A stretch of 64,000 nt of DNA from Odontesthes bonariensis. Taxonomy: Eukaryota > Chordata > Actinopteri > Atheriniformes > Atherinopsidae. The stretch is from assembly GCF_027942865.1 (NCBI RefSeq), contig NC_134507.1, positions 38,164,797 to 38,228,796 of the forward strand. The letters are read 5' to 3'. A program made the translations under genes and the position numbers. Position 1 is the stretch's first letter; each line of letters starts with the position of its first letter. The notes beneath the pieces were generated by a model, which worked only from the letters and a program-made list of their open reading frames with translations, did not search any database and was not told the DNA's origin. This document shows, one piece after another, positions 1 through 64,000 of this stretch.

Positions 1-2178
1 TCTTGTTTCACGTTTTGCCACGGCAAACTTTCTTGGTCTGTCAACGCGGCTGGAGCTAGCAGACCAAGCTAGGATGTTAGCTACTGAACGCTGCTCCACG
101 ACTTTCATCAAATACACTGCAGCGGAACTCAGGAATCTCAGTTCTTACTCGTCTCCGAACTGTCTTGCGGTGATAAAATCTCTCCGACTCCTGCGTCGCC
201 CCCCCTACATGCATAGGGCTACCCGGCATAAGTTTGTTTACCGGGCTACAACTTCGGTCATACCAGCTGTCAGGATCCTTGCCTCAACATGGCGACGTCA
301 TCGTTCGAAGCCACGCCCACCACCTGTATATCTGAGACCCCTGGTTTGTGTGGTGGCCAGCACTGTTACTGCTACCACAGTAGTGCCTAGACCTGCCACA
401 TTCATGCTACAAAATACCCGCTCACGAAATAACAAAGCCTTACTCATCGATGATATCATCTCTGAAAGAAAACTGGACTTTCTCTGCCTGACTGAGACAT
501 GGCAGAGTCAACATGAATTCATCACACTCAACCAAGCCACTCCACCTGGATATTCCTATATTCAAAAGCCTCGCAGCTGTGGCCGCGGCGGTGGGCTGGC
601 CATCATACACCGCACAAACATCCCAATCAAAGAAATTCCAGTAAACACCACATCATTTGAGTGCCTTCACTTCATGTTGGCTGGGGCTAAACAGCTCCAG
701 ATGGTCCTTGTGTACCGCCCCCCAAAAGCCTCCACCTGCTTTTTACTGGAGTTTTCTGAACTACTGGCCTCTATCTGCCCCATGTCCCCTACCACCATCT
801 TACTTGGGGACTTTAACATCCACGTGGACTCTAGCTGTTCCCTCGCTGCGGACTTCTTGTCAGTGCTGGACTGTTTTAATTTCACACAGCATGTACAGGG
901 CCCAACACATGCTAAAGGGCACACTCTGGATCTGGTAAGCTGTGCTGGCTTGACCCCCTCCCATCTCCAATGCAGAGACCTGGCTGTTTCTGACCACCAT
1001 GCCATCCTTTTCTCAGTCCCTGTGCCCCTCCCCAAGCAGTGCATAAAGTGGACCATCACTTACAGGAACACAAAGCGTGTGTGTATTCCTACACTGGCAA
1101 ACACCCTAGCGATCAACCTCGCTACCCACCCTCCAAACCACACAGTCGACGGCCTGGTGGAACACTACAACACTGCTCTCACCCTTAGCCTGGACTCCGT
1201 TGCCCCTCTCATCACCAGATCTGTCTCCTTTGCCCGCCCTGCCCCCTGGTTTACCCAAGAGCTCCGGAGGTTGAAGGCTACTGGGCGCCGGCTCGAGAGG
1301 CTCTTCAAAAGATCTGGTCTCACTGTCCATCTTGAAGCCTACAGGGACCATGTTCAGAGCTATAAAGAGGCTCTCTCCCGGACAAAAACACAATACTACT
1401 CCACACTCATCAACAATCAACAAAACAATCCCAAAATGCTTTTCTCTACCATCAACCGCCTTCTTGACCCTCCCGATGCCCCCCAACCTTCTGATGCTGC
1501 TGACCTCTGCTCCAGATTCCTGGATTTTTTCCAAGAAAAAGTGGATACCATCCATCAGCAGCTCCTGATGTCTACCTCCCCCCCACTGCCCACGCTACAT
1601 CAGCAGGAGGATACCAACCACCCATCTGTCTGCTTTCCACTGTGTTGCTTCTCCTCTTTTTCCCTGTTGGACACCAACCCCTCCAGTCCGGGTTCAGAAT
1701 CTACCACAGTACTGAAACTGCCCTCATCAAAATCACCAATGACCTCCTGGTTGCTGCAGATAATGGTCTTATCACCATCCTCATCCTCCGAGACCTGTCT
1801 GCAGCCTTTGATACTGTCTCCCACACTATCCTCCTCACCCGTCTCTCTAAACCAGGGGTCTCCAACACGTCGCTCGCGAGCTACCAGTAGCTCGCCGCCC
1901 CTTTCCAAGTAGCTCGCCAAAGGGCCAATGAATCATACATCAATTTGAAAACTTAATTGGTCTCTCGGCAAATCTTGATGAGTCAGTCACCACTGACCAG
2001 CGACCGCAAATTGAATTTGCTCCCGGGCGCAGTCTAGTCACTTGTGGTCGTTTTGCGAGGCTGAAAATCGAAACTTAATCAGGCCAATCAAATCGTGAGG
2101 AGCGGGGTCGGAGGCCGGGCTACCTAGTGACGACAGAGGTGCTACGTTTCAGTGTGTAGTTCCAGAGAGAGATAAACA

Positions 2179-2346
2179 ATGGCTGCGCCCAGCGAACAGT
2201 CTTTCGAGTTGGCTTTGGCAGCGACTCTAGAAGATTTAAATATAAATTTTTCTTTGCGAGACGAACAGATAACTGCACTTGAGTTTTTCTTGAAAAAAAA
2301 GGACGTTTTTGGAGTTTTGCTCACCGGGTACGGTAAAAGTTTAATT
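2179..2346 (+). pseudogene. RecQ-like DNA helicase N-terminus inside the hAT
   Basis: The frame starts MAAPSEQSFELALAAT and runs through LRDEQITALEFFL to a Walker A motif, TGYGKSLIYQ, around 2325-2352. RecQ-type helicases start the same way: a Q-motif-like stretch followed by GxGKS. After about 55 codons similarity ends and the frame runs into unrelated sequence, so this is the stub left by an internal deletion. Similar short RecQ-like proteins occur in fish transposons in my recollection, but I cannot name the family. It probably entered as a separate insertion roughly spanning 2100-2530; its edges could not be fixed. Confidence 0.6.
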
Positions 2347-2536
2347 TACCAGCGCTTGCTCTGTTGGTGGGACGACGCTCTGATTGGTTTTTTCGCCATC
2401 CTATTGCGTGGCGTTGAGTGCAGAGGCAACTTGACAGACAACCGTTTATCCCGCCCACACTGCTATCCAGCGTCAATAAAAGCTGTACAGGTCTGGCTTG
2501 CTAGGCTAGTGAGAAGGAGTTTACGATGGCGACAAC

Positions 2537-3157
2537 ATGAGCAGTGCTGTCAAGGCGTTCAGTGCAAAACTGTCATTGTACATTCAGCAAGTGAAAAGCA
2601 GAAGATTTCAGCACTTCCCCTCGATCTCAAAGATGCTGGACAGTCACACAGGTGCAGCCAGCGTTTTAGATGTGTCCAAGTATTGTGACCTCTTATCAAG
2701 GCTTGGACAGGAGTTTGCTGACAGATTCAGTGACTTTGACAAACTTGAGCCCTGTGTGACATTTATGGCCAACCCTTTCATGAATGTGGACATAAGTGAG
2801 ATTTCAGGACAGATGGCTGAACTTTTCTGTGTCGATCCTGTGGAAATGGAAATGGAGGTTATAAACCTTCAAAACAATGTGCAGTTAAAGTCTCAACAGC
2901 ATTCACAGCATTTCTGGAGCTTGGTAGAGCCAGATAATTATGAAAATCTTCACCAAGCAGCTCTGAAAATGTCTGCTTTGTTTGGGTCTACATACCTCTG
3001 TGAGTCAGCTTTTTCTGACATGAATGTGCTGAAATCAAAGCTCAGAACGAGACTAACTGATGAACATTTAAATGACTCCATAAGAGTGAACTTAAGTGGA
3101 TACACTCCAGCATACACCTCTCTTGTTGACTCCTTGCAGTGTCAGTCATCTCACTAG
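2537..3157 (+). pseudogene. hAT transposase, C-terminal part (GTF2IRD2/ZBED-like group)
   Basis: 206 codons remain. The last 70 (LHQAALKMSALFGSTYLCES, then AFSDMNVLKSKLRTRLTDEH, ending NDSIRVNLS) match the hAT C-terminal dimerisation region. The DDE catalytic part upstream is gone, apart from the stretch before it (FADRFSDFDKLEPCVTFMAN). The methionine at 2537 is an internal one, not the native start. It ends with a stop near 3157, followed by an AC repeat (3186-3208) and an A/T-rich 3' region up to the terminal repeat. Confidence 0.8.
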
Positions 3158-4375
3158 CTAAAAAGGCTGAACTTCTGAACACATTCACACACACACACAC
3201 ACACACACCTTCGCTGCTCAATATTGAACTGAACTAAATGGTTTTTATTGTGAATGCAATTTTTGTTCTTTATTTTTGTGATGTTTTAATACAGAATGTG
3301 AGATGTGGACAGTAACATATTGTAAATGTTCAGGAAAAGAAGGCTTATTGAGTTTGTTTGTTCAAAATGAGCAATGACAATAAATGTTACAAAACACAAG
3401 TAGCTCTCGGTCATTTTTATTTTGTTAAAGTAGCTCTCAGAGGGAAAAAGGTTGGAGACCCCTGCTCTAAACTCATTGGCCTCACTGGCACAGCAATCTC
3501 TTGGTTCCAGTCTTACCTCTCAAGCAGGAAACAATACATCACTCTGAAAGGTTCCAACTCCATCACTGCAGCAGTTAACCATGGCGTCCCCCAGGGGTCT
3601 GTCCTGGGTCCCCTTCTTTTCACCATTTACATGCTCCCCCTAGGACAAATTATCCGAAACCATGGACTCAGTTTTCACTGCTATGCTGATGACACTCAGA
3701 TGTACATCAACACAAACCCCTCCTCTCAGCTCCCACCCATGCAACTCAACAACTGCCTGCAGCAAATTAAAGCTTGGTTGACCTCTAACTTTCTCAAACT
3801 CAACAGCAGCAAAACGGAGCTCATGGTAGTGGCCCCGGCACCCCTGCTGAAGAAGGTTGGTGATCTGGCCCTGGTCATAGATGGCTGTTCCATCTCTCCA
3901 TCACCAGAGGTACGGAACCTGGGTGTCATCCTGGACTCCACTCTCTCATTTCGGTCCCACATCAAGAGCATCACTAAATCTGCCTTTTTTCACCTCAGAA
4001 ACATTTCAAGACTCCGGCCCTCATTATCCGACTCAGTAACAGAGACCCTCATCCACTCATTACTGGACTACTGCAATGGTGTCCTGTCTGGGCTACCCAG
4101 TAAGGCCCTTGACAGGTTGCAGTATGTCCAAAACTCAGCTGCCAGGGTGCTAACTCACACCAAGCCCTGGCAGCACATCACCCCCATCCTAAAGCAACTT
4201 CACTGGCTCCCAGTCAAAGCATGCATCACCTATAAAATCCTTCTCTTGACCTACAAATCTCTCCACTCACTTGCACCTAAGTACATTTCCGATCTCCTCC
4301 ACCCCTACTCCCAGTCGCGGCTTCTGCGCTCCTCAGACAAGGACCTACTCTCCGTTCCTCGTACCAGACTGAAAA

Positions 4376-5519
4376 CATATGGACATGGACTGTGTGGAGG
4401 AGAAGAAGTAGATTCGTTTTTTATTGTGCTATTTTGCAATATTTGTGACAGACAAGGAAGAAAGTAAAAAATGTTTCATTTTAAAATATGCTATGCTCTC
4501 TGTGACTGTGTTCTTAGTTATTAGCTTAGTTATTATCTTACACCACAGAGACGACTGAGAAACTCAGCGCTAACTTTCGACAGCATGTGGTGACTTCCGG
4601 TTTTCAAAAATAAACGAGAACTGTCAATTTTTTATTTAAAAAAAGAAAGAGAGATGTGTGTCTCATAAAACAAGTTATAGTACTATGCCCCTACACTCGT
4701 TTTTTTTTAAATAAATAACACCGAAGCTTCAAAGCATGCTACAAACTCGCTGGAGAAATTGTCTAAAAAAAAAAAAAAAAACGTTTGAGCCCTTCTACTG
4801 TGCAAAAACTACTTTTCTTGAATAAAAACACGTGAAGTAACACAAGCACCCTCTTTATTACACCAAGCACACTCCCAAAGAAAATATGAATGACAAACCA
4901 AAATTTTTCACATTGTTTTTAAATTGTGTTATTATATACAGAAGAGATGTATCATATTTGCTTTATTTGGTGCAACAATCGCTACTGCCAGTATATGTAA
5001 CCCAAGGGAATTGAATGAAGCTTCGGGTAGTGAACCACTTTATGAGACAATGGTTCAAAATGATTCAATTTCCATCACCAGCTGCAGGTTTTCGTCCCAA
5101 ACAGGCAACAGTACGACAGTCTTGACTCAGATAATCAGCTGATCTCAGTCTGCAGATAGTTGATTGGTCAAACTGTGTGCTTATATATATATAATTATCT
5201 ATCTAATATATATAATTGTTTCATATATAAAATTATATATCTAATATATATTATTATAATTGTTTTATATACAGTTATAATTGATTCTTTATTTTAGGCA
5301 ACTCGGTGCTGCTTGCTGTTTGTGAATGTGCTGCATGGTCTCCGCCACCAGATGGCACCCGCAAAGGAGTCATTGAGCTCCGCCCCCTCAACGTTGAGCC
5401 CCGCCCCCTCAACGTTGATCTCCGCCCCGATCTGCGGTCTGCAGTCAGGGGTACTTGGTTCTGGCTGGATGCAATTGAATACAGGAGTGTAATACTGTTT
5501 CTCGTCACATAGCCCATAC
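4376..5519. other. No gene recognised; A/T-rich stretch
   Basis: No coding or RNA gene could be supported. It holds an A run near 4768-4782, an unassigned 72-codon frame at 4924-5142, an AT-rich low-complexity tract at about 5176-5277 built of TATAT and TAATTATA units, and at 5380-5425 a short direct repeat of a CCGCCCCCTCAACGTTGA unit. The last part may be the 5' untranslated region of the L2 that follows. Confidence 0.5.
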
Positions 5520-6703
5520 GGGTCCGGGGAGACGCTATTTCGCACTTTGCAAAATGCGAAGAAAGAAAGCAGAGATGTTTTTCTCCATAAAAGTGAGGGG
5601 GACGGATCCAAGTGAATCAAAATCAAATCAAAATCCCACCCTCTATCTGCACGCATGACCATGGAGGACAGCGGATCCAGAAAGAACCTGCAACGTCATC
5701 AGCCTCACCCCAAGATGAGGAGTCTTCACCAGCCCCAACAGCCCAACAAGTGGAGTCTTCACCAGCCCCGGCAGTCCAACAGGCGGAGTCTCCCCCAGCC
5801 CCAGTGGGAAACCCCCAGCCTTCGCCCCCCCGGACCCCACCCAGCCCCCAGCAGTCTCCACTCAGTCTGGACTCCTCACTTCTGGATTTCCCGGACAGGA
5901 TGAAGAGCTTTCTCAATATTGGAATACAATTGACACCACGCCAAAATCCCATATTCTTCCCCCCTAACATCCCACCTCATCCAGCCCCTCCCATTCCACC
6001 ACGTCCATCACGTTGGAAACAACCCTCAAACAAAAGTCACCAAGCCCCCCCACCTCCTCTGAATCATCATATCTGTGAGTCTGACTGATATGTGCCGGGT
6101 CCAGGCTGTAATACTGATATCAAGAATGCTCTTCCCCAGATAAAGTCAGGGCCCTATGGAGTTCAGACAGCCTTTTCAATCCCTGTGATGACAGGTAACA
6201 GAAAAGTGGTCAAAGTGGTGAGAATTAAAAAAGGTTCAGTCAAATCTACCAATCTATTGAATATAGTGTGTCAACCCCGAAACGCAGCAGTATCACCTGT
6301 TGTCTCCACGAGATTAGCCCTACTCAATATCAGATCACTAACCAACAAATCCCTCTTAGTAAATGACATGATCATAACCTATAATCTATACTTTTTATTT
6401 CTTAGTGAAACATGGCTGACTTAATGTAGCTGTGATACCATTCTCAATGAGGCAGCACCAACAAATTTCAGTTTTATCAATAAGTGTCGAAGTGGTAAGA
6501 AGGGCGGGGGAGTCTTTCAGTGCAGAGAAATTTTACTTGGTGATTTTAGCTCTTTTAAATATCTCTGCTTTTTAGTAAAGGGGGATCCAAAAGTTATCTT
6601 CCTAATCATTTATAGACCACCAAGATCTTTCTTTGATGAGTTTGCTGAACTGCTGTCAGTTATCTGCACTGACTATAACTTTTTTATCATAACTGGGGAT
6701 TTT
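5520..6703 (+). mobile_element. L2-clade LINE copy 2, left part
   Basis: 5' half of an L2 element. A proline-, serine- and alanine-rich frame (5612-6088, tandem SSPAP-like repeats) comes first and may be a remnant of the first ORF. A second frame (6092-6424) enters the endonuclease domain with LNIRSL and LSETW. Endonuclease similarity continues in broken frames with IIYRPP at about 6610 and ITGDF at 6690, where copy 3 is inserted. The domain continues at 11503 (NIDMDNN), showing that the two parts were once joined. Several stops and frame changes; dead. Confidence 0.8.
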
Positions 6704-7280
6704 CAATTCAATTCAATTCATTTTTATTTATATAGCGCCAAATACAACAAATGTCATCTCAAGGCACTTAGATAGTAAGTCCAATTCAAGCCAATTGGAA
6801 TTCAATTAATTAATAATAATCATAATTCATAAAATAATCCAATTCGTTCATATAGAGCCAATTCAAAAACAATTTCCTAGCTAAGAAAACCAACAGATTG
6901 CACTGAAAACTTTTTGTTTTTCGGTCCAATCTCCCGTCCTGAGCGACGTGCCTGAGGCGACTGTGGAGAGAAACGACTCCCTATTAACAGGAAGAAACCT
7001 CTGGCAGAACCAGACTCAGGAAGGGTGGCCATCCGCCTCGACCAGCTGGGGTTTGAGAAGACAGAAAGGGGGGGGGGGGGGGGGGGGGCCGCGGCGGCGG
7101 CACTGTAACACCATTCAAAGGATATCTGTTGGAACAGGGAAACACGAGTTAATGACCACAATAAAATCACATATACATAAAGAGAGTAAAGTGAGGAAAG
7201 GTGTGACAGATGAGGCCCCCCAGCAGTCTAGGCCTATAGCAGCTTAACTATGGGATGTTTCAGGATTACCTGAGCCATCC

Positions 7281-10200
7281 CTAACTATAAGCTTTATCAA
7301 AAAGGAAAGTTTTAAGCCTGGTCTTAAAAGTGGAAAGGGTGTCTGCTTCCCGGACATTTACTGGCAGCTTATTCCACAAGAGAGGGGCCTGATAACTGAA
7401 GGCTCTGCCTCCCATTCTACTTTTAGAAACTCTGGGAACCTCAAGTAAACCTGCAGTTTGGGAACGAAGTGCTCTGTTAGGAAAATATCTTACAATGAGA
7501 TCTTTAAGATATGATGGAGCTCGGTCATTAAGAGCTTTATATGTAAGGAGAAGAATCTTAAATTCTATTCTGAATTTAACAGGGAGCCAATGAAGAGAAG
7601 CTAAAACTGGAGAAATATGATCTCTCCTGTTAGTTCTCATCAGAACTCTGGCTGCAGCATTTTGGATCAACTGAAGGCTTTTCAGAGAATATGTGGGACA
7701 GCCCAATAATAAAGAATTACAGTAGTCCAATCTTGAAGTAACAAATGCATGGACTAGTTTTTCTGCATCACTCTGAGACAAGATGTTCCTGATTTTAACA
7801 ATATTACGAAGATGAAAGAAGGCAGTCCTAGAAACCTGTTTTATATGCGAGTCAAATGATAAGTTCTGGTCAAAAATAACTCCAAGGTTCCTCACTGTAG
7901 AACTAGAAGCCAAGGAAATACCATCTAGAGTAACTATATAGCTAGACAATTTCTCCCTGAAACGCTCAGGTCCAAAGATAACGACTTCAGTTTTGTCTGA
8001 ATTTAGAAGCAGACAGTTCTGAGTCATCCAGGTCTTTATGTCTTTAAGACATGCTTGTAGTCTGACCAACCTATTGGGTTCATCTGGTTTTATAGATAAG
8101 TACAGCTGAGTATCATCAGCATAGCAATGGAAATGTATGCCATGCTGTCTAATAATGTTACCTAATGGAAGCATGTATAAAGTGAAAAGAATCGGTCCAA
8201 GCACAGAACCCTGGGGAACTCCATGACTTACTCTGGTGTGTGAGGAAGATTCTTCATTTACAAGAACAAACTGAAATCTATCAGATAAATATGACTTAAA
8301 CCAGCCTAATGCAGTTCCTTTAATCCCAATAACATGTTCAAGTCTCTGTAATAAGATATTGTGATCGACCGTATCAAATGCAGCACTGAGATCCAACAGG
8401 ACAAGCAAAGACACAAGTCCGCTATCAGAGGCTAAGAGGAGATCATTGGTAACTTTCAGCAGTGCAGTTTCTGTGCTATGATGCACTCTGAATCCTGACT
8501 GAAACTCTTCAAACAGATTATTTCTGTGTAAGTGATCACAAAGCTGAGCTGCAACTATTTTTCAAGAACTTTAGACATAAAAGGGAGATTGGATATAGGT
8601 CTATAATGAGCCAACACTTCTGAATCAAGAGTAGGTTTTTTAAGTAAAGGTTTAATTACAGCAACCTTAAAAGTCTGAGGTACATATCCTGTCAACAAAG
8701 ACAGATTGATCAAATCCAATATGGAAGTGTCAATTAATGGGAAAACCTCCTTGAACAGTCTGGTTGGGATTGGGTCTAAAACACAAGTTGATGGTTTAGA
8801 AGAGACTATTGCTGTTGTTAGTTCAGAGAGATCAACTGGGCAGAAGCCGTCTAAATACAAATCAGGTTCTAAAGATACCTCTAAAGCTGCTGTACTTGAT
8901 GATACATCACTGACAATAGTGGGAAGGACTCCATCAATCTTCTCTCTGATAGAAACAATTTTATTAATAAAGAAGCTCATGAAATCATCACTGCTGAGAG
9001 TTAAAGGAATAACTGGCTCAGCAGAGCTCGGACTCTTAGTCAGACTGGCTACAGTGCTGAAAAGAAACCTGAGATTATTCTTATTCTCTTCTATCAATGA
9101 TGAATAATAAGCAGTTCTAGCTTTACGAAGGGCTTTCTTATACGTTATTAAACTATCTTTCCAGACTAACTGAGACTCTTCTAAATTAGAGGAACGCCAC
9201 TGTCTCTCCAGCTTTCTTGCAGTCTGCTTTAAAGCACGCAGCTGTGAATTATACCAAGGAGCCAACCTCTTCTGACTGATTACCTTCCTTTTCAGAGGGG
9301 CAACATTGTCCAGTGCTGTACGCATTGAAACTATAGTGCTGTCAACAAGAGAGTCAAGTGCTGCTGGAGTAAAGTTTAGGTAGTCGTCCTCTGTCATATC
9401 TGCAAATGGCAGTGAAGAAAAGGATGATGGAATTAATTCTTTAAATCTGGTTACAGCATCCTCTGATAGACACCTTCTATATGTACATTTCTTCTCAGAA
9501 ACTGTATAGTCAAGTAATGTAAACTCAAAGGTTATCAGAAAATGGTCAGATAAGACCGGGTTATGAGGGAACACTGTTAACTGTTCACTCTCAATGCCAT
9601 AAGTCAGAACAAGATCAAGGGTGTGATTAAGGCAGTGAGTCGGTCTGTGAACACTCTGAGAGAATCCAATAGAGTCTAATATAGAATTAAAGTTCATATT
9701 CAGGCTGTCATTTTCAACATCTACATGAATATTAAAGTCACCCACTACAATGACTTTATCTGTACTCAGCACTAACTGGGATAAAAACTCTGAGAATTCA
9801 GACAGAAACTCAGAATAAGGGCCAGGTGGACGATACACAACAACAAACACAAGAGGTTTCTGGGATTTCCACTTTGCGTGGGAAAAACTGAGAATCAGAG
9901 ATTCAAAAGAGCTCAAACTAATCTTGGGTCTGGGACTGATTAGTAACCCTGATCTGAAAATAGCTGCCACTCCTCCTCCTCTGCCTGTGGTTCGAGGAAC
10001 GTGAACATTTAAACAGTCACAGGGAGTTGATTCATTAATGCTAACATGATCCTCCTGCTGCAGCCAGGTTTCTGTAAGACAAAATATATCAATATGATGA
10101 TCACAAATCAACTCATTCACTAACAGAGACTTGGAAAGGAGAGATCTGATATTCAGCAAACCACATTTAATAGTTTGATGTTTTTGTTCAGTTAAAGTTT

Positions 10201-10315
10201 TTGTTTTAATCATTTCTTTTTGCACAAGAGGATTTGCTCCTTTTGTGTTAATCGATTGGGTGGGTAGCAGCAGGTGGGAAGCTGCAGAGAAGTGTGTAAG
10301 ACTACAACTCTGCAT
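7281..10315 (-). pseudogene. L2 ORF2: APE endonuclease and reverse transcriptase, one frameshift
   Basis: ORF2 is read in two frames, 8555-10315 and 7281-8486. The first frame carries the endonuclease with [23 protein letters not shown] and LSDH, then the linker and RT start ([15 protein letters not shown]). One base is missing in an A run at about 8557-8562. The second frame continues the RT with [27 protein letters not shown], the catalytic YADD and the C-terminal ALRSQTAGLLEVPR block, ending KTFLFDKAYS. All key residues are visible. The product would nick target DNA and copy its own RNA into it (target-primed reverse transcription). Confidence 0.9.
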
Positions 10316-10336
10316 CCTGGTCTGAGCCCTGGGTTG

Positions 10337-11218
10337 TCATGTTTTAGGGTGGCAAATAAATTCATCCATATTTCTAGAAATGAGAGCTGCTCCTTCCAAA
10401 GTGGGATGGATGCCGTCTCTCCTCATCAGACCAGGTTTTCTCCAGAAAGATTGCCAATTATCTATGTAGCCCACGTTGTTTGCTGGACACCATCTAGACA
10501 ACCAGCGATTGTAGGACGACATGCGGCTAAACATGTCATCACTGGTCAGATTTGGCAGGGGTCCAGAGAAAACTACGGAGTCCGACATTGTTTTGGCAAA
10601 ATTACACACCGATGCAACATTAATTTTAGTGACCTCCGATTGGCGTAACCGGGTGTCATTAACGCCGACGTGAATAACTATTTTACCATATTTACGTTTA
10701 TCCTTAGCCAGCAGTTTTAAATAGGATTCTATGTCGCCCGCTCTGGCCCCTGGAATGCATTTGACTATGGCCGCTGGTGCCTCTAATGCCACGTTTCTGA
10801 CTATGGAGCTGCCAATTACCAGGGTTTTTTCCTCAGCGGGTGTGTCGCTGAGTGGGGAAAATCTGTTAGAAGCGTGGACAGGTCGATGGTGAACAACGGG
10901 CTTTACTTTAGAGCTATGCCTCTTCCTGACAGTCACCCAGCCACGTTGTGATCCCGGCTGCTCGGGTTCTGCTAGGGGGAGGCTAATTGAGCTAGCTACG
11001 CTAGGTGGCTCCACACTGGCAAAAGGGACCTGGCTCGCTATCGGTTGATTTTCAACAGTGCAGAGCCGAGCTTCCAATTCAGATAACCTCGCCTCCAAAA
11101 CTACAAACAGACTACATTTGTTACATGTACCATTATCGCTAAAGGAGGCAGAGGAGTAACTAAACATCTGACACACGGAGCAGGTGAAAGCAGGAGGAGG
11201 AAGAGAACCCGTAGCCAT
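10337..11218 (-). CDS. L2 ORF1 protein with SGNH/GDSL-type esterase domain
   Basis: 293 codons, starting [19 protein letters not shown]. Residues about 8-40 contain CSVC and CNKC cysteine pairs that could bind zinc, followed by a short coiled-coil-like stretch ([12 protein letters not shown]). From residue about 135 the protein follows the SGNH hydrolase pattern: [12 protein letters not shown] (block I serine), HVGVNDTR (block III Asn) and DGIHPT (block V Asp and His). ORF1 proteins of L2/CR1 LINEs are known to carry such esterase domains, thought to act in RNP or membrane handling. The stop lies about 21 bp before the ORF2 start, so both were probably read from one transcript. The frame is intact. 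Confidence 0.88.
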
Positions 11219-11502
11219 GCTACGCTAGAGAACCAGACACACCGTTAAAAAGTGAGAATAAAGATCTGTAGGAGTGTGTTAGAACAGAACGGTAAGCTAT
11301 AGAGTTTAACTATGCAAAATTGTGTAAGTTATAGATAGAAATAAAGTGATTATCAGTACTCCAAGCGGAGCAAGAAATTCCACAGTGCACAAGCACAGAC
11401 AAGCAAGGTAACAGGAAGTGATGCAACACGTCTTACCGCAAAGCAAAGCGTCACAGGACAAAGCAGGACTCGATCAAAGCAGAACAATGTGGCCCAATTT
11501 TA

Positions 11503-12604
11503 ACATTGACATGGACAATAACATGGACACTAATGCCAAAGAACTCTGCTCTCTACTTGACACTTCGATTCCCACTCTTGCCACTCAAAAGATTGGTGGA
11601 ACTGATAGCTGGAGGGGTGTCAGTCCACCTCCTTGTCACGGCCAAGGTGCCCTTGAGCAAGGCACTGTACCCCCCTTGCTTCCCGGGCGCTTCATGGCTG
11701 CCCACCGCTCCAGGTTGGCATCTGTCTCTGAGTGTGCATGTCTCTGAGTGTGTGTGACATGAGTCACACTGAGTGTGGTCACACACACTCAGAGACAGAT
11801 GCCAACCTGGAGCGGTGGGCAGCCATGAAGCGCCCGGGAAGCAAGGGGGGTACAGTGCCTTGCTCAAGGGCACCTTGGCCGTGACAAGGAGGTGGACTGA
11901 CACCCCTCCAGCTATCAGTTCCACCAATCTTTTGAGTGGCAAGAGTGGGAATCGAACCACCAACCTTCTGGTTTTTGGACGACCGACTCTAACCACTGAG
12001 CCACGGCCACCGCTTGAGGCCACACACTGGATCTGGTTATCTCTAAAGGTGTTGACATTTCTTCTGTTGATATCAAGGACTTGGCGCTCTCTGATAATTT
12101 CTGTGAGTTCTCTGACTTGAAGTTAACGGCAAACAGTCAGTTAACCCGTGTGTCTGTTAGAAAAAGTTACATAAATGAGAATACCAGTGCTAAGTTTATG
12201 GAAATTATAGCTATGTCATCAACTGCGAGTGCAGAGGCAGTTGATGAACTCTAACTTGATAACTTTAACTTGAAACTCTCAAATGTCATGGATAGTGTTG
12301 CACCTGTTAAAAATAAGATGATCTTGAGCAGAAAGCGAACACCATGGAGGATCACTATGATGGTAAAGGCCTTGAAAACAGAATGAAGGAAAGCAGAGCG
12401 TAAATGGTGAAAAACTAAACTTCAAATTCACCATGACCTCATGCCTAGTACAGCTTTTTGCTGTACAGGTCTGGCTTACTAAGCTACCCAGATCAACAGA
12501 TCAGGAGAAGCTGATTCATGCTTTCATCTCCAACAGACTGGCCTACTGTAACGGTCTTCTGACTGGCCTCCCCCAAAAGAGTCTCAAACAGCTGCAGCTC
12601 AATC
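11503..12604 (+). mobile_element. L2-clade LINE copy 2, right part
   Basis: Continuation of copy 2 after the copy 3 insertion. 11503-11565 reads NIDMDNNMDTNAKELCSLLD (endonuclease). The palindromic SINE pair (11566-12012) follows, then [11 protein letters not shown] and onward in broken frames to about 12450. Sequence then jumps through a short unrelated piece (about 12449-12490) to the RT C-terminal region, EKLIHAFISNRLAYCNGLL, ending near 12604. Most of the RT is deleted. Dead. Confidence 0.8.
11566..12012. repeat. Palindromic pair of tRNA-derived SINEs
   Basis: Two copies of the same SINE lie tail to tail as a near-perfect inverted repeat. The left copy (+) starts inside its B box at 11566; the right copy (-) runs to its complete head at about 12012. 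The arms of about 175-185 bp look almost identical by eye, differing mainly by a short CATGTCTCTGAGTG duplication near the centre. The right copy shows a tRNA-like head with an A box (TGGCTCAGTGGTTAGAG) and a B box (GGTTCGATTCC). The same SINE recurs singly near 48.0-48.4 kb and 54.7-55.1 kb. Confidence 0.82.
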
Positions 12605-12679
12605 AGTTTGCTTTGCTTTTGCTTTTCATCCACTTCATTGTTCATTGTTGACCTGTGCTCTTTTTTTCATCTCATTGTT

Positions 12680-12771
12680 GCAAGGGTCAGTACAGCCGGT
12701 GTGCAATGGCTGAGCCTCGTCCTGGGTGAACCACCTTCTTGATCATGGTATCTCCCCTGCCAGGTAAGTAT
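12680..12771 (-). pseudogene. U1 snRNA 5' part (nt 1-92), array left edge
   Basis: The first 92 nt of U1 with its full upstream spacer and promoter element, but the 3' 72 nt are absent. Left of 12680 the sequence turns into an unrelated T-rich stretch (12605-12679). Stem-loops I and II are present; the Sm site and the last stem-loop are missing, so it cannot give a stable U1 RNP. Confidence 0.92.
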
Positions 12772-12813
12772 GAGTTGGAACTGTCAGAGGCTGACACCTC
12801 TTTTCCAGGTGCC

Positions 12814-12833
12814 TCACTCGGCCGGACGGTGCA
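12814..12833 (-). promoter_or_regulatory. Presumed U1 proximal sequence element (repeated in every unit)
   Basis: Minus-strand GCACCGTCCGGCCGAGTG lies 44-61 bp upstream of the U1 start, where snRNA-type Pol II genes carry the SNAPc-binding proximal element. The same place upstream of the U2 fragment and the U5 gene also has CACCG. Equivalent sites recur every 712 bp (for example 13528-13545). No octamer motif was found in the spacer. Confidence 0.6.
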
Positions 12834-13319
12834 GCAAATTCAACTGTCTGCTGTGCCATGCCAGCAGCTAACCTGAATCTGAAAAGCTTGCAGATTAAAA
12901 CACTCCGGCTTTTCTTCATCTTTCTGATCAGTACTTGTTTCAACAACCAAGGACCTTGGAGCACAAATTTATTTAGTTTTTCCACTCTCCCCATCTCTAG
13001 AGCCACACCCACCCACACTGGGAAAATTCTTAGTTGAGGCAAACCCTCAAGGCTTAAAATCTCCAGTGCAGAAATGCTGCCGTATTCTCATCTCGTTGTT
13101 GCCATCACTAAGGCAACGCCCACCTGCCTGGGGTGACTGCACTGTATGACCTCACCTGACAACTGCGCAGCTGCATATCAGCTGTGCAGACCTGCCGCAG
13201 CATCCAGCAAACCTTGCAAAACATGGGTTTTAAAGATGGAAAGGTGTCGTTAAAGCAGCAACGCCAGGACAAAAACCAAGGTAGAGTTGCCCAGGGATAT
13301 TCTCGTTAAACAGTCAAAT

Positions 13320-13483
13320 CAGGGGAGAGCGCGAACGCAGTCCCCCACTACCAGAAATTATGCAGTCGAGATTCCCACATTTGGGGAATTCGCAAGGGTC
13401 AGTACAGCCGGTGTGCAATGGCTGAGCCTCGTCCTGGGTGAACCACCTTCTTGATCATGGTATCTCCCCTGCCAGGTAAGTAT
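13320..13483 (-). ncRNA. RNU1: U1 snRNA gene, copy A
   Basis: U1 pairs with 5' splice sites as part of the spliceosome. Read on the minus strand the gene starts ATACTTACCTGGCAGGGG, whose ACTTACCTG is the splice-site-pairing segment, and ends GCGCTCTCCCCTG. The length of 164 nt equals human U1. The U1-70K loop reads GATCAAGAAGG (human GATCACGAAGG), and the U1A loop keeps ATTGCAC. The Sm site is ATTTCTGG, which fits AUUUSUGG. A promoter element with CACCG lies 45-62 bp upstream (13528-13545). This copy's upstream spacer has a G/C-to-A type change beside that element (GTGCATCACT on the plus strand instead of GTGCCTCACT). Probably functional; expression cannot be judged from sequence. Confidence 0.95.
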
Positions 13484-14031
13484 GAGTTGGAACTGTCAGA
13501 GGCTGACACCTCTTTTCCAGGTGCATCACTCGGCCGGACGGTGCAGCAAATTCAACTGTCTGCAGTGCCATGCCAGCAGCTAACCTGAATCTGAAAAGCT
13601 TGCAGATTAAAACAGTCCGGCTTTTCTTCATCTTTCTGATCAGTTCTTGTTTCAACAACCAAGGAACTTGGAGCACAAATTTATTTAGTTTTTCCACTCT
13701 CCCCATCTCTAGAGCCACACCCACCCACACTGGGAAAATTCTTAGTTGAGGCAAACCCTCACGGCTTAAAATCTCCAGTGCAGATATGCCGCCGTGGTCT
13801 CATCTCGTTGTTGCCATCACTAAGGCAACGCCCACCTGCCTGGGGTGACTGCACTGTATGACCTCACCTGACAACTGCGCAGCTGCATATCAGCTGTGCA
13901 GACCTGCCGCAGCATTCAGCAAACCTTGCAAAACATGGGTTTTAAAGATGGGAAGGTGTCGTTAAAGCAGCAACGCCAGGACAAAAACCAAGGTAGAGTT
14001 GCCCAGGGATATTCACGTTAAACAGTCAAAT

Positions 14032-14195
14032 CAGGGGAGAGCGCGAACGCAGTCCCCCACTACCAGAAATTATGCAGTCGAGATTCCCACATTTGGGGAA
14101 TTCGCAAGGGTCAGTACAGCCGGTGTGCAATGGCTGAGCCTCGTCCTGGGTGAACCACCTTCTTGATCATGGTATCTCCCCTGCCAGGTAAGTAT
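14032..14195 (-). ncRNA. RNU1: U1 snRNA gene, copy B
   Basis: Same 164-nt sequence as copy A by eye, with the splice-site-pairing 5' end, both protein-binding loops and the Sm site. The upstream element carries the array-majority sequence GCACCGTCCGGCCGAGTG. Downstream, GTTTAAC about 11 bp past the 3' end could be part of a 3' box, though the match to the vertebrate consensus is weak. Confidence 0.95.
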
Positions 14196-14743
14196 GAGTT
14201 GGAACTGTCAGAGGCTGACACCTCTTTTCCAGGTGCCTCACTCGGCCGGACGGTGCAGCAAATTCAACTGTCTGCTGTGCCATGCCAGCAGCTAACCTGA
14301 ATCTGAAAAGCTTGCAGATTAAAACACTCCGGCTTTTCTTCATCTTTCTGATCAGTTCTTGTTTCAACAACCAAGGACCTTGGAGCACAAATTTATTTAG
14401 TTTTTCCACTCTCCCCATCTCTAGAGCCACACCCACCCACACTGGGAAAATTCTTAGTTGAGGCAAACCCTCACGGCTTAAAATCTCCAGTGCAGATATG
14501 CCGCCGTGGTCTCATCTCGTTGTTGCCATCACTAAGGCAACGCCCACCTGCCTGGGGTGACTGCACTGTATGACCTCACCTGACAACTGCGCAGCTGCAT
14601 ATCAGCTGTGCAGACCTGCCGCAGCATTCAGCAAACCTTGCAAAACATGGGTTTTAAAGATGGGAAGGTGTCGTTAAAGCAGCAACGCCAGGACAAAAAC
14701 CAAGGTAGAGTTGCCCAGGGATATTCACGTTAAACAGTCAAAT

Positions 14744-14907
14744 CAGGGGAGAGCGCGAACGCAGTCCCCCACTACCAGAAATTATGCAGTCGAGATTCCC
14801 ACATTTGGGGAATTCGCAAGGGTCAGTACAGCCGGTGTGCAATGGCTGAGCCTCGTCCTGGGTGAACCACCTTCTTGATCATGGTATCTCCCCTGCCAGG
14901 TAAGTAT
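14744..14907 (-). ncRNA. RNU1: U1 snRNA gene, copy C
   Basis: Identical by eye to copies A and B in the transcribed region and with the majority promoter element. The spacer just upstream differs from its neighbours by CTCACAGCTT in place of CTCACGGCTT near 15183. Confidence 0.95.
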
Positions 14908-15455
14908 GAGTTGGAACTGTCAGAGGCTGACACCTCTTTTCCAGGTGCCTCACTCGGCCGGACGGTGCAGCAAATTCAACTGTCTGCTGTGCCATGCCAG
15001 CAGCTAACCTGAATCTGAAAAGCTTGCAGATTAAAACACTCCGGCTTTTCTTCATCTTTCTGATCAGTTCTTGTTTCAACAACCAAGGACCTTGGAGCAC
15101 AAATTTATTTAGTTTTTCCACTCTCCCCATCTCTAGAGCCACACCCACCCACACTGGGAAAATTCTTAGTTGAGGCAAACCCTCACAGCTTAAAATCTCC
15201 AGTGCAGATATGCCGCCGTGGTCTCATCTCGTTGTTGCCATCACTAAGGCAACGCCCACCTGCCTGGGGTGACTGCACTGTATGACCTCACCTGACAACT
15301 GCGCAGCTGCATATCAGCTGTGCAGACCTGCCGCAGCATTCAGCAAACCTTGCAAAACATGGGTTTTAAAGATGGGAAGGTGTCGTTAAAGCAGCAACGC
15401 CAGGACAAAAACCAAGGTAGAGTTGCCCAGGGATATTCACGTTAAACATTCAAAT

Positions 15456-15619
15456 CAGGGGAGAGCGCGAACGCAGTCCCCCACTACCAGAAATTATGCA
15501 GTCGAGATTCCCACATTTGGGGAATTCGCAAGGGTCAGTACAGCCGGTGTGCAATGGCTGAGCCTCGTCCTGGGTGAACCACCTTCTTGATCATGGTATC
15601 TCCCCTGCCAGGTAAGTAT
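15456..15619 (-). ncRNA. RNU1: U1 snRNA gene, copy D
   Basis: Full 164-nt U1. A difference lies just past the 3' end: TAAACATTCAAAT on the plus strand replaces TAAACAGTCAAAT, inside the stretch where a 3' box would be expected, so 3' end formation could differ slightly. Confidence 0.95.
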
Positions 15620-16167
15620 GAGTTGGAACTGTCAGAGGCTGACACCTCTTTTCCAGGTGCCTCACTCGGCCGGACGGTGCAGCAAATTCAACTGTCTGCT
15701 GTGCCATGCCAGCAGCTAACCTGAATCTGAAAAGCTTGCAGATTAAAACACTCCGGCTTTTCTTCATCTTTCTGATCAGTTCTTGTTTCAACAACCAAGG
15801 ACCTTGGAGCACAAATTTATTTAGTTTTTCCACTCTCCCCATCTCTAGAGCCACACCCACCCACACTGGGAAAATTCTTAGTTGAGGCAAACCCTCACGG
15901 CTTAAAATCTCCAGTGCAGATATGCCGCCGTGGTCTCATCTCGTTGTTGCCATCACTAAGGCAACGCCCACCTGCCTGGGGTGACTGCACTGTATGACCT
16001 CACCTGACAACTGCGCAGCTGCATATCAGCTGTGCAGACCTGCCGCAGCATTCAGCAAACCTTGCAAAACATGGGTTTTAAAGATGGGAAGGTGTCGTTA
16101 AAGCAGCAACGCCAGGACAAAAACCAAGGTAGAGTTGCCCAGGGATATTCACGTTAAACAGTCAAAT

Positions 16168-16331
16168 CAGGGGAGAGCGCGAACGCAGTCCCCCACTACC
16201 AGAAATTATGCAGTCGAGATTCCCACATTTGGGGAATTCGCAAGGGTCAGTACAGCCGGTGTGCAATGGCTGAGCCTCGTCCTGGGTGAACCACCTTCTT
16301 GATCATGGTATCTCCCCTGCCAGGTAAGTAT
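16168..16331 (-). ncRNA. RNU1: U1 snRNA gene, copy E
   Basis: Full 164-nt U1 with all motifs. Its promoter element differs: the plus strand reads CGGCCTGACGGTGC instead of CGGCCGGACGGTGC near 16380, one change inside the presumed proximal element, which might alter promoter strength. Confidence 0.94.
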
Positions 16332-16879
16332 GAGTTGGAACTGTCAGAGGCTGACACCTCTTTTCCAGGTGCCTCACTCGGCCTGACGGTGCAGCAAATT
16401 CAACTGTCTGCAGTGCCATGCCAGCAGCTAACCTGAATCTGAAAAGCTTGCAGATTAAAACACTCCGGCTTTCCTTCATCTTTCTGATCAGTTCTTGTTT
16501 CAACAACCAAGGACCTTGGAGCACAAATTTATTTAGTTTTTCCACTCTCCCCATCTCTAGAGCCACACCCACCCACACTGGGAAAATTCTTAGTTGAGGC
16601 AAACCCTCACGGCTTAAAATCTCCAGTGCAGATATGCCGCCGTGGTCTCATCTCGTTGTTGCCATCACTAAGGCAACGCCCACCTGCCTGGGGTGACTGC
16701 ACTGTATGACCTCACCTGACAACTGCGCAGCTGCATATCAGCTGTGCAGACCTGCCGCAGCATTCAGCAAACCTTGCAAAACATGGGTTTTAAAGATGGG
16801 AAGGTGTCGTTAAAGCAGCAACGCCAGGACAAAAACCAAGGTAGAGTTGCCCAGGGATATTCACGTTAAACAGTCAAAT

Positions 16880-17043
16880 CAGGGGAGAGCGCGAACGCAG
16901 TCCCCCACTACCAGAAATTATGCAGTCGAGATTCCCACATTTGGGGAATTCGCAAGGGTCAGTACAGCCGGTGTGCAATGGCTGAGCCTCGTCCTGGGTG
17001 AACCACCTTCTTGATCATGGTATCTCCCCTGCCAGGTAAGTAT
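16880..17043 (-). ncRNA. RNU1: U1 snRNA gene, copy F
   Basis: Full 164-nt U1, last whole copy of the array. The promoter element is the majority type. The upstream spacer has one private change (ACAAATTGATTTAG for ACAAATTTATTTAG near 17240). Confidence 0.95.
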
Positions 17044-17591
17044 GAGTTGGAACTGTCAGAGGCTGACACCTCTTTTCCAGGTGCCTCACTCGGCCGGACG
17101 GTGCAGCAAATTCAACTGTCTGCTGTGCCATGCCAGCAGCTAACCTGAATCTGAAAAGCTTGCAGATTAAAACACTCCGGCTTTTCTTCATCTTTCTGAT
17201 CAGTTCTTGTTTCAACAACCAAGGACCTTGGAGCACAAATTGATTTAGTTTTTCCACTCTCCCCATCTCTAGAGCCACACCCACCCACACTGGGAAAATT
17301 CTTAGTTGAGGCAAACCCTCACGGCTTAAAATCTCCAGTGCAGATATGCCGCCGTGGTCTCATCTCGTTGTTGCCATCACTAAGGCAACGCCCACCTGCC
17401 TGGGGTGACTGCACTGTATGACCTCACCTGACAACTGCGCAGCTGCATATCAGCTGTGCAGACCTGCCGCAGCATCCAGCAAACCTTGCAAAACATGGGT
17501 TTTAAAGATGGAAAGGTGTCGTTAAAGCAGCAACGCCAGGACAAAAACCAAGGTAGAGTTGCCCAGGGATATTCACGTTAAACAGTCAAAT

Positions 17592-17666
17592 CAGGGGAGA
17601 GCGCGAACGCAGTCCCCCACTACCAGAAATTATGCAGCCGAGATTCCCACATTTGGGGAATTCGCA
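17592..17666 (-). pseudogene. U1 snRNA 3' part (nt 90-164), array right edge
   Basis: The 3' 75 nt of U1, including the Sm site and last stem-loop. It differs from whole copies by one base (GCAGCCGAG for GCAGTCGAG on the plus strand). Sequence beyond 17666 is unrelated, so this piece has no promoter. It complements the left-edge fragment with a 3-nt overlap. Confidence 0.92.
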
Positions 17667-18212
17667 GAAGATTTCCGAACTGAAGTGCAAAAGTCTACGT
17701 TTCTTGTAGACAGTTACGGCCTGTTATTGGCCTAGAGTCTACGTTAAATGTAGACTCTAGGCCAATCAGAGAGGAGTCTACATTCTAAACGTACACTCTA
17801 GGCCAATCAGAGAGGCTCTTGGCCAATTCAAGCCAAACCAACTCGCGAAATACCGAGAGGCTGCTACGAAGGTACAGTTTGTTACTACGATCATATTCTA
17901 GCGATATACCTCTGTAATTGATAAAAAATGTCCCGCATTTACCTACTACGATCATATTCTAGCGATATACCTCTGTAATTTATCAAAAAGATCACCTGTT
18001 TATTTGTAATAGGCTACAAGGTTTTTAGCGTAAAGCTGGGTGACCGGAGGGTGTTAGCAACGCTATAAAGTTTATTTTTTAGCAACAAAAAAGAATACAG
18101 CATGGCTATATTTATATCGTTTTCCTTTCTACTTTGTGAATGTCACATCAACAGAAAACAGATAACGTTTTTAATGTCGTAACATGGAAGTCGAGTGACA
18201 CCAGCGGCAGTA
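17667..18212. repeat. Spacer with short inverted and direct repeats; left copy of a flank duplication
   Basis: 17690-17815 holds repeats of GTCTACGTT- and CTAGGCCAATCAGAGAGG-like units, partly inverted. 17881-17995 contains a tandem duplication of about 60 bp (ACGATCATATTCTAGCG units). 17943-18212 is repeated with divergence at 19861-20155. No gene was recognised. Confidence 0.6.
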
Positions 18213-18401
18213 CAGGGGTCCGTTTCACGTAGCAGGTACAACCAACTCTGAGTCTATTCCTGATCTCTGAGTTGATCTACTCTGAGATAGAAAACCCTGA
18301 GTTTTCGGTTCCAGAAACGCTGATTTGAGTGAGGTTAATCAACTCTGAGTAAGTTCACCTTGAGTTTAGCGCGTGCACCACAACTTTAAAAAGCCAGCAT
18401 C

Positions 18402-18709
18402 AATGGAGCCCCGATTCGACGAGTCACCTTGGCAACGGGGAAGAGGAGGGGCTACGTTTTTCACCAACCTCGAATTGGAAATCTTAATGCGCTCATACGG
18501 CGAGTTTCAAAACGTTTTTAGAAATAAGTGCAACACCGCTGCAGCAGCAAAAGTGTAAGTTTACATGTAGTCCTTTGCAATCACAATAAAATTACAGGGG
18601 AAACTGCTTGAATGGTAGCCCATTCATTTATTTCATTTAGGTGAAATCCCGCAGGGGAGAAGCGCACTTGGCAGCAGTCTAAGATGAAATATAAAAACAT
18701 TGTTCAAAC
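18402..18709 (+). pseudogene. Harbinger accessory Myb/SANT-like protein, first two exons
   Basis: The frame starts MEPRFDESPWQRGRGGATFF and continues FTNLELEILMRSYGEFQNVF, the first helices of a Myb/SANT-like DNA-binding domain, up to a donor-like GTAAGT at 18556. Similarity resumes at about 18643-18709 with NPAGEKRTWQQSKMKYKNIV before GTGAGA. The remaining C-terminal part is not visible. In Harbinger elements this protein binds element ends and helps import the transposase. Confidence 0.7.
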
Positions 18710-18861
18710 AGGTGAGACCTCGGCATGGAGGTTCCTCATTTTGATCATGTTTTACACTGTAAAATAAATATTAAGTGGCTATTTGACTGTGCAGTTATTT
18801 TATTCCCAACAATGCTGTTTTCACACACATAAACTATGTCTTCTCATCTATACCATCCATC

Positions 18862-19045
18862 CATTATCTATACCGCTGAATCCGTCAGTCGGGTCGCGGG
18901 GGGGCTGGAGCCTATCCCAGCGGTCAATGGGCAAGGGGCGGGGTACACCCTGGACAGGCCGCCAGTCCATCACAGGGCCACATTAGAGACAAACGAGACA
19001 AACAACCATACACACTCACAGTCACTCCGAAGGACAATTTAGAGT
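18862..19045 (+). repeat. Dispersed teleost repeat inside the Harbinger element
   Basis: Contains the phrases GGGTCGCGGGGGGGCTGGAG, GGCGGGGTACACCCTGGAC and CCATACACACTCACA, which I recognise as a very common fish interspersed repeat, preceded by CCATCCATTATCTATACCGC. I cannot give the family name with confidence. Confidence 0.55.
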
Positions 19046-19860
19046 CATCATCTATATCATGTTCTGTTAAATAATTAAGCCTATTTAAACTAACACAGAC
19101 TTCTACTGAGCCAACAGAAATAAGGCAGATGCCCGTAAAACGGGTGGTGCCCAGCACCACCACCTCTAACGGGAGGGCAGTGTCTGAGGGAATCCCCGGA
19201 GGGAGTCCACCCCCAAGACACGAGTGCTTTTATAAAATATAATAGGCCTATATATGTCTTTTTTAAGCCTATTCATACAAATATTTATTTGTCTTTTATG
19301 TATTTTTTTTCTTTTGTCCCAACACATTCTGATGGTGCCGCTCAAAAAGATAATTGTCTGTAAATGCAAAAATCTATGCGCGGTCTGATAACCATCTCTG
19401 ACGAATATTTATTTTTCTGCGCAATAATGCTGCACCTTCATCCACGGGATCGTTGTCAAAAGGACATGTTCGTGAAAAAAGTTGCCTCCTACTGTGCCTA
19501 ATGGACTTCTAGAAGTAGAAGAACTCGCTCTGCTGACTGAATGAATGAGGAAATCAAATGGCGTGTGTGGCTGAAAGAGGGCGGAGACAGAAAGAAACTC
19601 AAGGTTTCTTGAATAAAACCTGGTCCCGACCAGGTTAGGTTCAGAGAGTCTGTTATTCCGGTAACTGACCGTGAGGTTAAGTTACCTCTCTTTGTGAAAC
19701 AGGCTAGAGTTACCCCTCTTTCTCGGGGTTGAGTTACCTCCCTTTGTGAAACGGAAAACTCAGGGTTTCCCTCATTTCAGGGTTAACCTACTCAGAGTTT
19801 TCACTAAACCTGCTACGTGAAACGGACCTCTGGTCTGCAGCCAGACCCTGTTGCTCGTCT

Positions 19861-20155
19861 GCGATCATATTCTGGCGATATACCTCTGTAATTTATTAAG
19901 AAGATCACCTGTTTATTTTTAATACAAGGTTTTAAGCGTGATGTTAAAGCTGGGTGACAGTACGCTGTAAATATCTCCGCGTTGCTCCATGGGTGTTTTG
20001 TTTAATCAACGCTATAAAGTTTATTTTAGCAAAAAAAAATATACAGCATGGCTATATTTATATCGTTTTCCTGTCTACTTTGTGAATGTCACATCAACAG
20101 ATAATAGATAACGTTTTTAGCGTTGTAACATGAAAGTCGAGTGACACCAGCGACA
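19861..20155 (+). repeat. Right copy of the flank duplication
   Basis: Diverged direct copy of 17943-18212: both contain GCGATATACCTCTGTAATTT, AACGCTATAAAGTTTATTTT, ACAGCATGGCTATATTTATA and AGTCGAGTGACACCAGCG. The right copy has about 40 extra bp (around 19960-20005). It lies just upstream of the three-exon gene, so it may be a duplicated promoter region. Confidence 0.75.
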
Positions 20156-20405
20156 GTGCACAAGCGCTCTTTCGAGCTGCAACTGTCAAGTGCGTCTGCG
20201 ATTTGGCCCGGAGCCATTATTTATGCAAAAAAAAAAAACTATCCACCTCGTTTGTATGAATTTTAATACGTGTTACATTTGCCTATTGTACATTTTCAAT
20301 TCTGGTGGCAATGCTATGGCTTTTGCCTCCATTTGTCTAATAATAGTGACTATTGCAATGGTTATAATGATCATGATATTGCTAAAAGTCTGTTGACAAT
20401 TTCAG

Positions 20406-20873
20406 GACATGGATACTTTGCTGCCAGCACTCAACATCCTGAACACCAGCCTGCCGGTAGAGAGGCAGCAATGCGTTCTGGCAGCCTCCAAGGCAGCCAA
20501 GGCCCAGCAGGGGAGAGGTCAGGTTTGTCCGATGGACGACAAACTAAGGGACCCCAAGACTGCCTTTGAGGAGGGTAAACATCTTGGCATTGCATTTATA
20601 CTATAAATATATAAGTAATGACAATGTGGTGCACTAGAGCTTTTGCTTGCCTATTCACTGAGGTCATAACATGTCTCGTCTTCAGCAAAGAGGCGCTGTG
20701 GTGTACAGAGGCCGACTGAGGCCCAGTACTTTGGGCAGCTGGTCCTGACCTTCTACACCGGCCGGACCTTTAAGTGGCTGGTCGAGAACGACGTGAGCTA
20801 CGTCAAGTAGTAAGCATTTACAAGAAAACCAAAGCAAGCCAGGAACAGTTTTCCCTTCACTGAAACTAACAGC

Positions 20874-20938
<65 letters not shown>

Positions 20939-21170
20939 TTCAGTCTCGTCGACCGCCACTGTAAAGAGAGCCGGCAGCCGGAGAAGCGTGGGGCCTTAAA
21001 CGAGGAGTGGCTGAAGGACAGCCTGCTGCAGTATGTGGAGCTCTTTCCGGCCATCTCCTGCCACCTCGAGAGGAACGTGGACAAGGCCATTTACGGCATG
21101 GGCCGTTTCCGGTCGTTCACGTTCCTCGAGATGTGGCAGTGGTACCAGCGCCACCAATCTGGTCAAATTG
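20406..21170 (+). CDS. Unrecognised gene fragment, three spliceable exons
   Basis: Exons 20406-20574, 20686-20809 and 20944-21170 have consistent phases and GT/AG borders (GTAAAC, GTAAGC, GTCAGT; TTTCAG, TTCAG, TTTCAG). The first ATG is at 20409 (MDTLLPALNILNTSLPVERQ), four bases into the exon, so it may be the start or an internal Met. The joined frame continues through CPMDDKLRDPKTAFEEA, YFGQLVLTFYTGRTFKWLVE, YLVDRHCKESRQPEKRG and CHLERNVDKAIYGMGRFRSF to EMWQWYQRHQSGQI. No stop interrupts about 172 codons. I do not recognise the family; the conserved look and clean splice sites suggest real coding descent. No further exon was found before the U1 fragment at 21716. Confidence 0.6.
20874..20937 (+). 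repeat. GT microsatellite directly before a splice acceptor
   Basis: About 32 GT units end six bases before the acceptor ATTTCAG of the third exon, where a pyrimidine tract would normally be. Confidence 0.95.
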
Positions 21171-21715
21171 GTCAGTGCTACAGGCACAATGAGTCGTGGA
21201 GTGTGTCAATTGATTCAACAATAACAGAGCCTAGTTATCAGAAATAAGGGCCATATAAATAAATGGCTTCTAGGGAAGTAGCATAAGAGGCGTAGGAGTA
21301 AGTGATAATCAATAATACTTTATTGAAAGAAAGGGAGCAAAAAAATACAAGGCATGAATTTTGAATAGCGTTTTGTTCATACACACACTTGAGATACAGC
21401 AAAAGTATGACAATAAATGCATTTAACACTTTATTCTGTTGATTGACATGACAAAACCATGCAAAAGCATGCCAGGAGGGGACTTTTGTGTGCAAATGGA
21501 TGCAGGGGGCTTATGCTTGGTGCAACTATGAAATTGTGTGCCATTTATGCTGTAATATCCTTGGCCTTCCTGGTCCTTCCTGGTCCACAAGACCTGGGGG
21601 AAGGCATATGCAAATTACTCTTTGGGTCAGTGACATCAGAATTCTTAATTGCACCTACATGGACTCTAAGCCTATGGCGTGCAGGATCAATTGCACTCCT
21701 ATTCAGCACATCGCC
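21171..21715. other. No gene recognised
   Basis: Presumably intron or intergenic sequence after the three-exon fragment. It contains an octamer ATGCAAAT at about 21608 with no supporting RNA gene. No coding similarity was seen. Confidence 0.5.
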
Positions 21716-21811
21716 ATTCGCAAGGGTCAGTACAGCCGGTGTGCAATGGCTGAGCCTCGTCCTGGATGAACCACCTTCTTGATCATGGTATCTCCCCTGC
21801 CAGGTAAGTAT
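21716..21811 (-). pseudogene. Lone U1 snRNA 5' part (nt 1-96) with shrunken spacer
   Basis: 96 nt of U1 from its 5' end, with one change (CTGGATGAACC for CTGGGTGAACC on the plus strand). Its upstream spacer is kept to about 21880, then jumps by an internal deletion to GAGGCAAACCCTCACGGC and on to about 21945. A stretch containing CATCCACTTCATTGTTC and CTCTTTTTTTCATCT follows; the same phrases lie just left of the U1 array (12630-12672). No 3' half, so not functional. Confidence 0.9.
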
Positions 21812-22006
21812 GAGTTGGAACTGTCAGAGGCTGACACCTCTTTTCCAGGTGCCTCACTTGGCCGGACGGTGCAGCAAATTGAGGCAAACCCTCACGGCTT
21901 AATATCTCCTGTGCAGACATGCTGCAGTATTCAGCAAAACTTGCTAAACATCCACTTCATTGTTCACGTGTGCTCTTTTTTTTCATCTTTTTGCTGCCAT
22001 CTCAAA

Positions 22007-22495
22007 TAGTGATGTGTCGGTCGCGAACGATCCGGCTCAAAGAGCCGGCTCTTTGAAGTGAACGACAGGAACCGTTTTGGGATCCTATTTGGGAGCCGTT
22101 TTTTCTTTCTTTCAGTATCTCGCTGTCTGTCCGCCTCCCTGTTGTTGTACTTGTGCTCTGCAAGTGCCACAGAGCCGACAGTTTTTTTCCCACGTCATTG
22201 TTTTTGTCCTTCGGACCGGTGCCTCGCTGTCTCTCCCTCTCCCTCTCCCTCTCCCTCTCCCTCTCCCTCTCCCTCTCCCTCTCCCTCTCCCTCTCCCTCT
22301 CCCTATCCCTCTCCCTCTCCCTCTCCCTCTCCCTCTCCCTCTCCCTCTCCCTCTCCTTGCGCGTTTTGCTCTGCTTCTGCCAGTGCTAGACGGGGATATA
22401 TGGGGAGCCGTTTGGGAGCCGAAAGAGCCGGCTCTCCACAGTAAGTCGAGCCATTAGAGCCGCATCTCGAAAAAGACCAGAAAATCCCATCACTA
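22007..22495. mobile_element. hAT-type MITE with a CCCTCT hexamer repeat
   Basis: The ends are TAGTGATG and CATCACTA, flanked by an 8-bp target duplication with one mismatch: ATCTCAAA (21999-22006) and ATCTCTAA (22496-22503). The subterminal sequence repeats AGAGCCGGCTCT motifs on both sides. There is no coding capacity; the centre (about 22229-22356) is some twenty units of CCCTCT, which produces spurious long open frames. Confidence 0.85.
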
Positions 22496-22503
22496 ATCTC
22501 TAA

Positions 22504-23090
22504 GATCCCAGAGCAGGTGCCTCACCGACTCGGGCGCACCACAACCAGGTCGCGGGCAGGTTGAGATCGCTGACATTCCCCGGGATTGCATAACGGACCT
22601 GACTGCACCAAACTGTTGAGGGCTCGCCAAACGCGAGCCCACGCACTGGACTCACTGGTTCCCGCTCCTGCACAACAGAGATCAGAGAGCGGTGGTTTGT
22701 TAAAACATGCAACTCCTCTGCTTCCAAGTTAAAATGCTTTAAGAACGTCTGGATAAAAGCATAGGATGGTGGCAGGCTAAAAGACACAGGCACTTTTAGG
22801 TCGGTGGGTAAAATCTTCAGTCTTCTGAGGTAAGAACCCATCCAGAATCGTGTCATTGCTTTAGTTTTGGGGTTTCCGGATGGGTCTGTGGCCTGTAGGA
22901 TGTGCAGTGTAGTGTATCTGCTTCCTAAAAACAAATAAAAATCAGGCACTCCTTTTCCTCCTTTCTCTGTTTGTTTCTTCATTACATCTCTCCTCAGTCT
23001 TTCCCACTTGGAGCCCCACAGAAAATAAAAAATGGCTCGGTCCAGGTCTAAAAGCACTTTCCTAGGTGGGATTAAAACAGAACTGATTTG
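22504..23090 (-). pseudogene. Tx1 LINE ORF2, C-terminal part
   Basis: Begins with TQISSVLIPPRKVLLDLDRA and FYFLWGSKWERLRRDV, which directly continue the RT thumb region left on the other side of the gypsy element. The frame ends at about 22500 at or near the hAT MITE, without the cysteine-histidine knuckle usual near the end of Tx1 ORF2, so the C-terminus seems cut. Confidence 0.8.
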
Positions 23091-23535
23091 TGTCACAGCC
23101 CCTGGGGCTTGTGCTGGGCTTGTCTCTCTCCTCCCTCTTTCTTTGTCTCCTCCCTCAGACCAGGAAGCTGATTGGAGTGTGCAGCAGTGATTGCGGCAGC
23201 TCGTACACCTGGCCGTCTGTGGGAGTGGATTTAAGCCGCCTTATTTTGTTAATTCTTCCCTTTTGGTTCCTGGCTAGGTTTGTGAGAACAGCAGTGTGTT
23301 TTGGGTTTGTTTGGTTTATCCTTTTGTTATGTTTCGCACCATACAACACCTTTGCCGCACATTTATGCTCCATAACACCACTACACTACTGATGACTGAT
23401 TGCCACATCCCATTGTTTTACTTTTGTTGAATTCGTAGCTTAAGTTCGAATTGTTTAAATAAATTTGATTTCCTTATAACTTACAAACCGTGTGCTTCCT
23501 CCTTTTTGATACGGCTTTTGAGCCAGATCGTGTCA
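23091..23535 (+). repeat. 5' LTR of the Gmr1-like element
   Basis: Starts TGTCACAGCCCCTGGGG and ends GTGTCA. A direct copy forms the 3' LTR. The host target read GATTTGTGTCATTAG, so the element's own TGTCA end overlaps the target word and the 5-bp target duplication cannot be told apart. Confidence 0.88.
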
Positions 23536-26500
23536 AATTGGGGGCTCGCCCTTGTTCTATTTGCTAAAGTTTAGTGGGTAGTTTCTGAGCTTGGGGTTGT
23601 TGGTGGTGGCTTGATTGCTGCGCACCTGAGTGCTGATTACCCGCTGCCCTGCTGGGGGAGGGGTTGTTGGAAGTTTGCATGGCTTCAGTGGTTAGGTGAG
23701 GAGTTTCTCCTGGTGGTACTATTGTTGGGGGTAGGTTGAAACTTTGACCTGGTTGTTTTGAGGAAGTGCATGGTTTGGTATTGAAGTTGATTTGGTTTTA
23801 GTTTGAAGGTAGTTTGTGTTGTGGTAATTTAGTTTATGCGCGCTGTCTGTTATTGTTTTGGGCTGGTTGTCAGGGTAAATGTTGGTTGGTGTGTCACATT
23901 GGACCGTGTGTTCCCTCTGTTAGGCTAAGTGCATTTTCCCTTTGGAATCTGCTCATCTGTCCATAGTGTGGGGTGACGGCGGTTAGAGCAGTAGTCTCGG
24001 GGGCATGTCCATGGTTTTGGTGGTGTTTCCAGATGACTGGTCGCATGACCACACCAGTGGGTTTCAGTGCATAAATACCCGCTGCCAGATCCCCTGAAGA
24101 CTAGGGTTGAGTTGGTTTAGGTTAGTTTTGGTTAGGCAGTTTAGTTAGTGGGGGGACACACACTGAGTGGGGGTCAGTGATGACCTTTGGCACACTGGCT
24201 ACACTTGCTTTGTGACGCAGCACACGTCTGGTTTGAGCGCCTGAGTGTTTTTCCTTTCACTGCTCTTTTTCTTAATTAGTATTGACCTGGCTTGTATGTT
24301 GGAAACTTTTCTAGCTTAGAGATGGCTAGCATTGCTGAGTTTGTGGAAGCTCCGAGTTTAGAGTTATTGAATAGATTCACCAAAGACCAGTTACTCAGAG
24401 TAGCAGACCACTACAAGATAGGGATTAATGATAAAAAGTCAAATAAGGAGGTACTCGGGGTCTAATGATCAGGACTTTGACATTTTTCGCAATCTGCACC
24501 TGGTACCAAAGTTCAATGAAAAAGATCCAGAAACATTCTTTTCTCTTTTTGAATGCGTTGCTGAGGTCCGGAATTGGCCGGAGTCTGTGCGCACATTGAT
24601 GTTGCAGTGTGTATTTACTGGAAGAGCTCAAGAGGCCTATGCAAGTTTAAATTCAGAGGATAGTAAGCAGTACGCATTAGTTAAAAAGGCAGTGTTAAGA
24701 GCTTTTGAGTTGGTGCCTGAGGCGTACCGCAATTGTTTTCGTATGTGGCGGAAAAACGAGAAGCAAACCCACTTGGAATTGGCGGGTGATTTGGCGAGGC
24801 ATTTTGACCGTTGGGTTGCTGTGCTGGAAGTCAGTGATTGTGAGGGGTTGCGTGAACTTATAGTTCTCGAGCAATTTAAGAACACGTTACCTGAACATAT
24901 TGCTAATTACATCAGTGACCAGAAAGTGAAAACAGTTGCGAACGCTGCGGCATTAGCAGATGAATATGTGCTCAGGCACAGACGTTTGTTTGGTGAGCGG
25001 CGTCTGTTTAGCCGGCACCCACCTGTCTATCACCTGTAATGGCCATGGAAACGGGGCACGTTCTGATTTATGTGCAGTGGGTAGCTCAGTTAAAGTTGTT
25101 GCTACAGAGGATCATGGTGTTCGTAGCCGTGAGGAAAGAACCTGTAATTACTGTCATAAAAAGGGCCATTTACAAGCTGACTGTTATGCTCTTAAGGCTA
25201 AGTCAAACTCTAACCTCCAGTCTGTCTCTCAACCTAGGGCTAGAGGGGTGTCTATGGCTGTCTCAGTGCCACCTTCGCTGCCTTTGGTGGTGATGGGGGG
25301 GTTTCAGGTTGGGACTCATCAAAGTCCGGAACTGGAAAGTTAGACATTTTGTTAGTGATGGTTTTGTGTCTTTGGTGGGGAGTGACAAAAAAGTACCAGA
25401 TTGCGTGACACTGCTGCTTATGATACTTTTATCGAAGCGTCAGTTTTGCCATTCACTAGTGAGAGTGATACTGGGTCTTGTATTCCTGTGTTGGGTATGG
25501 GTTTAAATGTACTTCAAGTTCCCATGCATAACATCATGTTGTACTCCGATCTTTTCCAGGGACAAGCAGTTGTGGGGGTGCGTCCTGCTTTACCAGTGGA
25601 GGGTGTCAATGTGCTTTTGGGTAATGGCCTGGCTGGTGCCTGTGTGTGGGTTGACGTGCCGCCACAGTTAGAGGTGGACACGGTGCCAGTGGTAAGACAA
25701 CAGCCTGATGATAGTCAATCAGCATTCCCTGAAGTGTTCACAGCATGTGCTGTAACGCGTGCTATGACAGGGGATAAGTTTAATTCCAGCCTGTGTGAAT
25801 CAAATAAAAATGTGGGGTCGTTATCTATGTTTTCTTTGTCTGACTATCCCTTGTCAGTTTCGCAGGAAGAGTTGAAGGCGGAGCAAGAGGCTGATTGTTC
25901 CCTGCAAGGTTTGTTTGAGCAGGTGGTAACCGGTGCCCAGATAGAGAGCAGTGCTCGGGGCTATTTCCTTAAAGACTACCTGTTGGTAAGGAAATGGGTC
26001 CCGCATGGTCAGAGTTTTGTGGGTGATCCGATTATCCAAATCGTGTTGCCTGAGAGGTTTCGTGAACCTGTTTTAAAACTAGCTCATGAGGGGTCGGGGC
26101 ATCTTGGTGTTCGGAAGACATACGATCGGATTCTGAGGCTTTTTTTCTGGCCTCGGTTGAAACATGACATATCGGTACACATAAAAACTTGCCACACATG
26201 CCAACTAACAAGTAAGCCTAATCAGACTCTAAAACCTGCTCCTCTATTACCAATTCCAGCAGTCAATCAACCTTTTAAGCACTTGATCGTGGACTGTGTG
26301 GGCCCCCTCCTTCGCTCGAAATCTGGTACTATCTATCTTCTCACTGTAATGTGCCAAGCCACTCGCTATCCAGCAGCATACCCGTTGCGTACCATCACTG
26401 CTAGGTCGGTGGTGAGAGCGTTGTCACAATTCATCTCTATATTTGGCATTCCAAAAATCATTCAAAGTGACCAGGGTTCGAATTTCTCCTCACACCTTTT

Positions 26501-29500
26501 CTCTCAAGTGTTGAAGCAGCTTAACATCAAGCATAACAAAGCATCTGCGTATCATGCACAAAGTCACGGAGCATTAGAACGTTTCCATCAAACGTTGAAG
26601 TCGTTGCTACGTTCTTATTGCATTCAAATGGAAGGTGACTGGGAGGAGGGTTTGCCCTGGTTAATGCTTGCGGCTAGGGAAGTAGTTCAAGAGAGTACAG
26701 GGTTTAGCCCAAATTACTTGGTGTTCGGCCATACTGTACGAGGTCCGTTAGCCATTTTGAGGGACCAGTGGATGGGGGAGGACCCTCCCCGGAACCTGTT
26801 AGACTATGTGAATGGTTTTCGGCGTAGACTTTATGCAGCTGGCGAACTGGCCAGGGAGAAAATGGAGCATGTGCAGGGAAAAATGAAAAAGCTCTATGAT
26901 AGACGTACGGAACGGTGGGTTTTTAGTCCTGGTGATCGAGTACTGGCGCTGTTGCCCATCATAGGCTCGCCATTTCAAGCCAAATTTACTGGACCACGCA
27001 CAGTTTTAAGGAAGCTTTCTGATTTAAATTATTTGATTTCGACTCCAGAGCAAAACCACCCAATTGGGTCATGTGAACCTGTTAAAACCATATTATGAGC
27101 GTGCGTCAAAATCACCTGGGTATGGTGCACAGGTTATCGCGGCGAATTCTCATCCAGCATGTTTAGCGACTAGAGCATCAGCGGTCACTACTCCTTTGTT
27201 GGTGAGTGAGGTGGAGGCGGATGGGTTACCAGCTGTTGATCAAGCATTAACACATGGGCGGCTGAAAAACTCTGAGGCTCTCTGTAACCTTGAGGCATTG
27301 TAGCAACATCTGCCAGAGTTAGAAAGGGCAGTGTTGGCAGAGTTGATTAGGTATTTTCCATGTTTGTTTGGTGATACGCCTACTCAGACCCTCCTTATTG
27401 AACACGATATTGAGGTGGGAGATGTTCAGCCTATTCGTCAACGTTTTTTTTCGTGTCAATGCTGAAAAACGCAGGTATCTGGATGCCGAAATTAAGTATA
27501 TGTTGGAGAATGGCATAGCTGAGCCATCCTCCTCAAGCTGGGCATCGCCTTGCATCACGGTACCCAAAGCAGACGGCACACCAAGGTTTTGCACTGACTT
27601 CAGGAAAGTTAATGCTGTCACCAGACCTGACTCGTTCCCACTTCCTCGTATGGAAGATTGTGTAGATGAGGTTGGTCATACTAAGTTTGTAAGTAAGTTT
27701 GATCTATTTAAAGGGTACTGGCAGGTCCCTTTAACTCAGCGGGCCCAGGAAATTTCTATATTTGTGAAACCGAACGGTTTGTTTTCTTACAAGGTTATGC
27801 CTTTTGGCTTGAGAAATGCGCCAGCGACATTTCAACGCCTTATGACTCGTGTTCTGGGGGACCTGGAGGGTTGCGCTGTCTATTTGGATGACTTGGTGGT
27901 GTTTTCTGACTCTTGGCCTCAGCATGTCGAGCGCATCAGGGTGCTGTTCGGTCGCTTGGCTGAGTCTCACCGTGAACCTCTCAAAATGTGAGTTTGCCAA
28001 GGCGACAGTGACTTATCTTGGCCGAGTTGTGGGTAAGGGGTCCGTCCGTCCTGTGGCTGCTAAAGTGAGCGCGGTTGAAAATTATCCGGTACCAACCACG
28101 AAAAATGAACTGTTGCGGTTTCTTGGATTAGTGCGTTACTACAGGTGTTTTTGTCGCAATTTTTCCACTGTTGCATCGCCACTCACTGACCTTTTGAAGG
28201 CAAAGGCAGTGTATATATGGACCCCTGAATGTCAACAGGCTTTTGAGAACATTAAAGCCTTGTTATGTACAGCTCCTGTTCTTGAGGCACCACGGTTTGA
28301 CTGCCCTTTTTCACTGCAGGTAGATGCGAGTCACGTGGGTGCAGGTGCTGTTCTATTGCAAGCTGATGATCTGGGTGTTGATAAGCCAGTGAGTTTTTTT
28401 CCCCAAAGAGTTTAAGTCCTACCAACTAAATTATTCAACCATCGAAAAGGAGGCACTAGCTTTGATATGGGCTTTGAAACATTTTGGCGTGTATGTAGTT
28501 TCAGGCACTACACCCGTGGTGGTCTACACGGATCACAATCCACTAACCTTTTTGAACTCCTTGCAGTGTCCAAACCAGAGACTGATACGATGGTCTCTGA
28601 TGTTGCAGTCTTATGGGTTGGACATCCGATTCATAAAAGGATCAGAGAGTGTGGTGGCGGATGCCCTCTCTCGGGCCCATTAGAAGTATGGGTTGGCGAG
28701 GGGCCTGGTGTGTTAGGACAACTTTGATCGGTTGATGTCCCCTTCCAGTTCCGCTTGCTGTGTCTGTTCCTGCCTCCTGTCTTTCTCCTCTTAAATGCTC
28801 ACAGAAATCCTAGGCAAATCTCTGTTGCTGAGGAGCAAGAGTTTGGTGTGCTGGGGGCAGATGGCAGTGGTTGGACTGGAAACTCCCAATGGGACAAGTG
28901 TTTTATTTTCTGATTTGTTTTTTTTGATAACTTTTCATTGAGCATTTAATAGTGCTGGTTGTGTGTTGTACCTACTAGGTTTTAAACATATTTCGGTTCC
29001 CTATATGGAACCTCTTTTTAGGGGGAGGGTGTCACAGCCCCTGGGGATTGTGCCGGGCATGTCTCTCTCCTCCCTCTTTCTTTGTCTCCTCCCTCAGACC
29101 AGGAAGCTGATTGGAGTGTGCAGCAGTGATTGCGGCAGCTCGTACACCTGGCCGTCTGTGGGAGTGGATTTAAGCCGCCTTATTTTGTTAATTCTTCCCT
29201 TTTGGTTCCTGGCTGGGTTTGTGAGAACAGCAGTGTGTTTTGGGATTGTTTGTGTCAAGTGTTTCTAACAGGTCAAGCTTTCCCACACTTGAAAAGGGAA
29301 GGGTCTCACACTCCCGATAACTAGACGCAGGACTTCACTCAGTGCTTTATCCTTTTTCTTTATTTTGCTTTTGGCACAGTTGAAAAACCTTTAACAAATC
29401 AAACACAAACAAATTATTAACATAGAAAAGCAAAGTATTGCTAGATATATATATATATATAATTACTTCAGTGTACACAGATAAATTTAGCCATCTAACA

Positions 29501-29986
29501 TTAATAAATATATCAATAAAGGTATTAATGTTAGCACAGTTTTTTACAGTGTATACTCAGTGCATGGTTTTAGAGGCATTTCAACTCAAAAGATTTGTCT
29601 GTTTGTTAAATTAACTAAATCTACTTTTAATACATCCTTTTTTAACTTAAGTATTTATTTTTTCTTTTTAACAGTCCATACATTGGATCATCACTCTCCG
29701 CAATTAAAGTATCCTGGGTCACACACGCATTACATTTAGCGAGGGACACACACATGATACGATATGAATAACTTAAACAAGTGACCCAGTAACAAATAAT
29801 AAACAAATACTCTGACGGGCATCCACCTCCTAAGCACAGAAGCAAGCATTACTTTCACAAGCTCACCGGCAGTCCTTTAGGAGTTTTTTAAGTCCTTTTC
29901 CTTGCCTGTCTCTCATGGAAAGCGTCCGTTGATGTCGACACACACACACAAAGAGAGCCCGCTGCTCCCTCAGCTCAGGTAATAGT

Positions 29987-30658
29987 AGCCCCTTTCACAC
30001 TGCCAAATAACCCGCGTTTAATTCGCGAATTTAGCGTGCCCGCTGTTGTGTTCACACTGCCGACCCGGGCTGCCGCGTCAACTCGACTCGCCTTTCGACC
30101 CGCGTCGGACCCTAGTCTTTTTGCCGAGTTTGATGTGAACACAATCGACGCGGGTCGGGCGTGACGTGAGGAGTTTAAAAGACAGAATGGACAGCTGATT
30201 CAGAACAACAGCGACAGGTGAGGACACGTTTCACTCTGTTTTAGCTATCAACTTGGATACATTTTTTAATATGGCCAACTGGGGAGACAAAGAGGTCCGC
30301 GAGCTCCTCAGCCTCCGAGCAGAGGACGTTATTTACCGCCACATTTCGGGGACGGTGAAGGATGGACCTCTGCTGGAAGGGCTGGCAAGAAAGATGGGAG
30401 AGCGCGGTTTCCAACGCAGCAAATTTGATGCAGACAGGTGTATTTAACCCTACCTCCGACGCATGGCTTGTGCCTACGTCATTGTACACGCCCAGCATTT
30501 TGTGTTTCGTGTGACGCTCTGCCACTAGGCAACTCCCAATGAACTCGGCTTCAGGCGACACGGGTCACCCTGACACGCCAAGCGTTCACATTGCTCGACG
30601 CAGGTCGAAGGTGCAATTTGGACCCGCTAAGGTAGCGGGTCGCAGTGTGAAAGGGGCT
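29987..30658 (+). mobile_element. Harbinger-like element inside the solo LTR
   Basis: Terminal inverted repeats AGCCCCTTTCACACTGC and its complement, flanked by the 3-bp duplication AGT (29984-29986 and 30659-30661). It encodes a Myb/SANT-like start at 30271-30447 (MANWGDKEVRELLSLRAEDV), typical of Harbinger accessory proteins. No transposase, so non-autonomous. Confidence 0.8.
30271..30447 (+). pseudogene. Myb/SANT-like domain start
   Basis: 58 codons. The first 50 follow a Myb/SANT-like DNA-binding domain (EVRELLSLRAEDVIYRHISG, then ARKMGERGFQRSKF), after which the domain is cut at GACAGGTGTAT, which could be a donor-like site or a deletion point. Part of the nested Harbinger-like element. 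Confidence 0.7.
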
Positions 30659-31017
30659 AGTGACTCATCCGCTTCACCTGCGGGCGAGCGGTTGCCGGTG
30701 TCGGTGCATGTGCGCGCTCCCGCTGAGTGCAGGGGAGAACGGTCAGAAGCAGGCGCGGGCACTCATCATTGTCACTCACTCACCGCAACAGTTTGCTTTA
30801 TCCTTTTGTTATGTTTCGCACCATACAACACCTTTGCCGCACATTTATGCTCCATAACACCACTACACTACTGATGACTGATTGCCACATCCCATTGTTT
30901 TACTTTTGTTGAATTCGTAGCTTAAGTTCGAATTGTTTAAATAAATTTGATTTCCTTATAACTTACAAACCGTGTGCTTCCTCCTTTTTGATACGGCTTT
31001 TGAGCCAGGTTGTGTCA

Positions 31018-33466
31018 TTAGTAAAAGCAAAGGTAAAATCACAGCTTTGATGATTAAAACCTTTCCTTCAATGGTCAGTCCTCTAAGTCCCCAGTATCCT
31101 AGTCTTTGCTTGACTTTCCCTACCACGTCTGGCCAGTTTGATGTCCCTCCTCCTTCCCTGTCAAAATTAATCCCCAGTATTTTCTGTTTTGTCTGGGTTA
31201 TAGTCACGGGGAGTCCTGCAGTCTCAGTCGCTGTCCATGGCCCATAAAATTGGGCTTGGGTCTTGTTTCTGTTTAGTTTTGCCCCAGAGGCCCGTCCATA
31301 CCAGTCGGTCAAGTCCAGAGTCCTATTGATAGATAATAGGTCTGTACATAAAATGTTCACGTCGTCCATATATAAAACACACTTTGTCGATAGTCCCCCA
31401 CTCCCCGGGACTCTCACCCCATTGATTCGGTGGTCCCTTCTCAAGCTCTGTGCCAGTGGTTCGACACAGATGATGTAGAGTAGGGCAGATAACGGACAAC
31501 CCTGACGGACACCGCAGTGGATGTTTACTGCTTTTGTCAGATGCCCGTTAACAAGGAATTTGCTGGTAATGCCCCGGTACAGCAGACCCACCCAAGCTAT
31601 AAACCTTTCTGGGAACCCCATTTTTGGCAGTACCTGGAAAAGGTACTGGTGCGAGACCCGATCAAAGGCTTTCTCAAAGTCTAAATTTAGGACTGCTAGC
31701 CGAATGTTTCTGTCTCTCGCATAACAGATGGTGTCTCGGATCAGTACGAGGCTGTCGGTTATCTTCCTCCCCGGGATGGCACAGGCTTGATCCGGGTGAA
31801 TCAGGTCTTCTAAAAACAAGGACATACGTGAGGCTAAAAGTTTACTAAAAAGTTTACAGTCAAAGTTTAAAAGTGTAATCGGTCTCCAATTCTTCAAGTC
31901 AGTCTTGTCTTTTTTTTTGTGAAGAAGAGTCACTATCCCTGCTCTAAAACTGTCAGGAAGTCGCTCAAGTTGCTCAAATTCCATAAAAACAGTAAACAAG
32001 TCAGGTGCTAAAATATCCCAAAAGGTCAAATAAAATTCCAAGGGAAGTCCATCTTGTCCTGGGGACTTCCCTTTCTTAAAATTTGTAAAACATTTATTTA
32101 ACTCTGAAATGGTAAAATCTTGGGTTAAAAGCACACTGTCTTTTACTGTTTTTTCTATGAAATTTAAAACTTCTGTCATGGTGTCCATTTCAACAGGTTT
32201 TTGTTCGTACAATTCACGATAAAATTGTTCAACAGCTTGTTTAATTTCTTCCATTGAATCAACTGTGCACCCGTTCTCTTTTGTTAGCTTTAAAATGGCC
32301 CCCCCTTTATTCACAATTTTCTTAAAAAAATACCTTGTGCACTTCTCTCCTTCCTCTATTTCTCGTTCCCTGCTTCTTAAAATGACACCCTTACTTTTAA
32401 TATCTGCTAAAATCGACATCTCTGTTTTCACTTGTTTAATTTCATCATTAAAATCCATCCCTTGTTGGTTTAATTTAAAATAGCGCTGTAGTCGCTTCTG
32501 CAGTCCCATCATGCGTCTGTTTTCCCTGTTCTTTTTTCTCCTACCTGCCTGTCTAAAGAAAGTCTGGGTCTTTTCCTTCACCATTTCCCACCAGTGTGCA
32601 CGTGTATCGTAAAAGTCTTGAAGGGTCTGCCACTCGTGGTACTGCTCCCGGTACTGACTAACTATTTCATTTTCTTTTAAAAGGGAGCAGTTTAGTTTCC
32701 ACAGACCACTTCCGGAAGTCACACCCGAAGAGAGTGATAGGGTGCAGGAAAGCATCAGGTGATCAGAAAAGAAAACGGGGGTCAATCTAGCATCGGTTGG
32801 TGGGCAGTCCCGTGTAAAAAGGTAGTCTATACGAGAGGCTCTGGTGCCATCACCACTGAACCAGGTGAAGCCCTCCTCTCTGGGATGCATGGTTTTAAAA
32901 CAGTCCTGAAGTTTAAAATCCTTGCATATGCCCTGTAATAAAACCGATGTTTTGTCAACTTTAAAAAATTCCCCTGCTCTTTTTCTGTCACTCCTGCTTA
33001 AAATACAGTTAAAATCACCCCCTAAAACTAGTGGTGCCCTACCTAGCATGTGGGACTGCAGGTCTTCTAAAAGGTCATACCGGTCATTTTTTTCGTTAAA
33101 GCCATAAATATTTAAGAGGTTAAAATCTTGTCCCATAAAAGTCAAATGTGCTAAAAGTGCCCGTCCGTCTCTCACCACAGTGCTGCCCTTCACCAGAACC
33201 TGAGGGTTTTTGATCAAAATGGCCACTCCATCATTTTTGTTTTGGTTGGATCCACTCCACAATGATGTCTGTGGCCACATCTCCTCCCACTGTCTGTAGT
33301 GCTTTAAAAACGGTAGGCCGCATTCCTGTATTAAAAGAACATCTGACTTAAAAGAACTAAGAAAGGATAAAACACTCTGGGCTCTAACTTTCCACTTTCC
33401 ACTTCTCACATTAATAGTTGAGAGAGTGAGTGTCATGAGTATGGTTAAAAACAACAGGTATGACAT
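31018..33466 (-). pseudogene. Tx1 LINE ORF2, N-terminal part: endonuclease and RT core
   Basis: About 816 codons before the gypsy insertion, starting MSYLLFLTILMTLTLSTINV. The endonuclease shows LLIQECG, LLNIYGFN, LGGDFNCIL, SRIDYLF and FFSDHL. The RT follows with SPGQDGLPLEFY, NWRPITLLNFDCKL, LNLDFEKAFDRV, GVRQGCPLSALLY and the catalytic YMDD. No break is seen before the insertion at 31017. The same frame is taken up again at 23090. Confidence 0.88.
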
Positions 33467-33515
33467 CTTAAAAGACTAAATGAGGGTTAAAACATTTAAA
33501 ATGACTTAAAAGCAG

Positions 33516-34829
33516 TTATGTAATTTCTTGTGAACGGAGCTCTTCCTTCACTTCTACAGGTGAGAGGCGAGGGTGTTGAGCTCTATTCCCCGGTCGGACT
33601 CTGGGGGTCGGCCTCTGTTGCAAGGTTTTGTTAAACTTTGAGTCTCTAGGGGTTGATTGCAGAACTACATTTAAAAAAGAGACCTCATTTGGTGAATTGG
33701 AGGGGAAGACTCTGGGCTCCTCCACAGATGTACTGTCTGAGGTAGTCCCAGCTCTTCCCCTCTTCTCTGAGACTATAGGAGAATCAGAGGACAATTCTGA
33801 TGCAAGCCTCTTTGTTTGCTGGGCATCTGGGAGGGAGGCATCCTCGCTATCATCCTGTGATTGGACTTCTTCACATTCTGAACGAGCTCCGCCTTCTGCC
33901 TGCACCACCTCCTCCTCCTCCTCTCCAGAACTCTCCATTGGTGGGGGTGTAGCAGGCCCCTCCCCCTCCTCGGCCTCACCTGACTGCTGTCCACCATTCA
34001 GGGATTTTGGCGGGAAGTTTGAATTTTCCAGCCCAGCTGTTTCAAGTAGCTCGTTAACTGCCTCGGTCTGCCCTCCATTTCCTTCCCGCGTTTTTTTGGA
34101 TTTCAATTTGTTGGCAAAGGATTTTGGGCAATCTCTGAAGAGGTGGTTTGATTCTCCACAGAGATTGCACTTTCTGCCATTCGTACACTCTTCGAAGGTG
34201 TGACCGATTCCTCTACATTTGCCACAAAACACCTTCGTGCAGGCCTCCACCAGGTGCCCGTGCTCCCCACACTTGCGGCAGAGTTTGGGCTGTCCCTGGT
34301 AGTGGATGTAGCCTCTGTTTTCTCCCAAGACAATCATTGATGGGAGATGTTTCAGGCCCTGGAAGCCCTGGGGGTCTTGCCATTGTTGGATGGGGACCCT
34401 CCAGGCGCAGTTCCAGATGCCGTCAACATCCCTCACCTTCATTGCCTGGCCTTTAACAGTGCAGAATCTTCCCAACCATATACAGATATCTTCTGCGTTC
34501 ACCATTTCATTGAACATTCTGACAATTACTGTCTTCAGAGTATTGTCAGTAAGTTTCTCAACAGTAAACGCAGAAAACTGGGCTTGCACATTACCAAATC
34601 TCATCCAAAATTCCTGCAGCAAAGCTGCAGTGCGAAAACTTACATCGAAACCTTTGTTAAAAGGCAATGACAGGATGCAATTCAAATCGTCTGGCTTGAA
34701 GTTCAATATATTTTGAATTAGCTTCCGAGAGAAGTCCAATCTGGACATCTCTATATGCTTTCCTTCTTTTTCTTTAAATAAAAATCTAGCGCTGTGGTGC
34801 CTCCTCATGCCAGCATAGTTTGCCGACAT
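33516..34829 (-). CDS. Tx1 LINE ORF1: CCHC zinc-knuckle RNA-binding protein
   Basis: 437 codons starting [20 protein letters not shown]. Residues about 185-245 hold three closely spaced zinc knuckles: [28 protein letters not shown] and [14 protein letters not shown]. The C-terminal 180 residues are acidic and low in complexity ([15 protein letters not shown]). This layout fits ORF1 proteins of the Tx1/L1 group, which coat the element RNA. The upstream ATG is followed by no other in-frame start for some distance, and the stop at 33516 lies 49 bp before the ORF2 ATG. Confidence 0.85.
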
Positions 34830-35183
34830 GATGGAGGCACCACAAACAGTTTTTTAAATAAAATGCTTAAAAGAACAATAATAAATATCACACTAAAACC
34901 CAATAAAAGAGTAAAAAGTGGATAAAAAGGTACTAAAAAGGGATACTTACCTTCCTCCAAAAAAAAAACAAAAACGGAACAACGACACCAACCCTGTTTC
35001 AGCTGAAACTCGTTCAAAAAGCAAAAACCTGAAAAAAGGGGGTAATAAAGGAAAATTTTGACAAAGAACTGCAACTGCAAAAGAGTTGGAATACTTTCAC
35101 CACGCACAAAAAAGAACCTCCAAAGCGTGAGGATTTAATGTCGAAAAGGCATAAAATAGTCCACCCAAAGGAGGCGATCGCAG

Positions 35184-35209
35184 TCTTAGCCAAAAGGCCG
35201 AGAAGCGAT
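35184..35209 (-). pseudogene. RNU2: U2 snRNA gene, first 26 nt, cut by the Tx1 LINE
   Basis: Minus strand reads ATCGCTTCTCGGCCTTTTGG and then CTAAGA, the exact 5' end of vertebrate U2 snRNA. At nt 27, where U2 continues TCAAGTG, the LINE sequence begins. The upstream promoter element is intact. The rest of U2 was not found in the window. Because gene and LINE point the same way, the U2 promoter now faces the LINE. Confidence 0.92.
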
Positions 35210-35254
35210 AACCCTCCACTGTTTCACGTCCGAGCGCCCTTCCTGGCACAATGC

Positions 35255-35270
35255 GCACTTGTGGCGGTGC
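35255..35270 (-). promoter_or_regulatory. Presumed U2 proximal sequence element
   Basis: GCACCGCCACAAGTGC lies 46-61 bp upstream of the U2 start, matching the place and the CACCG core of the U1 and U5 elements. Confidence 0.6.
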
Positions 35271-35507
35271 TCTTTTTTTGCCTACAAAGCGTCACTTTGC
35301 ACCTCCGCCCACCCGCTGCAGTGAGCACTCTTCAGCCGTTTCAGATGGTACAACTTTGCACTCCCGCCCGCTCCACTGAGCACCATTCAAACAACAACAA
35401 TTTAGCGCTCCAGCTTTGAACATGGGCACGGTCTCAACAAATAAGGTGACTCTACTCCGAAAAGTCACTTGGCACAGCAAGAAGATTTCCTTTGCACAGA
35501 CAGAATG

Positions 35508-35626
35508 GGCTTCACCCGCAAAGGTAAAGCCTTCCAAAAATAGAAACAACTCATTAATGTTGCTCTCCACGGAAGTCTTTAGTAAAAGGCGAAAGACTTG
35601 TACGTTATGAAGAGAAACCAGAGTAC
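35508..35626 (-). ncRNA. RNU5: U5 snRNA gene
   Basis: U5 aligns exons in the spliceosome. The minus strand starts GTACTCTGGTTTCTCTTCA. It contains the invariant loop 1 segment CGCCTTTTACTAAAG and the following TTCCGTGGAGAG, then an Sm site ATTTTTGG, and ends with a hairpin from GGCTTTACC to GGGTGAAGCC. At 119 nt it is close to the usual 116. The stem-loop 1 arms covary (AAGTCTTTCG against CTAAAGACTT). The first base is G rather than the usual A. A promoter element lies 47-64 bp upstream. It is in the same orientation as, and about 300 bp upstream of, the U2 gene start. Probably functional. Confidence 0.93.
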
Positions 35627-35672
35627 GAGTATTTGACACTGCGGGAGCAGTGCATCAGGCCAGTTGGCATAG

Positions 35673-35690
35673 CCACCTTCCCCACGGTGA
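35673..35690 (-). promoter_or_regulatory. Presumed U5 proximal sequence element
   Basis: TCACCGTGGGGAAGGTGG (minus strand) lies 47-64 bp upstream of U5 and resembles the vertebrate snRNA proximal element, which often reads TCACCGTG followed by AAGTG. Confidence 0.65.
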
Positions 35691-35929
35691 GCTTTGCTTG
35701 GTTGAGACGCTGGCTCCTCGGCCGACCAGGTAGGAACAATCGGGCCCTATTCAATGGCTGCTTTGTCTTTTACTCTGTGCAAAAGACTAGGGGTCTTGAG
35801 GCTTTGTTCTGACCGCTCATTGGGTGTAGAGCTTTTTTTCAAGCAATTCTCCCAGTCGCCCAATCCCAGAGCCATCTCAAAGTGGAGTTCACTTTCACTC
35901 TCTTTTCGCAGACTAAAAGCCAGAGTTTT

Positions 35930-36008
35930 ATCTCAGAAGCTAAGCAGAGTCGGGCCTGGTTAGTACTTGGATGGGGAGACCGCCTGGGAATACCAGGTGC
36001 TGTAAGCC
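35930..36008 (+). pseudogene. 5S rRNA gene, 3' two thirds
   Basis: Starts at ATCTCAGAAGCTAAGCAGAG and runs to GGTGCTGTAAGC, then CTTTTGG. It keeps the A box, intermediate element and C box of the internal promoter, with one extra G in ATGGGGAGACC, but lacks the first 35-40 nt. Oriented opposite to the full copy at 36236, with 3' ends facing. Confidence 0.9.
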
Positions 36009-36229
36009 TTTTGGCTTCTCCAGGCACATGCAGTTTGACTGCGTCAAATGCAAAGGCAGTCCCTGTTTGACTTTTTGGAACTGCTCCTTTGTCAGGACAA
36101 AGTTAAATGTATGAGGATCAAAGGCAACCATGACCTGGGACACCTTAGCAGATCCAGGATCAGCAAGATGGATCACAGGGTGATCAACAGATGTTTCAAC
36201 AAAAGACATGCAGAGAGAAGACAAGAGAG

Positions 36230-36234
36230 AAAAA
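36230..36234 (-). terminator. Pol III T-run after the 5S gene
   Basis: Five T residues on the minus strand start two bases after the 5S 3' end (GTAAGCATTTTTC). Confidence 0.75.
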
Positions 36235-36235
36235 T

Positions 36236-36354
36236 GCTTACAGCACCTGGTATTCCCGAGCGGTCTCCCATCCAAGTACTAACCAGGCCCGACCCTGCTT
36301 GGCTTCCGAGTTCGGACGAGATCGGGCGTGTTCAGGGCGGTGTGGCCTGTCTGC
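36236..36354 (-). rRNA. 5S rRNA gene
   Basis: 119 nt on the minus strand, from GCAGACAGGCCACACCGCCC to GGTGCTGTAAGC, directly followed by a T5 Pol III stop. Internal promoter: AAGCCAAGCAGGGTC (A box, one change from AGCTAAGCAGG), GGCCTGGTTAGTACTTGG and GATGGGAGACCGC. The first 10 nt deviate from the fish consensus (GCTTACGGCC) and CGCTCGGGAA replaces CGCCTGGGAA, so it may be a variant or a decaying copy, though still near full quality. 5S RNA is part of the large ribosomal subunit. Confidence 0.88.
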
Positions 36355-36513
36355 TCAGGACAAAGTTAAATGTATGAGGATCAAAGCCAACAATGGCCTG
36401 GGACATCTCAGCAGGTCCAGTATCAGAAACATGGAGACTGAGAGCCAATAGAAACAGAGGTGTCTGCCAACCAATCAGCAGCAGCTGAAGCTGGTTAACT
36501 TCCTCGTGTCTGT

Positions 36514-36608
<95 letters not shown>

Positions 36609-36650
36609 ACAGGGTGATCGGCAGATTTTTCAACAAAAGACATGCAGGAC

Positions 36651-38155
36651 GCAGAAGTAAATATAACTCTATTTTTTTGAAGAATTGGAAAGAATTGTCC
36701 TTGTGGATAAAAATCATGTCATTAACATCCATTTCTGTGACGGAAGTTAATAATTATTTGTGTTGACAGCAGCACCGTCACTGTGATGGAGAGTGCATGA
36801 GAGCGCTATAAATAGTAGCCGAAGGATCACTATTGTCTATATCTGGGTGGTAGAACACAAACAGTTATACACATAGATTATATAAACCACCCCAGTCAGA
36901 ACATCACCTGAGATGTCTAACTTATGAGGGACATTTGTTTTTTGAGGTGTGGGAGTTAGAGGCTGCTGGGAGCTCTAACAGTCAACCAGCCACAGAGGAT
37001 GAAGCTCTGATCACTTTTTTCTCATTCTCATGAGAAAATCTCAGCAATCTCATTGCTTTACAACTTCACCGCTTGACTAGGCTCATGGATTATCTATATA
37101 CAATACATCTTCACTGTAAAGTCCAATAGCTGCCCTGACATACATACATTCGTTAACTTTACTAGGTTAATTACCATATGCACTTATGACTGATTTTTAT
37201 GAAGTAAAAGTTAGTTGCATGGTGAAAAATGCAAAAAACTTAGTGTTTAGAGTGAAGATGACTTTATTTAGAGTGAAGCTCATTCAACATTAAGTAGCAA
37301 CACAGTCTCACTCCCACTGCGCATTCAAAGAAGAAGAAGTGTGCATGCATGCGACATTCAGTCTCTCCCGCTCAGCAAAGTATATTAGGTCTATGTCAGC
37401 AACGCAGCAGTCCAGCACACAGGCCGGGGCACTGAGGGCAGCCTGCTGAGTCCACTTTTTTTAATTCTTTTGAAGAAGAATAAATAAGGTAAGTTATCAA
37501 GCAAGTATGTTTGTTAATATGTTTTAATTACTGCTCTGACAGTTAGCGTTCACTAGCTAACGTTAGCATTAGTTAGCTAGCTAACGAACCAAACAGGCAT
37601 AACGTTAGCCTGTTCAGGCCATGGTTAAGGCGAGTTTGGGCGGTTTCCCACCATAGTCCTGTGATTATCTTAAAACCTTTGAACAGTTCCAAAGCCTAAT
37701 TACTTTGAAAGTCTCACATTCGAAATGTTGTAGCATGAGTTTTCCGTTTTCCCCAAATTGACAGCGATGGCATTTTGGCCTGACTTTCAAATTTGCAAGG
37801 TGGAAATGACGGTTTTCAGTTAAGGCAGCATGAATGTGTTTGATGCAGAGAGGAGGATAAATGAGGTTCATAATGCACTGGCGCTGTCTTTCCTTGGGGA
37901 AATGGTGAAGGCTGGTGTAGTAGCATAGATGCTTTCGCATCCTATGAGTCATGACGGCCCTAATTGCACACCGCAATAAGGGTAAATAGCCATTGACTGC
38001 TGGTGGGATGGACTATATAGCCCAGTTACCTCCTCATCTCGCTCTTTTTGTGCTCCGTGCCCATATTATTTCCCAGCAGAGTGGCTGAGCTCAGGTGTCT
38101 TGCTCCGTGTGCGACACATAACCCAGTTGGTTTGAGGTGGTATTACTATTTTCAA
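36651..38155. other. No gene recognised
   Basis: No coding similarity. A cluster of GCTAACGTTAGC-type short palindromes lies at 37545-37610, and 37490 shows an AAGGTAAGTT donor-like site after an A/T-rich stretch. A minus-strand frame at 37665-37976 has no family I recognise. Confidence 0.45.
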
Positions 38156-38445
38156 AATAAATTGGCAATTGGCAACAATTTATCAAGAACCCATTTTAAA
38201 TTTGGAACTTCATACCAATATTGTTCCATATGTAGAATCTTTGTGGGGGAAAATTATGTTTGTAGATCAATGACCAAGAAAGAAGCATCTGTTTATGAAA
38301 GTAGGATAGTTTTGAGGGGATTTTTTTCAACATTATAATTACAAAGTAAAAAGAAATTTAGGCCTCCTAATTTAGGGAAAATTAAATTCGGTATGAAGTT
38401 CCAAATTGAAGATGTGTTCTTGATAAATTGTTTAAGCCAATTTAT
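38156..38445. repeat. Inverted repeat of a hAT 3' end
   Basis: 38156-38216 and 38390-38445 are imperfect inverted copies sharing TTTATCAAGAAC and TTTGGAACTTCATACC and their complements, about 55-60 bp each. The right arm is the end of the hAT coding sequence plus the start of its 3' untranslated region, so the left arm is a partial copy of that same end. Confidence 0.75.
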
Positions 38446-38640
38446 CCATAAGGTCACTGTGAGTGTTCATAATGGCCAAATGTGTTAGTCTCTCCTGCGT
38501 CATGGTGCTGCGCAGCCAGGTTTTCAGGCTGAGAAAGAGCGCTCAGATGCTGTGACAGATATGGGCAGGGCCAGGGAAAGCCTAATGATCTTCTCCACCT
38601 CTGACAGCATGGAGCGGGGTTGGTGCTGCAAGGTTTGCAG
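38434..38640 (-). pseudogene. hAT transposase C-terminal end
   Basis: The minus strand reads EVEKIIRLSLALPISVTASE, RSFSA, then after a one-base loss LKTWLRSTMTQERLTHLAIM and NTHSDLMDKLA before a stop. This is the RSFSxLK dimerisation block of hAT transposases (ZMYM/Buster-like). No N-terminal part was found; the frameshift near 38520 makes it a relic. Confidence 0.8.
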
Positions 38641-38657
38641 GATGGACCCCTTTGCAG

Positions 38658-40325
38658 GAAAGCCCTCTGTCCCCCGTCCCTACACACAACTATAAAGAAT
38701 GTGAAGGGGACAAAGGGCCTCCTCACACTGGAGGGCAAAGTTGTTCAGGTATGTTGATTTGTCTTCATCAGAAGAACACACTAATACACTCAGATAAATT
38801 ACCGTGCTTAATTGTAATTCAGAGATACAAACATTTTAGGTAGACAAAGTAATGCCTACCAGTATTTGAAATGTTTTATTACAGAAAAGCTGTTGCAATG
38901 ACATGTTTAGGTCTAATTAGATCACTAAGTGATTGAACTTGTTCTTATTTAGCTCTCAGCTGTGAAAAAGGTCCGCAGTGGGAGAGAGGAGGTCCCGCTG
39001 CGTGAGGTGAAGCTGCAGCAGGTAAGACCAGAGAACGGGAGGATTGGAGAGGAGGGACAACCTCTGTAGTTTCTAGATAAGGGAAGATAAAATAAGATGA
39101 GTTTCATATTCTGTGAGTACCTTAGTAGTCTATGGGAGTGTGCTAACTGTCTCTTTCTGCGGCGCTGGTTGTTTATATGTTTACTGTGGTCACTTGTAGG
39201 CTGCACATTACAGAGTAATCTCTGGTGCCTTTATAGTTCTGACATCTCATACTGTGTTCTGTACAGGATAAAGCTTCTGCCTCCCTCACGCTGTGGCGGG
39301 AAGCTGCAGTCCAGGAGCTGGACCTCGGCAGCCAGTGCAGGATTACCCACTTAAAGTCCAACATGGATGCAGGAGGGGACTTCCTGCACACAACACCCTA
39401 CAGCAATGTAGAAGTAAAAAGCATTCTAATTAATCTAATCTAAAAACACATTCTAATCAGAATCAGAATGAGCTTTATTTGCCAAGTCGGTAGGCACATA
39501 CAAGGAGTTGTTTTCTCTGGTTTAAACATGTAAAAGGCCACATGAAGTTTGGAGGTCTGCAGCAATTGACTCTGCAGAAAGGTCGCCAACCTTCTGCAGA
39601 GTCCATTGCTACAGACCTCCAAACCCCGCTCTGTCATTTTACGTGGCCGACCACTTGGTGGCTGAGCTGCTGGCGTTCCCAGTCGCTTCCACTTTGTTCT
39701 AACACCACTGACAGCTGACTGTGGGATATTTAGGAGCGAGGAAATGTCTCCACTGGACTTGTTGCACAGGTGGCATCCTATCATGGCACCACGCTGGAAT
39801 CCACTGAGCTCCTGAGAGCGAGCCATTCTTTCACAGATGCTTGTAGAAGCAGTCTGCATGCCGAGGGGCTTGAATTTCTACACCTGTGGCCATGGAAGTG
39901 ATGGGAACACCTGAATTTAATTATCTGGATGAGTGAGTGAATACTTTTGGCAATCTAGTGTATATTATACAGACATAAAATGGCAAATGATCTGACACAA
40001 TTGAGAAAGAGATTAAAGAAATAAACAAGGAGTAAGAAAGGGGTTTAATATCTAGCTGCAAGGTATTATGGGACATAGGTGCTGTTTGTTTTGGCAGGTG
40101 CTGATTGTGACTGATGAGGCAGCTGGAGTGGAGGTGATGGGCGTGATGGAGAGCAGCACAAGGGGGGGTGCTGGAGCTCCTCATGTCCAGCACCGAAGTC
40201 TTTTATATTTCCCAGGACTTGTGGGAGCCCTTGAAAAGGGTAAAGTCTTTCTAAATATAAGATATATTGGGAAAAAAATCATTAACATTGAGGCAGTGGA
40301 AAGACCCTGCCCTCTGGCAGAATAA
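38658..40325 (+). CDS. Four-exon gene fragment, OB-fold/RPA-like
   Basis: Exons about 38658-38748, 38953-39021, 39267-39413 and 40098-40325 with GT/AG borders and phase 0 throughout. The joined product reads LLTLEGKVVQ, LSAVKKVRSGREEVPLREVK, DKASASLTLWREAAVQELDL, ITHLKSNMDAGGDFLHTTPY, then VLIVTDEAAGVEVMGVMESS and a stop at 40325, followed by an AATAAA-like signal near 40408. The GKV..LTLWREAA..ITHLK pattern resembles an OB-fold of the replication protein A type. The 5' end is missing or unrecognised; the start given is only an acceptor. Helitrons often carry RPA-like genes and Helitron helicase sequence lies 1.6 kb downstream, but a link is inference. A Tc1 fragment sits in the third intron. 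Confidence 0.55.
39540..39960 (-). mobile_element. Tc1/mariner fragment with HTH domain
   Basis: The minus strand encodes MARSQELSGFQRGAMIGCHL, NIPQSAVSGVRTKWKRLGT and the GRPRKMTERG hook, the paired-like DNA-binding part of a fish Tc1 transposase. The DDE part is missing. The right end, GGCAATCTAGTG at 39949-39960, is a Tc1 terminal repeat followed by TA. The left end is deleted and abuts a short dispersed repeat (39458-39515, with CAGAATCAGAATGAGC). Confidence 0.82.
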
Positions 40326-40694
40326 ATTTCATATATATGTATATAGTTTACACATAGTTAATATTGTTTTATGTTCTATTTTTATTAATGACGTTTCTTT
40401 GAAAATATAATAAAAATGAATTTAAATCCAGCATTTGGCTCAGTTGTATTGCTGTGGTAATATAGTCTGTGAAGATGAAGTGAAGATAAAAACTCTCCCA
40501 ACCAAGGCTCAGCTCTGAAATATACTGACAGGAATTTCAGATGTGAGATGGTGACAGAGGGAGGACACCTGGAAGAAACCCTGGACAGAATCAGACTTCA
40601 GATTTATTCATCTATTCAATAAAGATATATTTCAGTACTCTGTTTTAACGTAACATATAACAGTACAGATGCACATGTTCATTTATTTGTCATT
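40326..40694. other. 3' flank, nothing recognised
   Basis: A/T-rich downstream sequence of the OB-fold-like fragment, with no supported feature beyond the possible AATAAA-type signal. Confidence 0.4.
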
Positions 40695-41240
40695 TCAGTT
40701 CAGTTTTATTAACACAGACACAATTAAAAGAAGTAGCTTAGCTAAGGAATCCTACAAAATGCACCGTAACTTCTGTTCAATCCCGAGCACGCACAGAACT
40801 GTGGGAAGAAAAAACTGAGTTTTAACAGGAAGAAACCTCCATCAGAACCAGAACCAGGAAGGGCGGCCATCTGCCTGGAGCAGCTGGGGCTGAGAGGACA
40901 GAAAAGAGGGGACAACAAGCAGCGTAACACCAGGCCAGGGACACCTGCTGAGAGAGAGAAACAAGTTAATGACAACAATGATGTCACATGTACATGGAGA
41001 GGAGAGGTGCATCATGGGAGCTCCCCCAGCAGGCTGGGCCTATAGCAGCAGAACTATGGGATGTTTCAGGCTCAGCTGAGCCATCCCTAACTATAAGCTT
41101 CATCAGAAAGGAAAGTTTTAAGCCTGATCTTAAAAGTAGAGAGGGTGTCTGCTTCCTGACGCCAAACTGGCAGCTGGTTCCACAGAGAGGGGCCTGATAA
41201 CGGAAGGCTCTGCTCTGCCGTTTACACAAAAGGGGGAGAT
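40695..41240 (-). mobile_element. L2 LINE 3' fragment
   Basis: Matches the 3' part of L2 copy 3: AGGAAGAAACCTCCATCAGA and GGACAGAAAAGAGGGG in the 3' untranslated region, and a coding end reading RAFRYQAPL and KLSFLMKLIV in damaged frames. 5'-truncated, with a short internal loss at about 41160. Dead copy. Confidence 0.75.
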
Positions 41241-41940
41241 TAACATTATGCAGGACAGGTCCGATCCCTCGGTCAGTATATAGCTCATGCAAATTTGACT
41301 GTATCCATTGAACTTATGATAGAATCATGCACCGTATTAGTCATTTTGGGGAACTCTGATTAAAGTTTTAATAATGTCTCTTGCTGAGATTACATTTTAT
41401 AACATTTAAGTCTAACACACCATGTTATTGTGATAAAATTAAAGGTTACGACTCTTAAATAACAGCTACAACAGCTACAAGAGGTCCAGGTTACACATAT
41501 AACAGGGCGAAAATTGACAGGATTTCAGGTGAAAAACACTTTGAAAGATGGAAGTTGTAATAATCCTAAACCTGTCACTTGATTTCATTGTAAGTCACAA
41601 ATTTGTTTTGTACTATTAACAAAATTTCAACAAACTTCTATAACTGCTTAACTTTAAAAATTTCACAAAAATGTGCACAGTCGTCACTTGACGGATAAAC
41701 ATACATTTATATTTATATCTAAATATCTGTTGTTGTAATATAATGTAAATGTAATATAAATATCTCAAGTGTTTCCAGTTAAAGCGAGTCTGCCATGTCA
41801 GCAGAAAGTATTACCTTATTGCTGAATATACTGTCCTGTTCCTGTGGGCAGTGTCAGTGATTGACAGATAAAGCAGCCAATCAGCACATGATGTTCACTG
41901 CAGGGCAGCTGCTTACTCGTGTGTACAGTATCTGACTAAA
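41241..41940. other. No gene recognised
   Basis: A/T-rich sequence between an L2 fragment and Helitron coding sequence. An isolated octamer ATGCAAAT at about 41285 has no RNA gene beside it. Confidence 0.4.
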
Positions 41941-43545
41941 TACATCCCAAAGAAGGAAAGTGGTCTGTCAGAGTACCTGCAAACTGTCATGGAGAATTCC
42001 AACATGGACAGAGTTAATGAGTGTGATGAGATGAGAGCTGTCATGCAGGCTTACTCCAGAAAGAGAGAGATCAGTGCTCAGGAGTGTGTGACTCGTGCAT
42101 GTGGAATAAAGATGAAGAAGTGCTCACGCAGTGTTGTGTTCATTCCTACTGATGACAGTCCAGTGAAAATGAGTCGCCCCATGTCATTCTTGGAGGACAC
42201 CCCGTCAGAGTCTCGTAATGTCTGGATGACGAGTTTGAGTGACAAATACAAAGCCAGACCCGAGACCCCAGAGTATGAGGAGATGTGCTCGGCTGATTTT
42301 GCTGCTAGCTGCAGGTTTGTCAGTGCAGACCACTCAAAGCGTGATGGTGTTTCACCACTTCTGAATGAGCTGGGATTTGTCCAAAGGCGGAAAAATGATA
42401 AGCCCTCTGTCATCAGATATTACCAATGTTCCAAGGAGAAACACCCCGAGCAGTTTTATGCCAGATTACTGAGACTGTACCTTCCTCACCGATCCGAGTA
42501 TGAAATACCAAGTGCCCATCTTCCAACCTACGAGTCTTTGTACAACTCTGGCTGGGTGCAGCTGCCAGGCTCAAACCGTCCTGAGAGCGTGAAAAACATT
42601 ATACAAACACACAGAGACTAATATGAGAATCACACTGAGGAGATTGAGAATGCACTTGTAGAGTTTGAGGAGAGCAGAGAGCATGTGATGGATGAATGGT
42701 GTAATCTGGCTCCTGAATCTGAAGTTGTGATGATGAGCTGCAGCAAAGAGAGCCAGACGATGAGCAGGAAAACGTGCCCGACTATTGTCCTCAGTCTGCT
42801 GCTGTGACAGAAATGAGAGCCATCAGAGAACCCCCAGCTGTGGATCCAGCTGTGCTGCGGCAGATGTATCAGAACCTGAAGCAGAAGCAGGCCTGTGTGT
42901 TCCATGCTATCAGAGACTGCTGCATTAAACTTGTGTGTGGCCTAAATCCAGAGCAGTTTTTCTTTTATGTCAACGGTGGTGCAGGAACAGGAAAGTCCCA
43001 CCTGATAAAATGCATTTACTCAGAGGCATCTAAGATACTGAGCAAACTGCAGCTACATGCAGAGGAGTTTGACATATCAAAGCCAACTGTTTTACTCTCT
43101 TCTTTCACTGGAACTGCAGCTTTCAGCATCTGTGGCACAACACTGCACTCTCTGCTGAAGCTTCCACGCAGTCTGAAAGCACCAATCCAAGGACTCGCTA
43201 ACCAACTGGATGAACTCACATCTGAACCTTTTAATGCTCAAATCATCATTATCGCTGACATCTCCATGGTTTCAAAGCCTCTTTTTGCTTATGTGGACGC
43301 AGGACTGAAACAGATCAAAGGCAATCAGAGAGCGTTTGGTGGAATGTCAGTTTTAGCTGTTGGAGATTTCTATCAGCTGCCGCCTGTGCGCCAGTCTAAA
43401 CCTCTGTGTGTACACGACCCAGCAGATACTGACCTGTGGCAGGAACATTTTCAGATGATCACTCTGACTGAGATCATGAGACAGAAGGATGATGTTGCCT
43501 TTGCAGACGTGCTGAACAGGATTGGGGTGAAACCAAAGGCAGATC
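41941..43545 (+). pseudogene. Helitron-type PIF1-like helicase, partial
   Basis: Two frames, 41989-42621 and 42774-43577. The first carries the region between Rep and helicase (NELGFVQRRKNDKPSVIRYY, HPEQFYARLLRLYLPHR) usual in animal Helitrons. The second has the SF1B helicase motifs: Walker A GGAGTGKSHL at about 42980, SFTGTAAFSICGTTLHSLL, motif II as IIIADISMVS (usually DEISM) and GDFYQLPPV. A stop at 42619 separates the frames. The rest of the helicase is cut by an L2 at 43545. The Rep nuclease domain and Helitron ends were not found. With the altered motif II and the stop this copy is dead. Confidence 0.82.
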
Positions 43546-46078
43546 AAATCAAAATCAAATCAAATTTATTTGTATAGCACATTTCATGTACAAACAGTTC
43601 AAAGTGCTTTACATAAAATAAAAGCATTGCAGCAGGGAGTGCAAGAAGCATTAAAAATACATAAAAGAATATAAAGAGAAACAAATAAAATCATTTAAAT
43701 GAATTTAAAAACAGGCAACAGTCTAGATAAGTTAAAAGATATTTCATGCATAGACACATGAGAAAAGAAATGTCTTTAACCTGGATTTAAAAATGTCTAC
43801 ATTTGGTGAAAGTTTAATCTCCACTGGCAGTTTGTTCCACTTGTTTGCAGCATAACAGCTAAATGCTGCTTCTCCATGTTTAGTCTGGACTCTGGACTGG
43901 ACCAGCTGGCCTGAGTCCTTGGATCTAAGAGCTCTGCTGGCTTTATATTCTCTGAACATATCACAGATGTATTTTGGGCCTAAACCGTTCTGGGATTTGT
44001 AAACCATCAGCAGGCTTTTAAAATCTATTCTGTGACTGACTGGAAGCCAGTGTAAAGATTTTAAAACTGGTGTGATGTGTTCAGATCTCTTAGTCCGGGT
44101 TAAAACTCTAGCAGCAGCGTTCTGGATGAGCTGCAGATGTTTTTTTGGGAAGTCCAGTTAAAAGAGCATTACAGTAATCGAGTCTACTGGAGATGAATGC
44201 ATGGATGGGTTTCTCCTGGTCTTTTTGGGAGAGGAAACCTTTAATTCTGTTGATGTTTCTGAGGTGGTAAAAAGCAGCCTTGGTGACAGCTTTGATGTGG
44301 CTGCTGAAAGTCAGATCTGAGTCTATCAACACTCCGAGGTTACGAACTTGGTCAGTGATTGTAAGGTCCAGAGTCTCAAGATATTTACCAACGCTGAACC
44401 TCTTCTCTTTGCTACCAAACAGAATGATCTCAGTTTTGTCTTCATTTAATTGTAGAAAATTCTCTCTCATCCAGGTGTTTACTTCCTCCAGACACTGACA
44501 CAGTACGTCTGCTGGGCTGCAGTCGTCCGGTGACAGAGACACATAAAGTTGTGTATCGTCTGCATAACTGTGATAATTGATGTTAAAATTCTGCAATATC
44601 TGACCCAAAGGGAGCATATACAAGTTAAACAGAAGAGGTCCAAGAATTGACCCCTGGGGGACTCCACAAGTCATGGCCACTCGCTCAGATTCATAGCTGC
44701 CAATTGTAACAAAATAACTCCGGCCTTCTAAGTAGGACCTGAACCAGTTAAGGACCGCTCCAGAAAGTCCAACCCAGTTTTCCAGCCTGTGCAACAGGAT
44801 TCTGTGATCTATAGTATCAAACGCAGCACTGAGGTCCAACAGAACCAGGACTGAAACATTACCAGAATCAGTATTCAACCTGATGTCGTTTAACACTTTG
44901 ACCAGAGCTGTTTCAGTGCTGTGATGACGTCTGAAGCCTGATTGAAAGTTATCAAGACTTCCACTTTCATTCAGAAAGTCGTTGAGCTGGTTAAATACAA
45001 CTTTCTTAATCATCTTAGATATAAAAGAGAGGTTAGAGACAGGTCTGTAGTTGTTCATCATAGAGGCGTCTTGAGTTCTCTTCTTTAGGAGTGGCTTAAT
45101 GGCAGCTGTCTTTAGTGACTTTGGAAAAATGCCTGATGCCAGTGAGCTGTTAACTATTCGTAGGAGATCACTTTCTACTGAGGTAAAAACAGTTTTTAAA
45201 AAGTCGGATGGTGTTATGTCCAGAGAACAAGTGGTTGATTTCAGCTGCCGAACTGTTTCCTCTAGGATTTTTAAATTAACAATATTAAATTGTGACATAA
45301 CGTCAGAGTTATTTCTTGGTTTTAGACACAGATTAGTTTTCTTGTTTGTCTGTGTTGCGTGAATGTTTTGTCTAATCGTTTTGATTTTTTGGCTAAAAAA
45401 GTTGGCAAATTCGTTGCATTTCTCAGTGGAAAGGAGGTCTGGGTTTGACTGTTTAGGAGGATTTGGGAGTTTTTCAACCATAGCAAACAGAGTTCGAGAC
45501 TTGTTGACATTCTTATTAATCATTTCAGATAAATGCAGCTGTCTGGCCTTGCACAGCTCATTGTTATAACTACGCAGGCTTTCTTTGTACAGCTCATAGT
45601 GAATCTGAAGCTTTGTTTTCTTCCATTTACGTTCAGCTTTCCTGCATTCTCTTTTCAGGTTTTTGACCGTAGTGGTGTTTCTCCATGGGGTTTTCTGTTT
45701 GATCAAGGTGCTCTTGATTCTTATCGATGCAACAGCTTCCATTACATTCAAAATTTTCAAGTTGAAATGATCCAGCAGTACTTCAACCGACTCTGCGCTG
45801 ATTGTTGGTAACATAGCTATGGCCTCCCTAAACTGAGCACTTGTGTTCTCATTAATGTACCTCTTCTTAACTGAGAAGCTGGTTGTTTGAACATTCTGAG
45901 TGATCAATAAATCAAATAAAATACAAAAATGGACAGACAAGGCCAAATCAATAACAACAACAGAAGAAATATCAACACCTTTAGAAATGACCAGGTCCAG
46001 AATGTGACCTCGAAGGTGGGTAGGTTGTGTTACAGGCAGAAAATGAAGCCGAGAGAATAAAACAGGTGTCAAAATTTA
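43541..46078 (-). mobile_element. L2-clade LINE copy 4, 5'-truncated
   Basis: Minus-strand L2 with its 3' end at 43541 (repeated TTTGAT units after ATTTGTATAGCAC on the plus strand). The long frame 44108-46072 starts inside the endonuclease ([13 protein letters not shown]) and carries the [41 protein letters not shown] and YADD. One frame change in an A run near 44138 separates it from the terminal frame 43744-44007 (GEAAFSCYAANKWNKLP). Truncation at the 5' end is the usual outcome of incomplete reverse transcription. The tail differs from copy 3, so it is another L2 subfamily. Confidence 0.87.
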
Positions 46079-46218
46079 GACTGTGGCTGTTCTTTGAATT
46101 CAGATGGAACTGAAGGTTTATGGATTGTTTCCATTACTGATAATTTCTAACCCAACTTTCACAATATTATAGCAAAGGGAGAAAAACACAGAATACCAAC
46201 ACACACCAACAGGATACA

Positions 46219-46301
<83 letters not shown>

Positions 46302-46302
46302 C
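46219..46302 (+). repeat. CAT trinucleotide microsatellite
   Basis: About 28 uninterrupted CAT/ATC units. Confidence 0.97.
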
Positions 46303-46527
46303 TCAGTCACACAAGCTGCTGCTGCTTCATCCTCTCAGGTCGCATCGTCCTGTTCACCATCACTTCCATCTGTAGAGAGAAGAAATAAGAGAGGAGATAA
46401 AGGAGTGTTTCAGAGCATCTCTTGCTCAGCTGTCAGCTGCCATCAGCTTTAATAAATGTAATAAATAATAAATAAAGTCTAATAAAATACTGCTGAGAGC
46501 TGCAGGGACCTCCAACCCTCTACTGAC

Positions 46528-46701
46528 CTCAGAGTCTGCAGTTTGTTGTGTGGACTCTTCACAAGATCAGACAGCTCCTTCACATCTGATTCCTTCAGGT
46601 TGTTCCCGCTCAGGTCCAGTTCTGTCAGATGGGAGGGGTTGGACTTCAGAGCAGAGACCAGAGAAGCACAGCTGCTCTCTGACAACCTGCAGCCCCTCAA
46701 T
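46528..46701 (-). pseudogene. NLR gene, LRR exon 2
   Basis: 174-nt exon, the usual size for fish NLR leucine-rich-repeat exons. Minus strand encodes CRLSESSCASLVSALKSNPS and LTELDLSGNNLKESDVKELS. Acceptor ATTCAG and donor GTCAGT are intact. Ribonuclease-inhibitor-type LRRs sense ligands in NLR proteins. Confidence 0.82.
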
Positions 46702-47398
46702 CTGAATAAAGAATAAAACATGTGAGCTGAAGCCAACAGGATGCAGGTTAAAACAGTCAAACAGAACATGTGAAAAAGAGCTCTCATTAATATTAATGAC
46801 AACATGCTGCTGCTTCAATAAAGACGGAGTGACTTCAGCTCTTAAACTCTGCCAGCTCCACCAGTGGCTCCATCCATACAAACTCATGTTGTGCAGCCAA
46901 ATGATTCAAGTTTCAAAGAAAACAAACATGTCAGGAGGAACTTGGAAGCATCCAGAGGTGGACAGATTGATCAGTTTGGCTGATTAATGGATGCTGATGG
47001 ACGCTTTGACTAACTATCAGAATCAGTGGAGTTTGAGGCTGATGGTTGGGAGACCTCCCCCATCTCCAGCAGGAAGCTACAAAGCTGAAGTCAAGGAGGA
47101 GTCAGAGTGTTAAGTTCAGTGTTTCCGTTCAGTCTTTAAACATCCCAGCTTCCATCAGAGTCACATGATTTAGAAGCAGACAGAAACACAGCCGGCAGCA
47201 GCTCCACTGAGAGACTCATCTTCAGGAAATCTGGACTAATGAGCAGATCAGTACAGATGCTCGCTACCAAAGCAGAAACTAAAATATGTATCTTCTGCTG
47301 TTATTGGCTCATCCTGTTTTGTTAGTGATGATCTCAGCTCAGCAAAGAACACCATGTGAGCAAAGCATCTTCTCACACTGACAGTCAGCTGTTTTGCT

Positions 47399-47608
47399 GG
47401 AGTGAACCGGGCAGACAATACAGCCTCTAAATAAGGCATTATCTGTCTTTATTTCACCAATACTTTAAGACCAATGACTGAATGAACGCGTACTATTTCA
47501 CTGTTAGCTCAGAGCTGTTGTTATTTGGGGCTTTCTATGCACGCGTCTAGTGGCGCGGCACGCGCCGATGATGTCATCCCCCTGTATTGTCTAAGCCCGG
47601 TTCACTCC
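47399..47608. mobile_element. MITE-like element with 23-25 bp inverted ends
   Basis: The left end GGAGTGAACCGGGC then AGACAATACAG returns inverted at 47582-47608 with two extra bases. About 210 bp, no coding capacity. Family and target duplication not resolved. Confidence 0.55.
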
Positions 47609-48004
47609 CGTTATATGGATATACGTGGATCTCGAGTGATATAAATAGCGTCCGAAGGACGGCGACTTTCACCAAACTGTTATCGGTGAGTAGATGAACG
47701 TATTTTATGCCAGAAATAAAGTTCAGGTTTAAAAAAACCGAACTTCCCCTTTAAGGCCCTCGGCCTCTGGAGAAGTCACTCAACCTCCCTCCTTCATGCA
47801 AAGTCGAGTGTGTCATCACCCAGCAAGGATTGGCTCTTTTGGCCCTTCTGCCCTAAATTCCTCAGGTTTATCTTGTCTTTTTGATTCCCTTGTTCCCTCA
47901 ATAAACCTTTAAACTCCAACTTAGCATGTGGAAATATTTCATGTTACTCTCCTCTAACCCAAGCCGAGCTCTGTAGCTGCAGCCTTTGTGTGTCACTCTT
48001 TTAA

Positions 48005-48402
48005 GATTTTTAAGATTTAAGATCAGATTTATTGGTCATGCATACATGCATACACACGAAATTTGTCCTCCGCTTTTAACCCATCCAGGTTGGCACCTGT
48101 TGACACGCACACGCACACGCACACGCACACGCACACGCACACGCACACGCACACGCACACGCACACGCACACGCACACGCACAGAGAGACAGATGCCAAC
48201 CTGGAGCGGTGGGCAGCAATTCAGCGCCCGGGGAGCATGGGGGTACGGTGCCTTGCTCAAGGGCCCCTCGACCGTGACAAGGAGGTGGACTGACACCCCT
48301 CCAGCTATCAGTTCCACCAATTTTTGAGTGGCGAGAGTGGGAATCGAACCACCAACCTTCCGGTTATTGAATGACCGACTCTTACCACTCTGCAGACCGC
48401 CA
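48005..48402 (-). mobile_element. tRNA-derived SINE with a CACACG microsatellite
   Basis: Minus-strand copy of the same SINE as at 11.6-12.0 kb. The head near 48402 is decayed in its A box, the B box GGTTCGATTCC is intact near 48340, and the tail ends AATAAATCTGATC near 48020. The central region (48103-48183) is expanded into about 13 CACACG units, giving false long frames on both strands. Confidence 0.78.
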
Positions 48403-48677
48403 TGCTTTCTGTAGGACTGACAGACCTTTCTTCCAAGATATTAATACAGAAAGGACAACTTGTTTTTCTCTTACTTTGACTCACTTTAAAAAGTTTCCAG
48501 AAAGAAGTACATTTAAAAAGCTTAAACTGAACTTTGGTTATTTATTTATTTATTTATTTATTTATTTTCAGAGTTTCTCATGTTCAAAACGGACAGCAAA
48601 ACTAAATCTACACTTCAGGACTTACTGTGATAGAAAAAATCTGATCCTTTATGCTCACATTATCATTTCTACTTCTG

Positions 48678-49001
48678 TGTAACTGCTTAAGTTGACGTAT
48701 GCATGAGATTAATAGCTGCACTCTGGAGATCACCACTGACCGCTCTAAGAACTGAGTGTCCCACAGCCTGGGCGGTATCAACACCACTATCTGCTCCCCG
48801 CAGGACAGAAGGAAATGTCTCATGCATAGACGCAAGCACCCGTCTTCTCTGCCCTATAAAAGCTTCCTGAGAACTCTGCATCTCTGAACATTTGCATCAC
48901 AGCTTCTGTATGTAAACGTTCTCTTGCTGCAGGATAATTAATGTCCTCTGCTTTTGAACTTCAGACCGTATTCCTGAGTATTCTTATTCATTTTCCTGAC
49001 A
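48678..49001 (+). mobile_element. Possible solo LTR fossil
   Basis: 324 bp, beginning TGTAACTGCTTAAG and ending CCTGACA, with a TATAAAAG box at about 48855. Flanked by TTCTG and TACTG, a 5-bp target duplication with one mismatch. No internal region. The family is not recognised; it could instead be an unrelated promoter-like repeat. Confidence 0.5.
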
Positions 49002-49812
49002 TACTGAAAACATGCAGTCATCATGACTGAGGAGTCTGGGGAGGAAATATCTCATAAAAACAGCAACATTTCTGTGGACTGTGGGGAGCTGTTGTTGGAG
49101 AGCTGTCTTTATCTGTCTGATAAAAAGCTGTAAAATATCCTTTTTTGTTCCATTTTAATATTAGGAGTCAGACTTGGTGAGCAGTACGACTTGCAGATCC
49201 TGATTTTAGTCATCTACAGGCATCTGTTTATAAAAGTCACTTGGACATGATTTTTTTCCCAGTGTGTTCAAACATGTCTTATTCACTTCCAGTAACACTT
49301 AGAAGGATTCTGTGTGTTTGGGAAATACATTCAGCTTCTGATTCACTAAAGGATCATGTGGCTTTGTCGCCCGTTAAATGGCAGCAAACCAGAGGCTCCA
49401 CATCTGTCTAATTCACAGTCGCCTTCACAAAGGCTCAGGTTCACCTCAAACCAAACATACAGATATCATCACTCTGTTCCAGTGCAGTGAGTCCACATTT
49501 CAAGGAGGTTTGATGCTCACATTTAGAGGGAAAAACAGCTCATATTTCTGTAAAGTAGTTTACTTTGGGTATGTGATGGATCTGTGTTTGAGGACAAATC
49601 TACAGGAATGGAAAGGAGTTAAAGTAAAAGAGCACTTTGGTATTTCTTTAAGCTGTGTGTGTTATGTTTCATTATCAGAGTTATTTAAGCCAGATAATCA
49701 AAAGGCAGAACAGATCAACCTGTTTCATTGATCAAGGTACCTGGAAGCTGTTTTTAATCCATTTAAGCCAGAATTATATCAGCTCTCAGCTGAAAAGGTC
49801 ATGAATCCTTAC

Positions 49813-49986
49813 CTGAGTTTTTTCAGTCTGCAGTTTGGACTCTTCAGTCCAGCAGAAAGCTGCTTCACTCCTGAATCCTGCAGCTTGTTGTTACTCAGGT
49901 CCAGTTCTGTCGGGCTGGAGGACTGGGAGCTGAGAACTGAGGACAGAGCTGCACAGCTTCTCTCTGAGAGGTTACAGCCACTCAGT
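49813..49986 (-). pseudogene. NLR gene, LRR exon 1
   Basis: 174 nt with acceptor CCTCAG and donor GTAAGG. Minus strand encodes [20 protein letters not shown] and [20 protein letters not shown]. Phase and size match the exon at 46528, so both belong to the same gene as the NACHT exon. Confidence 0.82.
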
Positions 49987-50209
49987 CTGAGGAGGAAATG
50001 AGATGGAAGGAAATAACTTGATCCATTAATCCATCAAACTACATTTGAATTTGATTAGTGGAAGAATTCTGTTTCCCTGTTTGTTTCTGTTTATATGTCC
50101 ATGGAAATAAAGTAAAAACATAAAATAAAAAAAGCTAAATAGAGTTTTTTTTCTCTGTTAATAAGTAAACAATGTATTTATAAAGAAATATATCTATGTT
50201 TGTACGTAC

Positions 50210-51408
50210 ACAGCTTTGTTGGAGGCTTTGACCACTGGCAGCAGCCTCAGAAGAGCCTCCTCTGAAGAAGAGTATTTCTTCAGGTCAAACTCATCCAGAT
50301 CTTTTCCTGATGACAGTAAGATGAAGACCAGAGCCGACCACTGAGCAGGAGACAGGTTATCTGTGGAGAGACTTCCTGAACTCAGGGCCTGTTGGATCTC
50401 CTCCACCAGAGAACGATCATTCAGTTCATTCAGACAGTGGAACAGATTGATGCTTCTCTCTGCAGACAGATCCTCACTGATCTTCTTCTTGATGTAGTCG
50501 ACTGTTTCCTGATTGGTCTGTGAGCTACTTCCTGTCTGTGTCAGCAGGCCTCGTAGGAGCCTCTGATTGGTCTGTGAGCTACTTCCTGTCTGTGTCAGCA
50601 GGCCTCGTAGGAGCCTCTGATTGGTCTGCAGGGAAAGACCCAGGAGGAAGCGGAGGAACAGGTCCAGGTGTCCATTTGGACTCTGTAAGGTCTTGTTCAC
50701 AGCACTCTGGTAGAAGACAGTCCCTTTGCTTGATCTAAAGGTGTTGTAGGTTGTTTCTTCTTCTCCCATGAGATTAACTCCAGAGTTGATGAAGGTCAGA
50801 TGCACATGAAGAGCAGCCAGAAACTCCTGAACACTCAGATGGATGAAGCAGAACACCTTCTCCTGGTACAGCCCTCTCTCCTCTTTAAAGATCTCTGTGA
50901 ACATTCCTGAGTACACTGAGGCTGCTGAGATATCGATACCACACTCTGTCAGGTCTGATTCATAGAAGATCAGGTTTCCTTTCTGCAGCTGCTCAAAAGC
51001 CAGTTTTCCCAGAGACTCAATCATCTTCCTGCTCTCTGGACTCCAGTGTGGATCTGTCTCAGCTCCTCCATCATACTTGAGCTTCTTCAGTTTGGCCTGA
51101 ACCACCAGGAAGTGGATGTACATCTCAGTCAGGGTGCTGGGCAGCTCTGCTCCCTCTCTGGTTTCCAACACATCCTCCAGAACTGTAGCAGTGATCCAGC
51201 AGAAGACCGGGATGTGGCACATGATGTGGAGGCTTCGGGATGTCTGGATGTGGGAGATGATCCTGCTGGCCTGCTTCTTATCTCTGAATCTCTTCCTGAA
51301 GTACTCCTCCTTCTGTGGGTCAGTGAACCCTCTGACCTCTGTCACCATGCCAACACAGCCAGCAGGGATCTGATTGGCTGCTGCAGGTCGTGAGGTTATC
51401 CAGAGGCA
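50210..51408 (-). pseudogene. NLR gene, NACHT exon without its 5' part (fish NLRC3/NLRP-like)
   Basis: The large exon of a fish-type NLR immune receptor. Recognisable: LWITSRPAAANQIPAGCV, EVRGFTDPQKEEYFRKRF, SLHIMCHIPVFCWITATVLE, then the winged-helix and helical parts (FCFIHLSVQEFLAALHVHL, DLFLRFLLGLSLQTN). It ends at donor GTACGT near 50208. Everything upstream of the sensor-1-like TSRP is missing, including the Walker A and B motifs and the FISNA segment, and similarity starts abruptly at 51408. A 54-bp unit (QTNQRLLRGLLTQTGSSS) is duplicated in frame at 50511-50618. Truncated pseudogene, or the exon continues elsewhere through rearrangement. Confidence 0.83.
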
Positions 51409-53290
51409 AGCTGAATTGTCTCTGTATGAGATGTACAGCACACATATACTGGCCCTGCTCAGTTTATTAATAACCCAATAATCGACACGCATCATCATAC
51501 TTTGTGACTATATTATCCTGTGTGTGACCCACATATTAATTTTTCACTGTTACATCTCAACAGGAGCAATCTTAACAGCCAAAAGCGTACCTGGCAGCAG
51601 GTGAAGGTAAAGTACAGAAACATATTTCAGAGTGGTAAGTAGCCTTTGAAGAAATGTGTTTGTCCAATAAAGAGAGCACCAAACTAGATATGGAACACAA
51701 GAAACTGAAAATAAAAAAGATCAAGCTAGAGATTATGAAACTGGAGAGGAGAGAATTGAAACATGTAAGAGAATTGAAACATGTAATAATAATTAAACAA
51801 TTCAACACAACTTGAACTCAAACTTGTCATTATTGTACGGTTCATGCAAAGTGTTAGAAATGTGTTTTTTACATTTATATTCACAGTGGGGTGCCATGAC
51901 CTAAACGTGTGGAAAGTTATAAATCATCTCTCTCCATTTAGCCTTCTTACACTTGCTCTGACTTAAACTGCTACTGTGTCAATGCTAAATTATGAAAAGA
52001 AGTTCTAACTCAAAGGTCACAACAATAAGGATCAATGGAAATATGTGTCCCTGTATAGGTCCCTCACTGTTTCAGGAGAAAGTGAGTCCTTTCAGGCACT
52101 AGAACCTGCCCGGACTCAAATAAGAAAAGAATTCAGCCTGAAAAGTTGTCTACAAGACAAAATGTATAAAATATGAAGTATACTATCAAATTTAAGATGG
52201 CTCTGTCAGAAGTTAGCCATTTAGCCTCAATGTTGGAAATGAAATGAGCTCCATCACAGATCATCTGTATGCTATCTGTAGGATAGAAGTCAATGATGAG
52301 GTTTCACAGGGCATAAATGTAACATTGCTCAGCATTACTCAAAGGGGTTGATGTGGTGTTTTTCAAAATGAGAAATCCAGTTCAGAGTCTATGGACAATT
52401 ATGTATGTACCTGTACATTTAGGATATGGAAAAATTTTCAGTTTACGTAGTCAGCCTCCACGGGTCCAGCAGGGGCCTGGATGTGTGCATGGGTACAGTG
52501 TAGTGCACCAATAACATTAGGGAAGCCTGAGGGAGATGATGAACTTAATGCAAATACTTCAACCAGTAGGTTGTTTTACATTATCAGCTACTGTAAATGT
52601 GGAGCAGCAACCCTCCAATCCCTCTGTTAACTCAAAACCCATCCGTTCAAGTGTGCTTACCTCCAGTGATTGCTCCGTTCTGTGTATTTTTAATATGGTA
52701 TGATGTTTTAATTCCTGCGTTTTATCTAATATCTTGTTTGTACAGTGTCCTTGACTGTTTTGAAAGGAGCTTTCAATAATTTGTATCATTAACATTATTA
52801 CCTGTCCCCCATTTTTCTGAGTCTGGTCCTACGTGTGTGTAAATTGGATGTTTGTTAGGTATTGATTAGTTTTAATGAGTACCATGTTCTCTCTCATTTA
52901 ATTTCATGCTCAATACGTGTGTATAGTTGCGTTTCTTTAGTTGCACTGGCAGCGACTGATTGATTTTTCGAGACAGTGAAAGTGGTGATATGATAACCAC
53001 AGTTTTTGTTTCGTTTTTTAGACAAGACATGAGTTGCGGGAGCGCAGAATTCGAGGTGAACATTTCTTTCGGGAGTCTGTTTCAGCCAGTCGGACATTCT
53101 TTGAGTTGCAGCTAAGCTAAGCTTCAACTTTAGCCTGCCCAGGAGAAGGCTCGTTCAGCAGCATAAGTTACCATGGTTACTCAGCGGGCATTCAAATAAG
53201 CCACGTTCGTGGAACGGAACTCTCTCTAAGTTTAGCCAGAAGTAGCGAGAAAAGCAAGGCTTTCCGCTAAGCCAGCTTTGTGGAATATCC
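51409..53290. mobile_element. PIF/Harbinger remains
   Basis: 51585-51640 (+) reads TWQQVKVKYRNIFQSG before a GTAAGT donor, the second part of a Harbinger Myb/SANT domain. 51661-51800 continues with a lysine-rich coil (KLEHKKLKIKK-like) to a stop. On the minus strand, 52435-52540 reads GFPNVIGALHCTHAHIQAPA after a CCTCAG acceptor, the first catalytic block of a Harbinger transposase (usually GCIDCTH). The two genes face each other. The likely right end is near 53289 (CTTTGTGGAATATCC); the left end is lost at the NLR border. The rest, to 53250, shows nothing else. Confidence 0.7.
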
Positions 53291-56262
53291 TTCTGATTGA
53301 GTCTAGTCCACCTCACTTCAATTTTGTGTCTGAAACACGAGAAAACCAGAGGGGTGGGGGTGTTTGTGCCATGTTCAGGGACAATATACCCACCCACAAG
53401 TTGTCATTTGAGGTTTTTTCATCATTTGAATATGTGTCATTCAAAATGGAGATAAAACAATCTTCTATACTTTATATCACCATTTACAAACCACCACAGA
53501 ATTGTTTTATTGATGATTTTACTGAACTACTTTCAGTTGTGTGCACTGCTTTTGACTGTTTAGTCATAACAGGGGACTTGAATGTGCATGTGGATGTAGC
53601 CCATAACAAGGAAGCTAAAGAGCTCACTGCTTTCCTTGAAATGTTTGGTCTAACTGCATGTGACTAAGCCCACCCACAACAGAGGGCACACTCTAGATGT
53701 GCTCTTTTCAAGGGGTGTTGTTATTTCAAATGTGGATGTCGTCGATGTTGCTTTATCTGATCATTTCTGTGTTTTCTTCGACCTGTCTGTTACACCCAAA
53801 CCAGCAGCTGGGTCTGCAGTTGTTCGGGGAAGACTCATGAATGACAGAACAGGGACACAGTTTATGGAAATGATTAGGTTTGAGAAGACCCCATCTTCTA
53901 ATGTTGATGATGTGTTGAACTCTTACACATCAAGTCTCTTAAATGTTTTGGACACCATTGCTCCTGTCAAGGTTAGAATGGTTAAAAGTAGGCAAAGGGC
54001 GCCATGGAGGAAAGAAGAGTCGGTCAGGGCACAGAAAAGGGAGTGCCGGAGAGCCGAACGAAAATGGCGCAAGTCAAAGCTCTAGGTTCATTATGAGACT
54101 TACAAAGAAAAGCTATGTGTGTTCAAGCAGACTTTGCGTAGAACGAGGGAGAGTTATTTTTCTGAACTCATCAAAAACTGCAGTTACAACTCTCGTGTCC
54201 TGTTTGCTACAGTAAACAGATTAACAAACCCTCCAGTTTCACTGCCTTTAGAACTCATTTCTACATCCAAGTTTAAGGAGTTTGCAATATTCTTTAATGA
54301 CAAAGTTCAAGGCATTAAAAATGCAATAATTTCCACAACACAAATAACTACTCTGCAGCCAGCTAGACACCTAGAGCTGACACATTTCACACCTGTTACT
54401 GACAAAACAGTCGAAGAGATCATCTGCAGTCTGAGATCATCAACGTGCTGCCTTGATGAGTTGCCCACTAGATTCCTAAAGTCTGTGCTGAGCAGTTTGT
54501 TACCACAACTCGCTCATCTCGTCAACATCTCACTCCAGACTGGAACATTTCCAAAGGCCTTAAAAACTGCTGTCATTAAGTCCATTCTAAAGAAGAGCAA
54601 TCTTGATGCCACAGTACTGAACAACTACCGGCCCATATCAAACCTGCCATTCTTAGGCAAAGTCCTAGAAAAAGTTATATACCAACAGCTTAGTGACTTT
54701 CTCCTGTCTAACAAGATTAAGATCTGATTTATTGGTCATGCATACACATGAAATTTGTCCTCCGCTTTTAACCCATCCAGGTTGGCACCTGTTGACACAC
54801 ACATGCATATGGTCACACACTCAGAGACAGATGCCAACCTGGAGCGGTGGGCAGCCATGAAGCACCCAGGGAGCATGGGGGGTACAGTGCCTTGCTCAAG
54901 GGCACCTCAGCCATGACAAGGAGGTGGACTGACACCCCTCCAGCCATCAGTTCCACAAATCTTTTTTTTTTTTTTTTTTGAGTGGCGAGAGTGGGAATCA
55001 AACGGCCAACCTTCCAGTTATTGGACGACCGACTCTAACCACTGAGCCACGGCCGCCCCAATGCTTTTGAAACTTTCCAATCAGGCTTTAGGCCCCACCA
55101 CAGCACTGAGACAGCTCTGATCAAGGTGACAAATGACATCCGCCTGAACACAGATGCAAGTAAAGTCACAGTCTTAGTTCTGCTGGACCTGAGTGCTGCA
55201 TTTGTCACAGTTGACCATGCGATCTTATTACAGAGGTTAGAAGACTGGGTGGGAATCTCTGGTCGTGCTTTAAACTGGTTCAAGTCCTATCTGGAGGACA
55301 GGAAATATTTTGTTGAAATTGGTAACTGTGTCTCAGACCAAATGGCTATGACCTGTGGGGTTCCCCAGGGGTCAATCCTGGGACCCGTATTGTTCAATCT
55401 GTACATGCTTCCACTAGGCCAACTAATACGCAGCTATAATGTGTCCTACCAAAACTATGCAGATGACACTCAGATCTACGTGTCACTGATGGCAGGAGAA
55501 CACGGGCCTATAGATACATTGTGTCACTGCATCGAACAGATCAGTGTGTGGATGCAAAACAATTTTCTCCAGCTAAACTCAGACAAAACTGAAATCATTG
55601 TCTGTGGCCCACAGAAACAAAGAGAAAGTGTTATCAGTCACATTGAGACTCTCTCTCTAAAACCTAATAATCAAGTTAGAAATCTCGGGGTAATATTGGA
55701 CTCAGACCTGAACTTTAACAGCCACATTAAATCAGTAACATCGGCAGCTTTTTACCATCTAAAAAACATTGCCAGAATCAAAGGAATAGTGTCTAAACCA
55801 GACTTAGAAAGACTGATCCATGCGTTTGTCTCCAGCAGGTTAGACTACTGTAACGGCCTGCTCACGGGGCTCTCTAAACGGGCTGTAAGACAGTTGCAGT
55901 ACATCCAGAATGCTGCTGCTCGAGTCCTGACTAGAACCAGGAAATACGACCATATTAGTCCAGTACTCAGGTCTCTGCACTGGCTTCCTGTCGCTCAGAG
56001 AATAGACTTTAAAACAGCTCTGCTCATGTACAAGTCTCTTCATGGTCTAGCGCCAAAGTACATCTCTGACATGTCAGAGCCATATGAACTAACTGGGACT
56101 CTGAGAACCTCAGGGAGGGGTCTCCTGCTGGTGCCCAGAGTCAGGACTAAACAAGGTGAGGCCGCGTTTCAGTTTTATGCTCCTAAAATCTGGAACAGCC
56201 TTCCAGAAGACGTGAGGCAGGCCTCAACTCTGACAATGTTTAAATCCAGGCTGGAGACTTCC
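53291..56262 (+). mobile_element. L2-clade LINE copy 5, split by a SINE
   Basis: 5'-truncated in the endonuclease (ENQRGGGVCAMFRD at 53340). It continues with IYKPP, ITGDLNVHVD, HTLDVLFSRG and SDHFCVFF in a few shifted frames, then the RT start ([17 protein letters not shown] near 54640). After the SINE, 55126-56262 has [22 protein letters not shown] (as QNYADDTQIYV) and GEAAFQFYAPKIWNSLP in one open frame. It stops at SRLET, where the L1 begins. Confidence 0.85.
54715..55058 (-). mobile_element. tRNA-derived SINE inside L2 copy 5
   Basis: Best single copy of this SINE: head near 55058 with A box TGGCTCAGTGGTTAGAG, B-box region (changed to GTTTGATTCCC), a body with GGAGGTGGACTGACACCCC, a T run at 54962-54980 and tail ending AATAAATCAGATC near 54718. 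It splits the L2 RT domain. Confidence 0.83.
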
Positions 56263-56403
56263 GGCTTAGCAACTGATGGAGTAAGACATGCCTGCGGGAG
56301 CTCCTGAGAAACTCTCTTAAATGAACATATAGGGCTTTTTCGCGAACTTTATATTATTACATTTTGACTCCACAAGCTCCTTGCGACTACATTACGTGCC
56401 AAA

Positions 56404-57292
56404 ATGCCAGCAAAACAGAAACATGCTAACAACTCGGCGGCTACGCTAACGAAGCCTACACCTACGGCTGTACCCCCTGGGAGTGATGCGGCCACCCCTC
56501 CAGAGGAAGCTACCACCGTTTCGAGCATAACTTCTGCGGACTTCAAGGCTGAACTCCTCGCCGCTCTTCGAGAAGAGATGGTAGGCATTTTTAAGACGGC
56601 AATGACGGTTAACTTTGCTCAGGTGAAGTCCGAGCCGCAGAGTGTGAAGGCAGAGCTAAATGCTAACATGGCGTCTTTCCGATCGGAGGTGGATGGTCTT
56701 AAGGTAACTGTGACTGACATGGAGGGCTCGCTGTCGTCATGCACTGACGATGTGGTTTCACTCAAAAGTAAGGTGGACAAACTTTCGGCCCAGGTTGTTG
56801 CTCTTGACGGTAGATGTGAAGATTTGGAGGCGAGGTCTCGCCGTAACAACATCAGGATAATAGGACTACCCGAGGAACACGGCACGGTTGACGCGTCCAC
56901 AGTTTCCACCTTGCTGAAAGACGCTCTCGACATAGGAAAAGAGCTAGTTGTGGACCGTGCGCATCGATCCCTACAGCCTAAACCAAAACCCGGTGAGCGC
57001 CCCCGTCCCATAATAGCACGTTTACATTACTATGCAGACTGTGCCGATATCCTGCAACGTGGCAGAACCCAGCGGCAGTTCAAGGTGAAGGACTCGACTA
57101 TCTCCATCTTCCCAGACTACACCACACGCACAGCCAAAGCCCGTGCAGCCTTCAGTGACATCAGACGCCAGCTCAGGGGCATTCCTGACATAAGGTTTGG
57201 GCTGTTACATCACCAGAGTCACCAGAGGGGATGTCACAAGTGAATTTACATCGCCTAAGGAAGCCGCAGCTTTTGTGAAAACACTCAAGTAG
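56404..57292 (+). pseudogene. L1 ORF1 protein
   Basis: RNA-binding coat protein of L1. Starts MPAKQKHANNSAATLTKPTP. A coiled coil lies at residues about 85-150 (SFRSEVDGLKVTVTDMEGSL onward), followed by the RRM-like domain beginning RSRRNNIRIIGLPE and the C-terminal domain (ERPRPIIARLHYYADC, FPDYTTRTAKARAAF). One frame change near 57212 separates the last 27 codons (VTSEFTSPKEAAAFVKTLK). Confidence 0.85.
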
Positions 57293-57887
57293 ACCTGGGT
57301 TTGTTACTGCACAGTTATTGAAGCGCAGGTTTGGGTGTAGGTGTCATTGCAGTTAAGTTACTTAAATAAAAAAAGTAGTGCTGAAAGGTTTTTAACAACA
57401 CGGTCTACTAAAAGGTTTTGAATAATATACCATTACTTTAGACATGTTCAGTTAATTTTTATATAAATGGCACCTTAACCCCTATTGCTCTAATAACCAG
57501 TCAACATGCGTATGTATGCACAGATTTCCTAGATGGTTCTGAGTCTTGTGTTGTTCAATACTTAAGCCCTATCTTTAACTATACATTTTTTTTTTTTTTT
57601 TTTTTTCTAAATGTTTCCGGGAGCTCCGATCAAGTCGGAGCAAGGTGACGACGACTCTTTGGTCCAAAGCCGTGAGTTTGTTCTTTTGGTTCATGACTCC
57701 GTGTGGAGTTAGCACTGGTATCCTATCATTTGGGGATGGGATAGTGGTAGGTGCTCTGGGGGGAGGGTGTGGGATTTTGGGTGAGTTCGATAAGTCAATT
57801 TATTTTTGTTTTTTGTTTGTTTTTTCTCTTCCTTTTCTTTTTCCGCTTTATCCCTGGAGTGTGGGGTTATCTTAATTCCCATTTCGT

Positions 57888-60800
57888 ATGGGTAATGTCT
57901 CAAGTTCAAATGTAAGATTTATCAGCTGGAATATTAAAGGTCTAGGGGGCGCTGTTAAGCGATGTAGGGTGTTCTCCCATTTGAAGCGCTTGAAACCTGA
58001 CATTGTGTTTTTGCAGGAAACCCACATGAGGAATTAAGATCAAGTCAGACTGAAATGTCCCTGGGTATCTGAGGTATTCCACTCTAGTTTCAACTCAAAG
58101 GCCAGAGGGGTTGCCATCTTGATCGGTAAATCTGTCCCATTCACCCTGACTAATATCATTTCTGACAGCGATGGAAGATATCTGATAATTTCAGGTACTT
58201 TGTTTCGTGAGCCTGTCCTATTAGTTAATGTATATGCACCAAATTTTGATAATCCTTGTTTTATGAACAAGTTGTTTAAAAGCCTGCCCTCTCTGAGTGA
58301 CTGTTTTTTTATTCTTGGAGGGGACATAAACTGTGCTATTGACCCTCAATTAGACCGTTCTAAACCTGGCTCAACCCAATCACTAATGGCCAAGGCTCTT
58401 TGCAATTTCATGTCTAGCAATGGCTATGTCGACCCCTGGAGATTTCGTAATCCGAGCAGTAAGCAATACTCTTTTTATTCGCATGTGCACAAGACTTTTT
58501 CTCGCATAGACGCTAAACTTATACCAAAAGTAACAAATGTCACGTATCACCCAATTATTGTCTCAGATCACTCACTCAGATCTCCTCCGGACCTCGCTAT
58601 CCCACCCAGTGGCGATTTAACACTTCACTTCTATCAGATGACAAATTTCATAAGTTTATTACTCGTGCTATAGAGGATTTTACTGCTCTTAACCAATCTG
58701 ATTCGGAACCGATCTCTAAAGCACTACTATGGGAATCCTTAAAAGCATATTTGCGAGGTCAGATAATTTCATACTCTGCACACATAAGGAAATTAAGGAC
58801 CTCAACTATTCAGAAACTCTCATCTGACTTAGAATCAGTGGACCAACAGCTTGCGACCACCCCATCTGACGATCTTTTAAAGCGTCGCGTGACCTTACAA
58901 ACTGAGCTAGATCTTATCACAACTAACGAGGCGGAGCACCTGTTGCTTCATTCCCGTTCCAAATATTATGAACATGGCGACAAGTCTGGTAGGTTGCTAG
59001 TTCACCAGTTACGTCGTCAAGCAGCTTCGCGTCTAATACCTCGCATTAAGGATGGATCCGGAGCCTTGCAGGAGGACCCAGATGTTATTAACTCTGTCTT
59101 TTCGTCTTTTTATGAATCCTTGTACAAGTCTGAAGTTTCATCAGATTCGGCTGATATGCACAGGTTTTTAGACGAACTTCAGTTTCCTTCCACAAATCCA
59201 GAATTGGTTCAACAACTAGACTCTGCTCTGACCATTCAGGAATTAAACTCAGCTTTACAAAGCATGCAAACTAATAAAGCCCCGGGACCAGACAGGTTTC
59301 CGGTCGAGTTTTTTAAAGCTTTTCAGGTCAAACTTACTCCATTACTTCACTCTGTTTATTCTGAATCTTTATCACTCGGCTCTCTTCCCCCTACATTGAG
59401 ACAAGCCTCTATTAATGTTCTCTTAAAAAAGGACAAAGATGCTGATATTTGTACCTCCTATAGGCCAATCTCCTTAATGAACGTCGACACAAAGATTCTT
59501 GCAAAGGCCTTGGCCGGCGACTTGAAAAGGTCCTTCCAACAATAATTTCTAAGGAACAGACTGGCTTTATAAAGGGGCGTCAGCTCTATAATGTTCGCAC
59601 TTTGCTTAACATAATCTACTCGAAAGAAACATCAACCGCACCTGAAGTAGTGATATCGATCGACGCTGAAAAGGCGTTCGATCGAGTTGAATGGTATTAT
59701 TTATTTTTAGTCTTCGCTAAATTCGGATTTGGTGAAATTCTTATATCATGGTTACGCCTTCTCTATACACTCCCCTGTGCCAATATTACCACTAATAACA
59801 CTCAATCCGGTTATTTTTTAATAAATAGAGGTTGTAGACAGGGTTGCCCCCTTTCTCCTCTCTTGTTTGCACTTGCAATAGAGCCATTGTCTATGTACTT
59901 GAGGACCTCTCTCATCTTTGATGGCATCACCAGGACTCACACAGATTTGAAATTATCGTTATATGCCGATGACCTGCTACTTTACGTCACAAATCCAGTA
60001 GGAGACTGCCCCGCCATTATTTCACTCTTTTGTAGATTCGGACGGTTTTCAGGATATAAAGTTAACGTTGCCAAGAGTGAATGTTATCCTGTCAATAAAC
60101 TAGCGATGCAACTCTCCCAGTCAGACATCCCTTTCAAATTGAGCCCTTCGGGATTTAGGTATCTTGGGGTTAACATAGCCAGGTCGTTCAAATCTCTTTA
60201 TTCTGAAAATGTATCCCCCCTTTTAGCCGAGATTAAAGCGGCAGTAGGCAACTTTTTTTTAGTCATATTAGCTTGAACTGTCATGGGATTCTGGAAGTAG
60301 AATATTAAATAGGCTGTTTAGAAAAAATAACGAAATCTGTAGCTCCCTCTGAAGCCTGTAATCATGCTTGCAAAAACCGAGCGCTCCCGGCTGTTTTTAA
60401 CCAATCAAGTTAGGGTGGAGGAATCCTACCTGTCAATCACAGCTTGTGCACACGCTGCTGAGCGTGAGTCTGCCCCAGCTTGTGTGCGCTCACACTGGTG
60501 TGAACTCACGTGCACAACCTCGTCCACAGAGGGGGAGGGGTTTGGGGGGGCGATTCGGAGCTTGTTAGAGGTTGGGGGAGGGACCTGAAAGTTGTATCAG
60601 TTCGAATTTTCCGACTTTAGACTCGCAATTTTGAAAACCTGCCTACTGCAGCTTTAAGGCAGACTTTCAAAAATGGGGTTCCCTTCCTCTCTCTTTGATT
60701 GGGAGAATAAATACTGTGAAGATGAATGTTCTGCCAAAATTTCTATTTCTTTTTCAATGTTTGCCTATATTTTTACCAAAAAGTTTTTTTAAAACAGTTG

Positions 60801-62056
60801 ACTCAATTATTTGTCATTTTTTGTGGAATGGCAAGATACCTAGAGTTAGACAAAAAGTACTTCAGAACTGTAAGTCTATGGCGGCCTCTCTCTGCCAAAT
60901 TTTCAATTCTACTACTGGGCTGCAAACATAGCTAAAATTATACTCTGGTCCAAGTCAATTGATGTACCTTGGTATCAGCTGGAAGCACAGTCGTGTCCCC
61001 CAGTCTCTCTTTCTGCTTTACTGACCGGCCCAACGACCGCTAACCCCTCTGGCCTTGCCTTCAACCCTGTGGTTATTGCAACACTCAAGATTTGGTTTCA
61101 GTTTAGGAAACAGTTTAAATTTACTGCTCCCACAGCTTTAACCCCATTGTTAAAGAACCCTGTTTTTAAAACCGCGTTTACTGATTCCACTTTCTCCTTA
61201 TGGCATGATAAGGGACTGAAATGTTTTGAGGATTTCTATGAGGAAGAGATCTTTTGTTCTTTCGCAGACCTGGTTACTCAATTCAATCTTCCACCCTCTC
61301 ATCTTTTGGGGTGAACTCTTACAAGTTAATCCTTCAAAAAGGTCTTTAATCTCAAAAGTTTACAATTCCATCCAATCTTACGATGATCATTTATCCACCA
61401 ACACAAAGGAGACCTGGGAGCGTGAGCTGGGAGTGATTTTTGATCAAAGCTGGTGGGAATCTGCACTTAAAGTCATTCACAAAACCTCTGTTTGTGCCCG
61501 TTTGACCTTAATACAATTTAAAGTTTTATTTAGATGCCATTATTCGAAAACAAGGTTGGCACAGATTTTCCAAAATATGGTAGATGTCTGTGACAGATGC
61601 GGAGGCTCACCCTGCAATCTTACGCATATGTTTTTCTCTTGTCCAGCTCTTACGAATTTTTGGCAAATTTACTTCAACACCATGTCCAAGGTACTCTCAA
61701 GGACTATTCACACTTCACCACATACTGGCATTTTTGGTCTTCCAGAAGACTATACCCTATACTCCGCTAAAGAATTGGAAGTAATAGCTTTTACCTCTGT
61801 AATCGCTAAACGCCACCTCCTTCTGAATTGGAAATCCAGAACACAATGGATCAAAGAGACTATGTCATTTTTGAAAGTAGAGAAAATTAGATATTCAAGT
61901 AGAAGAAACTTGAGCAAATTTTACAGTAAATGGCAACCATTTATGGATTTTTTTTGCAACAACATAACCCCCCCTCCTTTCTTCTTTTATTTATTTAATT
62001 TAATTTTTTTCTATTATTTATGTAATTTATCTGTTATGTTTATGCGGACAGTTTAA
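57888..62056 (+). pseudogene. L1 ORF2: endonuclease and reverse transcriptase
   Basis: Starts MGNVSSSNVRFISWNIKGLG. APE endonuclease: LQETHM, LLVNVYAPN, LGGDINC, SRIDAKL, IIVSDHS. RT: NKAPGPDRFPVEFF, YRPISLMNVDTKIL, ISIDAEKAFDRVEW, RQGCPLSPLLFALAIEPL, catalytic YADD. The C-terminal part has the cysteine-histidine motif CDRCGGSPCNLTHMFFSC. Breaks seen: a stop at 58035, frame changes near 58615 and 59515, the MITE at 60237 and further ones after 60840. Confidence 0.85.
60237..60653. mobile_element. TTAA-flanked MITE inside L1
   Basis: Ends AGCGGCAGTAGGCA and TGCCTACTGCAGCT form inverted repeats, flanked by TTAA at 60233-60236 and 60654-60657. A TTAA target is used by piggyBac and Kolobok elements; which one cannot be told without a transposase. 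417 bp, non-coding. Confidence 0.8.
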
Positions 62057-62385
62057 TCATCTTGTCATAAATCCTTTTTCATTGTATAGTCTATTTGGCC
62101 TTTTTTTTCTGCAATCGTTTGTTCTTAAAACATAAAAATATAATCTGTATCTAAGGGTGTATACAAACATGTTTAATGATCACAGCATTGTATACCGCTA
62201 TATGTAAGTGCCTATGTTACTCTAATTAATTAATTAATGATTATTTTTAATGTTTTTTTTATTTTTTATTTCTTTTTAATGATTTTATTGCCTTCTTGTG
62301 ATTTTATGTAGCTGTAAAGCACTTTGAATTACCCTGTGTACGAATTGTGCTCTATAAATAAAATTGCCTTGCCTTGCCTTGCGGA

Positions 62386-63289
62386 TCATCATTCTGTCTC
62401 ACGGTTTGTCAGAAGTGACTTCTAGCCGAGCACAGTCTAGTACTCTATCTGTTGCTAATATAAATCTGTTTTTGTTCAGTTTCCGGATCTGCTTGTGTGC
62501 CAGCCTGCCAGCTCGCCTGCCATCCCTGCCATCCCCTCAAACCAACCTGCAGCTATTTCCCCTGGACCCCCTCTCCAGCCCATACCCCCTTGGACCAGAG
62601 CTCCACCTTCCCACACCTTCCTTTATAAATAAACTTGTTCTTGGTCAGTTGGTGTCATATTTGGGTTCCTAGCAGAGGCGTGACAAAATCAATGACTGTT
62701 AGAACGGAGCTGTTTGGTGTCTTTGAGTCTTGGTGTCAGGTTTAAATGGGCTGTAATGAAAATCAAATCCACACTTGCATGCTTTTCTCATGATCACTGT
62801 AAAGCTAAAACTGTCATATCTACTGTCATGTGGCACACAGCTAAAGAACACCTGAAAGCAAAGTACTTACCCTTTAGCAGGCCGATCCCGTTTCTCTTTG
62901 TGGATTATGGGAGGTTCCATGTGCAGGTCACTCTTCCTCCTGATGATAAAAATGGGTACAATAATCTTCAATCCTTCACACAGCAGTACAAAGTACTGTG
63001 GTGCTGTACAGTCCCCAACTAAATCAGCTAAACCCACAGATTATCAGCATTTCTAATTCCATTTTAAACCGTATAGCTACAGTTGGCTGAAGATGGTTCA
63101 GAACCTTCTTCATGTCTGAATGAGCACTCTGGGGTTTTTCTGAGAAAAAGGTTGCAGCGGCTCACTTATTCGTTTTTACTCCATAACATTTACATATCTA
63201 CATATTACATACCACCTGTGCAGACAACAGGTGGTACGTGTGGGTTCCCATAATTCATCCCCCCTCACACTCAACACTGGATCCACTTA
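62386..63289. other. No gene recognised
   Basis: A 102-codon frame at 62714-63022 has no family I recognise. 62590-62690 (TTTATAAATAAACTTGTTC, then GCGTGACA) looks like the 3' end of an LTR, but no partner or duplication was found. Confidence 0.4.
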
Positions 63290-63707
63290 AGACTGTGTGC
63301 TGAGTTCCCTGCTGTACTCCCTGTACACACATGACTGTGTGTCCACATCAGACAGCAATGTCATCATTAAGTTTGCTGACGACACAGCCAGGTTAATCTC
63401 CCATAATAAGGAGGAGGCCTACAGGAAGGAGGTCATCCACCTGGAGAGCTGGTGCCGGGAGAATAATCTCCTGCGGAACACCAGGACCTGTCCTGGTCAC
63501 TGCACGTTAAAAGGACTGTTAAAAAGGCCAGGCAGCGTCTGTTCCACCTCAGACGCCTCAGAGACTTCAGGCTCCCCCTGAAGGTGCTCAGGAACTTTTA
63601 CACCTGCACCACTGAGAGCATCTTGAGTGGGAGCATCACCACATGGATGGGCAGCTGCATAAAACAGGACCTCTTGGCCCTTAGGAAAGTAGTCCGCTCA
63701 GCTGAGT
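63290..63707 (+). pseudogene. LINE reverse transcriptase scrap (jockey-group, Rex1/CR1-like)
   Basis: Reads CVLSSLLYSLYTHDC and IIKFADDTARLI (catalytic block with FADD), then LESWCRENNL. After an internal deletion and a frame change it continues KKARQRLFHLRRLRDFRLPL and NFYTCTTESILSGSITTWMG. It differs from the L2 copies in this window (FADD, YTHDC), so it is another LINE family. Dead fragment. Confidence 0.75.
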
Positions 63708-63728
63708 GACTATCAGAACAACCAGTGG

Positions 63729-64000
63729 CGTGCACAGACATTTTGGGGGTCAAGTGCTCAGGGGGAGAAAAAGGGCACTTTTTAGCGCACGTGGAACACT
63801 ATATTATAAAAAAATGACACGCACATGTTGAATGAAATTACACGTTGAATGCTCTAAAGCAGCATCCTCGTTGGTGCCATGTCTTTAAAGATGTTGATGA
63901 CCTCGCTGTGATTTATCGCATGTCTTTTTCGATGGCAAGCAAGAGAAGGTCAGAGAGCCTTTCTTCACCACACAGGCTTCTTAGTTTACTTTTGATGATT
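63729..64000. mobile_element. Possible start of a DNA transposon
   Basis: CCAGTGGCGTGCACAGACAT at 63729 resembles the terminal phrase of common fish hAT-type elements. The other end lies beyond the window, so this stays a guess. Confidence 0.3.

Follow-up and report, generated by a model that had tools for sequence, protein, structure and literature searches.

In vertebrates, tandem U1 and U2 snRNA arrays are built from a short unit that carries one snRNA gene and is repeated head to tail, and snRNA promoters combine a PSE at around -60 with a distal element at around -220. Dada-U1, a transposon targeting U1, is known from five fish orders; published elements show a 6-bp duplication (GCGAAT or GCGAAC), sub-terminal heptamers (GTGCAAT and ATTGCAC) spaced like the ATTGCAC in U1 itself, and a DDE transposase with a DxxH motif, spacings of 68 and 176, and zinc fingers of the CCCC type at the N-terminus and of the CCHC type at the C-terminus (PMC3706591, PMC8869645).

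The window analyzed here, i.e. the whole stretch of 64,000 nt from Odontesthes bonariensis (NC_134507.1, positions 38,164,797 to 38,228,796), harbors a tandem U1 array. With a probability of roughly 0.7, this array is an island of a satellite-like U1 family on the same contig (C2) that harbors Dada-U1, while the main U1 supply would come from a separate set of genes on C14.

The array and the element at its right end

The array contains six complete U1 genes of 164 nt and two part genes, all on the minus strand and with an exact spacing of 712 bp. The features of the array, and of the gene split at its right end, are:

12680..17665, minus strand: tandem U1 array, seven units of 712 bp (repeat search and unit alignment)
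12680..12771, minus strand: 5' portion of a U1 gene (nt 1-92); the array starts here at the Dada insertion base, without Dada sequence
13320..13483, minus strand: complete U1 gene, 158.2 bits (covariance model)
14032..14195, minus strand: complete U1 gene, 158.2 bits (covariance model)
14744..14907, minus strand: complete U1 gene, 158.2 bits (covariance model)
15456..15619, minus strand: complete U1 gene, 158.2 bits (covariance model)
16168..16331, minus strand: complete U1 gene, 158.2 bits (covariance model)
16880..17043, minus strand: complete U1 gene, 158.2 bits (covariance model)
17592..17665, minus strand: 3' part of a U1 gene that Dada splits; the left target duplication (ATTCGC, 17660-17665) lies within it
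21716..21811, minus strand: 5' part of the same split gene, starting with the right target duplication 21716-21721
21812..21951, minus strand: decayed rest of the split unit (pieces of unit 93-161, 355-404, and 496-545)

All six complete copies match the Rfam model RF00003 over its full length, their score comparing with a cut-off of 69.5, and a repeat search with a 300-nt reference returned seven copies, one every 712 bp from 12680 onwards. The array is missing from the Tandem Repeats Finder list because the longest period there is 500. Compared with their own consensus, the seven units differ at 22 of 4,984 positions, with differences present in five of the seven; 21 of these lie in the spacer and a single one in the U1 part, at 17638 within the broken right-hand copy. 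The covariance-model alignment places ATACTTACCTGG, the AUUGCAC loop, and AAUUUCUGG in the window copies, and the 5' end pairing with the splice site, the loop, and the Sm site are all kept. Folds of single U1 sequences were left out of account, as those of lowest energy pair distant parts (z no better than -1.25 and -1.97). The first-pass annotation had described six whole and two partial U1 genes at exactly 712 bp, identical in appearance in the transcribed part and slightly different in the spacers, with the 164-nt length and the functional motifs preserved; this description is borne out by the covariance model, the repeat search, and the unit comparison, and none of the six complete copies scores like a pseudogene under that model.

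The right part gene is broken by a 4,050-bp DNA transposon, and the 6-bp target duplication ATTCGC stands on either side of it (17660-17665 and 21716-21721). Its features are:

17666..21715, plus strand: Dada-U1 element of 4,050 bp; compared with a copy of 9,185 bp, it lacks an internal stretch (deletion junction at about 21161/21165)
17685..17690, plus strand: sub-terminal repeat GTGCAA of the left end, separated by 19 nt from the duplication
21690..21696, plus strand: sub-terminal repeat ATTGCAC of the right end, separated by 19 nt from the duplication
18204..19841, unstranded: element nested within the Dada copy, with inverted ends of about 34 nt

Judged by its sequence, the right neighbor of the array is a Dada-U1 transposon sitting at a fixed U1 site. 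In the window copy, each end has its heptamer 19 nt away from the duplication, and U1 itself shows the same distance; the left heptamer departs from the published one in its last letter (GTGCAAA). The putative transposase exons of the 9,185-bp relative are missing from the window copy. This full-length relative carries a candidate DxxH exon and, with exon ends assumed, candidate D, D, DxxH, and E residues, where the first candidate spacing is 69 and the next about 195, compared with the published 68 and 176; it also matches Pfam DUF6729 in two frames (E about 1e-12). The earlier picture of a locus surrounded by dead transposons overlooked that the right neighbor is a U1-targeted element within a U1 gene; the minus strand, this transposon, and the gene remainder at 21716-21811 had been absent from it. 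On the other side, a 55-bp piece near the end of the left flank (12380-12679) is 78% like 21941-21988, the flank that follows the final unit fragment of the window, and like the corresponding flank in L041 (alignment).

Dada ends across the assembly

A census of left ends returned 13 places in the assembly (12 of them exact) belonging to two families, against two for the reversed control. All 13 left ends found adjoin U1 at the insertion site ATTCGC|A(R)GGGTC, and the left target duplication of other copies also reads GCTCGC or GTTCGC. Of the family-1 right ends, seven of eight lie at U1 and one elsewhere. For at least three right ends of family 2 that lie at U1 (L027, L028, and L035), the census contains no left end; therefore, some Dada copies are not seen whole. 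A fixed-length end pattern fits the 13 left and nine right ends, and a further right end, at 37.57, is longer by one base. Every one of the 35 matches to the array's right flank falls within C2:33.3-39.5 Mb or C14:8.1-9.1 Mb, which are the U1 regions.

These ends bear on the phase of the array. It measures 7 x 712 bp plus an overlap of 3 bp, so both of its ends lie at one identical U1 base. Such an integral number of units had first given the idea that a circle of U1 repeats had been reinserted, accounting for the common phase of both ends. Since the right end is formed by a transposon whose fixed target is exactly that base, as in 13 of 13 left ends found, the shared phase needs no circle, and a circular origin was largely refuted once the flank had been recognized; it is now regarded as scarcely credible.

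Some island ends lie at unit bases 49 and 353, and a second site-specific element acting there was considered and rejected, as duplication of one junction is simpler. Four stretches end at base 49 (L024, L026, L029, and L045): the flanks of L026 and L029 share 96% identity across 754 bp, that of L045 agrees with L029 in the 70 nt compared, and L024 has just 19 nt in common. At base 353 (L033, L034, and L043), the flanks share 98% identity across 166 bp.

A rearranged Dada copy at C2:36702096 is flanked left and right by 5' parts of U1, joined at the edge of the duplication. In a partial U1 gene, an insertion of 7 bp leaves the scar GCGAAT-G-GCGAAT (C2:36697089-36697109), which resembles an excision footprint. 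Together, the scar and a single inversion at the edge of a duplication hint at array breakage by Dada cutting as well. A further-reaching proposal would regard the C2 family as a decoy that its own parasite is fragmenting, with Dada cleavage breaking the arrays, rejoined ends scattering U1 islands over C2, and the few working C14 genes being spared. Candidates for rejoined ends are the left end in the window, which lies at the Dada base without Dada, the copy at C2:36702096, and the scar; as an account of the whole family, this proposal is judged improbable.

Divergence on C2 and uniformity on C14

The C2 family consists of units of 712-713 bp in many islands over about 7.6 Mb, and the islands often end at the transposon target. 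Within the window island, divergence is 0.84%, compared with an average of 2.5% to other islands. The assertion that the locus is homogenized therefore holds for this island but not as a general rule, local homogenization being clear in just four of ten groups with at least three units. That copy number or islands were mis-joined during assembly is very unlikely: near-identical repeats are hard to assemble, but the distance of the window island from the others, the several islands with junctions of their own, and the differences in five of seven window units argue against an artifact.

Among 104 C2 units, taken from stretches picked around well-scoring U1 and Dada hits and restricted to units that cover unit base 3 to 708 with at least 93% identity, constraint on the U1 part relative to the spacer was not detected (1.14% versus 1.10%), nor are rare variants depleted in the gene (52 of 164 sites versus 156 of 548 in the spacer, p=0.43). 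Variants strike the Sm site and the U1A loop. Hints of constraint come from the first 11 nt of U1, with a single variant event in the 104 units, and from the window island alone, where two of 23 variable sites (expected 5.3, p=0.074) and one of 22 differences (p=0.024) fall in the gene. Immediately upstream of U1 (unit bases 93-165), divergence is 0.51% versus 1.19% farther out. Selection per C2 copy would be weak even if the copies are expressed, because there are hundreds of them.

The genome holds a second class of U1 sequence. On C14, ten U1 genes show at most two mismatches over 55 nt, nine of them being identical, and the eight picked as best scoring are invariant between -50 and the end of the gene, with differing 3' flanks. 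The C2 type carries A at nt 52 and at nt 72, and the window U1 scores 12.4 bits below the C14 U1 in the covariance model. By position, a PSE-like CACC was noted at -60 upstream of both types. An exact-pattern scan of 600 bp found an SPH-like motif at -207 in the C14 U1, and neither octamer nor SPH motif upstream of the C2 type. Pairwise alignment of the upstream regions of both U1 types and U5 gave merely short, chance-like matches.

The C2 array may nevertheless be a live second U1 set, used e.g. in the oocyte or early embryo, with C14 as the adult set. This is a possible but doubtful alternative: intact genes, a PSE-like motif placed as in C14, the reduced divergence just upstream, and the few gene variants of the window island favor it, as do developmental U1 isoforms reported in Xenopus, mouse, and sea urchin (PMC4291461), while the unconstrained U1 part with its hit Sm site and U1A loop, the lack of exact octamer and SPH matches, and the lower score speak against it. 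The proposal that this is probably a live locus is only partly supported: the intact genes and quieter proximal region speak for it, and the separate, uniform C14 set and the lack of detected constraint across the 104 units against it.

The favored reading, a satellite-like C2 family with working genes on C14, would make the window array one locally homogenized island of a large U1-derived tandem family; on the right, this island ends in a Dada-U1 element inserted at its fixed site in a U1 gene. The transposase presumably recognizes ATTGCAC - 19 nt - GCGAAT both in U1 and at its own ends, insertions may persist thanks to the redundancy of C2 copies, and the ten uniform C14 genes would make most working U1 RNA. 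This reading is supported by the U1 identity, the Dada target, duplication, and 19-nt layout, the 13 of 13 left ends, the confinement of right-flank matches to the U1 regions, the full-length relative, the U1 part varying as much as the spacer in the 104 units, and the uniformity of C14 relative to C2. Against it stand the six intact window genes, the kept CACC at -60, a proximal upstream region diverging half as much as the remaining spacer, the single variant event in the first 11 nt, and the two of 23 island variable sites in the gene.

Relation to described systems

The locus shows cleanly how a site-specific DNA transposon of a eukaryote resides in the very array that it targets, with assembly-wide counts of target and left end, and the candidate excision product hints at cut-and-paste movement of Dada. 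One genome contrasts drifting arrayed U1 with uniform clustered U1, a warning that identical, high-scoring snRNA copies are not necessarily the working ones.

As with developmental U1 isoform genes (Xenopus etc., PMC4291461), two sequence classes of U1 are present in this genome. Vertebrate tandem U1/U2 arrays, such as RNU2 and those of fish cytogenetics, share with C2 the short one-gene unit and the head-to-tail order; C2 differs from them in its many islands over megabases, its ends at the transposon target, and an RNA part without detectable constraint. With published Dada-U1, the elements share the U1 target base, the 6-bp GCGAAT duplication, heptamers GTGCAA(T)/ATTGCAC at the U1 distance, a full copy of about 9 kb, and the presence of two families in one genome. 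They differ in the left heptamer GTGCAAA and the family-2 right heptamer TTTGCAC, in the internal deletion and nested element of the window copy, in one rearranged copy flanked twice by U1 5' parts, and in the 7-bp footprint-like insertion.

U1 array and other features of the window

The U1 array is real, but it is part of a system of U1 satellite and Dada-U1, a DNA transposon with its target in U1 genes. The window, a part of contig C2 in the 945-Mb assembly, carries the following features.

Features of the window
13320-17043, minus strand: six full-length U1 genes (Rfam scan, 158.2 bits each)
17666-21715: Dada-U1 element, ATTCGC on either side
24422-28415: LTR-type retroelement remains, integrase (25386-27098) upstream of reverse transcriptase (27347-27991)
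within 35514-36354, minus strand: U5 gene and 5S rRNA gene (87.9 and 95.7 bits), 0.6 kb apart
35887-36008, plus strand: second 5S-like match, slightly below cut-off
42723-43577: PIF1-like helicase frame
50194-51507: NLR-type gene piece, NOD2 winged-helix and NLRC4 HD2 matches

The six whole U1 genes with a 712-bp period described in the first-pass annotation were recovered: neighbouring full-length genes lie 712 bp apart in the Rfam scan, a repeat search found this spacing in seven copies from 12680 on, and all six genes exceeded the U1 covariance-model cut-off of 69.5 bits. It also held that the transcribed part is alike and the spacers slightly different, in agreement with 22 deviations from the consensus at 4,984 positions of the seven units, 21 in spacers and one (17638) in the U1 part of the broken right-hand copy. 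The array measures 7 x 712 + 3 bp and thus starts and stops at the same U1 base; U1 sequence picks up again at 21716, right of the element.

The integrase-before-reverse transcriptase order of the retroelement remains, which we take to be Gmr1-like, differs from the usual Gypsy order, and the helicase frame is presumably a Helitron remnant. The NLR-type piece contains a NACHT match slightly below its own cut-off. A 97.5% copy of 35314-36330 abuts a U1 array at about C2:37079750 (fetched stretch L030). Four islands (tandem U1 arrays; L024:5593, L026:1300, L029, L045) end at unit base 49 with a common 19-nt flank, beyond which one of them has another sequence.

Constraint and probable drift in the U1 genes of C2 and C14

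A 27-nt pattern of the intact target, which fits the genes of contig C14 too, matches the assembly at 220 places (control, 0); among the matches listed, one lies on contig C1 and all others on C2. Variation was sampled in 104 complete C2 units from fetched stretches; they form 16 groups, and the window supplies one of these. Genes diverge from the consensus by 1.14% and spacers by 1.10%, rare variants fall on 52 of 164 sites in the gene and on 156 of 548 in the spacer (p=0.43), and the sums over all groups of within-group variable sites are 77 (gene) and 262 (spacer), giving the gene 0.227 of the total versus 0.230 expected. The units contain 61 distinct gene sequences.

C14-type U1 differs from the window U1 by five bases; over 55 nt, the assembly contains ten copies of it with at most two mismatches, nine of them identical. 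Eight of the ten, the best-scoring returns and hence alike by choice, show zero changes from -50 through the gene end; past it, 7/200 letters are changed in the first 25 bp and 79/200 in the second. Because the C2 gene varies like its spacer and the C14 type is uniform, we consider with moderate confidence, from sequence comparison, that the C2 units would be spare, drifting copies and the C14 genes the working U1 set.

The C2 array may instead be a maternal U1 set; developmental U1 isoforms are described in other animals (PMC4291461). Two observations argue against pure drift: the first 11 nt of U1 contain a single variant event in the 104 units, and in the window island the gene holds 2 of 23 variable sites versus 5.3 expected (p=0.074). 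The earlier description of the window array as a probably live, homogenised locus is accordingly upheld in part: intact genes, the quiet first 11 nt and a divergence of only 0.51% directly upstream of U1 (unit bases 93-165) favour it, and the similar gene and spacer divergence speaks against it.

CACC stands at -60 in both U1 types and at -63 in U5; an SPH-like motif at -207 is found in C14 only. A U2 match, truncated by the locus end, occurs about 1.4 kb away from one of the C14 U1 genes. Two oppositely oriented U1 clusters occupy C14:8.13-8.18 Mb and 9.03-9.07 Mb, and their arrangement suggests an inverted duplication, since 3' flanks are alike (L002/L006, 98%; L003/L007, 87%).

Dada copies and possible traces of their movement

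The first 300 bp of the window Dada have eight whole-length matches, on C2, and partial ones on both C2 and C14; the 35 matches all fall inside U1 regions. A left-end census with a pattern for two Dada families (<=2 mismatches; reversed pattern as control) found 13 places in the assembly, 12 exact (control, 2). Each of the 13 adjoins U1 at the target; the neighbouring piece is the U1 3' part in 12 cases and the 5' part in one, C2:36702096. Seven of eight family-1 right ends join U1, one with an extra base, and the eighth, near C2:36337150, is attached to other DNA. For three family-2 right ends located at U1 (L027, L028, L035) the left-end census shows no counterpart, and additional Dada copies without a recognisable left end therefore exist. 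One full copy, at C2:33328407-33337591, is 9,185 bp long; compared with it, positions 2156-8628 are missing from the window copy, which contains a nested element. Frames of the full copy match Pfam DUF6729 (E about 1e-12), with candidate catalytic D, D (69 apart), DxxH (29 after the second D) and E. The two families agree to 59-63% in three stretches of one exon frame and to 47% in a single stretch of another.

Among 106 C2 target sites, collected by a pattern tolerating few changes around the site, 90 carry the commonest sequence, 13 differ by substitutions only, two are longer by a single A, and in the last (L029), within a U1 already shortened at an island end, a 7-bp insertion creates GCGAAT-G-GCGAAT. 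This insertion is consistent with the product expected of excision with one base retained, an apparent footprint; alternatively, a small tandem duplication could account for it. The words 'excision' and 'footprint' are absent from the main text of both Dada papers (PMC3706591, PMC8869645), and a literature search gave no paper on Dada excision among the 10 of 1,664 matches listed. The copy at C2:36702096 is flanked on both sides by U1 5' parts, and its left joint reads CCCTT-ATTCGC-element, which places the break at the duplication edge. The window array ends on the left at the Dada base of U1, with no recognisable Dada sequence there. Our inference is that Dada-made breaks could account for scar, joint and left end. 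Three points are of interest: the apparent footprint, the inversion at the duplication edge, and how C2 contrasts with C14.

Relation to published Dada-U1

In the window element, GTGCAA and ATTGCAC each lie 19 nt inside the ends, and U1's own ATTGCAC is likewise 19 nt from GCGAAT. Kojima and Jurka 2013 (PMC3706591) and Kojima 2022 (PMC8869645) describe for Dada-U1 the same U1 target, a 6-bp duplication (GCGAAT), a lack of terminal inverted repeats, and a sub-terminal pair, GTGCAAT/ATTGCAC, whose distance equals that in U1. Because its flanks and its sub-terminal repeats 19 nt inside the ends match this description, the transposon at 17666-21715 is assigned to Dada-U1 and adds to this already known kind, agreeing with the published elements in target, duplication and sub-terminal repeat distance.

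Follow-up and report, generated by a model that had tools for sequence, protein, structure and literature searches.

In this study, a window of 64,000 nucleotides, the whole stretch of Odontesthes bonariensis DNA that was analyzed, was found to contain, on its minus strand, six full-length U1 snRNA genes with a 712-bp period, at 13320-13483 + 712k (k = 0 to 5). Each intact gene is 164 nt long and scores 158.2 bits (E = 9.1e-41) against the U1 covariance model of Rfam (RF00003; gathering score 69.5), which is covered end to end by all six (positions 1-166 of 166). Furthermore, a scripted comparison found the six genes to be letter-for-letter identical (6/6). A first-pass annotation of this DNA had claimed six whole genes at an exact 712-bp period, a retained length of 164 nt and identity of the transcribed part among the whole copies, and had suggested RF00003 as a check; the Rfam matches and the comparison bear it out on each point. 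The two partial copies that it listed also exist, one on the left (nt 1-92 at 12771-12680, 100% identity) and one on the right (nt 90-164 at 17666-17592, 98.7% identity). Absent from it were the minus strand of the array and another fragment of U1 (nt 1-96, 98.96%) at 21811-21716, which was located by comparison of the window with itself and which has promoter and part of a spacer beyond it. The features of the locus are as follows.

12619-12679, plus strand: left flank, similar to the outer right flank at 21941-21996 (76.2% over 63 columns, E = 5e-9)
12680-12771, minus strand: 5' part of U1 (nt 1-92); the break is within the 6-bp Dada-U1 site ATTCGC, of which only GC is left
13320-13483, minus strand: U1 copy 1, intact (RF00003, 158.2 bits)
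13484-14031, minus strand: spacer of 548 bp upstream of copy 1, one of the series in the 712-bp units
13539-13543, minus strand: PSE-like CACCG at position -60 relative to copy 1 (matched-distance pentamer test)
14032-14195, minus strand: U1 copy 2, intact (RF00003, 158.2 bits)
14744-14907, minus strand: U1 copy 3, intact (RF00003, 158.2 bits)
15456-15619, minus strand: U1 copy 4, intact (RF00003, 158.2 bits)
16168-16331, minus strand: U1 copy 5, intact (RF00003, 158.2 bits)
16880-17043, minus strand: U1 copy 6, intact (RF00003, 158.2 bits)
17592-17665, minus strand: 3' half of the split seventh U1, nt 91-164, one substitution
17660-17665, unstranded: target site duplication ATTCGC, left copy
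17666-21715, unstranded: 4,050-bp insertion, Dada-U1-like, transposase not recognized
17685-17691, unstranded: subterminal GTGCAAA, 19 nt from the left duplication
18214-19831, unstranded: nested element with terminal inverted repeats that have GTCCGTTTCACGTAGCAGGT in common, which we take to be Harbinger-like
21690-21696, unstranded: subterminal ATTGCAC, 19 nt from the right duplication
21716-21721, unstranded: target site duplication ATTCGC, right copy
21716-21811, minus strand: 5' half of the split seventh U1, nt 1-96, one substitution
21812-21951, minus strand: outermost unit, promoter and remnant of the deleted spacer

The stretch from 12680 to 17666 measures exactly 7 x 712 + 3 bp, both of its ends lie at the same place inside U1, and GCA is common to the two ends. 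This length and the shared GCA would suit an extrachromosomal circle of seven units that had been opened at one point inside U1 and integrated. However, the right end has no genomic flank, as the other U1 half lies 4,050 bp farther on, after a target site duplication; once this missing half had been found behind the insertion, reintegration of a circle was ruled out for the right end, and a circular origin of the array appears highly implausible. The two halves of a seventh U1 gene are separated by 4,050 bp (17666-21715) with a perfect 6-bp duplication, ATTCGC, on either side. When these flanks are joined and one ATTCGC is removed, a 164-nt U1 is obtained with no gap or extra base, which agrees with the intact genes at 162/164 positions. 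Because joining the flanks restores a gapless gene, the right-hand partial copy is one half of a seventh gene that was split by the insertion. Simple truncation of the right copy was ruled out, since the missing half sits behind the insertion. In its broken state, the seventh gene is matched by Rfam at 17592-17727 with 70.9 bits. The earlier picture of an array surrounded by dead transposons was incomplete, as it missed a transposon-like insertion inside the array, within U1 and at the published Dada-U1 target.

The insertion point corresponds to nt 91-96 of U1, where the local sequence is ATTCGC AAGGGTC; the target reported for Dada-U1 is ATTCGCAGGGGTC (Kojima, 2022, PMC8869645). Dada-U1 elements, which are reported from five orders of ray-finned fish (PMC8869645), are described as having a GCGAAT duplication and GTGCAAT/ATTGCAC subterminal repeats, with an equal distance in U1 (PMC3706591). 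The left end of the present insertion reads ATTCGC-N19-GTGCAAA and the right end ATTGCAC-N19-ATTCGC, and intact U1 reads ATTCGC-N19-GTGCAAT. The match to the Dada-U1 subterminal motif is therefore 6/7 on the left (GTGCAAA) and 7/7 on the right (ATTGCAC), each at 19 nt, and about 0.008 chance matches to one such 12-base pattern are expected in the window. Since the site, the duplication and the GTGCAA/TTGCAC motifs 19 nt from each duplication match published elements, the 4,050-bp insertion is likely to be a Dada-U1 DNA transposon. No terminal inverted repeats were seen at the insertion ends, the sequences of which were compared by eye only.

A transposase was sought with Pfam and by a homologue search. 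Six stop-free stretches were put to Pfam, and the four that came from the insertion matched no family at E up to 1, while a Pfam search of all six frames of the insertion at E 0.1 gave a single match, PF06024 (E = 0.072), below its cut-off. In addition, a homologue search with one exon-like stretch of the insertion gave eight candidates, none of which had E <= 1. Because no transposase was recognized, the insertion is probably a decayed or non-autonomous copy. It resembles the zebrafish elements Dada-U1A_DR and Dada-U1B_DR in its U1 site and 6-bp duplication (PMC3706591, PMC8869645). Unlike zebrafish Dada-U1 as described in those sources, it has no recognized transposase, contains a nested element and has a left motif that matches at 6/7; its 4,050 bp compare with about 9.5-11 kb, as taken from the coordinates in the paper.

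The locus also bears on the length of the duplication. The published Dada-U1 flank, CTGCGAAT, is compatible with a duplication of either 8 or 6 bp, of which the authors are reported to prefer 6 bp (PMC3706591). In the present case, the array U1 and the 5' half beside the insertion read TTGCGAAT, and on the 3' side the sequence is CTGCGAAT, CT being on the side of the insertion. As the array U1 (TTGCGAAT) differs by one base from the published CTGCGAAT, this copy favors a duplication of 6 bp rather than 8 bp, although this is a single copy and may have changed later.

Both ends of 12680-17666 coincide with the Dada-U1 target site. The chance of a break falling within the 7-junction window of a 712-bp unit is about 1%, a value computed after the fact, and the left end of the array is likely to be the repair scar of another Dada cut that was joined to other DNA. 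This value also argues against a left end unrelated to Dada, at which an old edge deletion or recombination would have hit U1 in the same 6 bp. Nevertheless, no Dada end was found beside the left break at 12680, and the resemblance between the left flank and the outer right flank at 21941-21996 suggests an older edge rearrangement; an origin of the left end without Dada is accordingly given a considerable chance, although one short of even.

Variation among the seven units of 712 bp is small and is concentrated outside the genes. Compared in phase, units 0-6 differ from their consensus at 9, 4, 0, 2, 0, 3 and 4 of 712 positions, in agreement with the earlier statement that the spacers differ only slightly. 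Of the 19 positions that vary among the seven units, 18 fall in spacers; the remaining one is in U1 and is confined to the split copy. The finding of none of 18 variable sites in intact U1 has P = 0.009 provided that the sites are independent, an assumption that may fail because of conversion and of one cluster of four sites. Units 2 and 4 are identical across all 712 bp, the left edge unit is the most divergent and the last unit (unit 6) merely ties with unit 1; the two edge units, 0 and 6, have two variants in common that are absent from the inner units. Past the insertion, the outer U1 fragment has two differences in its first 161 nt, and the leftover spacer pieces match at 41/44 and 43/50 positions. 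Unequal exchange or gene conversion would keep the 712-bp units alike, and the pattern of divergence is consistent with a unit exchange that weakens towards the ends of the array.

The identity of units 2 and 4 might instead reflect the assembly, as near-identical arrays are often collapsed, in which case the number of units would be an assembly product and the real array longer or shorter. However, private variants occur in five of the seven units, so that at least these units are separate, and the insertion junctions need no assembly artefact. A miscounted array is considered rather unlikely.

A PSE is expected near -60 in snRNA promoters. The pentamer CACCG is found within the window at -60 of U1, at -60 of U2 and at -63 of U5. 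A pentamer common to these three genes at matched distance appeared in 8 of 5000 shuffles, in a test that was run after a three-way ungapped motif score for the regions upstream of U1, U2 and U5 had not been significant (140 of 300 shuffles reached the score). Another CACC occurs at -40 of U1. For U1, neither a clear octamer nor a clear SPH or 3' box was found, the 3' box candidate having 6/14 mismatches. RNA polymerase II would transcribe each unit from the PSE-like core at -60.

The RNA itself was compared with human U1, which served as the reference for the helices, the 5' end and the Sm site. The 5' end (ATACTTACCTG), through which U1 pairs with 5' splice sites, is the same as in human U1 over nt 1-11, and its reported preservation therefore stands. 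The Sm site is ATTTCTGG, as had been claimed; that of human U1 is ATTTGTGG, from which the array differs at nt 130. The U1A loop, which had been described as kept, retains ATTGCAC but has A in place of T at nt 72. In the consensus helices, 42 of 46 pairs are canonical, compared with 45 in human U1, and three pairs are mismatched relative to the latter (19-45, 52-87 and 58-81); random substitution reaches 42/46 with P = 0.10. Two double compensatory changes relative to human U1 have P of about 0.006. An exact search with the first 32 nt of U1 (one position C/T) found no match in viral and genome contig collections.

Some of these features would suit a recently amplified pseudogene array, in which a divergent U1 was tandemly duplicated and the copies are unexpressed and alike merely through youth: three helix pairs are mismatched, the Sm site is changed at nt 130, canonical pairing is not clearly better than random (P = 0.10) and a clear distal element or 3' box is missing. 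Against this, the spacers hold 18 of the 19 variable sites and intact U1 none, the two double compensatory changes are present, nt 1-11 are intact and the Rfam score is far over gathering, and a pseudogene array is regarded as unlikely. Because of the Rfam scores, the invariance of U1 against the spacer and the promoter-like pentamer at -60, the best reading of the six intact genes is that they are probably a live, homogenized U1 locus. The same conclusion in the first-pass annotation is partly supported by these three lines, with the qualification that the three mismatched helix pairs speak against it. Because developmentally switching U1 isoforms are reported for several animals (PMC4291461), the array U1 may possibly be a stage-specific variant.

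Taken as a whole, the sequence makes it quite probable that six identical U1 genes constitute a predicted live and homogenized locus, the seventh gene of which was split by a likely Dada-U1. In the proposed course of events, a Dada transposase would have recognized U1, which has its own ATTGCAC at the same 19-nt distance as the motifs of the element ends, would have made a staggered cut in U1 and inserted the element, and would thereby have ended the seventh gene. Dada-U1 insertions and fish U1 clusters are already in print, while no report of array ends at a Dada site was found in literature searches on Dada and tandem U1 snRNA arrays. The locus offers a base-level view of a U1 array that appears to be live and of one gene that was probably lost to a U1-targeting transposon. 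In known fish tandem U1 genes, as here, U1 is reported to be clustered and near other snRNA and 5S genes, whereas the present array is short and its 712-bp units are seen at base level (PMC4696792).

The arrangement is also like that of R2 in Drosophila rDNA, a target-specific element that sits within tandemly repeated essential RNA genes and that provides a precedent for array exchange initiated by site-specific breaks; however, R2 is a retrotransposon for which effects on copy number have been shown (PMC11700107), and a role of this kind is only proposed here for Dada. It is conceivable, although decidedly doubtful, that Dada-U1 cuts set both array ends and that repair from neighboring units drives homogenization, which would make Dada-U1 a DNA-transposon counterpart of R2. 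The locus allows a test of whether target-specific DNA transposons contribute to the turnover of snRNA arrays.

Elsewhere in the window, a U2 5' end (26 nt), a U5 gene and a 5S gene occupy 35.2-36.4 kb, all on the same strand; the U2 fragment was identified against human U2, and its Rfam match is below gathering. Together with Dada-U1 and the NLR domains of the window, these 5S, U5 and U2 genes point to a ray-finned fish as the likely source. In Solea senegalensis, 5S is reportedly linked to U1, U2 and U5. In fishes, U1 has been reported to be linked to U2 and to further snRNA genes (PMC4696792). A Dada-5S insertion was considered for the 5S fragment near 35887-36008 and rejected, as the published target is uninterrupted there when the letters are matched by eye. 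The U2 fragment adjoins a non-LTR element in which endonuclease and reverse transcriptase domains were found; Keno, which has an apurinic-type endonuclease, is reported to target U2 (PMC4640811). NLR domains were also found in the window.

A U2 gene is represented by its first 26 nt, which adjoin a non-LTR element, and these features (region of the observation, 22.5-35.2 kb together with 35184-35209) are listed below with the U5 and 5S genes.

30956-33475, endonuclease and reverse transcriptase of the non-LTR element
33516-34853, zinc-knuckle ORF of the non-LTR element
35184-35209, U2 gene, first 26 nt
35514-36354, U5 and 5S genes, sharing a strand with the U1 array and U2 fragment
35887-36008, second 5S fragment, inverted

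The remainder of the U2 gene was not found within the window using human U2 as the query. The abutment of the U2 start on the non-LTR element is a Keno-like setting, Keno being a U2-targeting element with an apurinic-type endonuclease (PMC4640811). The U5 and 5S genes, the U2 fragment and the U1 array, all in one orientation, may be an old 5S-U5-U2-U1 cluster.

A further retroelement has its integrase domains ahead of its reverse transcriptase, an order that is unusual for Ty3/gypsy.

24422-28415, retroelement
25386-27098, integrase domains
27347-27991, reverse transcriptase

Presumably, this element resembles Gmr1 elements.

Within the Dada-like insertion that splits the seventh U1 gene, exon-like open stretches are broken up by a GT repeat and were without a match in Pfam.

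20415-21247, plus strand, exon-like open stretches

The same insertion contains a direct duplication (17946-18211 and 19859-20157), with one copy on each side of the nested element. A short direct repeat (76%; 12619-12680 versus 21941-21996) lies on either side of the whole array and insertion.
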